Shown: positions 1 through 64,000 of the stretch, in pieces | How the letters are laid out: every line of letters begins with the position of its first letter | Numbering within the stretch: the stretch's first letter is position 1 | From: Asparagopsis taxiformis | Lineage: Eukaryota > Rhodophyta > Florideophyceae > Bonnemaisoniales > Bonnemaisoniaceae | Assembly (NCBI GenBank): GCA_030407315.1 | Contig: JALQPE010002092.1 | Location: 21,735 to 85,734 of the forward strand | Direction: 5' to 3' | Length of the DNA stretch: 64,000 nucleotides | Program-made: the position numbers and the translations under genes | Notes under the pieces: generated by a model | What the model saw: only the letters and a program-made list of their open reading frames with translations | What the model was told of the DNA's origin: nothing | Databases searched by the model: none

Positions 1-920
1 GTTGGTTAAAAGCAAGGAGGGCGGATGGATAGTTGGCCCGGGCCGAAGCTGGAAACGGAGGGATGGAGAAAGTGCGGGATGAAAGCGAGGATTTCTACCA
101 CGATGATTATGTCGAGACGGCGCACGGCAAGTTTGGGATCGTTATAAAGAGACGACTATGGGGTGAAATCAGGCAGTCAGGTTGGGAAAGCGATGCATGC
201 CACAGTTGCACACGTAACAACAGCACTGCAAGACAGCGAATGAACAACGAGTGCGGTAGCCATGCCATGGAGTGGCGACGGTTTGGCAACGTTTGCTACC
301 AGCTACCGGCCCTAAACTCCTCCTGCGCAGCGCCAATACTCACAGCAATTCTCATGTCGGGCTGCGAATGCTGACGCAGGCGATTACAGTCTGGTACATT
401 TCTCCGCTTTGCTTTGCAGATATTTCCCATGCCCAGTCCCAAATATATCCGTTTTATACACTTTTTGCACCAACCACCGCTTTCTAATCTGGCTTCCAGA
501 TTCCCGTTAGATAAGTTGATTGCCTTATTTAGCCAATCAAATAAGAAATTATAACTCTTCCATATCAATTGCAATTGGGGAGTAACCCTATCGAACACCA
601 CAGGATCTTTTGGTGAGAGGTAGTCAAGACTACCAATTAAAAAACGACAAGTACGCGATTGCCATAACATCTGACGAGCTCAGCGAGATATTTCCATTTT
701 TATCAGCTTTTCATGGGATCTCTGCAGCGTACAGTCCAAGTGTAACCACACATTTTGCATCGCCCTTTGCTCCGCAGCATCTCATCTCATAAATTACCAC
801 TGTACCGTATTGCAGCCCCTTGCAATTTCATGAGTACATTAGCAACCCCACTTGTGCCAGCCTGCGCCTCAAAACTATCTGCTTCGACACCAGCTGTTCA
901 ACTCTAACAAAACTTTCGCG
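1..920. other. No gene recognised at left edge
   Basis: No reading frame here has recognisable motifs or the composition of a real protein. The longest, at 33-374 on the plus strand, is rich in Cys, Trp and Arg and looks like chance. The stretch just before 921 is presumably the promoter and 5' leader of the next gene. I see no tRNA, repeat or convincing TATA box. Confidence 0.5.
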
Positions 921-1413
921 ATGGCATTCGTCAACTCCTCCTTCTCCGCTGTTCGCTTCAACACGGCAATTCGCTCGGCCAAGGTTTCTGCCGTCTGCGG
1001 ATCCGCACGCCTTTCCAACGCGGCTTTCTCCCCGCAAAAGGTCCAGCGTGCTTCCGTCGTTCGCATGGGCTCCTCGGACGGTGTGCCCGCTCCCCCATCC
1101 ACTGTCCTCGGTCTCGGTAAGGACGTCCCGTCCTCTCTGTACTTGTTCCTCTCCGTGTTTGCCTTCATCCTTGGTTGCTACTCGGTGTACAAAAGCAACA
1201 TTTTCCAGCCGCTCTCCGCTGAAACTGTCAACCCGCAGTTTATTGTCGGATCCCTTCTTGTACCCATCTCGTGGGGACTGTAAGTTAATGTTCTGCTGCT
1301 TCGGCAACAACCCACTCAATTGTGCCTCGCTGTTTCTGACCACTGATTGCTTTTATTGTTCGACTGTTTGCAGGCACGTTGCTGGTTGGATTCAGACCAA
1401 GAACGACAAGTAA
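921..1413 (+). CDS. Small plastid-targeted two-helix membrane protein, function unknown
   Basis: Two exons, join(921..1279,1374..1413), encode 132 residues. The ATG at 921 gives a leader of about 50 residues starting MAFVNSS, rich in Ser, Ala, Arg and Val with almost no acidic residues and with Phe near the N-terminus; that is the style of a red-algal or glaucophyte plastid transit peptide. The mature part, about 80 residues, has two hydrophobic segments: one around SLYLFLSVFAFILGCYSVY and a second around FIVGSLLVPISWGL that runs across the splice junction. It ends in a short charged tail, TKNDK. Size, targeting and topology fit a nuclear-encoded thylakoid protein, for example a small photosystem subunit, but I do not recognise the family and name no function. 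Membrane location and plastid import are inferences from composition. Confidence 0.8.
1280..1373 (+). other. Spliceosomal intron, 94 bp
   Basis: The donor GTAAGT follows the second base of a Leu codon, and the acceptor is a pyrimidine-rich stretch ending TTTGCAG. Removing it joins the hydrophobic frame to HVAGWIQTKNDK and a TAA stop at 1411. Without splicing the first frame ends at once. Only one other intron in the window can be placed with similar confidence. Confidence 0.85.
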
Positions 1414-1868
1414 GTTTGCACTAGCTCAATCTTTTTAGCCAGAAACAAGATTGAGTAAATTCAACGCCAATAGTTTGTTTATTCTACTTGGATATCTGTT
1501 AAAACACGTCACGTAGTTAGCCTTGTACGAACCGAATGACATCGCACCGCTTCATGTCGACCGGCGACATGTAAGCATCGATAGTGATGGCGCCAAAAGA
1601 GAGTTTGAAAACGACGTGATGGCGAGCTGTGATTGGATGGGCATATGCTACCAAATCGTTGCTACTTTTCATTTATTTATTCTGCTATGCAGATGTTCCA
1701 CGTAGGCGACATGTTCAACCAATTTATTTACCCACGGCTGTCCCGAGCTGATAATATCCCGCGCTACCCTCTTCAATCATCGCCTCCGATGATTCCCGTC
1801 CTTTGCGACACTCCAAACTCCCCTAGTGCTGACATTGCCATCGATTACGTTCAATCCTCAAACCCATC
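1414..1868. other. Intergenic region
   Basis: 455 bp between two plus-strand genes. It must hold the 3' end of the upstream transcript and the promoter of the CDP-diacylglycerol synthase gene. I see no further coding sequence, repeat or RNA gene. Confidence 0.6.
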
Positions 1869-3212
1869 ATGGTTTTGACTCGCCGCCAGTCGGTGCAAGC
1901 CTCAGCAGCTCAATCCGTCAATTCGGATCCTATCGTTCAGCAGTCGACTTCATCCGAAGGGGAAACGCCACAGCTCTCCGAAGTGTCCACACAGCCGATG
2001 GCAGAGCCAAAGCCGAAGAAGAAAGGCGATTTTCTTGCGCGTTTCTTCTCCGGTATGGCTTTGACATTTGTGTTTTTCGCCGTGGTTCGTAGCGGACATA
2101 TGTGCGTCGCAATCGCTGTTGTCCTGATGGAAATTGGCATGTTTCACGAGATCCTTAGCCTTGGCTTTCCGGTTGCAAGAGATCGTCGTATTCCACTATG
2201 GCGCACCATTGGTTGGTACTTTTTCGTCACTTTGCAATTCTTGTTCTATGGCAAAACAATCCTTGCACATTTCGAGGATCAAGGGCGGGACTTTGCGCGC
2301 CACCCAGCTTTCCAATATGCTCTACGTCACCACAGCTTCCTTGTCTTTTGGATGTATTGTGCCGGATTTGTTGGTTTTGTTATGTCATTGAAACAGGATC
2401 AATATCACTTTCAGTTTACATACTTTGGTCGTGCGCTTGTTGCTTTGCTGTTGGTTGTAGTACAGTCGCATTTTATGATCCTCAATGTGTCGCATGGCCT
2501 CATTTGGTTTATTCTGCCTTGTTGGCTCATTATTGTCAATGATTCCTTCGGTTATTTCTGTGGTCGCCTGTTTGGCAAACACTCTCTGACCCGACTTTCA
2601 CCAAAGAAGACATGGGAAGGCTATATTGGCGCTGGTATCTTTACCATGATTACCGCCTATTTTCTCTCGGGAGCTCTTTCATCTTATCCTTCGCTGGTAT
2701 GTCCAAAATACGAATATAGTGATTGTTATCTGATGTGTCCACCGACAACCTGCGATCAGGTGCCATCCATCTATATGCCGACTGAGGGTCAAATAACTCT
2801 TATTCCAGGCATAACACCTGCATTCTCATTTACCTACAGACCAGTCCAAATTCATGCTGTTGCCCTTGGATTGTTTGCAGCATCGATTGCGCCGTTTGGT
2901 GGCTTCTTTGCTTCGGGCGCCAAACGGGCTTTCGGAGTGAAAGATTTTGGCAAGATCCTACCAGGTCATGGCGGCGTGACCGATCGGGTAGATTGTCAGG
3001 TTATGATGGCTGTGTTTACATACGTGTACCTCATCAACTTCATTCAAGTCAGCTTTGTCGGATCGCCGGACGTTGGAAAACTGATGAGTTTCGTGAATGA
3101 ACTAAGCACATCTGAACAGATAGAGTTGGTTCAAGAAATTTTCTCCCGCCTCGATCGCAGAGGTTTGGGGGAAGCTGTTCTGAAACAGTTGAATTTAACG
3201 ATAGCCGGTTAA
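1869..3212 (+). CDS. CDS1: Phosphatidate cytidylyltransferase (CDP-diacylglycerol synthase), eukaryotic type
   Basis: 447 residues, no intron. The enzyme condenses phosphatidic acid with CTP to CDP-diacylglycerol, the precursor of phosphatidylinositol and phosphatidylglycerol, normally at the endoplasmic reticulum membrane. The family signature S-x-x-K-R-x4-K-D-x-G-x2-[LI]-P-x-H-G-G-x-x-D-R-x-D is complete near residues 349-375 (seen as KDFGKILPGHGGVTDRVD). A second conserved block, LSPKKTWEGYIG, lies upstream, and there are about eight hydrophobic segments. The N-terminus (MVLTRRQSVQASAAQ) is a hydrophilic tail, not an obvious transit peptide. The insert with several Cys between the last helices (CPKYEYSDCYLMCPPTTC) occurs in eukaryotic CDS proteins. 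Length matches the eukaryotic family, which argues against a plastid paralogue. Confidence 0.95.
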   Translation: MVLTRRQSVQASAAQSVNSDPIVQQSTSSEGETPQLSEVSTQPMAEPKPKKKGDFLARFFSGMALTFVFFAVVRSGHMCVAIAVVLMEIGMFHEILSLGFPVARDRRIPLWRTIGWYFFVTLQFLFYGKTILAHFEDQGRDFARHPAFQYALRHHSFLVFWMYCAGFVGFVMSLKQDQYHFQFTYFGRALVALLLVVVQSHFMILNVSHGLIWFILPCWLIIVNDSFGYFCGRLFGKHSLTRLSPKKTWEGYIGAGIFTMITAYFLSGALSSYPSLVCPKYEYSDCYLMCPPTTCDQVPSIYMPTEGQITLIPGITPAFSFTYRPVQIHAVALGLFAASIAPFGGFFASGAKRAFGVKDFGKILPGHGGVTDRVDCQVMMAVFTYVYLINFIQVSFVGSPDVGKLMSFVNELSTSEQIELVQEIFSRLDRRGLGEAVLKQLNLTIAG

Positions 3213-3652
3213 CGCTGGTGTCGGTTACAAATGTTACAGTGTGAAACTTGCGGTAACCAAAACCTTTGTGCAGACGGCGGGGATGGTGAATATGAGAAAC
3301 ATTTCTTCTGGGGACGGCATTTCGCTTTGTCCATGCAATAAACTGCGGTGCATAGTCGGTCGGTGTACATAGAGACAATTGTCGAGTTCCATGTTCCCGT
3401 CAAGTAGTGTTGCGACTGTACAATACGGCTGATGAACGTGAGAGAATAAAAACCGAATTGTGGTAGTGAAGAGGTCAAAATTTTTATCCTGCCGAAAGCG
3501 TTCACTGTCAATTGTTAGTCGTGGGTTTTCCATGTAATTGCTGACTAGTTCCGTGTTACTATTCCCCGTTGGTCGCTTCTCTTTGTGACCTTCCTAAATA
3601 CATACATCCACATAAATAATATTGCGAATCGATAGCCTCCCCTCCATGTAAA
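3213..3652. other. Convergent intergenic region
   Basis: 440 bp between the ends of two converging genes, so it should contain both 3' untranslated regions. No further coding potential or repeat is visible. Confidence 0.6.
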
Positions 3653-6600
3653 TTATTTCAGAGTTCTACGTCCTCTCAAACGAGGACGACGTCGATTAGC
3701 TGGTGGCTGTTGTGTCCCAACGTTGAACGCTCCAGCTGCTGGCGTTTGAGGTGTTCCGAACCCGACGCCTGCATTCTGTTGACCTCCAAATATAGGTCCT
3801 GAACTTGGCGCGGCTCCGAACACAGGTGCTCCTAACGAAGGAGCTGCACTAGGCGTACCAAACATAACTGGATTAGAACTCGGCGTGGCACCAAAGCTGT
3901 TCTGGTTGTTGTTCGATGGCGTACCAAACAATGATCCTGTGTTGGGGACAGCCCCAAACGCAGACGGAGCTCCAAACATTGAACTCGATCCGCCAAATGA
4001 AGGTCCCGAGTTGTTGGAGGCGCCAAACGAACCAACAGTACCCCCGCTTGCGGGCGCTGCTCCAAATGTATTAGTTGGCTTAGGAGCTGGAGGTATTGCG
4101 CCGCCAAACGTTGGAGCTGCATTAGGAGCAGGGCCGCTTGGTGCAGATCCAAATCCTTGAAATGCCCCAGCTGAAAAAGGATTGCCGCCTACCCCTCCAA
4201 ACGCCGGTGTTGCATTCTGCCCGGGTGTACCTGTTGGTGGCTGTTGAGAAGATCCAAAAGGCGTAGAACCAAAGGAAGGTGGGAATGGGTTACGATTTGC
4301 TGCTTGGTCGCTTCCTGCCACAGGCCCCGCGGTGTTGACTGCGCCCGAGCCAGCAGATGCACCGAATACGAACATAGAGCCACTACTCGGTCCAGAAAAC
4401 GCGGGTGTAAATGCTGGTCCAGAGAATGGCCCTCCTACTGGCTTGCTGATATTGTTGCCTTTTGAAGACGAGAACGAAAACATAGGCTTTGGCTTTTCTT
4501 CTTTCGCCTCTGAAGAAGCGTTTTTGGTAACACCACTTGTTGTTGCACCGAACGCAGGTGATGACTGTGGAATTGCAAACATAGGTTGTGAGTTACTGGA
4601 TGGCAGTGAGGATGGGAACGGAGCAGCGACTTCACTACTCCCAAAGGGCTTGTTTTTGTTAGGAGGTGTGACGCCTGTTGCCATGGCATCGGATGGATTG
4701 GTGGTCTCTGCCGCTGATGCTGCACCGAAGATGAACGGTTTTCCCAAGGCTTGATTCCCAGCATTGGTTGATGGGAAGATTGATGGCGCGCCAAAGCCCC
4801 CTATCTTCGAAGTTACATTGGCCTCCGTTGTTGGCGTCTCGAGTGTTTTTCCATCTTCCTTCTCTCCAGGTACTTTCGATGTAATTTCCTTCGATATACC
4901 GGCGGATTGGTTGGGATGGAAAGGATCTGTGGAGGGCTTCTTAGTCTCTTCCCCCGACTTGCCCTTATGTTCACTTTCTGTATTTGACTGGCTCTCTACA
5001 GCGGCACCAGTATTCTTCGGAATCTTCGCAAAAGGACTTTGTGACGATGAGTTGCCAAATCCAAATCCAGCACCTAGAGAACGCTCACCAGGAACGGTTT
5101 GTGGCTTCGAACCAGGAGTAGTACCTCCGAAAGGAACAGTTGGTGCGGCATTCAGGTTCTCATCGGACTTCTTCGCACCAAATGCAATCGGCTTTGCAGC
5201 TGTCGCAAAAACAGTGGTTTGTACATTCCCCGTCTTTGCAGTTGTCGATGGCACATCGGCAGTGTTCGGGGGGCTCGAGCCAAAAACAAGCGGAGCTAAA
5301 GCGGCATTGCCAGATACAGATGGGGATATGGTGCTCTTCGAAGGATCCACAGGAGAGCTAGCATGCCCGAATAGTTCAGACGTAGCGTTTTTCGCAGTCG
5401 CTGTATCGGTATCAAGCTGGTCTCCTTTCTCATCAATACGTGATGCATCTACGGGTACGGAGAAAGAAATTTGAGGCTTCGCAAACAGACTGCTAGATCT
5501 AGGGCCGTCACGAGAAATTGCTTCGGAGTTTCCTTGGCTATTGGCGACAGGCGCGATGGACAGCGATGCTTTCTGAGATTCACTTTCTGTTTTGGAGGCG
5601 GACCTTGAAGGCTCCGTGTTTGGAAGCGGAGTCGGCTCATTTGCAGTCTCAGATTTCTTTTCATTTTCCAACCCTCTCGATTTGGGTTGTGGATCATCCT
5701 TCTCTGCGGAGGGGAATGGTTCCTCCAAAGTGACCTGGTTCTTAGTACTTCGGAATAATCCTGGCAGTTGACCTTGTGACACAGGAAGTATCTTACTTCC
5801 AGTTTTGGAGGGATCAACAGGCAAAGATGCACCACCTAACGATGTTGCAGGGTCCGATTCAGTTGAGGACTTCGGAACTGCAAAATGGAAAACTGGTTTT
5901 GACGGATCGGAAACTGATTTCTCTGCAGATTTGTCCACACGGAGAGGGGATTCGTTCCCAGGAATAGGCTGTGAATCAACTGACAGAGTAGTGTACTCAG
6001 CTTTCGGGGTTGCAGGTTCGCTACCAGTTTCCGCAGGCTGCTCAGCGTCATTCGTCCTCGACCTTTTCTGAGCCCAGCTACTGGGATGGTTTTCTCATTC
6101 ACAGGCTCGAAGCGTACCGATGGAGGTGATTTTTTAGCTTGTTGGAATGGGGAACTGCTACTCTTGCCAAATAGCATAGCTCGCGAGGCACCTGCAAACA
6201 TTGGCAGAGATGGGGCATCTTGACTCTTACTGGGCTGCTCGGTGTTATCTTGAAGTTGGGTTTCAGGGAGAGACGGAGACCGCGACGATACCACTCCAAA
6301 TTTCAACCCCTTTGGTGTATCGACAGACGGTAGCTGATCTTCCTTTCCAGCGCCAACCACATTTGGAGTACCTGTAATTGTATCTGCTGAGGGTAATGGG
6401 ATAGTCTCAGTCCGTACCTTCCTACTTCCAAATGCTGTAAGAGCTTTCCCTTGTTCAGGACCCGGAACGGAAACTTCTTTCACATCTTCCGCTGAATGAC
6501 GGGTTGCGGGAGTTTCTATTTTTCCTGATGGCGTAGTAGCAGCCCGAGAAGATAACCCAGTGCCTCTCTTTTCGTCTTCTCGGGCTCCTTTGGGAGTAGC

Positions 6601-9425
6601 GGAGTTTGCTCCCGAGAAATGCCCGTGGCGTCTGGCACGTTTCAAGACAGAGGGTGGTACTGGAAGTGGTGACAAAGGACGTCGCCTTACACCACGAGCT
6701 CGGTTCTCTTTCTGAATTCTTTCTAGAGACGATAAGATCCGCATTGCTGACTCTGGCATTGCAGGTTGCGCTGGTGCTTCCACTCTGGACATACGCCTTC
6801 GCTTCCTATCTGGAATAGGCACGTCAGGCATGTTCGAGTTAGCCAGTGATTCGCGGAGATCTACTCGAAGCCCACCAGTAGTCGTGGACACAGGTCTTCG
6901 TGCCCTGAATGAAGCCAAACCCTTCATCGATTCTGTGTCATTGTTCAATTGCTCCTCACCAGTTGACCTTCTTCGCCGCCGACCAAGCGATCCGATTGGG
7001 GCAAACGAACGGCCTGCAGAAGGTTTCGGTACCCCAAAGGCAGAGCCAGGTAGAGGCTCCACAGGCGAGGATCCAGGTACACTCAAGGAATGTTCTCCGT
7101 CAGGTCTGGGAGGTTGTCGCAAATCAGAACCACTAAATGGGGTTACTGAGGCTCGCGCGCTATGGCGGTGGAAAGTTCTCACAATATCTCTCGGAGTGGC
7201 AAATCCGGAACCTATTCTAGGGACCGGACGTTGAAGTTTCGGCTCACCACGGTCCTGATCTGCACCGGGTTGCTGCGCTGTATTCTTCGTAGAGTCTGGG
7301 TCTACCACATCTCTTGGAGTACCAGAACCTGTCTGTTTCTCCATTCTTCCCTCACCATTCTTAGTATTTTGAGGGCTCGGACCTCCCACAGCTCCGGCGA
7401 AGACAGGTGGGAACGGATTGCTGTTCGTAGTCTGTTTAATTCCATCAGCGATAGAGTTGGGACCATTTCCCTGAGGAACAGCTAATGAAGCCTTTCGACC
7501 AATTGGACGAGCAAAAGCACGACGAGTGCTTGGAGGCTGCATCAGCTGCTCTGATACGACGTCGTTTCCTGCTCGAGGAGTGACTGATTTGTTCCTTGCT
7601 GGAGGCAGACTAGAAGAAAGGAGCTCGAGAGAGGGCTTCACACCCTGTAGGTCACGCGGGCTGACCATGATATCGCGCGCTAAGGTTCCGGAAGAAGGTG
7701 GAATAGGGGCTGATCCAAAGGTGGCGCTGGCCCCCGGTGTTAGCAAATGAATATTGTGATCCATCTCATCATGCGGTGCTTCATTGTCAGGTGCACTCGT
7801 ATTCTTGGCAGCTGGGAGGGGGTGAGGCCCAACATGTAGAGGGTGCGAAGCAGGCGGGACACGTGAAGCCGTCATTTCAGGTGCATTGAGAGAGGTATGA
7901 GGTTGATGAGGGGGTCGCATTGATGTCGGTGTCGACTTCAATCCCAAAGTTGCTGTGGAAAGTGGTCGTGCTGAGATAGGCTTTTTTGAAGCAGCCGTAG
8001 GTAGTGCGGTACTACAGGGTGATGGGGCTCCCGTTGGTAGTACTGCTGGCGGGGAAGGGGCTGAAGGCAGATTTGATCTTGGGGCTTGTAAGGGAGTGGC
8101 GCTAGCTCGCAACACATCTGTTATCGCATCGTATTGCTGTTGGTTAATCTCTCGCCTTCCAGCTGACCTATCGTGAAGCGGTGGTTCCACATCATTGGAT
8201 TGAATGGCTGGTCCACGGGCATCAATGCTTTCTGTTGGGTCGGCAGCAGTATGCAAGGCGCGGATAGCTGATGGTACGACATGCATGGACTGTGGTCGAC
8301 GGCGAACGGTCAGTGGTGGAAAGTGGGCCGGTGGACTGGTAGGTAAATTGGGTCTTGCGGCGACTACTGTAGTTGACATTGTCGGGAGCGCTCGGTCCGC
8401 AATGTTATGTTGTGGGCCTAGTCTGGTATGTGGGCTTTTGTCATTGACAGACGACGGCGGAGGCATTGGCACCGAGACGTTTGACTTGCCTCTTTCAGCC
8501 CTATGCTGTAGATCGGCGCCAGTAGTTGCAGATGGCGAGGCGGGAATGGCATTCGCAAGTAGCGGATTGGTATCTACGGTCACGGTAGTGACCCTCAAAG
8601 TGCCATTGGATTTTGCAGTCAGTGGAGCAATAGGTAGATGGGGAGAGGCATTCACACCATGGGCGACGCGATCGTTACCATTGGTTCGAGTTCCGGGGGA
8701 TGCAACACCACGCGGATTATTCTGCAGCAGTGCCGTAGGCAAGTTATCGGCAACACGCTGTGTTTCGTCATTGTACTGCTTATCTGAAATGATTTGTAGC
8801 AGTCTCTGCTTGAGTTGGTTGTTATCGCCAGTCAGTGGGATGCCAAAGTTGCGGCACATGGCGCGTAGAGGGTCATGGCTGGCATTTTCCACATCGTCCG
8901 CGAGCAAGCGAGGTGGCCTTCCAGCGACGGCACTGGTTGTATGTACGCTTTGCACGGCGTGTGGAGTGTTCTGCCAGGCCGACCTATGTGTAGCATGTGC
9001 CTCTGCGGCAACAGTACGCGATGTATCGGCACCAGGAGGTTCAGAAGGCGGTTGATTCGAATGCGGTGCTGATGCTGCAACAGCAGCAGCGGCGGCGGCT
9101 GTCGCTGAGCGGAGACGACGCGGGCAGAGGGAGTAGTGACTGCTCGGGGTATCTTCGGATGAGTGTTGGGCGTTGGGGGTGGAGCATCGTCGGGTACTAG
9201 TTCAGGAGGCATAGTTGCACCTATCCGACGCATGGCTGCTGGAAGTCGGCGAACGGCGGGGGAAGGTTGAGGCGCAGGCGGTTTGGGGTCCTGAGGGACG
9301 GATTCCTCATAGGAGTAGGAGGAACCATCTGTGTCATAGCAAGAGACAGAAGATTGGGATCCATTGGGATTGGCGGAAGAGCCGAAGAGAGCTCGGATAG
9401 CGGCGGAGATGCCACGCTTGGCCAT
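3653..9425 (-). CDS. Giant FG-repeat nucleoporin (Nup1/Nup153/Nup136-like)
   Basis: At least three exons read as one protein of about 1,850-1,900 residues. Exon 1 starts at 9425 with MAKRGISAAIRALFGSS, an amphipathic-helix-like start. The exon 1/2 junction lies between about 9250 and 9060 and I cannot fix it; one option is donor GTGCAAC at 9220. Exon 2 runs down to 6118 and has a SAP-like stretch (PLRAMCRNFGIPLTG, near 8870) followed by long Ser/Pro-rich disordered sequence. Exon 3 (6067-3653) begins with a basic KRSR cluster and is packed with FG, GFG and FGxx repeats (for example SFGASNNSGPSFGG) in its second half. The protein ends in a basic tail, NRRRPRLRGRRTLK. FG repeats plus an N-terminal amphipathic helix and a basic C-terminus fit a nuclear-basket nucleoporin that binds transport receptors. 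Orthology to one named Nup cannot be shown by eye. Confidence 0.8.
6068..6117 (-). other. Probable 50-bp intron in the nucleoporin gene
   Basis: On the minus strand GTACGC follows a complete Ser codon and the segment ends GGGCTCAG. Its length, 50 bp, converts the frame of the long upstream exon into the frame of the FG-repeat exon and gives ...KKSPPS|KRSRTNDAEQ. Without it the upstream frame drifts into a Leu- and Gln-rich tail that looks like an off-frame translation. Confidence 0.7.
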
Positions 9426-9750
9426 GTGATGAGGCTTGGCAGGTTGGAGTGGATAAGCGCAGCCACGCTGACCTGACGACGATAAGATTTAATATGTTGT
9501 AGAGATCTACGGGACAGAACGTGAAGTGTGAACAGCGACGAGTCGCAACGGACAGAAACACCGTCCGCCCGACAATACAAAAATTCGATACCACGACTGC
9601 CATAGTTGGGCCGCCTCTCCACCAATGACGCCGCTCGGCGCCAAAACGGTCTCTCTACACGTATTACAGTTTTCATCTACTCACTAAATCCTAAATTTGT
9701 AGAGCAAGCGTAGCGCTCCCCGAGGAATTCCTCGTAACCATCCCCGCAAC
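9426..9750. promoter_or_regulatory. Shared divergent promoter region
   Basis: 325 bp separate the start codons of the nucleoporin (minus) and the SAP-motif protein (plus). Both promoters must lie here unless there are upstream exons. The run CAAGCGTAGCGCTCCCCGAGGAATTCC shortly before 9751 is locally palindromic (GAGGAATTCCTC). No clear TATA box is seen. Confidence 0.5.
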
Positions 9751-12700
9751 ATGCCACGCTCTACCTCCCCAGGTACTCCGCGAGACGATAGCAGCAATGA
9801 CTCTCCTCGTTACAGTTTGCGTAATCGCAGCGTTGCAAAAACCCCCCAGACTTCCCAACCAACCCCGCGTCGAACACCGCGTCGCTCACAACATCCCCCG
9901 TCTCCTATAACCACCAAAACAGACGCTCGCGTTAAGAAATTACACGATGTCGCCATTAGCGCTTGGTCCTCTCCACCTTTGCAGCCTGTTTGTTCCGATC
10001 CCACTCCACCATCACCCCCGGCGTCATCAGCAGTTGCACTAGCTGCCCCTTTCCCACCACTCGCCGGCTCCGAATCAGACTCCGTCTCCCGATTCACAAC
10101 GACCAAGTACACCTTATCTGACCTCGCCAAATGGCGCAAAAACGACCTCATCGCAGAATGCGCCCGCAGAGGAATCGACACAAAGGGTAAGAAAAATACC
10201 CTTCGAAGACGCATCATGCAGCGAATCTGGCAAGAACAAACCAACAAACAAAATCAAGCCTCGATTCCTACCCAACATCCTGGTGAGGAGTATTCTCATT
10301 TACCCAAGCGAGATAGTCAGCCTTCAACTCGTCCCCAATTAACTCATGTCATTCAATCCAACCAACTAACTACCTCCCCCGCCCATCCACCGCAAAAGGC
10401 CGACGAAACATTACCAACTTCAACTGATGCATCCCAACAACCTTCTCATACATTGTCTTCGCGACATACGCGTCGCTCTATCCTTCCGCAGCTGGAGGAG
10501 CCCGCTGCTTCTGATTCAAACATCGCAGGCATAGAGCGCACCGATACACATAAAATGGATCATGCGCCCTCTTCCCAAGCACAATCTCACACTGACGACA
10601 GCTCATTTCGAAGTACGCCTGAAGATGCTGAGATGAAGGAAGATACGGCACAAAGCAATGATCAGGGTGTGCCATTATCGCGCGATAGTTCAATGAGCCC
10701 AGATGCCAACGCATCACCAGAATCAGCTGCAATGGAGGATGTTGAGACCAAAGAAGCAGTTGAAGCAGATGTGGTAATGAGCGCACCTGTCGATGTCAAT
10801 CGTGACGGCATGATGAAGGACGGTGACGATGAAAATGAGTGTTCAGAACAGTTGGACAACAGTGTGGAACCGTCTGATGAAGCGAAAGGGATGGCTGACA
10901 TTTCATCATCAATGGGAGGTGAGAAAGAAGATGGAAAAATCGATGCGGAACATTCTGTGGAGGAAGGTGGCAGTGGCGAAAATGCGAAAAATGTTGATGA
11001 CGCAATGAATGTATCCACAGGATCTAAACAAGAGCATGAAGCTACGGAGCAAGTCGACGGAGATGTCGACGCCCATATGCAGGAAGACATTGTAGAGGTG
11101 GAACCCGCGGAGCCCAACATCGTCGACAAGGTTACTAATATTGTATGCCAAGACGATGTTAAATCTGCAGTGCCTGATGTCCCTCGGGAGAAGCGGTTGT
11201 CTCCCATCGCTGTCCCTGTGGAAACACCGGCTCAGGGTCTACCGTCGGTTCAACATGCAGCTGAAAAATCTGCTGTTACTGCGCCAGACACTGAACAATT
11301 TCAATTCCAGCATCAAGCAATTCCTGCATCTGCTCGTGAAGACACAAACAAGAGCATCCAAGAAATCACCTCTGCTCATTTGGAAAATCCTCAGGCGTCG
11401 CAGAACGAGCCAACGAGTATACCGACCATGGATGACAGTCCGCATGCTGAACACCAGAGCAAACTCTCTATTCCCCCTGTTTCGCTTCTAACACCCCGCA
11501 ATGTGCAATCTCTCAACAAAGATTCTTCGAATCCTCAGACGCCGCAACAGACATCGAAGCCAAATATTACGCTTCCTGTTTGTCCCCCTTCTGAAGGCAA
11601 AGATAAATCAACAAACTCGTCGTACTTTTCGGAATCTCCCCTTCCGAGCCCAAATCCACCTCCCAGTGACGACGAAGAACATCCTACACCCTCAGCTGCC
11701 GAACATACCCAAGAACAATCCCCACAAACTCCCTCAGTGCATGAATCTCCAGGGGCTGAGGCGATTGAATCATCGAATGAAAGCCAGCGAGATCCCGAAC
11801 CCACACCAGAAGAAGATATGGCATTCGGATCATCTATACCATCACCCATTTCACCAGCTTCTCCAACACCGGATCGCGAACATCAGCCGTCACCTATTGT
11901 AGAGGATATCAGTGATTCAAACAGCAAACATTCAGATGAAGATGGTGGCAACGCACTACCAGATGCTTCTCAGAGTGGTTCGGAACCGAGCGTCCAAAGT
12001 GCTGAATTGTTAGACCAACCGGCAGTTGAAGACCAGCTGTCATCCTCTGATAACGATGCCAACGTCGACATTGGTAATACATTGCCCGCAGCATCTTCTC
12101 CCGAAGAGCGCTCCGCAGAAGAACAAATGCATCACGATAATTCCGATCGTGCAGATGAAACGCTCGAGGGAAATGATGTTCCCATTGACACCCAACCAGT
12201 CATTGTGCTTTCAAACTCATCAGGTGAAGACGCTGATGTGGACTCAGAAAGGGATTCTGAAGGGTCTCCGAATCCCGCCGGTGCTGTTGAAGAGGATCGT
12301 CTTTCACCAGATGCCTCAGCAAACTCGAGTGAACGAGCTCATTCGAACTCCTTGTCGGATATTTCGAGCTCTGCAGGGGAGCAGCAAAATCGGATCAAGT
12401 CTGATATGCTTCAACGAGAGGAAAGTCCGCGTTCAACTGGAAGTGTCCCTTCCGTTGCTGAGGATGTGCCTATAAATGTGGATCGAGCTACAGAGAGTCC
12501 TACGCAGCCCGGAGAGGCAGATGTTGTCGCCGTCGTCGATGGAGATCAAGCCGTACTGCACGACTCTGAAGTTGACAAAATTGAGCAGGACAGCAATGAG
12601 GAAATGGAAATCTCACGCAGTGGTGATGGCGCAGTTGATCAGACTGCTGTTCAAGGTTCAGTACAAGATATCGATCAGTCCTCAAATGTGCAACTGAAGA

Positions 12701-14055
12701 TGGACCCTCCCATGCTTGCGACAGAAAGATTGTTGGCGTCTCCAACTATCGACATAGTAGAGCAGAACCAACCACTGGTTCGCAATCAAGAAGGCAGGTT
12801 GTTTAGGAGTGAGGGGCAAATTAGTGATAGCAGAGGAGCAATGCTTTCGACATCTGGAGCCTCGCAACGAAATATGTCTTTATCTCCTATCAATCAACAG
12901 CCAAGGATACCGAATGATACCGCAGCAGTGATCCTACAAACTCGAGCAGCGCTGTCGAAGTTGAGACAAGAAAGAGCAGTCCCTTCGCGAAATGACAGTG
13001 TTGGGCCGCGCGTACTTACTGAAAAGGCGCAAGCGAGTCAAAGTTTGACTATGGATGCACATAGATCAGCCAGTCAGACATCTGCACCCGTGGGGGAGCT
13101 ACTAGCTCCACCACCATCACCGTCGCCTCAAAATCTTCAGTTGCCGCCTCCTGGACCAGCTACTAGCAAGTCCAAGTTTGATTTCGCTTCAACTCGGACA
13201 GAACCGGAAAGGGAAGTAGTTGACCAAGGAAAGGTGACCTTGCCTAACACTGCTTATTCTGCAGACAGCAAAGAGCAGAAAGGTATGGTTGTAGCTAAGA
13301 GAGATGAGGTGGAAATTGGTAGGGCTGGAGAATTGAAGGACGGTGGTATTGTCCAAGCGGAGGTTGACGATATAGAAGTGAAAGGAAAGCACGGTAATGG
13401 TATGAAACGAGGGTTGGTGGATATAGAGATGGAAGGACAAGCAGAAAATCCGTCAAAACGACGGAAGCGCGAGCCATTGGTTGTACCGTTTTTCGGAATG
13501 CCATCTACGGAGCAAACGCTCAACAAACTACGATCAGGTATTGCGTTGCGTGCACGGAACAATGGAGATGAGCGAAGCGGTTTAAATCGATCGTTGAATT
13601 TTGAGAGTATGCCTTCAACTGCAACAGTATCAATCCTTGACCGACTGGCTCGAATCGAAGCGCGCGAGCTTGACAAGAATTACAAGCCACTTGCAAGTAT
13701 ATGTCGAAAAGAGGACAACAAGGTGGCACGGTCTTTGATTAGTACGGAGCCGGCTGTACGGCTATTCCATGAGGGGTCAAGGGCAAATAAGAAAGGTCAA
13801 AGTTTGGCGATAGACAGAACTCATGCGAAAATGAAGATGAAATTGAACATAGCGCAGTTGTCGGCTCTGAGCTCTGCGCGAGCATCGAAGATGGCAGACA
13901 ACATTTGTGGATGGCGTTTGAAGCCGTCGCCGTTCCAGGATCGCGCAAACATCCTAGAAGTAGAGAGCGGGAATAAGCGGCCCTTTGTTAATGATGGGGC
14001 AAATGGTGGTCTATTGGTTTCCAAGGAGTCACGTCTGAAGAAGAGAAGAAAGTGA
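9751..14055 (+). CDS. Large acidic Ser-rich nuclear protein with SAP motif
   Basis: 1,434 residues, one exon. The N-terminus is basic and Pro/Ser/Thr-rich (RYSLRNRSVAKTP). A SAP-type DNA-binding motif lies at about residues 127-156 (LAKWRKNDLIAECARRGIDT, then GKKNTLRRRI). Residues about 170-1,100 are low-complexity and strongly acidic (Glu, Asp, Ser, Pro, Gln), so probably disordered. The C-terminal 250 residues are basic and more ordered, with likely nuclear localisation clusters (PSKRRKRE and the end RLKKRRK) and a short helix SILDRLARIEAREL. A role in chromatin or nuclear-pore tethering is plausible because the gene is divergent from a nucleoporin that also has a SAP-like stretch. That is inference, and I recognise no orthologue. 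Confidence 0.75.
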   Translation: MPRSTSPGTPRDDSSNDSPRYSLRNRSVAKTPQTSQPTPRRTPRRSQHPPSPITTKTDARVKKLHDVAISAWSSPPLQPVCSDPTPPSPPASSAVALAAPFPPLAGSESDSVSRFTTTKYTLSDLAKWRKNDLIAECARRGIDTKGKKNTLRRRIMQRIWQEQTNKQNQASIPTQHPGEEYSHLPKRDSQPSTRPQLTHVIQSNQLTTSPAHPPQKADETLPTSTDASQQPSHTLSSRHTRRSILPQLEEPAASDSNIAGIERTDTHKMDHAPSSQAQSHTDDSSFRSTPEDAEMKEDTAQSNDQGVPLSRDSSMSPDANASPESAAMEDVETKEAVEADVVMSAPVDVNRDGMMKDGDDENECSEQLDNSVEPSDEAKGMADISSSMGGEKEDGKIDAEHSVEEGGSGENAKNVDDAMNVSTGSKQEHEATEQVDGDVDAHMQEDIVEVEPAEPNIVDKVTNIVCQDDVKSAVPDVPREKRLSPIAVPVETPAQGLPSVQHAAEKSAVTAPDTEQFQFQHQAIPASAREDTNKSIQEITSAHLENPQASQNEPTSIPTMDDSPHAEHQSKLSIPPVSLLTPRNVQSLNKDSSNPQTPQQTSKPNITLPVCPPSEGKDKSTNSSYFSESPLPSPNPPPSDDEEHPTPSAAEHTQEQSPQTPSVHESPGAEAIESSNESQRDPEPTPEEDMAFGSSIPSPISPASPTPDREHQPSPIVEDISDSNSKHSDEDGGNALPDASQSGSEPSVQSAELLDQPAVEDQLSSSDNDANVDIGNTLPAASSPEERSAEEQMHHDNSDRADETLEGNDVPIDTQPVIVLSNSSGEDADVDSERDSEGSPNPAGAVEEDRLSPDASANSSERAHSNSLSDISSSAGEQQNRIKSDMLQREESPRSTGSVPSVAEDVPINVDRATESPTQPGEADVVAVVDGDQAVLHDSEVDKIEQDSNEEMEISRSGDGAVDQTAVQGSVQDIDQSSNVQLKMDPPMLATERLLASPTIDIVEQNQPLVRNQEGRLFRSEGQISDSRGAMLSTSGASQRNMSLSPINQQPRIPNDTAAVILQTRAALSKLRQERAVPSRNDSVGPRVLTEKAQASQSLTMDAHRSASQTSAPVGELLAPPPSPSPQNLQLPPPGPATSKSKFDFASTRTEPEREVVDQGKVTLPNTAYSADSKEQKGMVVAKRDEVEIGRAGELKDGGIVQAEVDDIEVKGKHGNGMKRGLVDIEMEGQAENPSKRRKREPLVVPFFGMPSTEQTLNKLRSGIALRARNNGDERSGLNRSLNFESMPSTATVSILDRLARIEARELDKNYKPLASICRKEDNKVARSLISTEPAVRLFHEGSRANKKGQSLAIDRTHAKMKMKLNIAQLSALSSARASKMADNICGWRLKPSPFQDRANILEVESGNKRPFVNDGANGGLLVSKESRLKKRRK

Positions 14056-14244
14056 ATGATCGAGTAATGACGTAGTTTACACTAAAAGTCACTTGAGAAA
14101 TGTAACATAATTGATAAATCGAATTCGGTGATGGTACATCACTGTTAAACTTGATTATTTCAATTTGCGACAACAGCACCACCCACCGCTGAGCGTTTCC
14201 CGAACACCGCAACAACAGAGCCATCCCCAACTCACGTTGCCATC

Positions 14245-15348
14245 ATGTCGGAAGAATCAAGCGATGGTTCCCTGGAGATCCGCCGCGCTCCACGCACAGG
14301 CGCCGCAGCAGCAGCCGTGGAGCGAATTTCCACAATGTCCGATGATGAATCGGACGACGACGCAAATCGCAAGCATTCGCAGCCTATCTCCAACACTGCG
14401 CCATCCACACCATCCGACACAGACTTGCTTAAACGTACATCGCATGATGATATAGACGCGGAGATTGCACTGCCGGAACGCGAGGCAACTCCTGTTGATT
14501 CACACGTTCGCTCAGCTGGCATGCAAGGTGCCCGAGCTGAAAGTCTGGACATGTTCCATTTTCCGCCCACTATTTCCTTCCCAACTGCCCTAACCACCTC
14601 AATTGAGTCCATTCCTGTTGAACAAAATCCAATTTTGTATCGCGTGAAGCCTGGCATGCAAGCCAACAATAAGTCAGCCGTGGAGATACTTATGGATGCA
14701 TACAAGAAGGATTCCGACATAATGAATCTCAAACGGTATCTGCAATCCAACGCCAATCTTATCACATGGTCGGACGGTTCAAAGACGATTGCGATTGGAA
14801 GCCAACAATTTTTGCTGATTGAAGACGCAATGGCATCCAAGCATTACGTGTTTCGCAAGGGCGACAAAGTGCAAACCTATGAAGCAAAGGTGAAATCAGT
14901 CGCGAGAGTGCAACCGAGTTCCACTCGTGACGCACGCACCAAATTTGCACTGGCAAACGCAGCCGCAAATAAGGCGGTCAATAAACGCCCACCGTCCAGA
15001 ACGATGCTACGATGTATGGATGACGACGCCGAACAGCAGGAGGCACAGGCTAAAATAGAGAGCCATAGAAAGGAAAGAGAGCGAGCTAGATTGGAAGCTA
15101 AGCGCAGACAAGCAAGAGAGAGACATGCACGCCCGAGTCGTCCATTGACCGTTGAAACATTGGAGTCGGATGAGGACGACGAGGATGCTGTGAGGCAGAA
15201 TGCGGAACGAGCAGAAGCGTCGGAACGTTTGATGAAAGCGAAACGTCCGCCGTCCACCTCTCGTTCTTCTGCTTTCCCAGTTAAACGAAGAAAGGCTGGA
15301 GGTCGTCGCGTGGTAGATATCAATGATGATGATAGTGAAAGTGATTAG
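14245..15348 (+). CDS. LEO1: RNA polymerase II-associated PAF1 complex subunit LEO1
   Basis: 367 residues. LEO1 is a subunit of the PAF1 elongation complex, which travels with RNA polymerase II and promotes co-transcriptional histone modification. The acidic, Ser-rich N-terminus (MSEESSDGSLEI, then SDDESDDDANR) is followed by the conserved LEO1 core at about residues 110-290: an IPVEQNPILYRVKPGM-like strand, SNANLITWSDGSKTIAIGSQ, HYVFRKGD, and a helical arm rich in Lys, Arg and Glu (ESHRKERERARLEAKRRQAR). The tail has another acidic patch (LESDEDDEDA), a basic cluster (PVKRRKAGGRR) and an acidic end. Domain order and size match the family, although human LEO1 is longer because of its acidic N-terminal region. 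The start at 14245 is the first ATG in frame. Confidence 0.9.
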   Translation: MSEESSDGSLEIRRAPRTGAAAAAVERISTMSDDESDDDANRKHSQPISNTAPSTPSDTDLLKRTSHDDIDAEIALPEREATPVDSHVRSAGMQGARAESLDMFHFPPTISFPTALTTSIESIPVEQNPILYRVKPGMQANNKSAVEILMDAYKKDSDIMNLKRYLQSNANLITWSDGSKTIAIGSQQFLLIEDAMASKHYVFRKGDKVQTYEAKVKSVARVQPSSTRDARTKFALANAAANKAVNKRPPSRTMLRCMDDDAEQQEAQAKIESHRKERERARLEAKRRQARERHARPSRPLTVETLESDEDDEDAVRQNAERAEASERLMKAKRPPSTSRSSAFPVKRRKAGGRRVVDINDDDSESD

Positions 15349-15395
15349 CGTTTCTCTATCGTCTGTGTTTACACTTTTTACCTTTGTACGTTACG

Positions 15396-17435
15396 TTACG
15401 ACTTTGCATTTATGGCCATGTCGCCGTACGTCCGCAATGCTTCCAAGCCGCGTACTTCCATCGGTAAAAGTGGCATGTGTGTAATGTGAAAGTCCTGCCT
15501 TGGATACAATTCCGCAATCTGATCCAAATACTTCTTTTGCATCGTCGAACGCGTCTGCAGCATTCCCATCACATCCGTCTCCTTCGGTTTCATCAGCTGG
15601 TTCACCAGAATGTTCCTCACATTAATATTCATCGTGCACAGTTCCTGAACCAGTCTCTCTGTTTCGTAAACGGACAAAAACTCCGCAATCGCCACACAAA
15701 CAAACGTCGTCTTATCCTGATCGTTCAAAATCGCCGTAACTTCTTCAAGGCCCTCTCGAGCAACCCTCAGCTGCTGTTCAGCCTGTCGAATTCTGTCTTG
15801 CATATTTACATCACCACCCGCTAACATGCCCAGCATCGGACCAAGTTGCTGACGAACTTGGTCCAGTCTCCCTAAGGCTTTGTCGGCAACAGACGGGAAG
15901 TTCAAAAGCCTCAACGTGTGACCAGTTGGAGCGGTATCGAAAACAATCACGTCAAACTCCATTTTCTTCGCAAGTCGTGCGATTTGTGTGAACGACACAG
16001 CTTCATCAATGCCAGGAACTGATTTTATCATCTGTCGCAGCGAATCGAGAGACATCAACTCGGACAGTCCAGACTCGCTATTGCCCTGTGTAGCATCCGC
16101 CACTTTGTTGAAAAAGTTCTCTGCAGCCTCAGAGGCATCGACCTCTAATGCGTACAAGGAACGGTAGCCAGCGATTTTGGTCGGATCCGTTCCGCTGGAG
16201 ATTTTCTGCGCAAATGCATCGGAAAGATTGTGAGCTGGATCTGTCGACACTAGCAAAACCTTCTTTCCAGCTTTTTCCATTGCGACACCGAGAGAACTGC
16301 TCGTTGTGGTTTTACCAACGCCTCCCTTACCGCCGACAAAAACCCAACGCAGAGATTTGTCACTCACAATGTTGCGTAGACTTCCCTCGTATTCACCAAT
16401 GTCATTCATACCTTCCATACCTTGAGTGTATTCCTTCTTCTCAGTGAGCAGCAGATTCGCATACGTATCTATTGGGCTCTTGCCACGCACTTCTCCTGCA
16501 AGAAGTGGCATAGTGGTGATATGGAAATCCTCGCCGTACAGCTCCACAACTTGTTCCATATATTTTGTTTGCATTGCTAACCGAGCGCTGTACAGCGCTT
16601 GTGCTCGCTTTGCGTCTGTAATATCTTCAGAGGGGAGGATTTGATTCACAACTATGTTGTTGACTCGGATGCGGAACTTTCCAACCTCCTGGACCAAACG
16701 CTCTGTCTCGAATACGCTGAGAAACTCTGGAATACACACGCAAACAAAAGTACATTTGGCAGGATCGGCAAACGTCTTGGACACATCCTTTGTCACATCG
16801 CTTAGCTGTTGGATGCGTGAAGCCATGTCATTGATATCGAGACCTGGAATTCCCATAGATGAAGCCATTGTGCCAGCCATAGGGCCGAATTGGTTGATGA
16901 TACGATTGCACATTGCCAGGCCCTTTTCCAATAGACCAGGGAAACCGAGAAGACGCATTGTGTGGCCTGTCGGGGCAGTGTCGAATACCACGACATCGTA
17001 ATCCATATCACGGACGCTCTTCATGAGTGCTCCAAATGCCATAGCTTCGTCAATACCTGGTATGGCATTTCCCAATTCACCGAGCAAGCCCCTAGCGGCG
17101 TCTTCGCCACCGAGCGACTGGATCAATTCCTGAGGCATATCAGAATCCAGTGGCAAATTGGTTTGCTCGGGTGGTTCCACTTCCATTGCGTCAAGATTGT
17201 CAAAGCCATTGACTTTAGACGGCTCGCCGGTGAAGTTTTGAGAAAAGGCATCTGACAGATTGTGCGCGGGATCTGTGGACACGAGAAGCACTGAACCTCT
17301 GACAGCTGCGAGTGCAACAGCTAGAGAGCATGATGTCGTTGTTTTGCCCACACCTCCCTTCCCGCCGACGAAGATCCATTTCAATTCGCTGCCGTGCACG
17401 AGATTGCTGAGCGATGGTTGCAGTTGCGTTGCCAT
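15396..17435 (-). CDS. Fused two-domain ArsA/GET3-family ATPase
   Basis: 679 residues made of two homologous ATPase halves joined by a short linker near 335-360. Each half has the deviant Walker A motif GGKGGVGKTT (residues about 24-33 and 368-377), the switch sequence STDPAHNLSDAF (53-64 and 397-408) and DTAPTGHT(M/L)RLL. GET3 (TRC40/ASNA1) normally works as a homodimer of single-domain subunits that delivers tail-anchored proteins, whereas bacterial arsenite-pump ArsA is a tandem fusion. Neither half has the zinc-binding CxxC that GET3 uses at its dimer interface; the matching sites read ITDAKRAQALYSAR and KETDVMGMLQTR. No transit peptide is apparent, so a cytosolic location is likely. The neighbour 171 bp away encodes ArsH, which hints at an arsenic role, but linkage alone does not decide between arsenic handling and protein targeting. 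Confidence 0.9.
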   Translation of the reverse strand: MATQLQPSLSNLVHGSELKWIFVGGKGGVGKTTTSCSLAVALAAVRGSVLLVSTDPAHNLSDAFSQNFTGEPSKVNGFDNLDAMEVEPPEQTNLPLDSDMPQELIQSLGGEDAARGLLGELGNAIPGIDEAMAFGALMKSVRDMDYDVVVFDTAPTGHTMRLLGFPGLLEKGLAMCNRIINQFGPMAGTMASSMGIPGLDINDMASRIQQLSDVTKDVSKTFADPAKCTFVCVCIPEFLSVFETERLVQEVGKFRIRVNNIVVNQILPSEDITDAKRAQALYSARLAMQTKYMEQVVELYGEDFHITTMPLLAGEVRGKSPIDTYANLLLTEKKEYTQGMEGMNDIGEYEGSLRNIVSDKSLRWVFVGGKGGVGKTTTSSSLGVAMEKAGKKVLLVSTDPAHNLSDAFAQKISSGTDPTKIAGYRSLYALEVDASEAAENFFNKVADATQGNSESGLSELMSLDSLRQMIKSVPGIDEAVSFTQIARLAKKMEFDVIVFDTAPTGHTLRLLNFPSVADKALGRLDQVRQQLGPMLGMLAGGDVNMQDRIRQAEQQLRVAREGLEEVTAILNDQDKTTFVCVAIAEFLSVYETERLVQELCTMNINVRNILVNQLMKPKETDVMGMLQTRSTMQKKYLDQIAELYPRQDFHITHMPLLPMEVRGLEALRTYGDMAINAKS

Positions 17436-17605
17436 TTTGGCAATGTTAGACAGTTAACGTAGGAATGGAGCGAGCGAGTTAAAGATGGCGCTCATAGCAG
17501 TGCAGCACAGGATACGTTTATAAATTAATATTTTCAGTAAGCGAAGTTTCCAGATAATTGGCGTGGAAGGGGACAAAAAGTGTTGCTCTACTTGATGTGT
17601 GTAAT

Positions 17606-18607
17606 CTACTCATTAGCCTTAGCCTTTATCTTCTCGGCATCCTTCTGCGCCTCCTTCTGCGCCTGCGTGAGCAATTTGCCCTTGTCCTCAATTTCTTTCC
17701 TTTCTGAATAACGATCGGTCAACAATTCCGCATACTCTCTATTGATCCTCACAAATTTAATAAACTCTTCCATGACGTCCACAACTCTCTCCCTCATAGA
17801 CGACTGCTTCATTCGACCATCATCGTCAAACTCTTTCCACGCCATCGCTACTGAGCTTTGATTCGTCGTGCAAGGCATTCGCATCCACCTCGCGAGCAGA
17901 CGCAACGTGTTGACAACATTGAAAGACTGCGAGCCGCCGCACACCTGTAGCACAGCAGCGGCCTTGCCCTGCGTGGGACGAACGGAGCCTGTATTCAATG
18001 GAATCCAATCGATTTGATTTTTGAACACTGAACACAGATTGCCGTGCAATTCGGCTGCACTCCAGACATGCGCCTCGGACCAATACACGAGCTCGCGCAA
18101 TTCGACCACCTTGGGATGGTCCTGAATTTCGGGATCACGTACTGGCAGACCGTGAGGGTTGAATGTGCGCACCTCTGCGCCCAGTCCTTCCAAAATTCGG
18201 GCGCATTCGTAGGCGAGTAGTTTAGAAAATCCGCGCGTTCTCAATGTACCGTGCAACACGAGGATACGCGGCGGATGTGTGAATTTGGCGAGTGGGGGAC
18301 GGAAAGTCTTTGCCGTTTCTAGCTGATCTTTCAAAATGGGCGCAATCCAATCGTTTCCAGGCCCACTGGATGGAATGGCAGGATCTGAACGGTGCATGAG
18401 CCATGAGAGATTGGTGGCATCGCTAGTGCCGTTCTCTGTCGGTGCGTTGGACATTTTCAGGATCGTCGAGGCGGACCAGACACGCAATGTGCTGCAAGTG
18501 AAGGACTTCTGATGCCTGCGAGCGCTGATAAGTGGGTTGGGAGCGACAAAAGCTGCGGATCGCAGATGTGTTCGGAGGTTACTAGAAAGTTCTCGTCGAA
18601 GTGCCAT
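17606..18607 (-). CDS. arsH: ArsH-type NADPH-dependent FMN reductase
   Basis: 333 residues. ArsH is a flavodoxin-fold FMN protein; characterised members oxidise trivalent organoarsenicals with NADPH and reduce various acceptors. The core, from about residue 105, has the family blocks LHGTLRTRGFSKLLAYE (FMN phosphate loop, GSLRxxSxS-like), HPKVVELRELVYWSEAHVW, FKNQIDWIPLNTGSVRPTQG, VCGGSQSFNVVNTLRLLARW and NQSSVAMAWKEFDDDGRMK. The first 50 residues are rich in Arg, Ser and Ala and poor in acidic residues (MALRRELSSNLRTHLRSAAF), so they may be an organelle targeting peptide. Translation could also start at MSNAPTENG near residue 52, giving a cytosolic form. The Lys/Gln/Glu-rich tail is longer than in bacterial ArsH. 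It sits next to the ArsA-like gene on the same strand. Confidence 0.92.
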   Translation of the reverse strand: MALRRELSSNLRTHLRSAAFVAPNPLISARRHQKSFTCSTLRVWSASTILKMSNAPTENGTSDATNLSWLMHRSDPAIPSSGPGNDWIAPILKDQLETAKTFRPPLAKFTHPPRILVLHGTLRTRGFSKLLAYECARILEGLGAEVRTFNPHGLPVRDPEIQDHPKVVELRELVYWSEAHVWSAAELHGNLCSVFKNQIDWIPLNTGSVRPTQGKAAAVLQVCGGSQSFNVVNTLRLLARWMRMPCTTNQSSVAMAWKEFDDDGRMKQSSMRERVVDVMEEFIKFVRINREYAELLTDRYSERKEIEDKGKLLTQAQKEAQKDAEKIKAKANE

Positions 18608-19088
18608 GCTGCAATTGGAGAGGACGCCGTGCTCTGAGATGTTGGTACGTCGGCACGCATTGTCGAGAAGTCAAGTCGAGTTTGTGCGGACAGAGGAATG
18701 GTGCTTGTGATTGGTTTCCTCAGTTATATTCGTGATCTGCTGTATAATAGTGAATCTTTTTATTATTCAATTCTTGAAAATTGCGAATTACAAATCACTG
18801 GATATAATTACGGGCCAGGTCACGGCGCATCAATTACCAAATTTGTTGTGGGTGACACTGGCGGATCATTGGCCCACATCAAATATATACATGTAAGATA
18901 TCTAATGCTCGTAAGCCAATGGCCGCATTGTTTGATTTCAAAGCAGCCAGTGACAATCACAACTGAAAGCCCCAACCGCCTCCCTGATATTTATCTTTGT
19001 TGCTTTCATCAGCATCTCCGCCTCTCACTATTTATGCACATTCGCAATTTTCGCCCAGTCCCCCTCGACACACGCATCTCAACAAACC
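18608..19088. promoter_or_regulatory. Divergent intergenic region between arsH and glucan phosphorylase
   Basis: 481 bp between diverging start codons. It must hold both promoters. The centre is AT-rich (around 18720-18810). No further gene is seen. Confidence 0.45.
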
Positions 19089-21698
19089 ATGAAGGCGCGC
19101 ACTTCCTCCTTCCGCGATTTGGTGCATGGCACTATTTCAGAGCCTGAGAGCAGATACTCTGTCACTGGCCATACCACTCCACAGGATGGCACAGAGAAGG
19201 AACAAAAGAGGAACAAGCTCCTTGCTTCCCTCATGTCCCAGTATCTTGCCCGTGACGTCCCCTCCATTCAAAGACAGATCGTTAATCACGTCGAATACAC
19301 ACTTGCACGAACTCGGTACAATTTTGATTCCTTCGGCGCGTATCAGGCGACCGCTCTATCCGTCCGTGACAGGCTTATCGAATCTTGGAATGATACTCAG
19401 CAGTATTTCACAGAGAGAGATGTCAAACGAGTTTACTACCTCAGTCTTGAATTTTTGATGGGTAGATATCTTACCAATGCTCTCATCAATATTGGAATCC
19501 ATAAACAGTTCACCGATGCACTTTTGGGAATCGGCTTCGACATAGACAATATCGCTATTGAAGAAAGAGATCCCGGACTTGGAAATGGAGGTCTCGGAAG
19601 GCTTGCTGCCTGCTTCATGGATTCCTTAGCAACACTCAACTATCCTGCTTGGGGTTATGGTATTCGTTACAAATACGGTATGTTTGAACAGCGTATTATC
19701 AATGGACATCAGGTGGAAATTCCAGACTACTGGCTCGCTCATGGAAATCCATGGGAAATCGAGCGTCTTGACGTCACATACCCAGTCCGCTTCTACGGTC
19801 ATGTCGAATCAACAGGCCATGGTTTCAAAATACATGGAGGCGAGATCGTCCAGGCCGTCGCTTACGATTCTCCAATCCCAGGCTATGATACATACAATAC
19901 CCTCAATCTTCGTCTGTGGAGCGCACAACCAGCCAAAGAGTTTGACCTTGCATCTTTCTCCCGCGGCGATTATTATGGTGCTGTTGCCGACAAAGAGGCC
20001 TCTGAGAAAATCTCCTCTGTCCTCTATCCAAATGATTCAACTGAAGCTGGGAAAGAGCTTCGTCTCAAGCAGCAGTACTTCTTTGTCTCAGCCACCCTTC
20101 AAGATGTTCTGCGACGTTTCAAAAAGGTCAACCGTCCTCTCACGGACCTACACACCAAGGTCGCCATCCAGCTCAATGATACCCATCCCACAATTGGTGT
20201 AGTTGAGTTGATGCGAATTCTTATGGATGACGAAGGGCTTGGCTGGACAGCTGCCTGGCAGACAGTTTCCAAGGTGTTCTCGTACACCAATCACACTGTA
20301 CTACCAGAAGCCTTGGAGAAATGGTCTGTATCCCTCATGGAGAAGTTGCTCCCGCGTCATATGATGATCATTTACGAGATCAACCGTCGACACCTTGAAA
20401 AGATAGCCCAAAAGTACCCCAATGACGGCCATAAATTGCAGCGAATGAGCATCATCGAAGACGGTTATCCAAAGATGGTGCGCATGGCACAGCTCGCAGT
20501 CGTGGCTTCACATACAGTTAATGGTGTGGCAGCCATTCACTCTGGACTCGTCTCGTCTAGGCTCTTTCCAGACTTTGCAAAGGATGGTCAGAGAATTCTG
20601 AACATGACAAATGGTGTCACACCACGTCGATGGATCCAACAAGCTAACCCCTCACTTTCTAACATTATCTCTCGGTGGATTGAAACTGATGAATGGGTGG
20701 TCAACTTGGAACTGGCAAAGGGACTCGAGCAATATGTTAATAATGCGGATTTGCAACGTGAATTCATCGAGTCCAAGCGCGAGAATAAGAAACGCCTTGC
20801 AAGTTATATCAAACACAAATTTGGTGTAGAGGTGAACTGCAACGCTCTTTTCGACATCCAGATTAAGCGTATCCACGAATACAAGCGCCAGTTGCTTAAC
20901 ATTCTCGGTGTTATTGCTCGTTACAATAATATTAAGCGCATGTCTCCTGAAGAGCGTGCACAGGTCGTACCCAAGGTTGTCATCATTGGTGGTAAGGCAG
21001 CAGCGTCTTATGTCCAGGCCAAACACTTCATCCGCCTCATCAATGGAGTAGCGGACGTTGTGAACAATGATCCATCCATTGGCGATACACTCAAGGTTTT
21101 CTTCTTGCCAAATTACAACGTCACTCTCGCTGAGATGATTATTCCGGCCAACGACATCTCGCAACACATTTCCACAGCTGGAATGGAGGCTTCTGGTACC
21201 TCAAATATGAAGTTTGTTATGAACGGCGGTTTGATTATCGGAACGATGGACGGAGCAAATATTGAGATTCGGGAAGAAGTTGGCGAAGAGAACATGTTTG
21301 TATTCGGGCTACATACGCCTGAGATTGACCACGCGAGGAACCAATTGAAATACGGTGAATACAAGGTACGCGACGACAGGCTATCAGAAGCCATGAATCA
21401 GATTCAGAGCAACATGTATTGCGGATCGGAAACGAGCGGCCCAATTATGAACACTTTGCAGCCGTACAATGATTACTACTTGGTGACTCGCGATTTCTCG
21501 TCTTACATGGATGCTCTTGACCGGGTGGACGCCGCATTCAAGGACAAAACGGCATGGGTCAAGCAGACGATTGTGTCTGTTGCGAGAATGGGCAAGTTTT
21601 CATCGGACCGAACGATTCGCGAGTACGCCGAACAGATCTGGGACGTCGAAGCCACACCATTCATTCCCGGGTCAATCTCATACAAGTCTCAGGCTTAG
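19089..21698 (+). CDS. Glycogen/starch alpha-glucan phosphorylase
   Basis: 869 residues, one exon. The enzyme releases glucose-1-phosphate from alpha-1,4-glucan ends and is pyridoxal-phosphate dependent (GT35 family). Visible family blocks are [97 protein letters not shown] and the cofactor site [15 protein letters not shown], with the PLP lysine at about residue 708, followed by [14 protein letters not shown] sequence ([13 protein letters not shown]). The N-terminus has no transit-peptide character, and there is no long insert of the kind seen in plastidial plant L-type phosphorylases. A cytosolic enzyme fits an organism that stores floridean starch in the cytosol. The N-terminal 60 residues are variable and could carry regulatory Ser/Thr sites. 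Confidence 0.96.
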
Positions 21699-22115
21699 TG
21701 TGTAACTGTAGAGTTGATATCGTAATTGACGCTGGATACTTGAGGTTACATGCGTCTTTCAATAGTTTGATTCCATAAAAGTTGTTTCAGTGGGGTAAAT
21801 CTGTTCTGTTTCATCTCAATGCTGGATGATAGCTATTGTAGTCGACTGGCTCGAGCATTTTGATGTGCTTGGGCGACGGTGATCTGAAGCGTCGCAAGTT
21901 CAGCAGTTTCGCGTCCACCTGACCATGCTGGAAATTTTTGATCGCTTAAAAATAAGTACAGGCGCGATGTGTTATCTGGCTCACATTGGGCCCAACGCTT
22001 TCCAGCCGAAATTTAAAGTCTCAGTCCACAGCACACAAGACAATATCCACCGCGCTTCTGATCACATCATCCGAACTGATCAGCTTCCTTGCCGTGCTTC
22101 ATTCTTGTCAGACAT
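21699..22115. other. Intergenic region
   Basis: 417 bp between two plus-strand genes; 3' end of the phosphorylase transcript and promoter of the HEAT-repeat gene. No coding sequence, repeat or RNA gene recognised. Confidence 0.55.
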
Positions 22116-24212
22116 ATGATGCGTACTGTTCAGATGAATGGTGGTTCCAGCAACACCAGCCAATTCGTTCATACCCTTCAACCGATGTCCTTCGCTGACT
22201 TGATGCAAGGTTTGCTCTCAAAGCGTCACTTTGATAGAGATCGATCTTTGCAGCAGATCAGGCGTAGCGTATCAACATGGGACGAAAACCAAGTTTTCCA
22301 ATTGCAACAAGATCTGCTTCGAGTAATGAACCAGCACGAGTCATGGGAACAGGCACACGGAGCAATTCGCGCCGCTCAAGTCATTCTTCATGAACGCTCA
22401 CTTGACAAGCAAGCAAATGTGGATGTAACATTTTCTGAACAGGCCCTCGAAATGTGTATCAAGTTGATCGAGCATTCCGAAGCACGCATTCGCGAGGCTA
22501 CCTCTCTTCTAATTGGTACTCTTGCGCATATCCTTGGCATCGCAGTTTGGCAAAAGATGGCACCTTGTCTTTTACAAAGAATAGAGGATAACTTTGAACT
22601 CGACGAAACCCAACGCCTCCTTGAAGCAGCGCGAATCGCGGGTCGGGACCTGGATCAGGCTGCTGCAGATGCAAAGCTCCATGGTCTTCAAATGGTACAC
22701 GAGACGGAGGGTTGGCGCGGGCTCGAAACTATGTTGCTAGCCATGTCCGATCTCCTCAAAGGATGTGGTACGGAAATGCTTCTACCTGTTGTTGAGACCG
22801 GTGACATATGTCAAATTGAAGGTCTTTCCCTTCTGGTTTCCTATATCATTCGGGCGAAAGACCATCCAAATCGTTTTGTTCGTGAGGCTGGCTTGCGAGT
22901 GCTGGAAAGTTTTGCACTTTCCGGCGCCAATGCCAATCCAGGCAAACCGTCTGTAATTGTGGCTACCTTGTCTAAATCCTGTATTATGGTTGTCATGGAA
23001 GGATTGCAAGATAACTGGAGTCAGGTTAGGTTTGCCGCCTCCATTGCTATCAGAACAGTTCTCAATGCTATCAATGTCGACCAAAAGCGCTCCATGTATC
23101 CCGACTTGCTGCCGCGTATGTGCTTGAATAGACATTATGTAGCAGAGGGGGTTCGAGTGTTCAGTCAACAGACATGGAGATCTGTAATATCTGAGGATGG
23201 AAAGGTCTACCTGATTAAGCACATGGACAAGTGTATTTCTTACTATGAAAGCCAATGCATTGCCGATAATCACGCTGTGCGGGAAGCAGCGTGTCAAGGA
23301 TTTGGGGAGATAGCGATTAGGCTGGACAACGACAAAATTCGCGTCTTTGTACCTAGGATCATTGACGCTCTGGAGGTTTGTTTCAAAGATGAGTCATGGC
23401 CTGTTCGTGATCATGCTTGTCGAGCACTCGCCGATGTGATTTCCCGCTTTCCCACTGAGGTGAAACATACAGGCAAACTGGCAGACTTGTACGATCTGTA
23501 TGACGCACATTTAGCGGATAATATTGCTTCTGTGCGAAAGAATTGTGCTGAGGCAATAGTTAAAGCTTCTCGTGTATTTCCAGCGGATGATAATGCGTTT
23601 GGGATGAAGAAGTTGTTAGAAAGGTGCGAAGAACTAATGAAGAAGATTGACGAGCAGCCCGAACGAAGCTTCAATGGAACTAGTCGAGCGCGAGACCGGG
23701 ACAGTGGTTACGGGTCAGCAAGCAAAGTTGCCAGGGACAATGATATTGATCTACACACTGGCCAGGTAATGTACAGCTGTGGTAGCTTGGCTCCAAAGTT
23801 GCGGCGTGGTGGAGGATGTATGGATCACGGCTTTTCGCGCGAGAAGGAAGCTTGGGAAGAGGCGGATGGTGGTACGTTGTTGTGGGGCAGAATTGTAGAG
23901 TGTGGAGCAGGAGATGGACAGCTTGGCAGCGCAGCTCTAGGTACGTTTGTTGAAACGCTTGAAGCAGGATTTACAAAGAAGTTTGGACATGAAGATCAGC
24001 TTCTAGAGACAATGTTGACGACTTTGTCTCAAGTTGCGGATACGATAGCCAAAGGATATTGGACGCGGGAGCTGATGCCAAAGCTGGTACGAGTGCTAGA
24101 AGGTTGTCAGAAGTGGCCAAGCGCTCGAGTAGTTGACGCAGCCGCGGTTGCCATAAGATGTACAAGACGTGCAGTTGGGTTCACTGAATATGTTGCTGCA
24201 AGGGACTGTTAA
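22116..24212 (+). CDS. HEAT/ARM-repeat protein, function unknown
   Basis: 698 residues from the first in-frame ATG at 22116 (the frame is open to a TTG at 22089). The chain is nearly all helical. Several ~40-residue units have HEAT-like pattern: RIREATSLLIGTLAHIL, NRFVREAGLRVLESFAL, WSQVRFAASIAIRTVLNAI, HAVREAACQGFGEIAIRL, WPVRDHACRALADVISRF and VRKNCAEAIVKASRVF. The conserved Val-Arg-x-Ala turns are typical of protein-binding solenoids. A Gly-rich loop between residues about 540 and 610 (CGSLAPKLRRGGGCMDHGF) separates the solenoid from a C-terminal helical segment. No enzymatic motif is seen. A scaffold role is a general inference from the fold, and no specific family was identified. Confidence 0.75.
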   Translation: MMRTVQMNGGSSNTSQFVHTLQPMSFADLMQGLLSKRHFDRDRSLQQIRRSVSTWDENQVFQLQQDLLRVMNQHESWEQAHGAIRAAQVILHERSLDKQANVDVTFSEQALEMCIKLIEHSEARIREATSLLIGTLAHILGIAVWQKMAPCLLQRIEDNFELDETQRLLEAARIAGRDLDQAAADAKLHGLQMVHETEGWRGLETMLLAMSDLLKGCGTEMLLPVVETGDICQIEGLSLLVSYIIRAKDHPNRFVREAGLRVLESFALSGANANPGKPSVIVATLSKSCIMVVMEGLQDNWSQVRFAASIAIRTVLNAINVDQKRSMYPDLLPRMCLNRHYVAEGVRVFSQQTWRSVISEDGKVYLIKHMDKCISYYESQCIADNHAVREAACQGFGEIAIRLDNDKIRVFVPRIIDALEVCFKDESWPVRDHACRALADVISRFPTEVKHTGKLADLYDLYDAHLADNIASVRKNCAEAIVKASRVFPADDNAFGMKKLLERCEELMKKIDEQPERSFNGTSRARDRDSGYGSASKVARDNDIDLHTGQVMYSCGSLAPKLRRGGGCMDHGFSREKEAWEEADGGTLLWGRIVECGAGDGQLGSAALGTFVETLEAGFTKKFGHEDQLLETMLTTLSQVADTIAKGYWTRELMPKLVRVLEGCQKWPSARVVDAAAVAIRCTRRAVGFTEYVAARDC

Positions 24213-24233
24213 CAACATATGATTATTGTTTCC

Positions 24234-25601
24234 TCATTTTGCTACTGTTACGCGATTGACGCCATTATTACTTTCAACGTGCAATACCGCATGTGGCAAT
24301 TCCTCGTGTGCCTCATCCACCTCTGTGGAATCCACCAGCTCCGTCTCCCGTTCCATCTTCTCTTGCAACCACCGCCCATATGCCAACTCCACTTTGTAAA
24401 TCCCGGTATCTTCCAGGAAGTACCACATCACACAGTAAACTATAATAAGTGTAATAAGAGTTGATCCGAACAGCCAAAGTGCCCACACTTTCACTGTTGC
24501 TTCAGTCCTCCCCTGTAATGGAATATCGACTGTTTGCGTTGCAAAAGTATCTCTCATTGCTCTGGGTAACGTAAAGAATGACGCCAGAGTGAGGAAAAAA
24601 GTCTCTTCAACGGTAAATCCAGACTTTGCTGAGTTTGCTGTCAACAGCGCTACTCCCATCAATGAGTTAACTTGGTTCGAAAACATAATTCTTACGAACA
24701 ACGATTCATCATTGGAGCTGGGCAAGATTCGAAATACCTCTGTCTGATTGTCAGATAAGCGATAACAACCTATGACGTTGGAGTCCAACTCTTCAGTGCC
24801 TTCTAGGTCATACAGAACATTGCGGATACAGGAAATATTTGCCCCCTGCACTTGGATGACGTTTTCAAGCTTTGTCAAAATTCCGGAGGAAACGGTGGTA
24901 TTGGCAGAGAAACCGCGCTCCTCGATGAAGTCAAATTCAGCGCTAAAAGAGCCCTCGTCAGGTTCATTGACATTTTCCGAACAAAGCGCTAGACCGCGTC
25001 TTGAATCACATCGTAAACCAATCTCACTTGGATCACCAATTCGTTCAGCCTCCGTCTGATTGCCGGGGCACCATAATCCATTGAAAACATCACCATCAGC
25101 CGTGTTCGCAGTAATTGGTAAAATGGGGTGATAGTGCAAGAGTCCGTCTTGCAACCTATAGCACACCCCTGCAAGATTGCTTAATCTCTCAGATGCCATA
25201 TCAAGTAGAATGGGGCTGAAACGGCCATTGGCAGATTCCAAGCTTTCGAAACTGTTCCACGTAGCTACTTCCACATCCTCAGATACAATCACAACCCTCG
25301 ACCCAGATCCCAGTTCCAAGGCAATATCGAAGGTTATCGAAAACAAATACGCCAACAAAACTACCACGCCACCTAGTGTATAGGTGAATGGTATTCTGAC
25401 AGAGCCGCCGGATCGCCTGGAGAACAGTGATGTTATCCGCGGCATGTAGAGCAAGCCATTTTTATGCAAGCTTCGATAGGCGAAATACTCTAGAAACCGA
25501 CGAGCAATGGCGGGCCACAGCAGAGATGTCGATATGGCCAGCACGAGGTACCTGATGAGGTTGAAGATGTTAGTGTCCACACCGACACCAACTTCCTCCA
25601 T
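24234..25601 (-). CDS. Membrane protein with cysteine-containing lumenal domain (copy 1)
   Basis: 455 residues. Starts MEEVGVGVDTNIFNLIRY. Hydrophobic segments lie at about residues 16-35 (YLVLAISTSLLWPAIARRF), 74-97 (TLGGVVVLLAYLFSITFDIAL) and 390-415 (WALWLFGSTLITLIIVYCVM). The region between the second and third is about 290 residues with paired Cys and many N-x-S/T sites (for example NQTEAE, NTTVSSG, NISC), as expected for a glycosylated lumenal or extracellular domain. I do not recognise the family. It is divergently paired with a paralogue (26186-27532). The first ~125 residues of the two are identical, and the rest have drifted to clear but much lower similarity. See the inverted arms at 25230-25625 and 26162-26557. 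Confidence 0.75.
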   Translation of the reverse strand: MEEVGVGVDTNIFNLIRYLVLAISTSLLWPAIARRFLEYFAYRSLHKNGLLYMPRITSLFSRRSGGSVRIPFTYTLGGVVVLLAYLFSITFDIALELGSGSRVVIVSEDVEVATWNSFESLESANGRFSPILLDMASERLSNLAGVCYRLQDGLLHYHPILPITANTADGDVFNGLWCPGNQTEAERIGDPSEIGLRCDSRRGLALCSENVNEPDEGSFSAEFDFIEERGFSANTTVSSGILTKLENVIQVQGANISCIRNVLYDLEGTEELDSNVIGCYRLSDNQTEVFRILPSSNDESLFVRIMFSNQVNSLMGVALLTANSAKSGFTVEETFFLTLASFFTLPRAMRDTFATQTVDIPLQGRTEATVKVWALWLFGSTLITLIIVYCVMWYFLEDTGIYKVELAYGRWLQEKMERETELVDSTEVDEAHEELPHAVLHVESNNGVNRVTVAK

Positions 25602-25625
25602 AGTGATCTCTGCTGTGTTCCTGCA
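25230..25625. repeat. Inverted repeat arm 1 (396 bp)
   Basis: This segment is the reverse complement of 26162-26557, apparently without mismatch by eye. It covers the first ~124 codons of copy 1 plus 24 bp upstream of its ATG. Similarity falls sharply at both ends: at TGCAGG upstream and after the codons for ESLESA. Confidence 0.85.
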
Positions 25626-26161
25626 GATGCAAGTACAATACTCATCAATAGTTAAAACTTTAGCTGTGGAATACCCTTTCTTGACGAATTTAAGACAGTA
25701 TTGCGACTAAGATGCAGGGAAGATGATGTGTGGAAGTTCTTGTTTAATAAGTCATCTCGTCGGAGAAAAAAGTTGTGGAATCAGACATTGTCAATCTTTG
25801 CATTGTACTGTACCCTAAGTGTCGACATCCCAAAAATGGGCTGATGTATTCGGTAAGCCCTTTTCTCAGATTGGCAACTGTTCGTGGTAACCAAGGGAAC
25901 GTCCAACACATTCTCTAGTGAATTGTATCCAACATCGCAAATGATTTATTTCTTTGATACAAATTGGTCGCTTGTCATCGCACCGTTTGAAATCGGACTC
26001 GTGACAAACGCGAGCAGTAAGTTACAACTTGGAAGTTATATATCGTCTTTGCGTACTGATTTGGGATGGCTTCGCTCACGCAGCACATTATATCATGTCT
26101 TCGTTCAGCGTTTCGAGAGCGGCCGTTCCTTAGCTCATCAACCTTCGAATAGCATTGCACG
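25626..26161. other. Spacer between head-to-head membrane-protein genes
   Basis: 536 bp between the inverted arms. It should hold promoters for both divergent genes. It is AT-rich in parts and I see no coding sequence. Confidence 0.5.
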
Positions 26162-26557
26162 TGCAGGAACACAGCAGAGATCACTATGGAGGAAGTTGGT
26201 GTCGGTGTGGACACTAACATCTTCAACCTCATCAGGTACCTCGTGCTGGCCATATCGACATCTCTGCTGTGGCCCGCCATTGCTCGTCGGTTTCTAGAGT
26301 ATTTCGCCTATCGAAGCTTGCATAAAAATGGCTTGCTCTACATGCCGCGGATAACATCACTGTTCTCCAGGCGATCCGGCGGCTCTGTCAGAATACCATT
26401 CACCTATACACTAGGTGGCGTGGTAGTTTTGTTGGCGTATTTGTTTTCGATAACCTTCGATATTGCCTTGGAACTGGGATCTGGGTCGAGGGTTGTGATT
26501 GTATCTGAGGATGTGGAAGTAGCTACGTGGAACAGTTTCGAAAGCTTGGAATCTGCC
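26162..26557. repeat. Inverted repeat arm 2 (396 bp)
   Basis: Partner of 25230-25625 in opposite orientation. It covers the 5' end of copy 2 and 24 bp upstream of its ATG. Equal length and apparent identity, against diverged sequence on both sides, point to recent gene conversion or a very recent partial duplication. Confidence 0.85.
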
Positions 26558-27532
26558 CGTGGTCGTTACAGCTCTATCCTTTGGGGACTTGCTGTAGAAC
26601 GAGTACACAATCTTGCAGGGGTGTGCTATAGGTTGCAAGACGGACTTTTGCACTATCATCCTATTCTCCCGAATACGGTCAATACAACTGATGGTATTAC
26701 TATTGTCGGTCTTTGGTGCCCTGGCAATCAGACAGAGGCTGAACGAATTGGTGATCCAAATGAGATCGGGCTTCGATGCGATTCCGAGGGAGGTCGACCT
26801 CGATGTGCTAGAGCTAGTTTTGACCCTGAAAATGTTTCATTCAATTCGCCGTTCACTATCCTAGACCACCGTCCAATGTCTTCAAATGTCACTTCGTTTA
26901 CCACCATTATTAGTCAAGTTGAGGTTGTCTTGGACGTGCAAGGGACAAATATTTCTTGTGTCCGTAATGTCCGGTACAATGCGGAAGGTACTGCGGAAGT
27001 ACATTCTAATGTGTTGGGCTGCTATCGGATATCAGAAAATGAAACGGAGGTATTGCAAATCTCTATCACGTCTGAAAACAGAGCCGAATTTACGAGAGAG
27101 TTTCGTTCACCTATAGCGGACGCACTAATCGGACTAGACATCGTAGTGTCCAGCGCGTCTCGATCGGATTTCACCATGGAAAATGGGCTTTTCGTCATTT
27201 TGGCATCATTCTTTGCGTTGCCCAGAGCAATGACCGACACGTTTGCAACGAGAATGACCAGCGTTCCCGTACGAAGCAAGACGGAGGCTACGGTTAAAGT
27301 GTGGGCACTGTGGCTGTTCGGATCAACTCTTGTGACACTAATTGTCGCCTATTGGCTGATGTGGTACCTCCTGAAAGATGACGGAATATACAAAGTGGAA
27401 CGTGCCTACGGACGGTGGTTGGAGGAGAAGACGGCTCAGACGGATTCAGCACAGGCGGAGCCAGAGGTCGTGCTGCGCGTGGAGAAGCACATTGGGCGCA
27501 ACCGTTTTACGGTAAGTCATCGCGACACATAG
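26186..27532 (+). CDS. Membrane protein with cysteine-containing lumenal domain (copy 2)
   Basis: 448 residues, paralogue of the minus-strand gene at 24234-25601. Same layout: two N-terminal hydrophobic segments, a ~290-residue Cys-containing domain with several N-x-S/T sites (NQTEAE, NISC, NETE), one C-terminal transmembrane helix (WALWLFGSTLVTLIVAYWLM) and a short charged cytosolic tail (YGRWLEEKT). After the identical first ~125 residues the copies differ at roughly every second residue but keep the Cys and the blocks LAGVCYRLQDGLLHYHPILP and LWCPGNQTEAERIGDP. Family unknown. Confidence 0.75.
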   Translation: MEEVGVGVDTNIFNLIRYLVLAISTSLLWPAIARRFLEYFAYRSLHKNGLLYMPRITSLFSRRSGGSVRIPFTYTLGGVVVLLAYLFSITFDIALELGSGSRVVIVSEDVEVATWNSFESLESARGRYSSILWGLAVERVHNLAGVCYRLQDGLLHYHPILPNTVNTTDGITIVGLWCPGNQTEAERIGDPNEIGLRCDSEGGRPRCARASFDPENVSFNSPFTILDHRPMSSNVTSFTTIISQVEVVLDVQGTNISCVRNVRYNAEGTAEVHSNVLGCYRISENETEVLQISITSENRAEFTREFRSPIADALIGLDIVVSSASRSDFTMENGLFVILASFFALPRAMTDTFATRMTSVPVRSKTEATVKVWALWLFGSTLVTLIVAYWLMWYLLKDDGIYKVERAYGRWLEEKTAQTDSAQAEPEVVLRVEKHIGRNRFTVSHRDT

Positions 27533-27605
27533 CTCAGCGCGTGCGAGACGCGTGCCAGTAATTCATATTGGACCAACAGTTATTCCACACACTGCCCTCA
27601 ATTTG

Positions 27606-30600
27606 TTACTGCTGGCCTGGCAGTTGTTTGTAACTATCAGCCACGCTGTCTACAAGTGTCTGCAATACTTTGGCTATCATTATGGTGCATGTGTCTCGAA
27701 ATCCAATACCGCGTAGAGACTGCTCCAATCCTTCTTCAACATGTCTCTGAACCGTTACGCACATTTCTACAATTGTTTCCATAAAGGCACTCATCTGCAT
27801 CAAGAAGGCTTCTGCCTCACCGCCTCCCAATGCGCCGTCCAACCGCTTCTGGGAAACCCACTCTTCCCGAATGCTTCTCACTTGTTCCAACGCAATTTCT
27901 CCATTGACTCTACCCGTCGTCGTCGTCCCGTCACATGAGAGCGATAATATCATCTCACATAATCTTTCGTCACGTAAATATTTTTCAAGCACTCCAAATA
28001 TCTCTGGCTCGTATCGCGTCCAAACTCGCTCGCACAATCCGGCCACACCGGCCGGGCTTGAAATATATGACTTGTATTCCAGAAATGCAGCAGGTTCCTG
28101 AAGCTCTGGGAATACATTCCAGTCCAACATATACACAGATTTGTGCTCCATTACATCGTACATCAGAGGTAAACTCCACTGTTTCATAAACGACTTGATT
28201 CTTTCACTTGATTTCGGAAACGTTTCCAGATAACCAATCTTGTATGGAGTTACCATTGACATCACGCGCAAGTTCTCAGTTCCATGTGCCAAATTAAAAT
28301 CAGCTGTCATGTCACGTCCTCCCTTGTCCAGCAGCAGCTTGGGTCCACCAGGGTGCACCGGTAAGTAACTGCTAATATCGTATACGCATTTGTGGAATAT
28401 CACCCAACAAGACTTTGCCGTTCGGTGCTCAGCAATTTGGGAAGCAGTGAACGTCTTATTGAACACTATCGGTTTTCCACTGAAATATGCGTCAATGTGT
28501 AGTCGCTTCTCCGCTACCATGCGGTCTGCATACTCTACAGCAGAACTCTCAAAGTCCACACCATTACTCAGACCTGCAAACCGTTTCACAGCAGACGCAA
28601 TAATACTTCTCACCAGTGGCTCTAGTTCAGGCCGCCCACACGCATATACGTGCGCACCGGCTGTAATCATTTTCCAAAGCTTCTCATGCAACATATAATT
28701 TTCTTCAAACAACCCTGGGATTCGCTTCTTTGTGCCCGGTTGGAATGATAGATGTTCCTCGGACGCATCCATATCAAAATCAGCATTCTCTTGTGAACAG
28801 GCGATAGACAGCTCAACCACTTTCTCTTTGCACACTGCTTCTTCAACTTCTTCCTTATACGGAATATGCTGCGGTGATTTGATGCCAAGCACCAGCCATG
28901 CATTCCTGTTTGTGTTCCCTTCCTTTGACTTGTCGTTAATAAGCTCCTTCAGGTACGCCCTGAATGGTGCGAGGCCAGTGCCCAACGCAAACATGACGAT
29001 TGGAGCATTTGGGTCGTCAGGGAGATGGAAATCCAGCTCCGGCTCTACCCTTAGCAATATTTCTTGTCCAGGTTTGCGTTGCGAGAGATAATGGGACGAG
29101 ACACCGTTTAGAACACGATTGGGTTTTTCAGTGTTTCTTGCAATGTTGCAAACCACTTGCGAGCGGGCAATAGCCTTGGCAGTAAGATTCTTCACATTAT
29201 GAACTTGCGGCTTAGAAAGTAAGTCACACATCTTCTTCATTGTACTTCTTGTAGTTCTATTCATAGCTGTAGTGTTTTCTCGCGTCCAGTTCCTTGCTTC
29301 TTTCTTGTTACCATTCATGTTTGATTCATCACTCTCCGGCCTATGTACTTTGGTGTTTGCATCCATATTCTCCCTTGCTTCAGCATCTTCACATAACGTA
29401 ACATATCGCCTTAAATAGTTGTGTGAATCCTGCAGGAGGGGTTGCTCACCATTCAGCGGACTTTTCCGGTACCAAGGAATCCTTCCATGTTTAAATGAAA
29501 GCATGGTTTTTGCTTCATAGTGCACCTTTCCAACCACGACCTCGACTGAGTTTGGCGTAGTCTTCAAGTTTGACGCAATAGAATACGTATATGGTCGCAG
29601 TGGATCTAAAACGAAGTCTATATGCGGCAAAATAGGGAGAGGTGAAACGTTGGTCACGTCTTCGACAATAGATAGAGCAATTGGAACATTACACGCCCTC
29701 TCTTCCATCAGGAATGCAAGCAGTGCTGGGTTAGTGATGGGTAAAATGTCAGCAATCCTTGCTCCTAGCGTGGAGTTCAGAGGCTGAAGTGTAGCGATGC
29801 GGAAGAAAAGCTCGGCTTTGAGCTGAACACTTCCCCCCGTTGTTTTTCGAAAGTGATCAATTCGGCGCTCAGCTAGTGCAGTTATCCACGCTGGTTGCTT
29901 CACTTCCAAAATATCATCAGGAGACATTCTAAAGACATCCAGTGCTTCACGCACAAGTGAATCAGAGTTTTCGGGTAAAATCGAAATGCGATCTCCTGGT
30001 TCGTACACCAATGCACCTTGAGTATCAATAATAAGGCTAATCGTATCATCGTTCTCCGAAGAACGACAAGACTGAACAACACCAACAAAGAAGTTTTCTT
30101 CGCAAATCTGGAGGCGCTCTTGCATTGCAGAAGAAAGCAACTTGTTTATCATTATCCATGGGCGTTGCTGCCACTTTGGTGTCTCGGTACCGCTGGCAGT
30201 AGCAGGTCGCCCAACTTTAATGCCAACCTCGATGATACCACTGATCCTAATTCGATGCTTTCCGAGCAACCCGTGCTCACCTGCATAGGTATGTAAAGCT
30301 CTCCGAAATATGTTGAGGAGATCTTCATGAACAGAGTGATCTTGGGTAGATATGTACTCAAAGACATCAACTTTTTCCACCTGTTCAAAAAAGTCGCGAT
30401 GAAGTTTAGGAAACCATTGACGGTCCTCCTTCCACATGACACCCAATTGTGAGCTGTACTTTTTTCTGCCAAAAAACACATCTAACAAGTGGAAACTGGG
30501 ATTGAGCAATCCAGAGGCTGTTTTCTCGCCAGGCAACACTGGGTGGGCTACTGCACCAACACATCGGTTGAATTCGACGCAATCTAGATATTTGGAACTG

Positions 30601-31403
30601 AGTGGCCTGAAATCGGAACTGACGAAAGAGGCAATCATTTTCTCTATGACTTTCACGAGGCGAACGAGTTGGTGTTTGAGTGCAGCATGATCATTGCGTA
30701 AAACGGCATTGTGTGCAGATGCAATAATAAATGGTAATGGGCGGGCGGCAGCTTCGACACCAAACGTGGAGGTTAAGAAATTGCGCTCAGTGAGAGCGCC
30801 TGTAAGCATGACTCTGGGAACAGTTTGTGACCACGGGTCGGTGATGTGCTCTGTTCGAAGGAGCAGAGGTGGCGGTAGGGTATGAGGAATAATATCAAAG
30901 TTGTAATAGAGAAGATCAAAAGTTGAAAAGGAGACGGTTGGGTTTCCAAGGCGAGCATTGATTTGTTTCCATGGGTCGAGGACATGGTCTGGAACTGGGA
31001 GATAGGCAATATTTGCGATTGCATGGGCAATAGCACCGAGAGAGGCATTGGCGGAAAGAAGATGAACATCCTGGAGGTGTGTTACGGAGAGACGGGGCAA
31101 TGCGGAGAGAAAAGACGACCATTTGGAAGATTTGCAGAAGGATGGAAGCATTTGTGCTGCTTTGGTCCAGGCATCAAATGGGGGCGGGGAAGCGGGAGCG
31201 GTTGGTGCGGTAGGAAGCCATTGTTGAAAGAAAGAAAAGCGATCTGCTGTTGACTTGGGTCGAGGCGAGTGAGAAAGGCGTGCACGGGGGAGACGATTGC
31301 GGTTGAAGACATGGAGGTTATGGAGCGGCGGCGAAAACGCGAGGTAGCACCAGTCGCGACATGAGCATGTTGGAAAGAGAAAGGATGGGTCGGAATGATG
31401 CAA
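27606..31403 (-). CDS. Fusion: indoleamine-2,3-dioxygenase-like haem domain + FAD/NAD(P)H reductase + cytochrome b5
   Basis: Open frame of 1,265 codons. It opens with TTG, and the first in-frame ATG is codon 84 (31154), so the true start may lie in another frame, for example the ATG at 31312 reached through a small frame change. Residue numbers count from 31403. Residues ~120-405 match the indoleamine dioxygenase-like superfamily: LPVPDHVLDPWKQINARLGN, FHLLDVFFG, KLHRDFFEQVEK, then a helix with candidate haem-binding histidines H377 and H383 and the end GRPATASG. Residues ~435-640 are a P450-reductase-type FAD domain (YEPGDRISILPENS; R603-x-Y-x-Y-S). Residues ~795-945 are the NAD(P)H domain (GTGLAPFRAYL; YACGRPELEP). 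Residues ~985-1062 are cytochrome b5 with HPGG (H1017) and second ligand H1040. The last ~200 residues are helical and unrecognised. There is no FMN/flavodoxin domain, so b5 may be the one-electron carrier. Whole-chain function is inferred. Confidence 0.8.
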   Translation of the reverse strand: MHHSDPSFLFPTCSCRDWCYLAFSPPLHNLHVFNRNRLPRARLSHSPRPKSTADRFSFFQQWLPTAPTAPASPPPFDAWTKAAQMLPSFCKSSKWSSFLSALPRLSVTHLQDVHLLSANASLGAIAHAIANIAYLPVPDHVLDPWKQINARLGNPTVSFSTFDLLYYNFDIIPHTLPPPLLLRTEHITDPWSQTVPRVMLTGALTERNFLTSTFGVEAAARPLPFIIASAHNAVLRNDHAALKHQLVRLVKVIEKMIASFVSSDFRPLSSKYLDCVEFNRCVGAVAHPVLPGEKTASGLLNPSFHLLDVFFGRKKYSSQLGVMWKEDRQWFPKLHRDFFEQVEKVDVFEYISTQDHSVHEDLLNIFRRALHTYAGEHGLLGKHRIRISGIIEVGIKVGRPATASGTETPKWQQRPWIMINKLLSSAMQERLQICEENFFVGVVQSCRSSENDDTISLIIDTQGALVYEPGDRISILPENSDSLVREALDVFRMSPDDILEVKQPAWITALAERRIDHFRKTTGGSVQLKAELFFRIATLQPLNSTLGARIADILPITNPALLAFLMEERACNVPIALSIVEDVTNVSPLPILPHIDFVLDPLRPYTYSIASNLKTTPNSVEVVVGKVHYEAKTMLSFKHGRIPWYRKSPLNGEQPLLQDSHNYLRRYVTLCEDAEARENMDANTKVHRPESDESNMNGNKKEARNWTRENTTAMNRTTRSTMKKMCDLLSKPQVHNVKNLTAKAIARSQVVCNIARNTEKPNRVLNGVSSHYLSQRKPGQEILLRVEPELDFHLPDDPNAPIVMFALGTGLAPFRAYLKELINDKSKEGNTNRNAWLVLGIKSPQHIPYKEEVEEAVCKEKVVELSIACSQENADFDMDASEEHLSFQPGTKKRIPGLFEENYMLHEKLWKMITAGAHVYACGRPELEPLVRSIIASAVKRFAGLSNGVDFESSAVEYADRMVAEKRLHIDAYFSGKPIVFNKTFTASQIAEHRTAKSCWVIFHKCVYDISSYLPVHPGGPKLLLDKGGRDMTADFNLAHGTENLRVMSMVTPYKIGYLETFPKSSERIKSFMKQWSLPLMYDVMEHKSVYMLDWNVFPELQEPAAFLEYKSYISSPAGVAGLCERVWTRYEPEIFGVLEKYLRDERLCEMILSLSCDGTTTTGRVNGEIALEQVRSIREEWVSQKRLDGALGGGEAEAFLMQMSAFMETIVEMCVTVQRHVEEGLEQSLRGIGFRDTCTIMIAKVLQTLVDSVADSYKQLPGQQ

Positions 31404-31923
31404 GCGGGATTAGAAAGAGCCGATACGACATGATCTCTGGTCCATCGTCCTGAAGGGGAACACTTGCCATAAATTGGTAGGCTACCGTGCACGCGGCTGC
31501 AGCATTATCGCAGGAGGATTTAGAATGTACGGGTAGAATGTTGTCAATTGTATCTTGCACGCGTAATCGGTCCAGACGGACCATTCTTTACAGGCCAATC
31601 ATTTACGCCATTTCATTGGACGTATCTTACACACGTGTCAGCGACGCCGAAGATCCTGCGTCGTGTTTAGAGCCGAGAGGGTATTGAAAAAATCCAGAAA
31701 AATATTAGTCGACAGCAAGGTGGCCGTCATACCTCCGCCCCTTCTCAACACGCACATTAAACCCTACGCTAGCTAATCATCTCCGCTTTGACGAGTGCCC
31801 GATTGCACACGGTCAGTATCCCATCAAGTTTGAGGAGTGATGACAGTAATTGTTTGTGCAAACCAAACCAAATTTACCATCATTGCTAGAGCATGTAACT
31901 TCGTAGAGCGATGAGTGAAGCCG
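31404..31923. other. Intergenic region
   Basis: 520 bp between the upstream end of the fusion gene and the 3' end of the next minus-strand gene. It may contain the fusion gene's first exon or promoter. No separate gene is recognised. Confidence 0.5.
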
Positions 31924-33324
31924 TCACGATAGCAAATATTCTCCCCAGTTTATATTCTCTTCTACACTCTGCAGCGCTTGCGCCTCACATTGTCCGCGAT
32001 CATAAATTTCTGTCCCTAAAAGTAGACCGCTTATTTTGTGAACCTTCAGATCCAAATCTGCCTCGATACTCTTCAATATTGGTGCTCCAGCTTTCCGACT
32101 CTCCTCGATATCATAAACGAGTCCAATCGTTGCAGCTTCTCTGAAAGGAATCAGATTACTCACTGCAGACCACCAACCCACTCGCAAATATCGACTGTTC
32201 GTCAGGAATGACACCCGATTCCTTCCTCTGCCAGACCAGTCTATCCAATTGGATCGCACTTTCATCAACATCATCGCTCGGTGTTCAGCCTGTGTAGAAA
32301 AGGTGAGCTCCACATTCACAGCAGCCCACAGGTGAGCAGAGAATAGACTCAGAAATGAACAGAGGATCGTTTCAGTGAAAGATAAGTGAATCAATATACT
32401 CTTTGCTTCTTCTGCATTCACAAATAGCCTTTTGAGCGTCATAAAAGAAAGGAACAATGCAGTTGCCTCGATGAGGAATGCAAGGAAGCATATTAAACGA
32501 CGTATGAAGAATACTCGTTTGAATTTAGGCAGGTGTAGCTTCCATTCTGCAAAGTCTCTCTCGAACTGGAGCATATTTTCTCCCGTGCTGTACTGCGATT
32601 TAGACCTATGTTGAAGTTTTTGGAATAGTTCCATACTGGATGTGGATATTGCACAATGCCGACCGATGATGAACTGAAACACGTCATTGCGGGTTGTGCA
32701 CGTTGCAGTGCCTTCTTTGAAGGTCATGGAGGAGAAAAGGGAATCTTGTGGAAGAAACCATGTAGACTGATTTGGTTCATTTCGGATACCCATGGACTCT
32801 AAATTGGCCAATATGAAGCTGAAGAGAGGCAAATTTCTGATCGGGGCGACAGGCATCATACCATCCTTGAGCACAGCGACAATCGAAAACGTACTTAGAA
32901 AAGCCCATAATGATGAACCTAGAGCTGGGATGACATTCCAGGTGCCGAGGAAGTTGGCAACTGCTGTGAAAATGCCTCCAAGGAGCATTGCAAATGCACC
33001 ACACCAGAAGATACCAAATAAAGCCCACATCATGAGACCGAGGGTTACACCCAAGCTTTTGGTAAACTCCCAGCCAACCCAAAAGTTTAGAAATATACTT
33101 AGCACAGATATGAACAAAGAGAAGAGCTGAACATTGTTGGTGAGCGTTTGCTGCGAACGGTAAAGGTGCGGTTGAATGGTTTCGAGTGACAATACCCCAG
33201 AGCTTGGAACGGAGGGGCTTGGAAGAGAAGAAGGGAGGATATGTTGGGGTTCGGATTGGACAATGTGCTGCGGGGAGGTTCCAGTATCATTAGCAGATGG
33301 ATTCCGTGGTTCACTCAACGTCAT
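31924..33324 (-). CDS. Multi-pass membrane protein, function unknown
   Basis: 466 residues. A Ser/Pro-rich hydrophilic N-terminus of ~60 residues is followed by hydrophobic segments around LFSLFISVLSIFLNFWV, VTLGLMMWALFGIFWCG, FAMLLGGIFTAVANFLG, LWAFLSTFSIVAVL, then LICFLAFLIEATALFLSF and ILCSFLSLFSAHLWAAV, suggesting five or six membrane spans. The C-terminal ~130 residues are soluble. The split between a four-helix and a two-helix block, with a loop of about 130 residues between them, is visible, but I recognise no transporter or channel signature. It is the last host gene before the transposon-rich region. Confidence 0.65.
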   Translation of the reverse strand: MTLSEPRNPSANDTGTSPQHIVQSEPQHILPSSLPSPSVPSSGVLSLETIQPHLYRSQQTLTNNVQLFSLFISVLSIFLNFWVGWEFTKSLGVTLGLMMWALFGIFWCGAFAMLLGGIFTAVANFLGTWNVIPALGSSLWAFLSTFSIVAVLKDGMMPVAPIRNLPLFSFILANLESMGIRNEPNQSTWFLPQDSLFSSMTFKEGTATCTTRNDVFQFIIGRHCAISTSSMELFQKLQHRSKSQYSTGENMLQFERDFAEWKLHLPKFKRVFFIRRLICFLAFLIEATALFLSFMTLKRLFVNAEEAKSILIHLSFTETILCSFLSLFSAHLWAAVNVELTFSTQAEHRAMMLMKVRSNWIDWSGRGRNRVSFLTNSRYLRVGWWSAVSNLIPFREAATIGLVYDIEESRKAGAPILKSIEADLDLKVHKISGLLLGTEIYDRGQCEAQALQSVEENINWGEYLLS

Positions 33325-33997
33325 TTCGACTGTGCTTCACAAGTCGATGTAGTATATTGAAAAGACGGTCTAGAAGTATCAGGTAAAACAAGGTAAGAGT
33401 ATAGGCTCAGGCATGGAAAGACACACCTCCAATGGCAACAATGTCAACGTCGCGAACAGGGATAAAGTAACAATCATCACATTGGTCCTTTCTTCGATTT
33501 GATTTTGCAAGGTCTTGAAATACAGATGTATCCCTCAGAGGGTAACAAGGACGCAAGTTTGTTAGATATGCAAGAAGATGAAATGAAATAATCATAATCC
33601 TAGGAGGGCATCAATCGGAGTAGCTTGCCAAAACCCACATTGTTGTCCTGTGCGCACTGCAGCGACGCGGGCGTGTCGGCACGAGACGGGGTCTGGGCTG
33701 TTGTGGTCCAGGTACAAATATCATGGTTGTCTGAATGGGTTACTGTTACTTGCTTACAGAGACAGATTGAAATATCTCTATAAAATTGAAGTGAACAGCA
33801 CAACACTGCAGAAAATGCGAATCAAGTCTCAGGGCTGTTAATGTGAGACTAATGCAGCACGGAGAAATAGAGAAATTGCAGTGGTTGGAAGCAACTTTAC
33901 AGAATGGGAATTTTAGTTAGTTTATTGAATGCATGATCCTATGTGATGATTGTACGGCTACTGAAGGACAATGGAAGCTGAGGTCAGTATTGTTGTA
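33325..33997. other. Intergenic region left of the Tc1 element
   Basis: About 670 bp upstream of the membrane-protein gene and left of the Tc1/mariner element. No convincing coding sequence or repeat. The TA at 33996-33997 is one copy of the target duplication. Confidence 0.55.
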
Positions 33998-34206
33998 CAG
34001 TGCGCGAAATTTTAATGTCACACCACTCATGACCACGGCAATTCCACTGATTCGTTCCGCTTCAACAAAGCACAGTGCATGGTTCCCTTCCCCATAACGG
34101 TCAGAATACAATTCATGCAACGGATTCATTGCGGCGCCCCTCATTATCCATCTATGTGCCAATATTGGTGCGAAATTTTATAGTCGGCACGAAATCTTAT
34201 ACAGAC
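33998..34206 (+). repeat. Left terminal inverted repeat of the Tc1 element
   Basis: Matches the reverse complement of 35358-35566. Outer direct-repeat copy at about 34002-34014, inner copy at 34168-34180, each with core CGAAATTTTA. A third weaker copy (GCACGAAATCTTATA) lies near 34188. Confidence 0.88.
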
Positions 34207-34236
34207 AGCATATTTCAAAGAATGTTTATAGTGTGA

Positions 34237-35232
34237 CTAGTACTTTGTAGGCCCACCCTTGTTTTCTATCACACCAAGAAGACGTTTGGGAATAGAATCG
34301 TATACTTTTGTTACCGTTGATACTTCTATCTCATTCCATGCCTCTAAGATTGCATCTGCGAGCTCGCAAAGCCCATTGAACTGCCTGCATTCGGCGTAAA
34401 CCTTCCTTACAAGAATACCCCAAACATTTTCAATGATATTGAGGTCTGGCCTTTTTGCTGGCCACTCCAATACATCCACATCATTATCCGAAAGCCAACG
34501 TTTTGTCTCATTTGACCTGTGGACACTAGCACCATCATGAACCAACATCCAATTATTTTGATGATGCTTCCGTGCAAACGGTAGGAGAGTTTCGTTAAGT
34601 GTTTGGCAATACCGTGCAGAGTCTACATTACTGTCTAAAATGTCAAGGTTAGACAAATCTTTGTAAGAAACTGCTCCCCAAATCATCAGAGATTTCCCTC
34701 CCTGCTTTCGCTTCGAAAATATCGCAGGCTCCTTCCTCAAGTCATGCCAGTAGAATGCTAGGCCATCAGGGCCGTCAAGATTAAACTTTTTTTCATCTGT
34801 GAAGATGTGTCGACGCCAAACTGTACCCGACTCCAAATGATGCCTTACCCATTCTAGCCTCATTTCTTTATGTCTTTTAAGCATGAAGCAGGCATTTTTC
34901 ATTCTCTCGTACCTCAAGTATGGTACCGCGCTTAGTATCTGTTGGACTCTTCGCACGCCTATGTCCAGTTTGAAATGTTTTTTCAGTTCGGCAGCATTCA
35001 TTTCACCCTTACAAGCTTCACGTAATAAAGCTCTTTTAGCAGCATCGGTCACCTTTTTGTTCCTAGCCACCCATTTGCGTTGTTGAGATACTTTCGGACG
35101 GGCTAAAAACTTTTGCACGGTACTCCTGCAGCGTCCAATCTCAGATGCAATCTCACCATGGCTCATTCCGTGGTGATGGTGAGCCACTATTGCAGCCTTC
35201 TCAGCATCATTCAGTTGACGCCCACGCGGCAT
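34237..35232 (-). CDS. Tc1/mariner-family transposase
   Basis: 332 residues from the ATG for MPRGRQLNDAEKAAIV at 35232. The frame is open 18 codons further, but this start gives the usual Tc1 N-terminus. Two helix-turn-helix units come first: GMSHGEIASEIGRCRSTVQK, then a second around KACKGEMNAAELKKHF-like sequence. The DDE catalytic domain follows: first Asp in HIFTDEKKFNLDGPDG, second Asp in WMLVHDGASVHRS, and Glu in WPAKRPDLNIIENVWG. There are 34 residues between the second Asp and the Glu, so this is DD34E. No stop or frameshift interrupts it. The protein cuts the element out at its inverted repeats and inserts it at TA. Confidence 0.95.
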   Translation of the reverse strand: MPRGRQLNDAEKAAIVAHHHHGMSHGEIASEIGRCRSTVQKFLARPKVSQQRKWVARNKKVTDAAKRALLREACKGEMNAAELKKHFKLDIGVRRVQQILSAVPYLRYERMKNACFMLKRHKEMRLEWVRHHLESGTVWRRHIFTDEKKFNLDGPDGLAFYWHDLRKEPAIFSKRKQGGKSLMIWGAVSYKDLSNLDILDSNVDSARYCQTLNETLLPFARKHHQNNWMLVHDGASVHRSNETKRWLSDNDVDVLEWPAKRPDLNIIENVWGILVRKVYAECRQFNGLCELADAILEAWNEIEVSTVTKVYDSIPKRLLGVIENKGGPTKY

Positions 35233-35357
35233 TTGGGGTTTTCGTAATGCTATTGCAACAGTTGGATTCCAAAGGAAACAGTGCAAGCATTATATGTGCA
35301 AAGTTTGGGAGGTTGAAGCTGACATTTTGGTGAGCTTTAGGATCCACAATGGTTTGT

Positions 35358-35566
35358 GTCTGTATAATATTTCGCACCGACAATAAAATTTCGCACCAAT
35401 ATTGGCACATAGATGGATAATGAGGGGCGCCGCAATGAATCCGTTGCATGAATTGTATTCTGACCGTTATGGGGAAGGGAACCATGCACTGTGCTTTGTT
35501 GAAGCGGAACGAATCAGTGGAATTGACATGGTCATGAGTGGTGTGACATTAAAATTTCGCGCACTG
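35358..35566 (-). repeat. Right terminal inverted repeat of the Tc1 element
   Basis: Reverse complement of 33998-34206 with scattered differences near the inner end. It carries the same outer and inner direct-repeat motifs. Confidence 0.88.
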
Positions 35567-35604
35567 TACGTGGCCACCGGACGGGGAGAGAAACGAAGTA
35601 GGTT

Positions 35605-36006
35605 GTAGAAACGTAGATAGATGATTTTACCAAGTCTAGCTTATCTCTCCCAGGTTATTCCGACCGCTGGGGGCTGCATTTAGCTTCCTACAATTGGACG
35701 GCTGGAAACTTCCAGACGTCCATCTAACCCTAAATTAAAATTCTGGTAGAAATTACCTGTAGAATTTTTCTTGTAAAAGTCATTTCCACATGACCCCCCC
35801 GGCCAGACCGAGGCACCGAGGAGGTCTAATTTCGCAGGTTCTGGGCTGCGCTCGGTATAAAAGCGGGCAGTACCTTCGCGTGGGTCTGGATTCCAGACCC
35901 TCTTCCACCGCTGACCCCTTCCTTACTGTAAGCACTGTAAGTACTTTACATTAGTTGTTAGCTTACTGTAGTGCGATAACTGACAGTAAACGTCTGTTCA
36001 CCGTCA
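35605..36006 (-). repeat. Possible 3' LTR of element B
   Basis: A ~400-bp segment that starts TGTAGAAACG and ends CCGTCA on the plus strand, so it has TG...CA ends in either orientation. Immediately to its right is a pyrimidine tract (TCCCGCCTCTCGCCTTCCCT, about 36007-36026). On the minus strand this is a purine tract in the position expected of a polypurine tract for a minus-strand retroelement. The partner LTR is missing because element B's other end is lost at 55866, so repeat identity cannot be tested. The strong TATA at 35856 points the opposite way, so the assignment is tentative. Confidence 0.35.
35856..35863 (+). promoter_or_regulatory. TATA box upstream of the H3-tail reading frame
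   Basis: TATAAAAG in a GC-rich setting, 261 bp upstream of the ATG at 36117 and pointing towards it. It would drive a plus-strand transcript antisense to element B. Confidence 0.5.
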
Positions 36007-36116
36007 TCCCGCCTCTCGCCTTCCCTTCAGTCGTTCCTCCGAGGACCCTGCGGTCGTCGATTTGTTGAGATCTTGCTTACTTGGGCCTTTCGGTACCTGG
36101 CAGGTGATCCATTGAG

Positions 36117-36455
36117 ATGGCCAAGACGAAGCAGACCGCAAGGAAGTCGACTGGGGGGACTGCCCCACGGCGGGAGCTAGCTGCTCGAGCGGCGCGGATC
36201 CCCAGACGAGACCCCCCGTTGCTCCTGGCACCTACCGTCACGAGGGCGGCCAGGAGGTACGCTATCGCCCCGGGGAAGCCGTCCCCGTGCGGGCCAACGA
36301 GGTTAACTTCGACGACAAATCTCATCGGGGAATTCGTTAGAACCTCTTCCGTTGGTTCGGACGTGAAGACGTCCAGAACATCCGCCGCTCCTCCGACCAC
36401 TGTGGTCGTTTCGTCGTCGACTTTGGCCGAAATCTTCGCGATCCGTGCCAAGTGA
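36117..36455 (+). CDS. Reading frame with a histone H3 N-terminal tail
   Basis: 113 codons from ATG. The first residues are MAKTKQTARKSTGGTAPRRE. Over positions 1-26 of mature H3, 20 of 26 residues match the near-universal tail. K4, R8, K9, S10, T11 and R17 are kept. Changes are R2K, K14T, K18R, Q19E, T22A and K23R. From position 27 this frame stops resembling H3 and becomes a Pro/Thr/Ser-rich sequence that looks like an off-frame translation. In the frame of the next feature (-1) H3-like sequence reappears (YRPG at the place of H3 residues 41-44). So the original gene may have been a full H3-like domain broken by an insertion of about 23 bp. Origin by capture of a host H3 gene is inference; the tail match is seen directly. 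Confidence 0.75.
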   Translation: MAKTKQTARKSTGGTAPRRELAARAARIPRRDPPLLLAPTVTRAARRYAIAPGKPSPCGPTRLTSTTNLIGEFVRTSSVGSDVKTSRTSAAPPTTVVVSSSTLAEIFAIRAK

Positions 36456-37576
36456 CAACCAGGGAACTAGAGTTCCTCTTCGGGCCTCAGATCGTCGAAT
36501 TCGCCTCCGATCCGGCCATCTCCATCCTTACCGCGGAGATGGCTTGTCGTCTCGGTCTCACTGAATCCCACGGTGACACCGAGAAGTACGCCGAATGCCC
36601 TGACGACACCGATTGGATCATCGAGAATATCTGGTCGTCGAAGGGCGGTGAAAACGGCGAACTGGAAGGCTGCTTCTACGCCTCCGCCGAAGGGGAGCGA
36701 ACCGGCCATCGAATCGATCTGTATACCATGGTTTTCCATCAGGTTTCTGAACCGGCGGAGCGCGACGCGGCACTCCAGGAGCAGGATAATCCCTCTCCTG
36801 TGACCCGAGAGAGTGTTCAACCCTCGCGGGTGAGTTTAATAGCCAGCCTCGACGCTTGGTGTTATAAGAATCCCGGCAAGAAGAAACGAGTCAATGTCGC
36901 CATGGCTCGGGTGCCCTCCCACGAAACCCCTGAGTTCTTCGTGGGGACCCCGCAGAACAGCCTGGTGGTACCAGTGCAGGACTTCACCAACAACTGCCTG
37001 CGTGCCGCGGCCGCCAATGGTATCGCTCTCGTATGCGATTTCGACACCGCCGATAGGTTCTTCCGTCGGGAGTTGGCCCGGTACGAAGAAGAACGCCTTA
37101 TTAGTGGTTATTGTACAAGCGTCGTGGACTTTGGTTCGGTCTCGAAGGCCATCGCCGATCGTGCTCCATCGACGGTTACTCTGTCCCGAGTGGTGATTCC
37201 GCGTTTCGATTTAGGGGCCCCAGATTCTCGCTCTAGGCAGTGGGTGTGGTTGCGGAAGGAACTTTCGAGACAGCCGGACGTGTACGTAGTACAGGTTTGG
37301 AGTAGAGATGGGCTGAAACACGCCATCTGTATCGACTCGCGTTCCCAGCCTGGTCTGATCTACGACTCTTCGGAGGCTTTTGTTATGAGTCTAGAGTCTC
37401 GGGCATTCTTCTTATGTTGCAGCACCAGCAAGTCGTCGGATTTCTCGGCATTCGATGACCTTCGACGTGTCCGGCGGGTGGGCTTGAATCAAGAGGAGAA
37501 ACGCGCGAAACGTCAGCGCCTGAGGAAGCGTGAGAAAGTCCGAAAAGCGAAAATTGATGGTGCGGGGTCGTCGTAG
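36341..37576 (+). pseudogene. Degraded H3-like core continuing into a possible cysteine-peptidase-like domain
   Basis: Open frame of about 411 codons after an in-frame TAG at 36338; there is no ATG near its start. Just before and after the TAG the frame reads IR-stop-xLF....REDVQN, which lines up without gaps with H3 helix-1 sequence IR-K-xxF....RE..QD. This suggests Lys64 became a stop. After about residue 45 the resemblance ends. Downstream is a ~330-residue domain with NNCLRAAAANGIALV, then KHAICIDSR and GLIYDSSEA: a Cys, a His and an Asp in the order used by papain-like or C39-like peptidases. The end is basic (KRAKRQRLRKREKVRKAK), probably nuclear. Function of the domain is a guess from residue order only. 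It lies antisense in element B, between the integrase 3' end and the putative LTR. Confidence 0.5.
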
Positions 37577-37743
37577 CATCTCACAGTTGGACAGAGAGGG
37601 AAATGAATCGTATTGAGTAGTGTAGCTAGTAATGGATAGAAGGATCTAGAATTGTAATGTGTGCGTAGAACAAGGGTTGAATCATTAAAAAGGGATTATG
37701 CATAAAAGGGAGTGTGCAAGCGAAGGGTTTCCTTAATAGAAAC

Positions 37744-37938
37744 TTAATGTAGTAAATGTAGCGGGCGCCTGCGGAAGAGAAGTAGACGTCTCGCATGGAT
37801 GGGGCGGCGTGATACCTTCGCTTGGTCGGAGGCGAGTAGGTATCGGGGGTGGCTAGATTGGATGACCTTAAACGGTCCGTACCACTTCGTTTCGAACAGC
37901 GACAGCTTCGTCGTTCCGAAAGCTTTACCCTTCGTTAC
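37744..37938 (-). pseudogene. Element B integrase C-terminus (left of insertion)
   Basis: Reads ...TKWYGPFKVIQSSHPRYLLA...RRPIHARRL, the typical end of a Ty3/gypsy integrase, then a stop at 37744-37746. If element A and one GTTAC are removed, this frame joins exactly, without a frame change, to the sequence right of 51,456 (...FEVGDEVLVT|KGKAFG). That proves where element A inserted. Confidence 0.85.
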
Positions 37939-38607
37939 TGTAGTATACGTGGCAATTCCGAAATTGCAAATATTTACGTTTTCCGCGGAATTCGAATTTC
38001 GGCGGATACGACCGGCGACAGCAATGAACGAACATTGCTGGCGCATGCGCGCGCGCAACCGGCACACGTGTGCAACGAACGTATTGGCAACGGCCAACGG
38101 ACCAACGGGTCCCTACGTGTGACCCACAAGGTCCTTTCCCATTCGGGGACGTTACGAGCAGTGTTTACACTGTAAAGCGATGCCATCGTGGCTATATAGG
38201 TATTGGCATCGTGCCGGGAGGGACAGGGGACAAGACAACGATCGGGCAACGTGCTCTAGTCTACGACTGACTTCTACGTTACGTATTACGTTTTCGCCTA
38301 ACGAGGCTCCGTCTCCGTCGAGCTGCGTACTCCCTACCCATCGCCACACGTGAGGCTGATCGCGTGTAGTGCCTACGGGCTTGGTTGAGAGCGCCTCCGG
38401 TGACGTGCCACCTCGTTCGTTAACGTAGTCCACGCGTGGATCGTTCGTCGTGACGCCCGTGTCTACCTGCTAACCTATTCTCTACCCTATTCTTTCTTTG
38501 CTACCGAACATACAGTCAAAACACCAGCGGGTGGACTTATTCGTTTCGTTAAGGACAGCGTGTCCGTGGCTCGTACCAGTTACTTCTAGAACTAACGTTG
38601 TTCCACA
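37939..38607 (+). repeat. 5' LTR of element A
   Basis: 669 bp, TGTAGTATACG...TTCCACA. A TATATA at 38193-38198 is a plausible promoter. Nearly identical to 50788-51456. Confidence 0.95.
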
Positions 38608-38608
38608 C

Positions 38609-38626
38609 TGGTCTCTCGACCTAGAA
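38609..38626 (+). promoter_or_regulatory. Primer-binding site, probably for tRNA-Tyr
   Basis: TGGTCTCTCGACCTAGAA begins one base after the 5' LTR. Its complement would be a tRNA 3' end with GAGAGACCA, an acceptor strand pairing with a tRNA that starts CUCUCG. Eukaryotic tRNA-Tyr has this kind of acceptor (yeast tRNA-Tyr starts CUCUCGG). It does not match the more common initiator-Met site. Confidence 0.55.
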
Positions 38627-38711
38627 GTTGCTACGAGCATAACGACAACCAACGAGGTTGAACTCTTTTACGTTAACGAGAAGCTACGTGCTACGCTACA
38701 GACGACGGTCT

Positions 38712-41114
38712 ATGAATTACGCTGTGTCGAATTCCAGCGCGTCGCCCAGGCAACCGTTGCCAACGTCAGCGGACGCCGAAGCCGACGTGGCCTTGTCAGC
38801 AGAAGCGATCTTCGCGACTGATCGATCTATCCCGCCGGATATCGAGGCGATCGGCCAGCTACCACGTACGGTAAGCCCGTTTGAGTCCGTGAGCATGGAC
38901 CCCGCAACGCGCGGTCAGCTCAACGAAGGGAACGTGACTCCCACGGCACTACGTGTAGTGTACGAAGACCTTCGAGGTCACATCGAAAGGGCGAGCGACG
39001 CGGCCGTCGACGAAGCCGTAAGGCAGAGACTCGGAGTCTCGGAGCGCGAAGCTCGTGCGTTACGTGAACGCTCAGCGACCCTCGAACGGGAAAACGAAGA
39101 TTTACGAAACCGCCTCTCCGCCGTGGAGGGAAGACTCGACTCGTTTGTCGTAGTATTCAACGAAATCGTCGCCGGACGTTCCGCTCCGCCGAGCGGAAGC
39201 GATCCGAATTACGAAGGCTCGCGCGCCTATAACTCGCAATCCTCCCCGGCCGTTCCGGGAGGATACCCACCAACACCCGGTCCGACGACCCCGACAACGT
39301 ACGGAAGGGGGGCGACAGTGCAACGAGCCATCGCCAACCCCGACGAGACGCCACGAAGGCAATTACGTTTTAACGATACGCCAGACCACGCGCGGTCGGC
39401 GGACGCAGCACGAGCTGCGCAATTCGATACGAGAGCTCCCCCGCCACGTGAAACGTACATTCCGTGGCTGGGAACGTTCGGCACGACGGACACGCGAGTC
39501 CACGAAAACGAACGTGCCGACGCGGTACGCTTACCAGGGAACGCCCTCGGACCCGTTTGCCACGCGTTGGCAGAGCACACGACAATGCTCGACGCATTTG
39601 CGAACGTGGTATCGTACCGCATGTACCGACTTAACGATGTACGTGAACATCTCTACGTGAACGAGAGTCAAAGCGTACATAAGCTCAAACGTGAGCTGGA
39701 GGGGCTTTTCCCTACGTTAAAGCCGTTCTCCGGCCGGAATCCGATTACGTTACTCGGATTCCTCGCCCAAATACGTGATGGGTTCAGCACACTCGGAGTG
39801 TGCGAGGGAGTGGCAGTACGTGCGCTGCACTTCTTCCTCGAACGGGACGCCCGACGGTTCTACGATTCCCAGTGTACGACTGGTGTGATCACGACTGATC
39901 CGACGAAGAGGTTCTCGTGGCCTCACATGATCAACGCGTTGATCAAACGATACCTGCAAGACGACGTGCTGCAGGAGGCCTACGAAAAGGTCACGATGAT
40001 CACGCAGAGTCCTAACGAGGACGAGAATCAGTACGCTGATAGACTCGACACCGCCACGCGGGCGTGTAACTACGTGTTTACGGACCGACTCCTCGTTCAC
40101 CACTACGTACGTGGTTTGCTGCCCTCGACGCGGGCAGCCGTGACGGAACGACTCCGGTCACTCCCCGAACGAGAGAGGAACGACCTCACCGTTGTGAGAC
40201 GATTGGCGACGGCCGAAGGAACGACCTTCCGTGCACGTACGGCAGCTGTCGCGTCAGCCGCGAAACCGAAAGTGCGGTTTCCGGTGAAGCCTACGTTGGC
40301 TATTTCCGACCACGAGTCGAGGAAGTTCGCGGACTACGATGAGTCCGCGTACTTACGTAATGAACGGGCTAGCGAGCCCAGTTACCACGATGGTAACCCG
40401 AACATACCCACGAGGGATGATGACGACGTGTCGCTCGCTGCGGCTCACGTTGCCGAGAATTTAGAGGCGATCCTCTTCACGAACGGGCCGCCGCCCAACG
40501 ATACGAAAACGGCAAACGAAAAGCCGGACGAGCTCGAAGCTCGATTGAACCGTCCGTGCGAGGACGTGCCGAAGCTCACGAGCGAGCAGACGCAATTGGC
40601 GCACTCCGTAATCCCGAATGATTACTGGACGCTGTCGTGTTGGTCATGCCGCGAAGATGGCCACTCGACGTTTACGTGTCCGCGTCTGACGCCAGATCAA
40701 CGGATCTTTTTCGCGTACAAGTACTACCTCTCCCACGTGAAGAGCAACCCACGTCAGGCTGAGTACTTCCGCCAACGAATGGCCAAACGTAACCAGGAAC
40801 GACCTGGCGAGCGAGGGGACGTGACCCCGCGGAGGTACGGCACGCCGCCTACGATACTCCGAAACCCCAATCGTGACGGGGGGAGGCCCTTCGACAGGCG
40901 CCGCGGCGACTTTCGCAATGACCGACGTGACCCCCGCCCGTGGGCGAACGAACGAAATGGCCAGCGTAATGGCCGCAGCGGAGTCTACGTGACGACCTCC
41001 GCTGACGAAACACCACTCGAGGTGGAAACGAGTCACGATGACGAACGAGCTTCGTGGGCTCACGACGACGACGTGTCGAACGGCCCCGCGCCGGAAAACG
41101 ACCAGGCGATGTAG
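38712..41114 (+). CDS. gag: Element A Gag polyprotein
   Basis: 800 residues from the first ATG at 38712 (MNYAVSNSS). It forms the particle core that packages the element's RNA. The N-terminal third is Ala/Glu-rich and contains a strong coiled coil (RQRLGVSEREARALRERSAT and following). The middle has a retrotransposon-gag-like helical region (ALIKRYLQDDVLQEAYEKV ... NQYADRLDTATRACNYVFTD). A single CCHC zinc knuckle, CWSCREDGHSTFTC (C-x2-C-x4-H-x4-C), lies at about 40,649-40,680. An Arg/Asp-rich tail follows (RRGDFRNDRRDPR). It overlaps pol, which is in the -1 frame, for 61 bp. Confidence 0.88.
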   Translation: MNYAVSNSSASPRQPLPTSADAEADVALSAEAIFATDRSIPPDIEAIGQLPRTVSPFESVSMDPATRGQLNEGNVTPTALRVVYEDLRGHIERASDAAVDEAVRQRLGVSEREARALRERSATLERENEDLRNRLSAVEGRLDSFVVVFNEIVAGRSAPPSGSDPNYEGSRAYNSQSSPAVPGGYPPTPGPTTPTTYGRGATVQRAIANPDETPRRQLRFNDTPDHARSADAARAAQFDTRAPPPRETYIPWLGTFGTTDTRVHENERADAVRLPGNALGPVCHALAEHTTMLDAFANVVSYRMYRLNDVREHLYVNESQSVHKLKRELEGLFPTLKPFSGRNPITLLGFLAQIRDGFSTLGVCEGVAVRALHFFLERDARRFYDSQCTTGVITTDPTKRFSWPHMINALIKRYLQDDVLQEAYEKVTMITQSPNEDENQYADRLDTATRACNYVFTDRLLVHHYVRGLLPSTRAAVTERLRSLPERERNDLTVVRRLATAEGTTFRARTAAVASAAKPKVRFPVKPTLAISDHESRKFADYDESAYLRNERASEPSYHDGNPNIPTRDDDDVSLAAAHVAENLEAILFTNGPPPNDTKTANEKPDELEARLNRPCEDVPKLTSEQTQLAHSVIPNDYWTLSCWSCREDGHSTFTCPRLTPDQRIFFAYKYYLSHVKSNPRQAEYFRQRMAKRNQERPGERGDVTPRRYGTPPTILRNPNRDGGRPFDRRRGDFRNDRRDPRPWANERNGQRNGRSGVYVTTSADETPLEVETSHDDERASWAHDDDVSNGPAPENDQAM

Positions 41115-44100
41115 GTCACGAGCCACCCACATCGCCTGAACCCTTACGTGAAAGGGGGACGACCGACGTCGATGATTGGTCCTCCGCAGGCTCACCGATG
41201 AACGAGAGTTACGTAAAGCTCACGGCCGCGAAGGCCAACTCGAGTCACACGACACCCGACGTGGGGGAAGAAACGAAGTCCGACGGGACGAACGAACCTC
41301 ACACGAAGAGGAAGTCTCGCAGACGAGCGAGACGCGCTACCCGGAAGCACGACGCTTCCGAGCGCGAGAAAACCAAGCACGCGGCTTATACGAAGCGTGT
41401 CGACGCAAAAGAAGCCATACGGGCTCATACGGTGAAGCGACGAACCGCTAGCGAAGACGTAGACCGCGCGCCGGTCAGGACCGAACCGTTGGTTCTCGAT
41501 GGGCATACGTGCCTACTTGCGTCGAAGCATTATATCGTGTCCGGAACGATCGGACTAGACCTCAACGTGATGAGGGCGATTACCATCGCGATGGATACGT
41601 GCAGCGGCTACAACTTGATACGAACAAGTTTACTACCCTACGACTGGGTCGACCGCTGTCTACGTGACGAAGAGCTACCGAAGCTCGGAGACGCCAACGG
41701 GCGACGTTTGCCTATCGAAGGCGCCATCCTGCTTCGTGTCAGGTTGGGGAACTCGCTGTTCCGCGTAAAATTCTTCGTAGCCAACACGCTGGCCGTTCCC
41801 GTTATAATGGGTACGTCGTTCATGTCGAAGCATGTCGATGCTATACGCTGTCGAGCGCAGACAATCGACCTCCATCGGGGGGATACGATACCCATTATCG
41901 CGGAGGGCGATACGACGACTCCGTACGAGGAGGGGGAGGAGACGAATCCAAACGTGGAGCCCCCGAAACGCCGCGAGCGTAACGCGGCCTCGAATAGGCC
42001 GAGCCGAACGTTCTCGGTTCGCCTGACGAAGTACACGCGTGTACCGGCGATGTCGCAACGGACCGTCAACGTGACGACGGATGCGACCGGACTCGTGTTC
42101 CTTGAACCGAAAGCGTCGGTGCAATTCCGGCATGGGCGGCGCATAGCCAACGGAGTGGTCGACGTAGGACCGAGAGAGACGTTCTCTATCATCGTGTCGA
42201 ACTTCACGAAGAAGGACCGCGATTTGCCGAAAGGCGCAACGATTGCGTACGCGGTACGCTCCCCGTTGGGAATCGTCCCACTCAAGCGTGAGGGCGGCGA
42301 AGCCCTCGCGAAGGTTTTGAACCTACCGTTAGTCGACGCGACGACGCGGACAACAACGAACGGGCTGGGCGACGAAACGCCAGACCCGTTGGTCAACGAA
42401 AAGGGGAACGACCCCGCCACGAATTGGCAGTCGACAATCGATTTGTCGCACCTCGACGACGAGTATTTACGAAAGCGCATCAACGAGATGCTAGCTACAC
42501 ATTCGTCAATGTGGACGAGCGGACGCCTCGGCGAAATCAATGCTACGGAGCATCGAATCGAACTCGAACCGGGCACGCGGCCCATACGTTCAATGCCCTA
42601 TCGTCAGGGTCCGGCTCTACGTACGATAGCCGAGGAGCAGATCACGAAGATGCTCAACGAAGGGGTTATCGAACCCGCGTCCAGCGAATGGGCGTCACCA
42701 ATCGTGTTGGTGCCGAAAAAGGACGGATCCTTACGCTTCTGTGTCGACTACAGACGTTTGAACGCGAAAACGATCGCTGATTCGTACCCGCTTCCTCGTA
42801 TGGAAGACTGCCTCGATTCGTTGGGCGACGCCGCCATCTTCACGACACTCGATTGTAACGCCGGTTACTGGCAAGTGCCCGTCTCCGCTGAGGACCGTGA
42901 TAAGACAACGTTTACGTCTTTCATGGGAACGTATCGCTACGTGCGAATGCCATTCGGGCTACGAAATGCCCCCGCTACGTTTCAGCGGACGTTGGACATC
43001 ATCCTCTCCGGAGTACGTTGGCAATCGTGCCTGGTCTACTTAGACGACATAATCGTCTTTTCGAAAGACCTCGAGTCTCACCTGGGTCACGTTGACCAGG
43101 TGCTTTCCCTGCTACGCGCAGCGGGAGTAACGTTAAAGCTCACGAAGTGCTCGTTCTTTCAACCACGAGTTGACTACCTGGGGCACGTGATTACCCCAGG
43201 GAAGCTGCACGTCGCAGCTCGGAACAAGGAAGCCTTTCGTACGGCTACGTTCCCACGAGACAAGACGCAATGTCGATCGTTTTTGGGCGCGGCTAACGTT
43301 TACCGCCGTTTCGTAAAGGCGTATGCCGAGATCGCTCGGCCACTCAACACGATGTTGAAGAAGGACGCTTCCCCCGATTGGACGAACCCAACTGACGCGC
43401 AAACGAATGCGTTCGAAACGTTGAAGACAATACTGGTGTCGCCACCAGTATTGCACCTTCCGAAGGCGGGACGTCCGTTCATGATCGATACCGACGCGTC
43501 GGCGTATCAGCTGGGAGCTACGTTGCTCCAGCAGCAGAACGAAGATAAGCCCAACGAATGGGTGCCGATTGGGTACTGGTCGAAGACCCTTAACGAAACC
43601 GAACGTGGTTACTCGGCGACCGAGCGCGAGTGTTACTCCGTCGTGTGGGCGATAACGTCGCTCCGACCCTACGTAGAGGGTCAACGATTTACCGTACGCA
43701 CGGATCACGAAGCCTTACGTTGGCTGATGACGTTAACGGACGCGTCCGGACGACTACTACGATGGAGGCTACGCGTTGCCGAATTCGATTTCGAAGTCAC
43801 GTACAGGCCTGGGCGCGTGCACCAGGTACCTGACGCTTTATCACGCGTGATATCTACGTATGACGACGGTCGACCCGTCGACGACGACGACCCGTCGAAC
43901 GAGACTCGTGATGAACGAACATCAGCCACGACGGCTGGCCACGATGGCCTCGAGTTCAACCACGACGCGTCGCTCGATGACATCCTTGACGAGGAACCGG
44001 ATTTCCTCGACGAACAGCGTGCTGCTGAAGACGATTCGGCACGCGTGCCACCAGCTGACGTTCAGCTTCCCATTACGAGGGACGAGCTTATCGAAGCTCA

Positions 44101-44266
44101 ACGCGAGGACGCGTTCTGTCAAACGATACTGACACGACAGTCCGAGACGCAGGACGCTGCATTCTTCGAAGGCCACGATGGCTTACTCCGACGCCGGAAC
44201 CCTCACGACGAGAACGTACACAAATCGTTGTGCCGGCTTCGTTACGGCCGCGGCTGCTGGAGTTAA
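41054..44266 (+). CDS. pol: Element A Pol: protease, reverse transcriptase, RNase H
   Basis: About 1,070 codons, in the -1 frame relative to gag and overlapping its end, so probably made by -1 frameshifting. An N-terminal Arg/Lys-rich linker precedes the aspartic protease, whose active site reads AMDTCSGYNLI rather than D-[ST]-G-A. The reverse transcriptase contains LRFCVDYRRLNAKT, FTTLDCNAGYWQV, MPFGLRNAPATFQR and the catalytic YLDDIIVFS. RNase H has FMIDTDASAYQLGATLLQQ and VRTDHEALRWLM. The frame ends at 44266, just before the integrase, which continues in another frame. The product copies element RNA into DNA in cytoplasmic particles. No internal stop was seen. Confidence 0.92.
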   Translation: MGSRRRRVERPRAGKRPGDVGHEPPTSPEPLRERGTTDVDDWSSAGSPMNESYVKLTAAKANSSHTTPDVGEETKSDGTNEPHTKRKSRRRARRATRKHDASEREKTKHAAYTKRVDAKEAIRAHTVKRRTASEDVDRAPVRTEPLVLDGHTCLLASKHYIVSGTIGLDLNVMRAITIAMDTCSGYNLIRTSLLPYDWVDRCLRDEELPKLGDANGRRLPIEGAILLRVRLGNSLFRVKFFVANTLAVPVIMGTSFMSKHVDAIRCRAQTIDLHRGDTIPIIAEGDTTTPYEEGEETNPNVEPPKRRERNAASNRPSRTFSVRLTKYTRVPAMSQRTVNVTTDATGLVFLEPKASVQFRHGRRIANGVVDVGPRETFSIIVSNFTKKDRDLPKGATIAYAVRSPLGIVPLKREGGEALAKVLNLPLVDATTRTTTNGLGDETPDPLVNEKGNDPATNWQSTIDLSHLDDEYLRKRINEMLATHSSMWTSGRLGEINATEHRIELEPGTRPIRSMPYRQGPALRTIAEEQITKMLNEGVIEPASSEWASPIVLVPKKDGSLRFCVDYRRLNAKTIADSYPLPRMEDCLDSLGDAAIFTTLDCNAGYWQVPVSAEDRDKTTFTSFMGTYRYVRMPFGLRNAPATFQRTLDIILSGVRWQSCLVYLDDIIVFSKDLESHLGHVDQVLSLLRAAGVTLKLTKCSFFQPRVDYLGHVITPGKLHVAARNKEAFRTATFPRDKTQCRSFLGAANVYRRFVKAYAEIARPLNTMLKKDASPDWTNPTDAQTNAFETLKTILVSPPVLHLPKAGRPFMIDTDASAYQLGATLLQQQNEDKPNEWVPIGYWSKTLNETERGYSATERECYSVVWAITSLRPYVEGQRFTVRTDHEALRWLMTLTDASGRLLRWRLRVAEFDFEVTYRPGRVHQVPDALSRVISTYDDGRPVDDDDPSNETRDERTSATTAGHDGLEFNHDASLDDILDEEPDFLDEQRAAEDDSARVPPADVQLPITRDELIEAQREDAFCQTILTRQSETQDAAFFEGHDGLLRRRNPHDENVHKSLCRLRYGRGCWS

Positions 44267-45522
44267 CGCACCACCACGTCCTCGCTGGACATCCCGGGCA
44301 AACGCGTATGTACTATACCCTACGGAGGACGTACTACTGGCCCGCGATGGCCGCCGACATCCACGCAACGGTACGAAACTGCGTTGGATGTGCGAAGAAC
44401 CGCGTGAAGCTTCGCAAACGGACGAACCCGTTACGTTTATTTCCGGCTACGGAGCCGCTGCGAGACCTATGTATCGACATACTAGGTCCGCTTACGAAGA
44501 CCACGCGTGGTAACCGATTTATTCTCGTGATAACGGACCGCTTCACGAAGCTGACTAGAGTCGTACCTCTACGAAATATCGATTCCGCCAACGTGGCGAG
44601 CGCGTTCGTCAACGCGTGGGTCTTCTCGTATGGACCCCCACGGACGCTCATAAGCGATAACGGAAAGCAGTTCGCTGCTAAGTTTTTCCAGCGCGTCTGC
44701 AACGAAATCGGCGTGACGAACGTCTTTACGTCGACGTACCACCCCCAAACGAACGGGCAGGTGGAGCGCTACAACAGGACGATCCTGGCGATGCTGCGCA
44801 ATTACGTGAACGAAAACCAGAACGACTGGGATCGATACGCATCGGCGTTAACGTTTGCGTACAACACGCATGTGCATTCGAGCACGGGCACGACGCCCTT
44901 CGATTTGATTCTCACGAATCCACCGCCACCGTTGGCGCTACACACGTCGGTAACGAACCGCGAACTACCCGACGGGGGAGGGCGAGCCACTTACGTTCGT
45001 GAGCTCGCCACAACGATGGATAACGCGTATCGAACGCTGAAGGCCGCGCAGGCACGTTATAAACGAAATTTCGACAAGCGAGTCCGTGTCTCGAATCGAA
45101 ACATCCGCGCGGGAGAATACGTATTCATCGACCCGACGGACGGGACCACGAAGGGCACGAAGCTCGGCAACCACGCGTTGGGACCGTTCCGCGTACTACG
45201 TAACGACGTACGAACGTTCGTCATCCAACGAGGAGACGTAGTTGAACGTGTCAACTCGGACCGCGTTGCGTACGCGCCAACGCCGGCGAACGCGCCCCCG
45301 CCGGAGCCATACGATGCCACCGAGGCAGACCTCGACAAGAACCGCGACGGTCCGGCGTATGTAGTAGACGACCTACTAAACCATCGCGTAAACGATGACG
45401 GCACCCTAGACTTCCTCGTGAAGTGGGTCGGGTATCGTAACCCTACGTGGGAACCCCGCCGGAACGTATCTGAAGAGAGCGTCTCTCGATACTTCGCACG
45501 CGTGCGACGAGCAACAACGTGA
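44230..45522 (+). CDS. Element A integrase with C-terminal chromodomain
   Basis: About 430 codons, in the -1 frame relative to the RNase H part. Zinc-binding HHCC domain: HHHVLAGHPGQ...NCVGCAKN. Catalytic D-D-E: CIDILGPL, LISDNGKQF and HPQTNGQVERYNRTI. A GPF/Y-like module follows (NHALGPFRVLRNDV). The end is a chromodomain, about 45,355-45,510, with YVVDDLL, LVKWVGYRNPTWEP and a final helix; the Tyr, Trp and Tyr of the methyl-lysine cage are all present. Chromodomains of this class can bind methylated H3K9 and steer integration to silent chromatin. The upstream frame contains IVVPASLRPRLLE, canonical for the stretch before the zinc finger, so the shift falls near 44,215-44,235. Confidence 0.93.
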   Translation: MPASLRPRLLELTHHHVLAGHPGQTRMYYTLRRTYYWPAMAADIHATVRNCVGCAKNRVKLRKRTNPLRLFPATEPLRDLCIDILGPLTKTTRGNRFILVITDRFTKLTRVVPLRNIDSANVASAFVNAWVFSYGPPRTLISDNGKQFAAKFFQRVCNEIGVTNVFTSTYHPQTNGQVERYNRTILAMLRNYVNENQNDWDRYASALTFAYNTHVHSSTGTTPFDLILTNPPPPLALHTSVTNRELPDGGGRATYVRELATTMDNAYRTLKAAQARYKRNFDKRVRVSNRNIRAGEYVFIDPTDGTTKGTKLGNHALGPFRVLRNDVRTFVIQRGDVVERVNSDRVAYAPTPANAPPPEPYDATEADLDKNRDGPAYVVDDLLNHRVNDDGTLDFLVKWVGYRNPTWEPRRNVSEESVSRYFARVRRATT

Positions 45523-48010
45523 AAGGCCACGACGGCCCCCGAAAACGCACACGAGCGTCGGGTTAAGCGCACGCGTGCGCGACGTTGCACGATGCAACAA
45601 ACGAAGGCGACGAGCCGCACGAACGAGAAGCGAAGGCACAACGAGTGGCCGGGACGTCCACCCTTGCGTTGGGGGGGCGCGATGCGTGCTAGAGCCGTCG
45701 CTCTTTTCGTTTTCGACACCATACGTTGGGGAGGCACGAGCGCCAACGAAAGATTGGACGACGAGTCCACGCGCGGACGATTCACACGATGTGAAGAGCC
45801 ACGACTGGCTCGACAGTGTTGACCGTCCCACGGGCAAAGGTGACGACACCACGGGCCACGGACGGACAACACGTCAGATTTTTCGCGCGAAAAATTATAC
45901 GTGGGCCAGCGGGCCATGGACGCACGGTACGAAAAATCGGGCCGATTACAGTGCGCTAATCCGGCCAAATCTCGGGACACGCGTGCCCCGAAAATTTCGT
46001 AATTTTGGCACGTCACGTGAGCCATCGTACGTCCCCGTGGACAGCCGCTGACAACGAGTCGCATCGACCAACGAGGTCAACGCCAAACAGCTCGCGAGCT
46101 AACGGCAACGTGACGCCGGAAGGCGGAGAAACGACGTAGGACGGACGCGTCCCCAACGAAGATGGCAACGGCCTCATTACGAAACTCCTCGCACGAAGCG
46201 GAACGAAGCTATACGTTAGCCGACGAATTAGACCAACGGGTCTCAGCGCACGAAGCGCGCGAGTAAAGCGTGCGAACGACGAGCCAACGAGGCCGCGACG
46301 ACGGACGGCGAACCGAATCGCCATCGTGAGGCACGACGCCGAACACGGTAGCCACGTACGGCAACCACGGAACGACACAACGGTGTCCTGCCACGCGGGC
46401 ATAACGAACGACGCGCGAAAGCGAAAAGCCCGCCGGCTAGTCGAAGCGCACGAACAAACCCAAAAGGGGTTGACCACGTACGGTCACGAAGACGAAGACG
46501 CGCACGTCCGCGTCGCAACCGTAAAAGCTAACGAAGCTTCAACCTCGTACGCATTCGAAGGCGCACGCGCCACCGCCCGTGGCCAGGATACGAGCGCGTA
46601 CGCGGACGTCGTAACGATAACGACGTACCTCAACGGGCCGAACGCACGAAACGAAATACGAATACGCGACGGCGTACAAGCTGGTAGCCAACGTAAACGG
46701 CACAGCGAAGGCGACGAGCCGACGAAAAACTGGCTCACGTAACAGCCTCAAACGCCCGCGGGCATGCGAAACGACTTCGTCAATCGCGTCCCCGTCGGGT
46801 TCGCAAGTCGAATGAACGAAATTACGCAACGGCGTAGAGGGCGAGCATTACGTATGCCCGGTGCACGTCGCACCACATAACGGATGAGCTAACGAAACGC
46901 TCCTCGGACGCCGCGGCGAACGACGCCACCACGCGAAGCGGACTATCGCAACGATTGCGCCACCGGCTAACGTGAAGCCGCGGGAACGTGAAGCGCGACG
47001 GCGCTAACGACGTGAACGGCTATACGAAAAGCCAAGCCCGCCGGCAAACACGTCGTTAACGGAACCGCAACGTACTGCGACACGCCGCCGCGTACACGCC
47101 ACGGCGTAGAACGTCAAACCAACTCACGCGCGAGTCGGCCTGACGCTTAGCGAATTTTTCGTCCAGCTCATCGGAGAAATTAAAATTGGCACCGACGTGC
47201 TACGTGCCAAAGAGCTCGAACGCTCAACGGAATTCGACACCCGACGGGGTTATCCGCACGAGAACGACGGCGGAAACGAATTCCGAGATAGTTACAAAAT
47301 TAACGCCACTGGCCAACGTGAAGCCGCGGCAACGCGAAGCGCGACGGCGCTAATGACGTCAACGGCTATACGAAAAGCCAAGCCCGCCGGCCACCACGTC
47401 GTTAACGGAACCGCAACGTACTGCGACGCGCCGCCGCGTACACGCCACGGCGTAGAACGTCAAACCGACTCACGCGCGCGTCGGTCTGACGTTCGACGAA
47501 ATTTCCGCCAAGCTCATCGGAGCAAATTAAAATTGGCACCGACGTGCTACGCGCTAAAGAGCTCGAATGCTCAACGAAATTCGACACCCGACGGGGTTAT
47601 CCGGACGAGGAACGACGGCGGAAACGATTCCTGAGTTAGTTACTAAATGATACGCACGCCAACGGGCTCTAAGATCGAGGTTAATGTACCACTCGCAGTG
47701 AAAAGCCGCCGCTACGCGCCGCCGCTTTGCCGAATAATTGCGTGTGTTACGAACCTGCCAACGGGCACGCGCCGCCGCGAACTCGAAGCACGGGCTACGT
47801 AAGCCGTACGACACCCGACGGGGTAGACGCCACAACAAAAAATTGTGGGGAGGGGCTTAACGCTAAACCCCTCCCCTGCTGCAGACGACCTGCCAAACGC
47901 AAATTACGAAGCTCAACGGAGCCATGCGATTACGCAAAGAAACAAGACGAAGTTTACGAAGCAATACGATGCTAGAGCCGACGTGGCCTACGAACTAACC
48001 TAGGAACGAC
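45523..48010. other. Element A non-coding 3' region
   Basis: About 2.5 kb after the integrase stop. Reading frames exist on both strands because ACG/CGT-rich DNA has few stops, but none has protein-like composition or a motif. It includes a 346-bp tandem duplication. Regions like this in large plant and algal Ty3/gypsy elements are often of unknown role. Confidence 0.6.
46965..47656 (+). repeat. Tandem duplication, 346-bp unit, inside element A
   Basis: GGCTAACGTGAAGCCGCGGG at 46965 recurs as GGCCAACGTGAAGCCGCGGC at 47311. Similarity continues through GTTAACGGAACCGCAACGTA, the CACGCGCG block and the GGGGTTATCC block in both units. The copies differ at several percent of positions, so the duplication predates the insertion. 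Confidence 0.8.
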
Positions 48011-49120
48011 CTAGTAGCGACGAGAACGCTTGCCCGCAGGGTCATACGGACCAGGGCCTTCGCCGCGACTATCGTGGCTGCGGCTGCGAGTGGGCTGAAC
48101 GAAGCCCGGCGCGTACGGATCGACGGTCTGCGTGGCCACGGGGGCTCGCTCGCGACGCGACGCGGGGTCCCTAGCGTAAGGATCCGCAGTCCCGTGACTG
48201 CGCGTATCCGAAGGGTACGCCGCCGCGTGGCCATACCCAACGGGGTTTCCGTAGCCGCCGCCACTTGCGTATCCATAGGGATCATTACGAACGCCAACGG
48301 GCGGCGCGTAACTACGAGTCGCCGCGGCGAGACGCTCAGAAATCGCGCGTTCCGTTGCCAAGCGGGCAGTCAGGTCCAAAGTCTGGGCCCTGAACTCTTC
48401 GGCTGCGCGAGCCACGGATGAGATGAGGGAACGAATAACCCAGCCGTCCGCACGGGGCGGAGCGGCCATCGACGTACCGAGAAGCCGACGGGCATCCTCA
48501 TCGGAGACGCGGTCGTCCAGGCTCACGAAGCGTGGCGCACGTTCGGCCGGCGTGGCCACATCCGAGCGACCGACACGGGCAACGTCGCCCCCTTCCGTGG
48601 CCTCGCGAGGCACAATTTCACGAGGATCCGGCGCACGCGGCGCTTCATCTTGCTGGCCACGACGGCCAGAACGTGACCCGCGAGGTCGATTACTGCCACC
48701 GAGGCCGCCGTAGTAGCCCGAACGATTGCCACGACGGCGTTCGACTCGGGAAACGTCCCGCGGTACGTACGCGCCGTCGCTGCGTACCTGGACGAACTCT
48801 TGGTTGTCCCCGGTCGCGTAATCCGGGCGCACAACGCGATACTCCGGCCCCAACGCGAGGGCGCCGCGAGTCTCCGCCACCACGCCGGTGACGGAAACGA
48901 ACATGTCGGAGCCTTCGACCGGCATTGCACGAAGCAATTCGTAATCTGCCAGGTAGTCCAGCGTGGACTCCGGCAGTAGGCACGCGCGCCCAAACACACG
49001 CCGCTCCACGTAAAGCGAGCAAGCGAACATCGCTGCGTGCTCAACGTCCACCGCCGTGAGGAAACGTTCCTTCACCTCCGCAGGCGCGTCCTGCATCGTT
49101 CCGGTGAAGTAATGTACCAC
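48011..49120 (-). CDS. Element A antisense frame 2 (Arg/Gly-rich protein)
   Basis: About 370 codons on the minus strand, opposite to gag-pol. The first 90 residues look folded (EVKERFLTAVDVEHAAMFAC, VFGRACLLPESTLDYLADY). The middle is Arg/Gly-rich (GNRSGYYGGLGGSNRPRGSR), suggesting RNA binding. A helix follows (SVARAAEEFRAQTLDL, RLATERAISERLAA), and the end is Gly/Tyr/Pro-rich and basic. It begins with GTG and overlaps the end of the next antisense frame in another phase, so the two may be one product joined by splicing or by a lost frameshift. Function unknown. Confidence 0.5.
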   Translation of the reverse strand: MVHYFTGTMQDAPAEVKERFLTAVDVEHAAMFACSLYVERRVFGRACLLPESTLDYLADYELLRAMPVEGSDMFVSVTGVVAETRGALALGPEYRVVRPDYATGDNQEFVQVRSDGAYVPRDVSRVERRRGNRSGYYGGLGGSNRPRGSRSGRRGQQDEAPRAPDPREIVPREATEGGDVARVGRSDVATPAERAPRFVSLDDRVSDEDARRLLGTSMAAPPRADGWVIRSLISSVARAAEEFRAQTLDLTARLATERAISERLAAATRSYAPPVGVRNDPYGYASGGGYGNPVGYGHAAAYPSDTRSHGTADPYARDPASRRERAPVATQTVDPYAPGFVQPTRSRSHDSRGEGPGPYDPAGKRSRRY

Positions 49121-50189
49121 GCGAGGTAATAACGTAGATGACCCGCGGGGATACGGATACGCGCCCTACTACGTCTGGCAGCGTCGGGAAATAGTCCCTA
49201 CCCGGAACACCTAGCGAGGTGGACGCGTGCGACACACGAAAGTCGTCCGCGTCGGCGTAACGGAGCGCGAAGTAGTCGTCGTACGATATGACGCGGTTGC
49301 CCATAACGCTCAACGAGAGCGCGGTTTTCCACTCGGCACGCTGCCGCTCCGTCAATGTCCGCGGACACACGTACACGGACGCCAACGCAGTGAACGGCGG
49401 TTCCTCGGGCGTCCCCTTCCATAAGTACGCGTCCATGATGTCTACGTAGACCGCATCGTCAGCGTCGCGCAACCACGAACGGTCGCAACGAATCGACGCC
49501 GGATCTGGTAACGAACCGATCCCGCGGTCCCGTGGGCGAAACGACGCCCGGCACGACGCCCCCACGAATCTTCGCAATGCGCATGTACTCGAGTACTGCG
49601 CGTGCGTCCAAACGATCTTTGGCCAGCGTGGCCACGTCCTCGTCCGACACAGCCACCGAGGCAGCACCGCCCACGCGTGGGATAGGGAACTCGCGTCGAG
49701 CGCGACGCCGTTGCGATCGGAGGTTCCGACGGTTCCCGTGGGAACGTCCAACCCTGACGAGTCCCGACGGGGAGACTGGGGAGAACCCTCACGACGAGGT
49801 TCGCCAGCGCGCGACGCTGCCCCGGCACGACGTAAACGAGCGGCCGCGGCCATCGCAGCCACTCCACGACCAGAGGGCACGACCTCCGGCACTATCGGTG
49901 ACTCCGGACTCGAGACAGACGCCGCGGCGTCGCCATCAGCAGGGGCAGCGGCCCCTACAGCCTCGACAGGCGGAACGGGAGCCGTCGGGCGTGACGATGA
50001 GGCAACGGCCTGCGGAGCAACGGCTTGAACCGCCCCAACGGACGGGGCGGGCGCGACGGACGCTTCCGTCGCTGGCAGCGCACCGACCCTGGCGAGGGAG
50101 GGAGCGCCCTGCGAAGGGTTCCTCGCTCCACCTCCAGCAGAGCCGGCGGGCCGCGGAGTGTTAGCATCGGTGCTACGGGTCGTAACCAT
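49041..50189 (-). CDS. Element A antisense frame 1
   Basis: Starts at the ATG at 50189 (MVTTRSTDANTPRP). The first ~130 residues are Ala/Pro/Ser/Val-rich. Between about 49,690 and 49,460 the frame turns Trp/Cys/Arg-rich, as off-frame translations do, while the neighbouring minus-strand frame reads protein-like (VSDEDVATLAKDRLDARAVL, EYMRIAKIRGGVVPGVVSPT). From about 49,455 the first frame is protein-like again (DADDAVYVDIMDAYLWKG, NRVISYDDYFALRYADADD). Two compensating frameshifts, or an alternative reading, must be assumed. Antisense genes between integrase and 3' LTR are known in some plant gypsy elements; no homology to them could be checked. Confidence 0.45.
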   Translation of the reverse strand: MVTTRSTDANTPRPAGSAGGGARNPSQGAPSLARVGALPATEASVAPAPSVGAVQAVAPQAVASSSRPTAPVPPVEAVGAAAPADGDAAASVSSPESPIVPEVVPSGRGVAAMAAAARLRRAGAASRAGEPRREGSPQSPRRDSSGLDVPTGTVGTSDRNGVALDASSLSHAWAVLPRWLCRTRTWPRWPKIVWTHAQYSSTCALRRFVGASCRASFRPRDRGIGSLPDPASIRCDRSWLRDADDAVYVDIMDAYLWKGTPEEPPFTALASVYVCPRTLTERQRAEWKTALSLSVMGNRVISYDDYFALRYADADDFRVSHASTSLGVPGRDYFPTLPDVVGRVSVSPRVIYVITSRGTLLHRNDAGRACGGEGTFPHGGGR

Positions 50190-50770
50190 CGTGGTTACGC
50201 TGTACGCAATATTCACGACGAGTGCAACGAGCACAAGGACGAAGGCCACGCGGGCAAGACGAAACGAGAGAACGAGGAGAACGGAAGCAGCCAGGAGTAC
50301 CCAGCGGGGGAAAAGGGAGTGCGGAAAGAAAGGCAACGGCCTGGATGTCGATGGTGAGAGGAAGGGTGAGCGACGATCGCTAACACGTTAAGCCGCGGCT
50401 TAAATAACCTTCCGACGACCGTCGTCGTAATGCCCGTTGGCAGATTCACGAAATGGCCGCGGCCTGCGCTCGTATCGCGCTGAATTGAAGCACACCCGCG
50501 TGGTGGAATTGGACACTGCATTCGTTGCAGGGAACGCCTAAGCGAGGCATTGACGTACGATGCCAACGGGCGGGCCGCGATGATTACGAAAGAGCCGGAG
50601 CGCACGCGCGCGCTCCGGCGCCGTGGCGATTCGATCAGCCAACCGGGCCGCGTACGTTTAAACGAGATTTTTTCGGGACAACTGCCACGTCCGCAGTTGT
50701 ACCCGAAAAGGCGCCACGGCCCCGTGTCTCAGGCGCGTCCTGACGGGCCTCGCGTGGCCGGGACGTCCAC

Positions 50771-50784
50771 GTGTGGGGGTGGGG
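50771..50784 (+). promoter_or_regulatory. Purine-rich tract before 3' LTR
   Basis: GTGTGGGGGTGGGG lies three bases before the 3' LTR start at 50788, the place of the polypurine tract that primes plus-strand DNA synthesis. It is interrupted by three T residues, so it is an imperfect tract. Confidence 0.6.
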
Positions 50785-50787
50785 CTG

Positions 50788-51456
50788 TGTAGTATACGTG
50801 GCAATTCCGAAATTGCAAATATTTACGTTTTCCGCGGAATTCGAATTTCGGCGGATACGACCGGCGACAGCAATGAACGAACATTGCTGGCGCATGCGCG
50901 CGCGCAACCGGCACACGTGTGCAACGAACGTATTGGCAACGGCCAACGGACCAACGGGTCCCTACGTGTGACCCACAAGGTCCTTTCCCATTCGGGGACG
51001 TTACGAGCAGTGTTTACACTGTAAAGCGATGCCATCGTGGCTATATAGGTATTGGCATCGTGCCGGGAGGGACAGGGGACAAGACAACGATCGGGCAACG
51101 TGCTCTAGTCTACGACTGACTTCTACGTTACGTATTACGTTTTCGCCTAACGAGGCTCCGTCTCCGTCGAGCTGCGTACTCCCTACCCATCGCCACACGT
51201 GAGGCTGATCGCGTGTAGTGCCTACGGGCTTGGTTGAGAGCGCCTCCGGTGACGTGCCACCTCGTTCGTTAACGTAGTCCACGCGTGGATCGTTCGTCGT
51301 GACGCCCGTGTCTACCTGCTAACCTATTCTCTACCCTATTCTTTCTTTGCTACCGAACATACAGTCAAAACACCAGCGGGTGGACTTATTCGTTTCGTTA
51401 AGGACAGCGTGTCCGTGGCTCGTACCAGCTACTTCTAGAACTAACGTTGTTCCACA
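50788..51456 (+). repeat. 3' LTR of element A
   Basis: 669 bp, same as 37939-38607 except one C/T difference noticed by eye. Followed by the GTTAC duplication at 51457-51461. Confidence 0.95.
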
Positions 51457-51461
51457 GTTAC

Positions 51462-52810
51462 CAGGACCTCGTCGCCTACCTCGAACCGTCGCTCAGGTAG
51501 ATGGGCTCGAGCTCGGTTATTACGCAGATGCGTTTCTACCCTGCTCGCCCTTACCGACTGGAGCTAACATCTCAAACAGCCGGGATTGAGGATCCAGCGG
51601 ACGGTCCAGAAGCGGTGACGGGTCGTGGGCGACTACCCTCGGGACTACTCCGTACATCAGTTCGAAGGGGGAGGTTCCGCCTGTCATGCAACGACGGCGA
51701 TAACCGTAGAGAACGTGCGGAAGAAGCGTGTCCCATTCGACCGAGTCCCTTCCTTTGACTTTGGCTAAGGACTTCTTGATGGTCCTACCATCCGCTCGGC
51801 TCGCCCGTTAGACATAGGGGAGTATTCGAGCACGGTCTTCCAGTCGATCCCGTTACTCCTCATGAAGTTCGCGAGTGTCGCGGCTGTGAAACACCCCGCA
51901 TTGTCGGATACGATGGTAGTCGGGGGACCGAAAGAGAAGATGATCTCATCCTTCACAAAATTGAGTGCGACATCCGCGGTACTAGCTGCGGTGGCCCTGG
52001 CGATAGGCCAGCCAGTGAGGTGTTCGACGGCGATGAGAAGGAATCGGTTACCCTTGGCCGTGCGCGGGAGCGGCCCTGCAAAGTCGATGGAGAACGTGTG
52101 GAGAAGGCCTGTCAACGGCTGACTTAAGGTAGCCTACGCTATCGGACTGAGTCCGATAGCGGGGTACCGGCTGTGTTCTTCTGACACCCCTCACAACTCT
52201 TAACGTAGTCGTGAATGTCATTGCCCATACGCGGCCACCAGTAACGTTCCACGATAAACTGGCGGGTCGAAGCAGCGTCCCAATGACCGATGTTGTCGTG
52301 GAACATTTGCAGGATCTTGATTCGGAACGGAATCGGTGCGACGACCTTGGGTCCCAACGCGGTGCGGCAGAATAGCTGGTCTTCCCAGACTAAGAAATCC
52401 TTGGAACTCCGTCGAATCTTTTGTCGAGTGAGACCCTCTACTTCGGGCTCAGCTCCACCCCGTAAGTATTGGAACACTGCGACTAGGTCAGGTTCTATGC
52501 GGAGGGCTTCTGGAATGGCAAGCAGAGCGAGTTCGCCCTCATCTTCTCCTGACCCCGGAGCGGTCTGGGCTTGTTCTACACAGGACAAAAAGTCGGCAGC
52601 TGAGTTCTGCCTTCCGGCCTGAACGAGATAACGAAGTCGTATTCCGCGAGGAAGTCGAGCCAACGGGCGAGTCGTCCGTGTATATCCCTCTTCTGGAAGG
52701 CGTATTGCAACGCTTGGTGATCCGTCATCAGCTTGAAGGGCTGCGTGGAGAGAAGGTAGAGTCGGAACTTCTTTAGTGCGAAGATAACTGCTAGGGCTTC
52801 TCGTTCGCAT
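51462..52810 (-). pseudogene. Element B integrase (zinc finger and catalytic core) with the RNase H/integrase linker
   Basis: Minus-strand frames between 52810 and 51462. The zinc finger reads HDNIGHWDAASTRQFIVER, WWPRM and SCEGCQKN. A stop follows at 52139-52141. The core resumes with SIDFAGPLPRTAKGNRF, TTIVSDNAGCFT and MSNGRAERM, giving D-D-E. After 51765 another frame continues (KKSLAKVKGRDSVEWDTLLP, GGTSPFELMYGVVP) up to the insertion point of element A. At least two frame changes are present, so no functional enzyme can be made. Confidence 0.85.
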
Positions 52811-53019
52811 GCCGAATATTTTCTTTCGGCCGTATTCATTGTCCTGCTCGCGAATTGAATAGGATGAATACGCCCGTCTTCCTTCTTCTGCGCTAGGACA
52901 GCTCCGACGGATACGGAGGAGGCATCTGTCTCGACTACGAAGGTAGTATCGAAGTCAGGGAAGGAAAGGACAGGAGCCGAAGTTAGTTTTTCCTTCAGCG
53001 TCCAGAAGGCCTGATTCAT
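52576..53019 (-). pseudogene. Element B RNase H
   Basis: Ty3-type RNase H: FVVETDASSVSVGAVLAQKK, FASRTMNTAERKYSACEREA and LMTDHQALQYAFQKRDI. The frame shifts near both ends relative to the reverse transcriptase and integrase fragments. Confidence 0.85.
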
Positions 53020-53411
53020 CTCCTCTGTCCATTCGAAGGAACGTCCAGAAGAGGTAATGGGAATAGAGAAGCCGAGATGTCGGCAAACCCTTAATGAACC
53101 GGCGATAGTAGCCCGCCAAACCGAGGAAGCTGCGGAGCTCGGAAGCAGTTTGCGGCGGAGCTACGTCTCTAATGGCAGAAATCTTGGCGGGGTCTACTGA
53201 CACCCCATCCTGGCTAACTATGTGACCAAGCAACTCGACTTTAGGTTGAGCGAAGAAGCATTTGACGATCTTCAGCTTCAAACCCCTCTGACTTAGGGTC
53301 TCGAAGAGGATACGAAGGTGGGAGACGTGTTCTTCCATGTTTTTAGAGAATACCACAACGTCGTCGAGATACGCTCGGACGAATGGCAGATCCTTGACCA
53401 TCTCATCCATC
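52955..53411 (-). pseudogene. Element B reverse transcriptase, second half
   Basis: Begins DEMVKDLPFVRAYLDDVVVFS, with the catalytic YLDD. It continues through LGHIVSQDGVSVDPAKISAI and FLGLAGYYRRFIKG (thumb/connection). It is separated from the first half by the solo LTR at 53412-54170. Confidence 0.85.
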
Positions 53412-54170
53412 TGTGGGACAAGAGCTGAAGCGGGCGAGCACTCAATGCATCCGCCAGTAGCTATCATCTCTCTCCAGCAGTTTTCTTGCGTAATTTGGAA
53501 ATTTTCGAAATTGTGTAGAATTGGCGGGTGCACATGCGAGCATGATGAGCGCCACGTGTAGGGTTATTGGTCGTAGTACACGTATTGCAACACCACCGCG
53601 GCCGCCGGCGCGGCCCGTCCCATAGGGCCCTCGGGGCGGACCACTCGGCCCCGGTACGCAATTACAAGTAGTGACCCATCTCCAATGAGTAAAGGACAAT
53701 AAACCCCCTCAAAGGTACCGATCCAAGTCAATCCTAGAGGTGACGCATTGTTTTCGACACTTGTGTCTATCGTTTCCGTCTTAGGGATTGTTCCGTTCCG
53801 CATCACGGCGTGGGTGCGTAACGTACCGTGGTCCCCGGGTTGCCACGGAACGCCAACACGACGTCTACGCGTGTGAGGCTGATCAAGGTCAACGGTTTCG
53901 TCTAAGCGTGAGTGCTCGGAACCGACATACACTGTGTGTCGCGCCGCCCGTTCTGAGTTGACTATCCGCTACAGCGCCCGCCTGTTTCCGTGATCTGACC
54001 TAGCAACCGTTGGCTCGTGTGTCGCCCTGGTGGATTTTCCTCTAAGGGTGATCAAGATCCGTCCGATTCAAACCGCTCTACCACCTACCGAGTCGAGACC
54101 ACCGTTGATTAGTCGAGGCGCCTGATCGGCCACCCGAGCCTTTCGCATAAGCGCCAAGTTTAGTCCTACA
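53412..54170. repeat. Solo LTR-like insertion in element B reverse transcriptase
   Basis: 759 bp with TGTGGGACAAG on the left and TAGTCCTACA on the right, so TG...CA ends. Flanks are CCATC and ACATC, an imperfect 5-bp or exact 4-bp duplication. Removing it brings FQRMM next to DEMVKDLP and restores continuous reverse transcriptase sequence. No coding sequence is inside. It shares the short run CGTGAGGCTGATC-like (GTGTGAGGCTGATC) with element A's LTR but is otherwise different, so it comes from another family or a distant relative. Confidence 0.7.
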
Positions 54171-54561
54171 ACATCATTCTCTGGAAGGTGGACGGGGCAT
54201 TCATTAATCCAAAAGGCATAACTTCGAACTTATAGGTGCCGTACCGCGTGACGAAGGTCGTGATCTCCTTACAAGCGGTATCCATTCGAATCTGCCAATA
54301 CCCAGAGAAGAGATCGAGGGTGGTAAAGAGGGAATTCCCTCCCAATTCATCGAAAATCTCTTCGATCCTGGGTAAAGGCCAACGATCTGGTTTGATCTTA
54401 CGATTCAGGATGCGATAGTCAACGCAGAAACATGGTTTCCCGTCCTTCTTCGTAGCGATGACCACCGGGAAGGACCATGCCGATGAGGCCGGAGTGATAA
54501 TTCCCGCTTCTAGCATCCGATCGATTTCGGATCGTACTACTTCGTTGTGTTTCGGTGACAA
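54171..54561 (-). pseudogene. Element B reverse transcriptase, first half
   Basis: PKHNEVVRSEIDRMLEAGII, CFCVDYRILNRKIKPDRWPL, FTTLDLFSGYWQI and MPFGLMNAPSTFQRMM: fingers and palm of a Ty3/gypsy reverse transcriptase. It ends where the solo LTR begins. It starts at an ATG-like codon only by chance; upstream sequence is in another frame. Confidence 0.88.
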
Positions 54562-54821
54562 CCGACGAGGTTAGTGGTAGACTGGGGTGGCATCTTCTAG
54601 CTCAAAGGAGTGTTTAACAGGTACGTCGGCTTTCCGGAGATCGTGAAAGGACCAAGCGACGATTCCGTAGTCCTTCAACGATTCCGATATAATGCGCCTG
54701 TCCGATGCTGACAGGTGTGCGAGCTTCTCTTCGACGAGTTTATCGTGCTCTTCGGTTTCAGAGCGGTCGCTCTCCTCTTCTACCGCTGCTTGCGGCTTGG
54801 AGAAGTCAACGTGGGCGACAA

Positions 54822-55382
54822 TTAGCGTACCTTCGTCTTCGTCCCCTGAAGAAGTCGTCGACGCTCCTTCATCGGTGCTGAGAGACGTGAAGTCTTCGCT
54901 TTTACTACCTCCCTGTGGAGGAAGTGGAGGCCGTTATCGGGTTCTAGCCCAACCCGCGCCGATTCTTCGCCGAGTTGTATCTCGACTACTCGACTCCCAA
55001 TGTCCAGTTTAGCCTGAAGATCCTCCATGGCCGGTAAGCCGATGATGAGGCCGATAGGTGCCTTTTCGATGGTGAGAAAATCCATGGAAGCTGTGAGGTT
55101 TCCAAAGGTTATGGGCACATCTTTGACACGACCAATGCAGTTGGCGCTCGACCCATCTGCGACCGTAATCCTCTGCTTGGTACGCTTCGGCAGGAGGCAC
55201 AACTGACGGGCGAGATCAGCAGAGATGATATTGGGTATAGCCCCGGTATTCAGGAGCGCGCGAATCTCTCGCCCATAGATACGAACTGGAGCGACCATCA
55301 GAACTCGTTTGTTCTGAACGTTTAAGGCTGGCGCAGCCTTACTCGGTCGGCGATTCTTAAGAGGGGAGAAGAGACGTCGCAT
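54822..55382 (-). pseudogene. Element B aspartic protease with mutated active site
   Basis: Retropepsin-like domain: IYGREIRALLNTGAIPNIIS, with N in place of the catalytic Asp of D-T-G-A, then a second block, APIGLIIGLPAMEDLQAKLD. The loss of the catalytic Asp fits a dead element. Confidence 0.8.
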
Positions 55383-55865
55383 CTCTTTGGCGGCTTCGGC
55401 GGCGTCTCCACGGAGGAGTTGGCCGAACGTGAGGCCTGTAACGCATTAGCGAGCTCTCCAACGACGTCGTACTTTCCGACGTGATCTTGAAGAACCTTCT
55501 TGGAAGCGTTCTTTTTCTTCGCCTTGCGGTTTTTCTTCCCTCGGATGGGAAGAGGTTCCAGTTGCAAGGGAGGTAGGATACAACCCGGCGTTGGATGCAT
55601 GAGGTTGTCTGCATTGATCCCCTCAGCTCGACGTTGCTTCGGAACCGCTTCTCCCGTCATGGTACGTTTGGCAGTACCAACGACATCGGGAGTCGCGGTT
55701 ACTACGGTAACCTGATTCGCGCGGGAGGTGTCGTCCCTACCGGTAGAGGGGCTCTTCTGCTTCTCCGTGCCCTTCTGGCGACTATAGCAAGTCGCGACAG
55801 AATGACCCAGACGACCACATTTGGAGCAACGAGTGTCTCGGTGTGGATTTTCAGGGCAGGAGTTA
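55322..55865 (-). pseudogene. Element B gag C-terminus with zinc knuckle (truncated)
   Basis: A CCHC knuckle CSKCGRLGHSVATC is encoded at 55828-55787, followed by a Lys-rich stretch (GKKNRKAKKKNASKK). Immediately upstream an in-frame TAG lies at the boundary with CACTA-type sequence at 55866, so the rest of gag is missing. Confidence 0.8.
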
Positions 55866-56330
55866 CACTACGGTGTTGAAGAGGGGGCCTCAGACAGTAC
55901 GGTGAGACAGTGATTTTTACTGTCTGAGACAGTAAAAATCACTATGCGGCAAATGAAAATTAATGCCACACTTGGAGACAGTGATTTGCACTGTCTGGCA
56001 GACAGTACGGGACACTGTCTGCAGACAGTAAAAAACACTCTCTTACCGTACTGTCTGAGGCAGTGAATGGAGACAGTAAAAATTAATGATTTATTCAATA
56101 GTTGGATATGATGTAATTTACTGTACTGGGCAGTGTTGGCGGATAGTGTTTTGTATTGGCCAAGGCAACATGGCCGGATAGTGAAATACGCTGCCTGGGA
56201 CAACAGATGGAACCAACACGGTGCACTGTCCTGGGCAGTACCTGGAGACAGTGATTTTCACTGTCCTGGGCAGCACCTGGAGACAGTGATTTTCACTGTC
56301 CTCGTCTGTGTTCTCGGAAATGAACGCAGA
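55866..56330 (+). repeat. CACTA-type terminus 1 with inverted subterminal repeats
   Basis: Begins CACTACGGTGTTGA, identical for 14 bp with 61186. About 20 bp later dense copies of a ~10-bp motif in both orientations start: ACAGTAAAAATCACT, ACTGTCTGAGACAGT, CAGTGATTTTCACTGTC. A CACTA end followed by closely spaced subterminal repeats is the layout of EnSpm/CACTA DNA transposons, where these repeats bind transposase. The matching right end was not identified. Confidence 0.6.
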
Positions 56331-56344
56331 CGTCCACAACCTCT

Positions 56345-56480
56345 AGTACACCTAGTATTACTAGGCGGACGTCCATGTTCTCCAGTATTTTGGATGTCCG
56401 CCTAGAACCGGACGTCCATGCGGTCTAGTACGTCTAGTATTACTAGGGCGACATTCATTGTTTCTAGTACCACGGATGTT
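56345..56480. repeat. Inverted repeats with CGGACGTCC core
   Basis: CTAGGCGGACGTCCATG is followed at about 56390 by GGATGTCCGCCTAG, its near reverse complement, and then by CCGGACGTCCATGCGG. CTAGTATTACTAG occurs twice. The arrangement can fold into hairpins. Related sequence recurs at 57957-58105. Confidence 0.55.
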
Positions 56481-57956
56481 CCCCTCGGGATGGACTTCCG
56501 CCATGTCTATGTCCACCTAGGACGGGCGCTGGTTCAGAAATTCAAAAATTTCGACCCCAGAAATTTCTGCCGCCGTCCTCGACATGGATGTCCGCATCCA
56601 TCACGGCGGCCACTCTATTTTTCCTTGTCGGTCGACTCCAATTTCGTCTTTAATTTTTTCATCCTCTCGCTCACACCCCTTCCAGTTGGTGCTCACCTCC
56701 CCCGTACTGTACCTCAAACACCCCCATTACCACTCTAGCACGCATTTTCAACTACCTATCCCCGCTTCCACGGTGCATACCTCCATTCCATACATACTTT
56801 TCTGCTCTACCGTGCAGATTTCGTATAACCAGTCCTCATACTACCTCAGAATAGGGAAAAACACCCCCTATCTCCTCGACCATGCTCTCCCCCATCAACT
56901 TTGAAACGTATTGTTCTTCAATACCCTATCTCCTGTACCTTCAACCCCTCTCCTTCGCCCTCTCCACAAACTTCCCCTGCAGCTTACCTTTCCAAAACCT
57001 CTCACTCCCCATCCCGTACCCGACCTGCTCTAACCCTCCCTCCCTCAGCTGCTCCATGCCCCCCACGCCATCCGCATCTTCGATACCGTATACACCACCA
57101 CCACCAGCCCACGCTCCCGCTCCCCCGCCGTCTCCCCAGAAACCTCCCCGCTCTGAACCACATATCACCCTCCACTTCGCACCCTTCCTCCCACTCCCCT
57201 CCCTCCCCAAATACAATAACCCCCTTCTTCTCCATCACATCCCCACTCACCACAGCCAGAACAGACGCCACCCCCTCCCCTCTTTCTCCTCACTTTCCTA
57301 AAACCCCCTCCTCTCGGCGCCTTCAACCGCACCCTCCTACGGTCCCACCTAAACACCTCCTCCGCCCTCACTACCCCAACACCCCGCAGCGTCTCCCCAA
57401 TCCCCATAATATGCTTGTCGGCACTCCTCTCCGAATCACACTCCAATCTAAACCCGCACTCCGTACATTTCCAGCTCCCCCTGTACCATCCCAAGATTCC
57501 ATCCCCCCCCCCCACAGAACACATCCTCATACCACAGAAGAATTTTCTTCCTCTCATACCTCATCCTTAAAACCTCCATCAGCTCCATGTAAATTTCGAT
57601 GTAAATATTTTCTCCACTATGCAATCCCAAACATGTATGAGCGTATGCCTTTCCGCTTTGTCAACCCTGAATATTGGTACTCATTATTCATAAAATAGGG
57701 CCACCCACATCCCTATCCCGTTCTGCAAGCTTTACAAACCACTAGATGCATACTCCACAACTATACAACAAACACTACTCGCTATTTCGGACGACGCGGT
57801 ACACAAGTAGCGTAGTCTCAACCTTCCGTGACGCCTTCCCTGATGCGTACAAGTGCGAAACACGTCTCTACTACTACTACTAACTACGATATAGTATATC
57901 AGAAGTGAGTGCGGGAATTTTCGGCACAGGAGATGGTGCGTCTGTGTTTTCGGAAG
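56481..57956. other. Strongly strand-asymmetric (G-poor, C-rich) region, no certain gene
   Basis: From about 56,640 to 57,600 the plus strand is made mostly of C, T and A with few G. Plus-strand frames are Pro/Ser/His-rich and low-complexity. On the minus strand 57557-57165 contains WKCTECGFRLECDSERSADK and RGVGVVRAEEVFRWDRRRVR, which has a CxxC and looks more like a real protein, perhaps a transposon protein fragment. I cannot identify it. Confidence 0.35.
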
Positions 57957-58105
57957 TGGACGCGGACGTCCAGTCTCTCTAGTACGGGTCCTAGTCGGCC
58001 CCGAGATTTACTAGAACAAATGAACGTCCGCGTCCAAAAAAAATAAACATTTTTTTGGATGCGGACGTCCACTTTCTCTAGTACATATGGCGGAATACTA
58101 GGACC
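57957..58105. repeat. Inverted repeat (MITE-like hairpin)
   Basis: Outer arms GACGCGGACGTCCAGTCTCT and GCGGACGTCCACTTTCTC flank an inner hairpin whose arms are CCGCGTCCAAAAAAAAT and TTTTTTTGGATGCGG around 58,048. Sequence is shared with the repeats at 56,345-56,480. Confidence 0.6.
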
Positions 58106-58238
58106 CGACATCCAGTATACAATATATCAGCGAAAACCGGGAGGGAAGAAATTACAGCGGATGGTAAATTCAGGGCCCATATCGGACCGTATTTTATTCT
58201 CTCATTTAGGAAACTGCTCGTATACAATACGTCTCTCT

Positions 58239-58379
58239 AGAATAGGGAATACATATCTGGTCAGAATAGGAAATAAATACCCGGTTAGAATAGGAAATAC
58301 GTATCCAGCCAGAATACGTAATATGTATCCAGCCAGAATACGAAATACGTATCCAGCCAGAATACAAAATACCTGTCAG
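58239..58379 (+). repeat. 24-bp tandem repeat, about six units
   Basis: Unit close to AGAATACGAAATACGTATCC + AGCC. Six copies with increasing divergence to the left (AGAATAGGGAATACATATCT + GGTC is the first). A small minisatellite. Confidence 0.85.
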
Positions 58380-58829
58380 CATATCGTCGATCACCCATCT
58401 CCCACACTATCGCGTTCTCCCTACCATCCGAACGCCATGCACCACCATCCGCACATACTGCAAGAACCCTCACGACCTAGATTACAAAAAATACGCTCCT
58501 TCCCAATACCATCCCCGCTTTCCTCGACACACCCCAGCCCATTAAATCATCAAGACATCAAACACGAACATGGTCAGCAAAATCTTACACCACTTGAAAC
58601 GCACTCTCACTTCTATCGTATGCCCCAAATATACACATACCAGAAACACCTCACAGCTTCATTCCCCATCTTCCTACATCCCTTCTTCACTCTCCTTCAG
58701 TCCTGCCGTTCCTGCTTCACCACTCCTGCATCACATACAAAACATCAACCCCAACAGTCAGATTCAAAAGCAACGCTTACCACGACAGATATACTAGGAA
58801 CTCCCTTACTTACCTCTCCGAGAGGATGA

Positions 58830-59757
58830 GTGAATCATCCATCCTACACAAAATACAAACCATGATCCAAAAACCTTGCAATGAATAATCAAAGTCAGCA
58901 GTCCATATCTTCGCAAAACAAGTCTTGGTGCTCAATGAAACTTACCTTCCGTCATCACCATTCCTGCATCACCTACACAATATCGGAATCAACCACAACA
59001 GTCAGACTCAAAACCAACCTTCCCTCACAGCATACTTTCAAAACTCGCACACTTACCTTCGCTCCACACAATACACCCATGACTCAATAGGCTTCTAATG
59101 AAAAATATCGCATCAACGGAAATAGTCAGACTCAAAACCAACCTTCCCTCGCTGCTTACTTTCAAAACTCGCACACTTACCTTACCTGTTCCATCCTGCA
59201 CACAATAAAACCCATAAATCACGTAATCGTGTAGCCAAGAAAGTAGTCAACATTCCGCATCTTCGCACAACCGGTCTAGGCGCCCAATGTGACTTACCTT
59301 CCGTCATCACTATTCCTCCATCACCTACGCAACATCGGATTCAATCGCAACAGTCAGATTGAAAACCAACGTTTCCCTCGCTACATACCCTGAGAACTCG
59401 CAAATGTACCTCTCATCCATCCTACACACAATACAAACCATGATCCAAAACCTTGCAATGAATAATAATCATAGTCAGCAGTCCATATCTTCGCAAAGCA
59501 CATCTTGGCACTCAATGAAACTTACCTTCCGTCATCAACATTCCTGCATCATCTACACAACATCGGAATCAACCACAACAGTCAGACTCAAAACCAACCT
59601 TCCCTCACAGCATACTTTCAAAACTTCACGTACCTCTCTTCCATCCTCCGCTCAATACACACCATCAGTCAACAGGCTTCCCATGAAAAATATCGCATCA
59701 ACGGAAATAGTCAGACTCAAAACCCACGCTTCCCTCAACGCATACCCTCGAGGGTAG
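58830..59757 (+). repeat. Imperfect long repeat, ~577-bp period
   Basis: ATGAATAATC...CAGCAGTCCATATCTTCGCA at 58881 recurs at 59458. Blocks such as CAACAGTCAGACTCAAAACC and AAAAATATCGCATCAACGGA appear in both, and shorter partial copies lie between. No coding sequence is kept between copies. Confidence 0.75.
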
Positions 59758-59771
59758 AGGATGGAACGAAG

Positions 59772-59809
59772 GTACGTGCGCGAATCTTGATCAAGATTCG
59801 CGCACGTAC
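59772..59809. repeat. Perfect 38-bp palindrome
   Basis: GTACGTGCGCGAATCTTGA followed directly by TCAAGATTCGCGCACGTAC: two 19-bp arms without a spacer or mismatch. Confidence 0.95.
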
Positions 59810-60403
59810 AAAGCAAAGTCGGTCAAAGAAGATCAGTCGGTGATGAGGGCGGAGTGGAGCCTGCGGCGTCGACCGGATAGCTTTCTGCGCGTCCGCTTAA
59901 GTCTTGCTGTGCATACTCGAAATCATCGCCGGCAGTGAGATTGAGTATGGCCCAAGCCATGGTCTCTGATTCCCCGAACAATGAGATCCGGATCGAGAAC
60001 AACGAATATAAACATATAATCATATATATGAGAATCCATTTGCTTTCCTTACATGATCCGTGGCATATCCGCTGTAAAGCACATTCAGATTCCACGAAGT
60101 TTGGAAATAAAAAGTTTATTATTACAAATGAATTAATTGAAAATTCATGTCCCAGGGCAGTCGTTCGTCCTTCCATGCACACGTTGCCAGCACGCAATGT
60201 GATGTAACAGTTGGAAATGATTGAACTCTCGGTTAAATTCCACCGTTGGGATGTCAGCTGGAGTGAGCACAAAACTACTACCCAAAAACTACGAACACGT
60301 TACATTCCAAGTCTCGAAAGCACCACAAAATAAAATTGGTCGCATCTGGACGGCACAGTCTCCCCTGTTCAGCTCGCAATCCTCCCTTTTGCGTCAAACT
60401 CGA
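59810..60403. other. No gene recognised
   Basis: A minus-strand frame of 149 codons (60272-59823) and short plus frames are present, but none has motifs. The stretch is AT-rich around 60,000-60,150. It may be the untranslated leader of the transposase-like gene that follows. Confidence 0.45.
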
Positions 60404-61190
60404 CATGGAATGCAAGTATGAAGGGTGCTTCTACTACTGCGTAGATGCTTATGCGCTCGCGCTGCATGAGCGAACGTGTCACTACCGTTTCAACCCCCCT
60501 CTCTCCAACATTTCAACAACGCTCGTGTCCCTGCCGTCACCCATGAGCCTGCTCGAAACGGCGACCATGATTCCCCGCAACCCAGCTCCCCAGACCCAGA
60601 ATCTGGTCGTGCTTCCTCCAGCGACTCACCCTGTGACGCTCCACTGCCACCAACCTCAACCCCCTCCCGCGCAGACCTCCTCGTGCAATCCCTCGCCGCC
60701 AGTCTCACAACCCTCGAGTACAAGGCCGGGGCTGGCCGCGTGAGCGAAGTCATCACCATCCTACAAGACCCCGCATTCTCCCTAGAAAAGTTCAACAGCG
60801 CCGTTCGCACCGTAGAAGAATGTCGCCACGTTACCGCTTCCATGGTCGAAACACATTTCCGCACCGAAGGTTACAAGAGCCACATCATTCCAGACAAAAC
60901 TGGTAAGTACTCGGCACAGCTGTACCTCCGCGACCCAGTCGACATGCTCCGCAGGCAGTTAGCACTGGCTAACGACCAAAATACTCTCTTCCACCCCTCC
61001 CCACAGACCGCCCCAGACGGCACCGCAATATTTTCTCATCCCCTACACACAGAATTCGCGAAAACGCTGCACCAGGTTACTAGACAGCGCGTGCAGCTCT
61101 CGGAAGATCCACAGGTCGTATGGGCAGAGGAAACTGATCCCACCGCTTCCTCCTTTGCCGGCCTCCTCCAAGTGTACTCCGACAACACTA
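60404..61190 (+). pseudogene. CACTA/Plavaka-like transposase, N-terminal part, broken
   Basis: Starts at 60404 with a zinc-finger-like MECKYEGCFYYCVDAYALAL then HERTCH. The frame changes at about 60,490-60,560, near a run of six C. It then reads SRADLLVQSLAASLTTLEYK, YLRDPVDMLRRQLALANDQ and LLQVYSDNTTV, which resembles the DP-x-D-x-L-R... and S-D-K-T segments of fungal Plavaka-type (CACTA superfamily) transposases as I remember them. The chain ends where CACTA-type sequence begins at 61186. The rest of the transposase is absent. The family assignment is from motif order only. Confidence 0.45.
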
Positions 61191-61580
61191 CGGTGTTGAG
61201 AATGAAAACAGACAGTAAATTTACTGTCTGAGACAGTAAAAATTACTGTCTGGCCAAGACAGTGCGCGGAGACAGTAAAATTTACTGTCTGGAAATTTCA
61301 GAATACTGCTGCAGCAGTAAACTGGCACGAAATCTGGACAGTACCAAAAACAGTAAAATTTACTGTCCAGAACAGTAAATTTTACTGTCCGGAAGTGTTG
61401 CCGCCAGACAGTATGTGCAGACAGTACATTTTACTGTCTGAGACAATACATTGTACTGTATTACTGCACTGTCTGGGGAAATCTGTAGACAGTAGTGTAG
61501 ATAGCAAATTGTATTGTCTGCGGGTAGTACCGTGCATTGTTTGACAACACTGTCTGGTGGAGTGGACTTAGAGGAAATAT
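61186..61580 (+). repeat. CACTA-type terminus 2 with inverted subterminal repeats
   Basis: CACTACGGTGTTGAGAATG, then ACAGACAGTAAATTTACTGT, GACAGTAAAAATTACTGTC, GACAGTAAAATTTACTGTC and further degenerate copies to about 61,580. Same motif family and same 14-bp start as 55866. A CACTACTGTC read on the minus strand ends at 61497 and could be one opposite terminus. Confidence 0.6.
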
Positions 61581-62087
61581 GGAGCATAGTGTTGGTGTGA
61601 AGGTAAATATTGGAATGGTGTGTGGTATACGACTATATTAATTGTGATGGTGCTTTACAGATAGTTGGGTGCGGGGAAGCTAGATGCTGAATAGGACGTT
61701 GGAGAAAGGAAGATTGGGAGAACAGAACATATCTGGTTTGTCTCACCGTAAGGAGAGAATGTACATAGTAGCTATAATATGTTGAGTTTAGCATTTCAAA
61801 TTATACCTATCTATCTTTGCATTGAAAGTGTCTAGTAGGAGACGTCAGTCTGGTAGCGAGGTGTGGTATGCACAGGACGTGGGTGGTGGCAAAGGAAAGA
61901 ATACGCACCATCCACCACTAAATTATGAAAAATAACCGTTACGGAGCACTGGGAAGCATTATTATTATGTAGAGTAGACCAGGATGGATGCATCCACTGA
62001 AATGATATTTGCTACAACACTGCTGTACTAAGCGTGACATCCTTCAAAGCAATTCTCCTTTTAGCAAACTCCAATTGCAAGGTCAAG
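61581..62087. other. Intergenic region
   Basis: About 500 bp, AT-rich, without coding potential. The promoter of the following gene should lie here. Confidence 0.5.
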
Positions 62088-63609
62088 ATGAATCCCGAAA
62101 CCTCCGTAAGCATCGCCGCATTTTCCGAAATAACGCGTGAGGGCTTTTCGAACATCACTGCAGAGTTGAAAGCCCTGAGTGATAAAATGGATGCCGTCGA
62201 GAAGAGCACCATTCAATTACGCGAGACTCTCGGAAATGTCGCCAAGACTGTCTCCATGCTAAACACCGATATGCAGGAGGTCAAGAGCATCGTCGATGGG
62301 CTTCTGAGCCAGGGACAAGGACATCCGAAGAAGATCGCCTCCGAGAAGGACAGGGAACGTCTCCGCATTGCGCAGGATGCGGAGAAATCGTTCACGTTCG
62401 AAATGGTGTGTGCTGTGCTGTGTGCTGTTTTCCAACGTACACGAAGGCAATGGTGGATAAGAGGGATAGGCATTTCAACGGATGCCAGCTAATCAATACG
62501 CTGATGTTCGCCAGGCAGAGCAATGAGCGAAAGGATGTGTTCAATAGGACGCTTGCCGGCCGGAACCACATTGAATTGCGCTGCCAAGTTGTGACCTCTT
62601 TAATCAAGAATACGTGTCAAAACAATTCTTTCAGGAGGGAGGAGACCGTTCCAGCTCCAATGGAACGTCGGAAGGTATCGAACGGTGGAGGGCGCGGGGG
62701 TATGTGACTACCGGGACCATTGAGGAGACAATTCGCGGAACGGACTCTGCTCGCATGGATGGAATGCATGGGACGTCCGAGGGAAGTGATGGGGCCGCTC
62801 GAAAGCAGAAGCGAAGAAAGGTTGGAGACAATGGGCCGTTGCACAGAAAGGAGGTAGGCATCACTGTGACGAAATCGGCACTCACAGCAGTGACCGGGTT
62901 TATGAACAAGTCCAGAGATCATGTGCGAAACCGGTTCATCCGAGATCTTGGATTCGTTCTATACAGTGGGTTTCAAGGTTCAGTCCGAATGGAGCATCAT
63001 TTGCACGACGGTGGGCTGGACATTGAGTCAGTTCCAAGTCTGTACTCGGCGCAGAGGAAAATGAATGCAGCGGAGCGTGCAGCAATGGATGACAAGAATA
63101 TGAAGATTCTTCGCGACTTCATTGCAGTGCGAAAAGAAATGCTATTCAAAGTCGAGTACGAAGTTCAAATAATTGGAGAACCGGACAAGAGGTTTTTTGA
63201 CTAGGAGGATCAATTTAGTAGAGGTTGCACTGAACTTTGCAGTCGCCTACACGCAATGTTCTGATAAGAACATGTTCCTGCGACGTTCAGAATACTCCTT
63301 GCAATTCATCTACATACTTGCATACGGGTTCCGAACGATTTTGAAATTTCAAAGTGGAACAGAGGTGGAAGGAGCGCAAATCCGGGAAATCAATGAAGCA
63401 GTGAAACTGCTTCTTCCGGGAGCGGGTGAGTAGTCGGTTCATGAATGAGGAGTTTTGACTATATCGCGTGATAGATATGAAGAACTGAACGTAGACGATG
63501 GGGGGGAATCAGTGCTGGAGGAGAGCTTCAGGTCTATGGAAGAGGACGGAGGAGATGCAGAATATGTGAAGGTATTCGTCGATGATGAAATCGAGAATGA
63601 AGGGGAGTA
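62088..63609 (+). CDS. Unrecognised coiled-coil protein in several frames (tiny introns or decayed)
   Basis: Starts at the ATG at 62088 (MNPETSVSIAAFSEITREGF). The first ~75 residues form a coiled coil (LKALSDKMDAVEKSTIQLRE). The frame then changes near 62,402-62,443 (VDKRDRHFNGCQLINTLMFA), 62,590-62,635 (EGGDRSSSNGTSEGIERW, with basic AARKQKRRKVGDN) and 63,190 (RINLVEVALNFAVAYTQC), and passes two stops at 63,429-63,452 before an acidic end (ELNVDDGGESVLEESFRSME) that stops at 63607-63609. Each break has a GT...AG segment of the right length modulo 3: 41, 47, 13 and 24 bp. The last two are too short for ordinary introns, so decay or sequencing errors at T6 and G runs are alternatives. Family unknown. 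Confidence 0.4.
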
Positions 63610-64000
63610 GTATCGGATGAAACCAGTTTCGGTGTAGACGAAGAATGAAGAAATAAAATTTCTGTTGAGGTGAATTTTGTAATAGATGGAAGTAGATAGG
63701 TGCGAGACATCAGGAAACCAGTCAGACGATAGTGTCAAGTCGAAGGAACAGCGCAGAGACAGGTAGTGGAATAGTCGAAGTAGGAAGGGGCGAGGGTATC
63801 CGTCTTTACTAGAAATTGATGGCCACAGGAGCTCTAGAATGGAATACCCAGGAACAGGATAACTACGGATAGGTGTGCTTATCATTTTTGCTCCGGACTG
63901 CAGTGGCAGGTGGATGAGAGGGTGGGTGGGTAGTGTCTGAATCCGCATTGAAGCAAGACGAGAGATGAGTCCTCATAGCCAATGTCCTTCAAGCTCCTGG
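63610..64000. other. No gene recognised at right edge
   Basis: After the stop at 63609 no plus-strand frame is open for long. The minus-strand frame over 63948-63439 is Ser/Tyr/Phe-rich and is the shadow of the acidic exon. Confidence 0.5.

Follow-up and report, generated by a model that had tools for sequence, protein, structure and literature searches.

Why should a reading frame inside a retroelement open with the N-terminal tail of histone H3, and what might the element gain from it? In the window, by which we mean the whole 64-kb stretch of DNA that was analyzed, nucleotides 36117 to 36197 (+) translate as M AKTKQTARKSTGGTAPRRELAARAAR. Compared with H3 from two host genes in the same assembly (L026 and L027), 20 of the 26 residues after the Met are identical. 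These include K4, K9, and S10, whereas T, R, and R stand at the positions of K14, K18, and K23, respectively; the first-pass annotation of this locus had likewise found the first three kept and the other three changed. When the first 39 residues were compared with PDB sequences by phmmer, H3 was returned with an E value of 2.9e-7. In 200,000 shuffles with the Met held fixed, the maximum was 14 matches to H3 out of 27, versus the 21 observed. With this maximum and this E value, chance is no reasonable account of the H3 likeness.

The tail and the retroelement sequences around it are arranged in the window as follows.

35565..35790 (-): LTR of a family-A element (3' LTR relative to gag-pol), matching the LTR of the complete copy C2495
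35856..35863 (+): TATAAAAG, from its sequence a candidate promoter of the antisense tail gene, within the element and outside the LTR
36117..36197 (+): Met codon and the 26 codons of the H3-like N-terminal tail, from translation, phmmer, and shuffles
36117..36455 (+): open frame of the window copy, the tail and then an out-of-frame run (112 aa); the copy is frameshifted
36341..37576 (+): separate frame for the body of the tail protein, whose C-terminus is basic near 37500-37560; intact relatives have a single 486-aa frame for tail and body
37744..37932 (-): end of family-A pol, from its match to family-A gag-pol
37939..51456 (+): younger chromodomain Gypsy element nested in family-A pol (LTRs at 37939-38607 and 50788-51456; GTTAC on both sides)
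51460..53411 (-): continuation of family-A pol past the nested element, from its match to a family-A copy
54172..55865 (-): further continuation of family-A pol; the match to the complete copy ends here

The ATG and the upstream TATAAAAG that the first-pass annotation reported are both in place, the latter beginning at 35856. The same annotation took 36117-36455 as the reading frame. This frame is open and does begin with the tail, but it does not represent a real protein: there is a 1-base shift between the tail and the body, plus an in-frame stop before the body frame at 36341-37576, so that the 112 residues are the tail joined to an out-of-frame run. The window copy is an old member of family A, 90.8% identical to young family-A copies over the tail gene, and its second LTR was not found within the window. 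A near-duplicate of the region, 98.6% identical over 6.7 kb, is present at C613. Residue 8 is K in 31 of the 39 readable family-A copies and R only in the window copy and C613; because R8 is a minority state, the window copy looks slightly more H3-like than the rest of the family.

Several other features of the window and the assembly are recorded here as observations in their own right. The LTRs of the nested Gypsy element are 99.85% identical, and its chromodomain is PF00385 (Pfam). Between its pol and its 3' LTR lie two antisense frames, 48011-49120 (-) and 49041-50336 (-), neither of whose translations opens with an H3 tail. A Tc1/mariner-like element (33995-35569) with 213-bp inverted repeats and a DDE_3 transposase at 34237-35286 (-) adjoins the tail element; the C613 duplicate has it too. 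A 1,265-aa frame at 27606-31403 (-) has indoleamine-dioxygenase-like, FAD-binding, and NAD-binding domains together with a cytochrome b5, and from these domains is apparently an oxygenase fused to its own reductase. Next to it are frames of 455 aa (24234-25601, -) and 448 aa (26186-27532, +) in an inverted, head-to-head duplication whose arms are as much as 98% alike; neither matched a Pfam family at an E value of 0.001. Elsewhere in the assembly, the phycobilisome linker family has thirteen matches, two of them on contigs (C2230 and C235) that also carry tail elements; SWIRM matches occur as well, and on C1598 a linker is found together with a SWIRM protein. As nuclear phycobilisome linkers suggest a red alga, the host is most likely one, with a glaucophyte as the less probable alternative. 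A Pre-SET search of the assembly had silent controls. Another Gypsy family, with 44% RT identity, is found on G000:C2106, C27, C41, and many other contigs, with dozens of equal-score places and, in many places, a 1,533-aa open frame among the matches listed, which suggests a recent burst in this genome.

The carrier of the tail gene is a 7-kb Ty3/Gypsy LTR retroelement, which we call family A. A complete copy at C2495 (L010 plus L033) has LTRs of about 230 bp that begin with TG, end with CA, are 99.6% identical over 235 aligned bases, and are flanked on both sides by ATCCC. By Pfam, the gag-pol encodes an aspartic protease, RT, RNase H, and integrase, and the pol order is PR-RT-RNaseH-IN. A chromodomain, which would have placed the elements among the chromoviruses, was not found by Pfam in the gag-pol pieces of family A or of its sister family B, described below. 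The gag-pol is on the other strand from the tail gene; at C2639 it forms one uninterrupted open frame of 1,556 codons, and such a frame was present at nine loci in an RT search in which 108 of 3170 candidates were scored. The tail gene is thus antisense to gag-pol and occupies the interval from the end of pol to the 3' LTR; TATAAAAG is upstream of the gene and outside the LTR. The gag ATG is directly at the LTR edge (in L033, at about 1210-1225, the start codon overlaps that edge, next to sequence that may double as a tRNA primer site). In 13 family-A copies an intact frame of 486 to 487 aa, without a stop, runs from the Met of the tail.

Copies were sought across the 141-Mb assembly. When the query was the tail frame, all 98 candidates were scored and there were 81 matches; the intact protein gave 93 (88 of 102 scored). 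A pattern search with the first eight codons had 45 exact hits, of which 2 are the host H3 genes L026 and L027, 42 are tail elements (34 of family A and 8 of family B), and 1, at C578, is a putative third H3 gene. With one or two mismatches allowed, there were 68 matches, hand-sorted into about 41 family-A and 13 family-B loci; the reversed-pattern control gave 12 matches. The earlier proposals that the tail belongs to a retroelement and that a search might reveal other copies are both borne out by these loci.

Family B is a sister family whose protein is 39% identical to that of family A and also opens with the H3 tail. The tail is MARTNQTAKRSTGGRAPRKDLAAAAARR, with at most one residue different, in 4 of 10 copies; the others differ by one to several residues. 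The complete layout of this family rests on one copy, at C1764, which has LTRs that are 99.6% identical and GTATG on both sides. There, too, gag-pol is antisense to the tail gene, and it is 49 to 54% identical to family-A gag-pol. The RT identity of family-B copies to family A is 63 to 71%.

According to the first-pass annotation, other copies of the element that lack the tail would show a one-off accidental capture. All 41 aligned family-A copies have a recognizable tail, three of them without an ATG, but these copies were fetched with the tail frame and so the count is circular. The tail was not used in a search with the LTR and leader (40 of 118 candidates scored), in which 39 of the 40 matches reached the tail start, and 38 of these are at a known tail. 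The exceptions are C1003 (78%), which reaches the start without a listed tail match, and the fortieth match, which is LTR alone. When the loci from the RT search were hand-sorted by place and orientation, the tail was in place at 21 of the 35 loci with RT identity of at least 89%. At C61, C1695, and C64 the tail is plausibly present across insertions; C706 (whose tail is 39 kb away), C864, C742, C92, C210, and C2802 are outside the tail-in-place count among the 35 loci. C1967 and the window copy have their break at the same position. The intact-protein search found body pieces without a tail at C578, C581, C1562, and C2742, the first three of which are among the 35 loci, and C2436, another of the 35, looks split from C2742. 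Among the copies readable at that point, none has a pol that runs to the LTR without the tail gene. On balance, therefore, these copies speak mostly against accidental capture, the four body pieces aside. Three gag-pol relatives (C704, C953, and C2018; 67 to 69% RT identity) had no tail or body match in the assembly searches, and thus related elements may do without the gene. Their RT identity falls inside the range of the family-B copies, and they may be B-like copies without a tail gene.

We compared the family-A protein (P0001) with the family-B protein (P0003) along their lengths. The tails are identical at 20 of 27 residues, residues 28 to 60 at 6 of 33, and residues 61 to 475 at 155 of 415; no other of the 448 windows is as conserved as the tail. 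Yet among the four-fold degenerate sites in the tail at which the residue is shared, 13 of 17 differ, and over ten family-B copies there were 11 to 17 such sites, 9 to 14 of which differ. Synonymous positions are therefore near saturation, which makes recent conversion or exchange unlikely. That the tail nevertheless ranks first among the windows means that it has been under long purifying selection and is not an accident.

Within family A, the pooled dN/dS among ten representatives was 0.31 for the tail, 0.35 for residues 28 to 60, and 0.19 for the body. Counting changes by site in 30 family-A rows gave, for the tail, 0.50 for all changes, 0.35 for those shared by at least 2 copies (bootstrap 0.15 to 0.66), and 0.09 for those shared by at least 3; the values for the body were 0.41, 0.21, and 0.14. 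(This count left out nine near-identical young copies, of which one serves as reference row, along with a short copy and two whose tails were unaligned.) The comparison of synonymous with nonsynonymous change that the first-pass annotation had proposed thus indicates that the tail is not neutral; within family A the tail is constrained, but no more than the body. In the 39 readable family-A copies, K4, S10, G13, R17, and L20 are present in all 39 and Q5 and K9 in 38, and position 14 is T in 39 of 39.

The tails of A and B are each identical to host H3 at 20 of 27 residues, with K4 and K9 kept by A, and R2 and K18 kept by B. Two non-H3 states, K8 and A22, are shared by A and B, which fits a single capture. 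From these sequences, one ancient capture of the H3 tail probably took place before the families split, followed by divergence; there may have been two separate captures, but these are not favored over one. Clear similarity to H3 ends just before K27. Although phmmer aligns residues 1 to 90 of P0001 to H3, with RYRPG common to both, most of the score comes from the tail: for A against host H3, residues 1 to 27 gave 29.8 bits, residues 1 to 95 gave 36.2 bits, and residues 28 to 95 alone gave 4.4 bits (E value of 0.005 with one target). For B the first two values were 28.8 and 29.3 bits, and residues 28 to 95 had no match. No histone fold was found in P0001 by Pfam at E values up to 10. A longer H3 remnant in A, extending past the tail to about residue 90, is possible but weak. 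The suggestion that the element captured a host H3 gene accordingly stands firmly for the tail; past the tail, A has weak similarity and B none.

The suggestion that the tail is a decoy for the methyl-writers and readers of H3K4 and H3K9 was not supported in that form by the comparison of the families. All 10 family-B copies read have N in place of K4, and 9 of them have R in place of K9; a function shared by A and B consequently cannot need those lysines. Common to P0001, P0003, and H3 are A1, T3, Q5, T6, A7, S10, T11, G12, G13, A15, P16, R17, L20, A21, A24, A25, and R26. These shared residues, taken with the loss of K4 and K9 in B, suggest that what is recognized is the N-terminus of the tail and its overall shape, and not K4 or K9 in methylated form.

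The rest of the protein gave fewer clues. The body had no credible Pfam, NCBIfam, or PDB match, and the TRP28 domain (PF04195) was absent from Pfam matches at E values up to 10. In a collection of 5.8 billion protein sequences, for which the searches in part scored the 8000 candidates sharing the most words, the sole relative found was P0002, an intact protein of 486 aa that has the same tail and is 94% identical. It is encoded on a 2.3-kb public ENA contig, and the protein shares no more than 95.6% identity with any copy read (alignments over 380 residues). An AlphaFold model of P0001 built from 13 rows had a pLDDT of 36 and no usable fold. Both the A and B proteins end in a basic stretch, KRAKRxRxR.... 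By eye, we noted in family A the residues Q288-x5-C294, H402, and D417, which recur in B as VPIQDFHDSCIRAA, GHVVCIDS, and LIYD, a spacing that we take to be papain-like. In the 39 family-A copies, Q is present in 34, C in 33, H in 32, and D in 33, with 4 to 5 gaps at each position; in the family-B protein P0003, F replaces the cysteine. Scans of members against Pfam and NCBIfam and a PDB profile search, all at E values up to 10, gave no peptidase match.

Hosts silence elements through chromatin, and therefore anti-silencing is the most economical benefit that an H3-like tail could bring. Our preferred reading, in which we have moderate confidence, is that the antisense gene encodes an accessory and probably nuclear protein whose H3-derived tail binds host proteins that recognize the N-terminus of H3. 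The tail was probably acquired once, before families A and B split. The gene between pol and the 3' LTR would be expressed, and removal of the Met would present a free, H3-like N-terminus. The basic C-terminus of both proteins suggests that they would enter the nucleus, where the tail would most likely be bound by host readers, writers or erasers, or by chaperones of the H3 N-terminus. The element could in this way block or redirect the chromatin silencing of its own copies. We also entertain, more tentatively and as somewhat unlikely, a bolder version in which the tail is bait and the body, possibly peptidase-like, inactivates or redirects the H3-binding proteins that are caught. The element would then disarm silencing by posing as a nucleosome, and A and B would be two diverged baits, A with K4 and K9 and B without them, the outcome to be expected of an arms race.

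The H3 N-terminal region takes part in histone import, and the tail stays basic in A and B, so it might be mainly a nuclear-import or histone-chaperone handle that brings a protein with business elsewhere into the nucleus or onto chromatin. We think this unlikely, since the non-basic residues T3, Q5, T6, A7, S10, T11, G12, G13, P16, and L20 persist in both families, several lysines having been lost, and the C-terminus of both proteins already has a basic stretch. Because the gag-pol of A and B has no chromodomain by Pfam, targeting might instead have been delegated to another protein, with the tail tethering the particle or cDNA to H3-tail-binding proteins and so steering insertion. Against this stands the position of the tail gene, which is antisense to and separate from the integrase, and we judge such steering to be quite improbable.

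Still less inviting is the idea that the protein is a tethered enzyme, whose cysteine-peptidase-like C-terminal half acts on an H3-tail-binding protein caught by the tail. The Q-x5-C/H/D pattern noted by eye is common to A and B and kept in most A copies; however, the profile searches returned no peptidase, the model has no usable fold, and P0003 has F for the cysteine, so that we consider this reading very doubtful. That the window copy is itself broken would suit chance, convergence, or a one-off functionless capture. The shuffles, the occurrence of the tail in dozens of copies of two families, and its constraint over a saturated distance make any such accident exceedingly improbable.

In a search of openly licensed papers we found no described retroelement that imitates the H3 tail, in agreement with the first-pass annotation, and few named transposon-encoded anti-silencing proteins. 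The layout has parallels. As described in one report, Grande of maize, Retand of Silene, and RIRE2 of rice carry antisense accessory genes, given there as having unknown roles, where the tail gene also lies, between pol and the 3' LTR; the Grande product is nuclear and its gene is transcribed from its own promoter (PMC11963269). The same text has the Retand type mostly encoding a TRP28 domain, whereas the body of the tail protein matches no family and the protein opens with an H3 tail (PMC11963269). The hosts of those three elements are plants; the host of the tail element is not. H3 coding sequence has likewise been captured and amplified by hAT DNA transposons of fungi. According to two accounts, a hAT of P. 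fijiensis contains transcript-derived H3 sequence spanning exon junctions, P. tritici-repentis has H3-like globular domains, and the additional H3 copies of the remaining Dothideomycete genomes described contain stop codons (PMC6710886, PMC3538342). Those carriers are DNA transposons, but here the carrier is a retroelement, and the tail is fused to another protein and kept by selection.

With respect to function, a likeness is seen in influenza NS1, a parasite protein with an H3-tail-like stretch that engages host chromatin proteins; there the stretch lies in the C-terminal region and the interaction is reported (PMC12937675), while the one described here has 26 residues in register at the N-terminus and an interaction that we infer. 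VANC of the Arabidopsis VANDAL transposons is a functional precedent for an element-encoded anti-silencing protein, although VANC21 binds specific DNA motifs and no histone tail is mentioned for it in the text drawn on here (PMC5735166). If the tail works as we propose, families A and B are a natural pair of diverged mimics, with and without K4 and K9, that separates the contacts of the H3 tail that matter for silencing. The antisense-gene architecture is known from plants, and the H3-tail content is new as far as we found. Antisense accessory genes of Gypsy elements occur in an alga as well as in plants, and in the alga they come with a readable chromatin clue.
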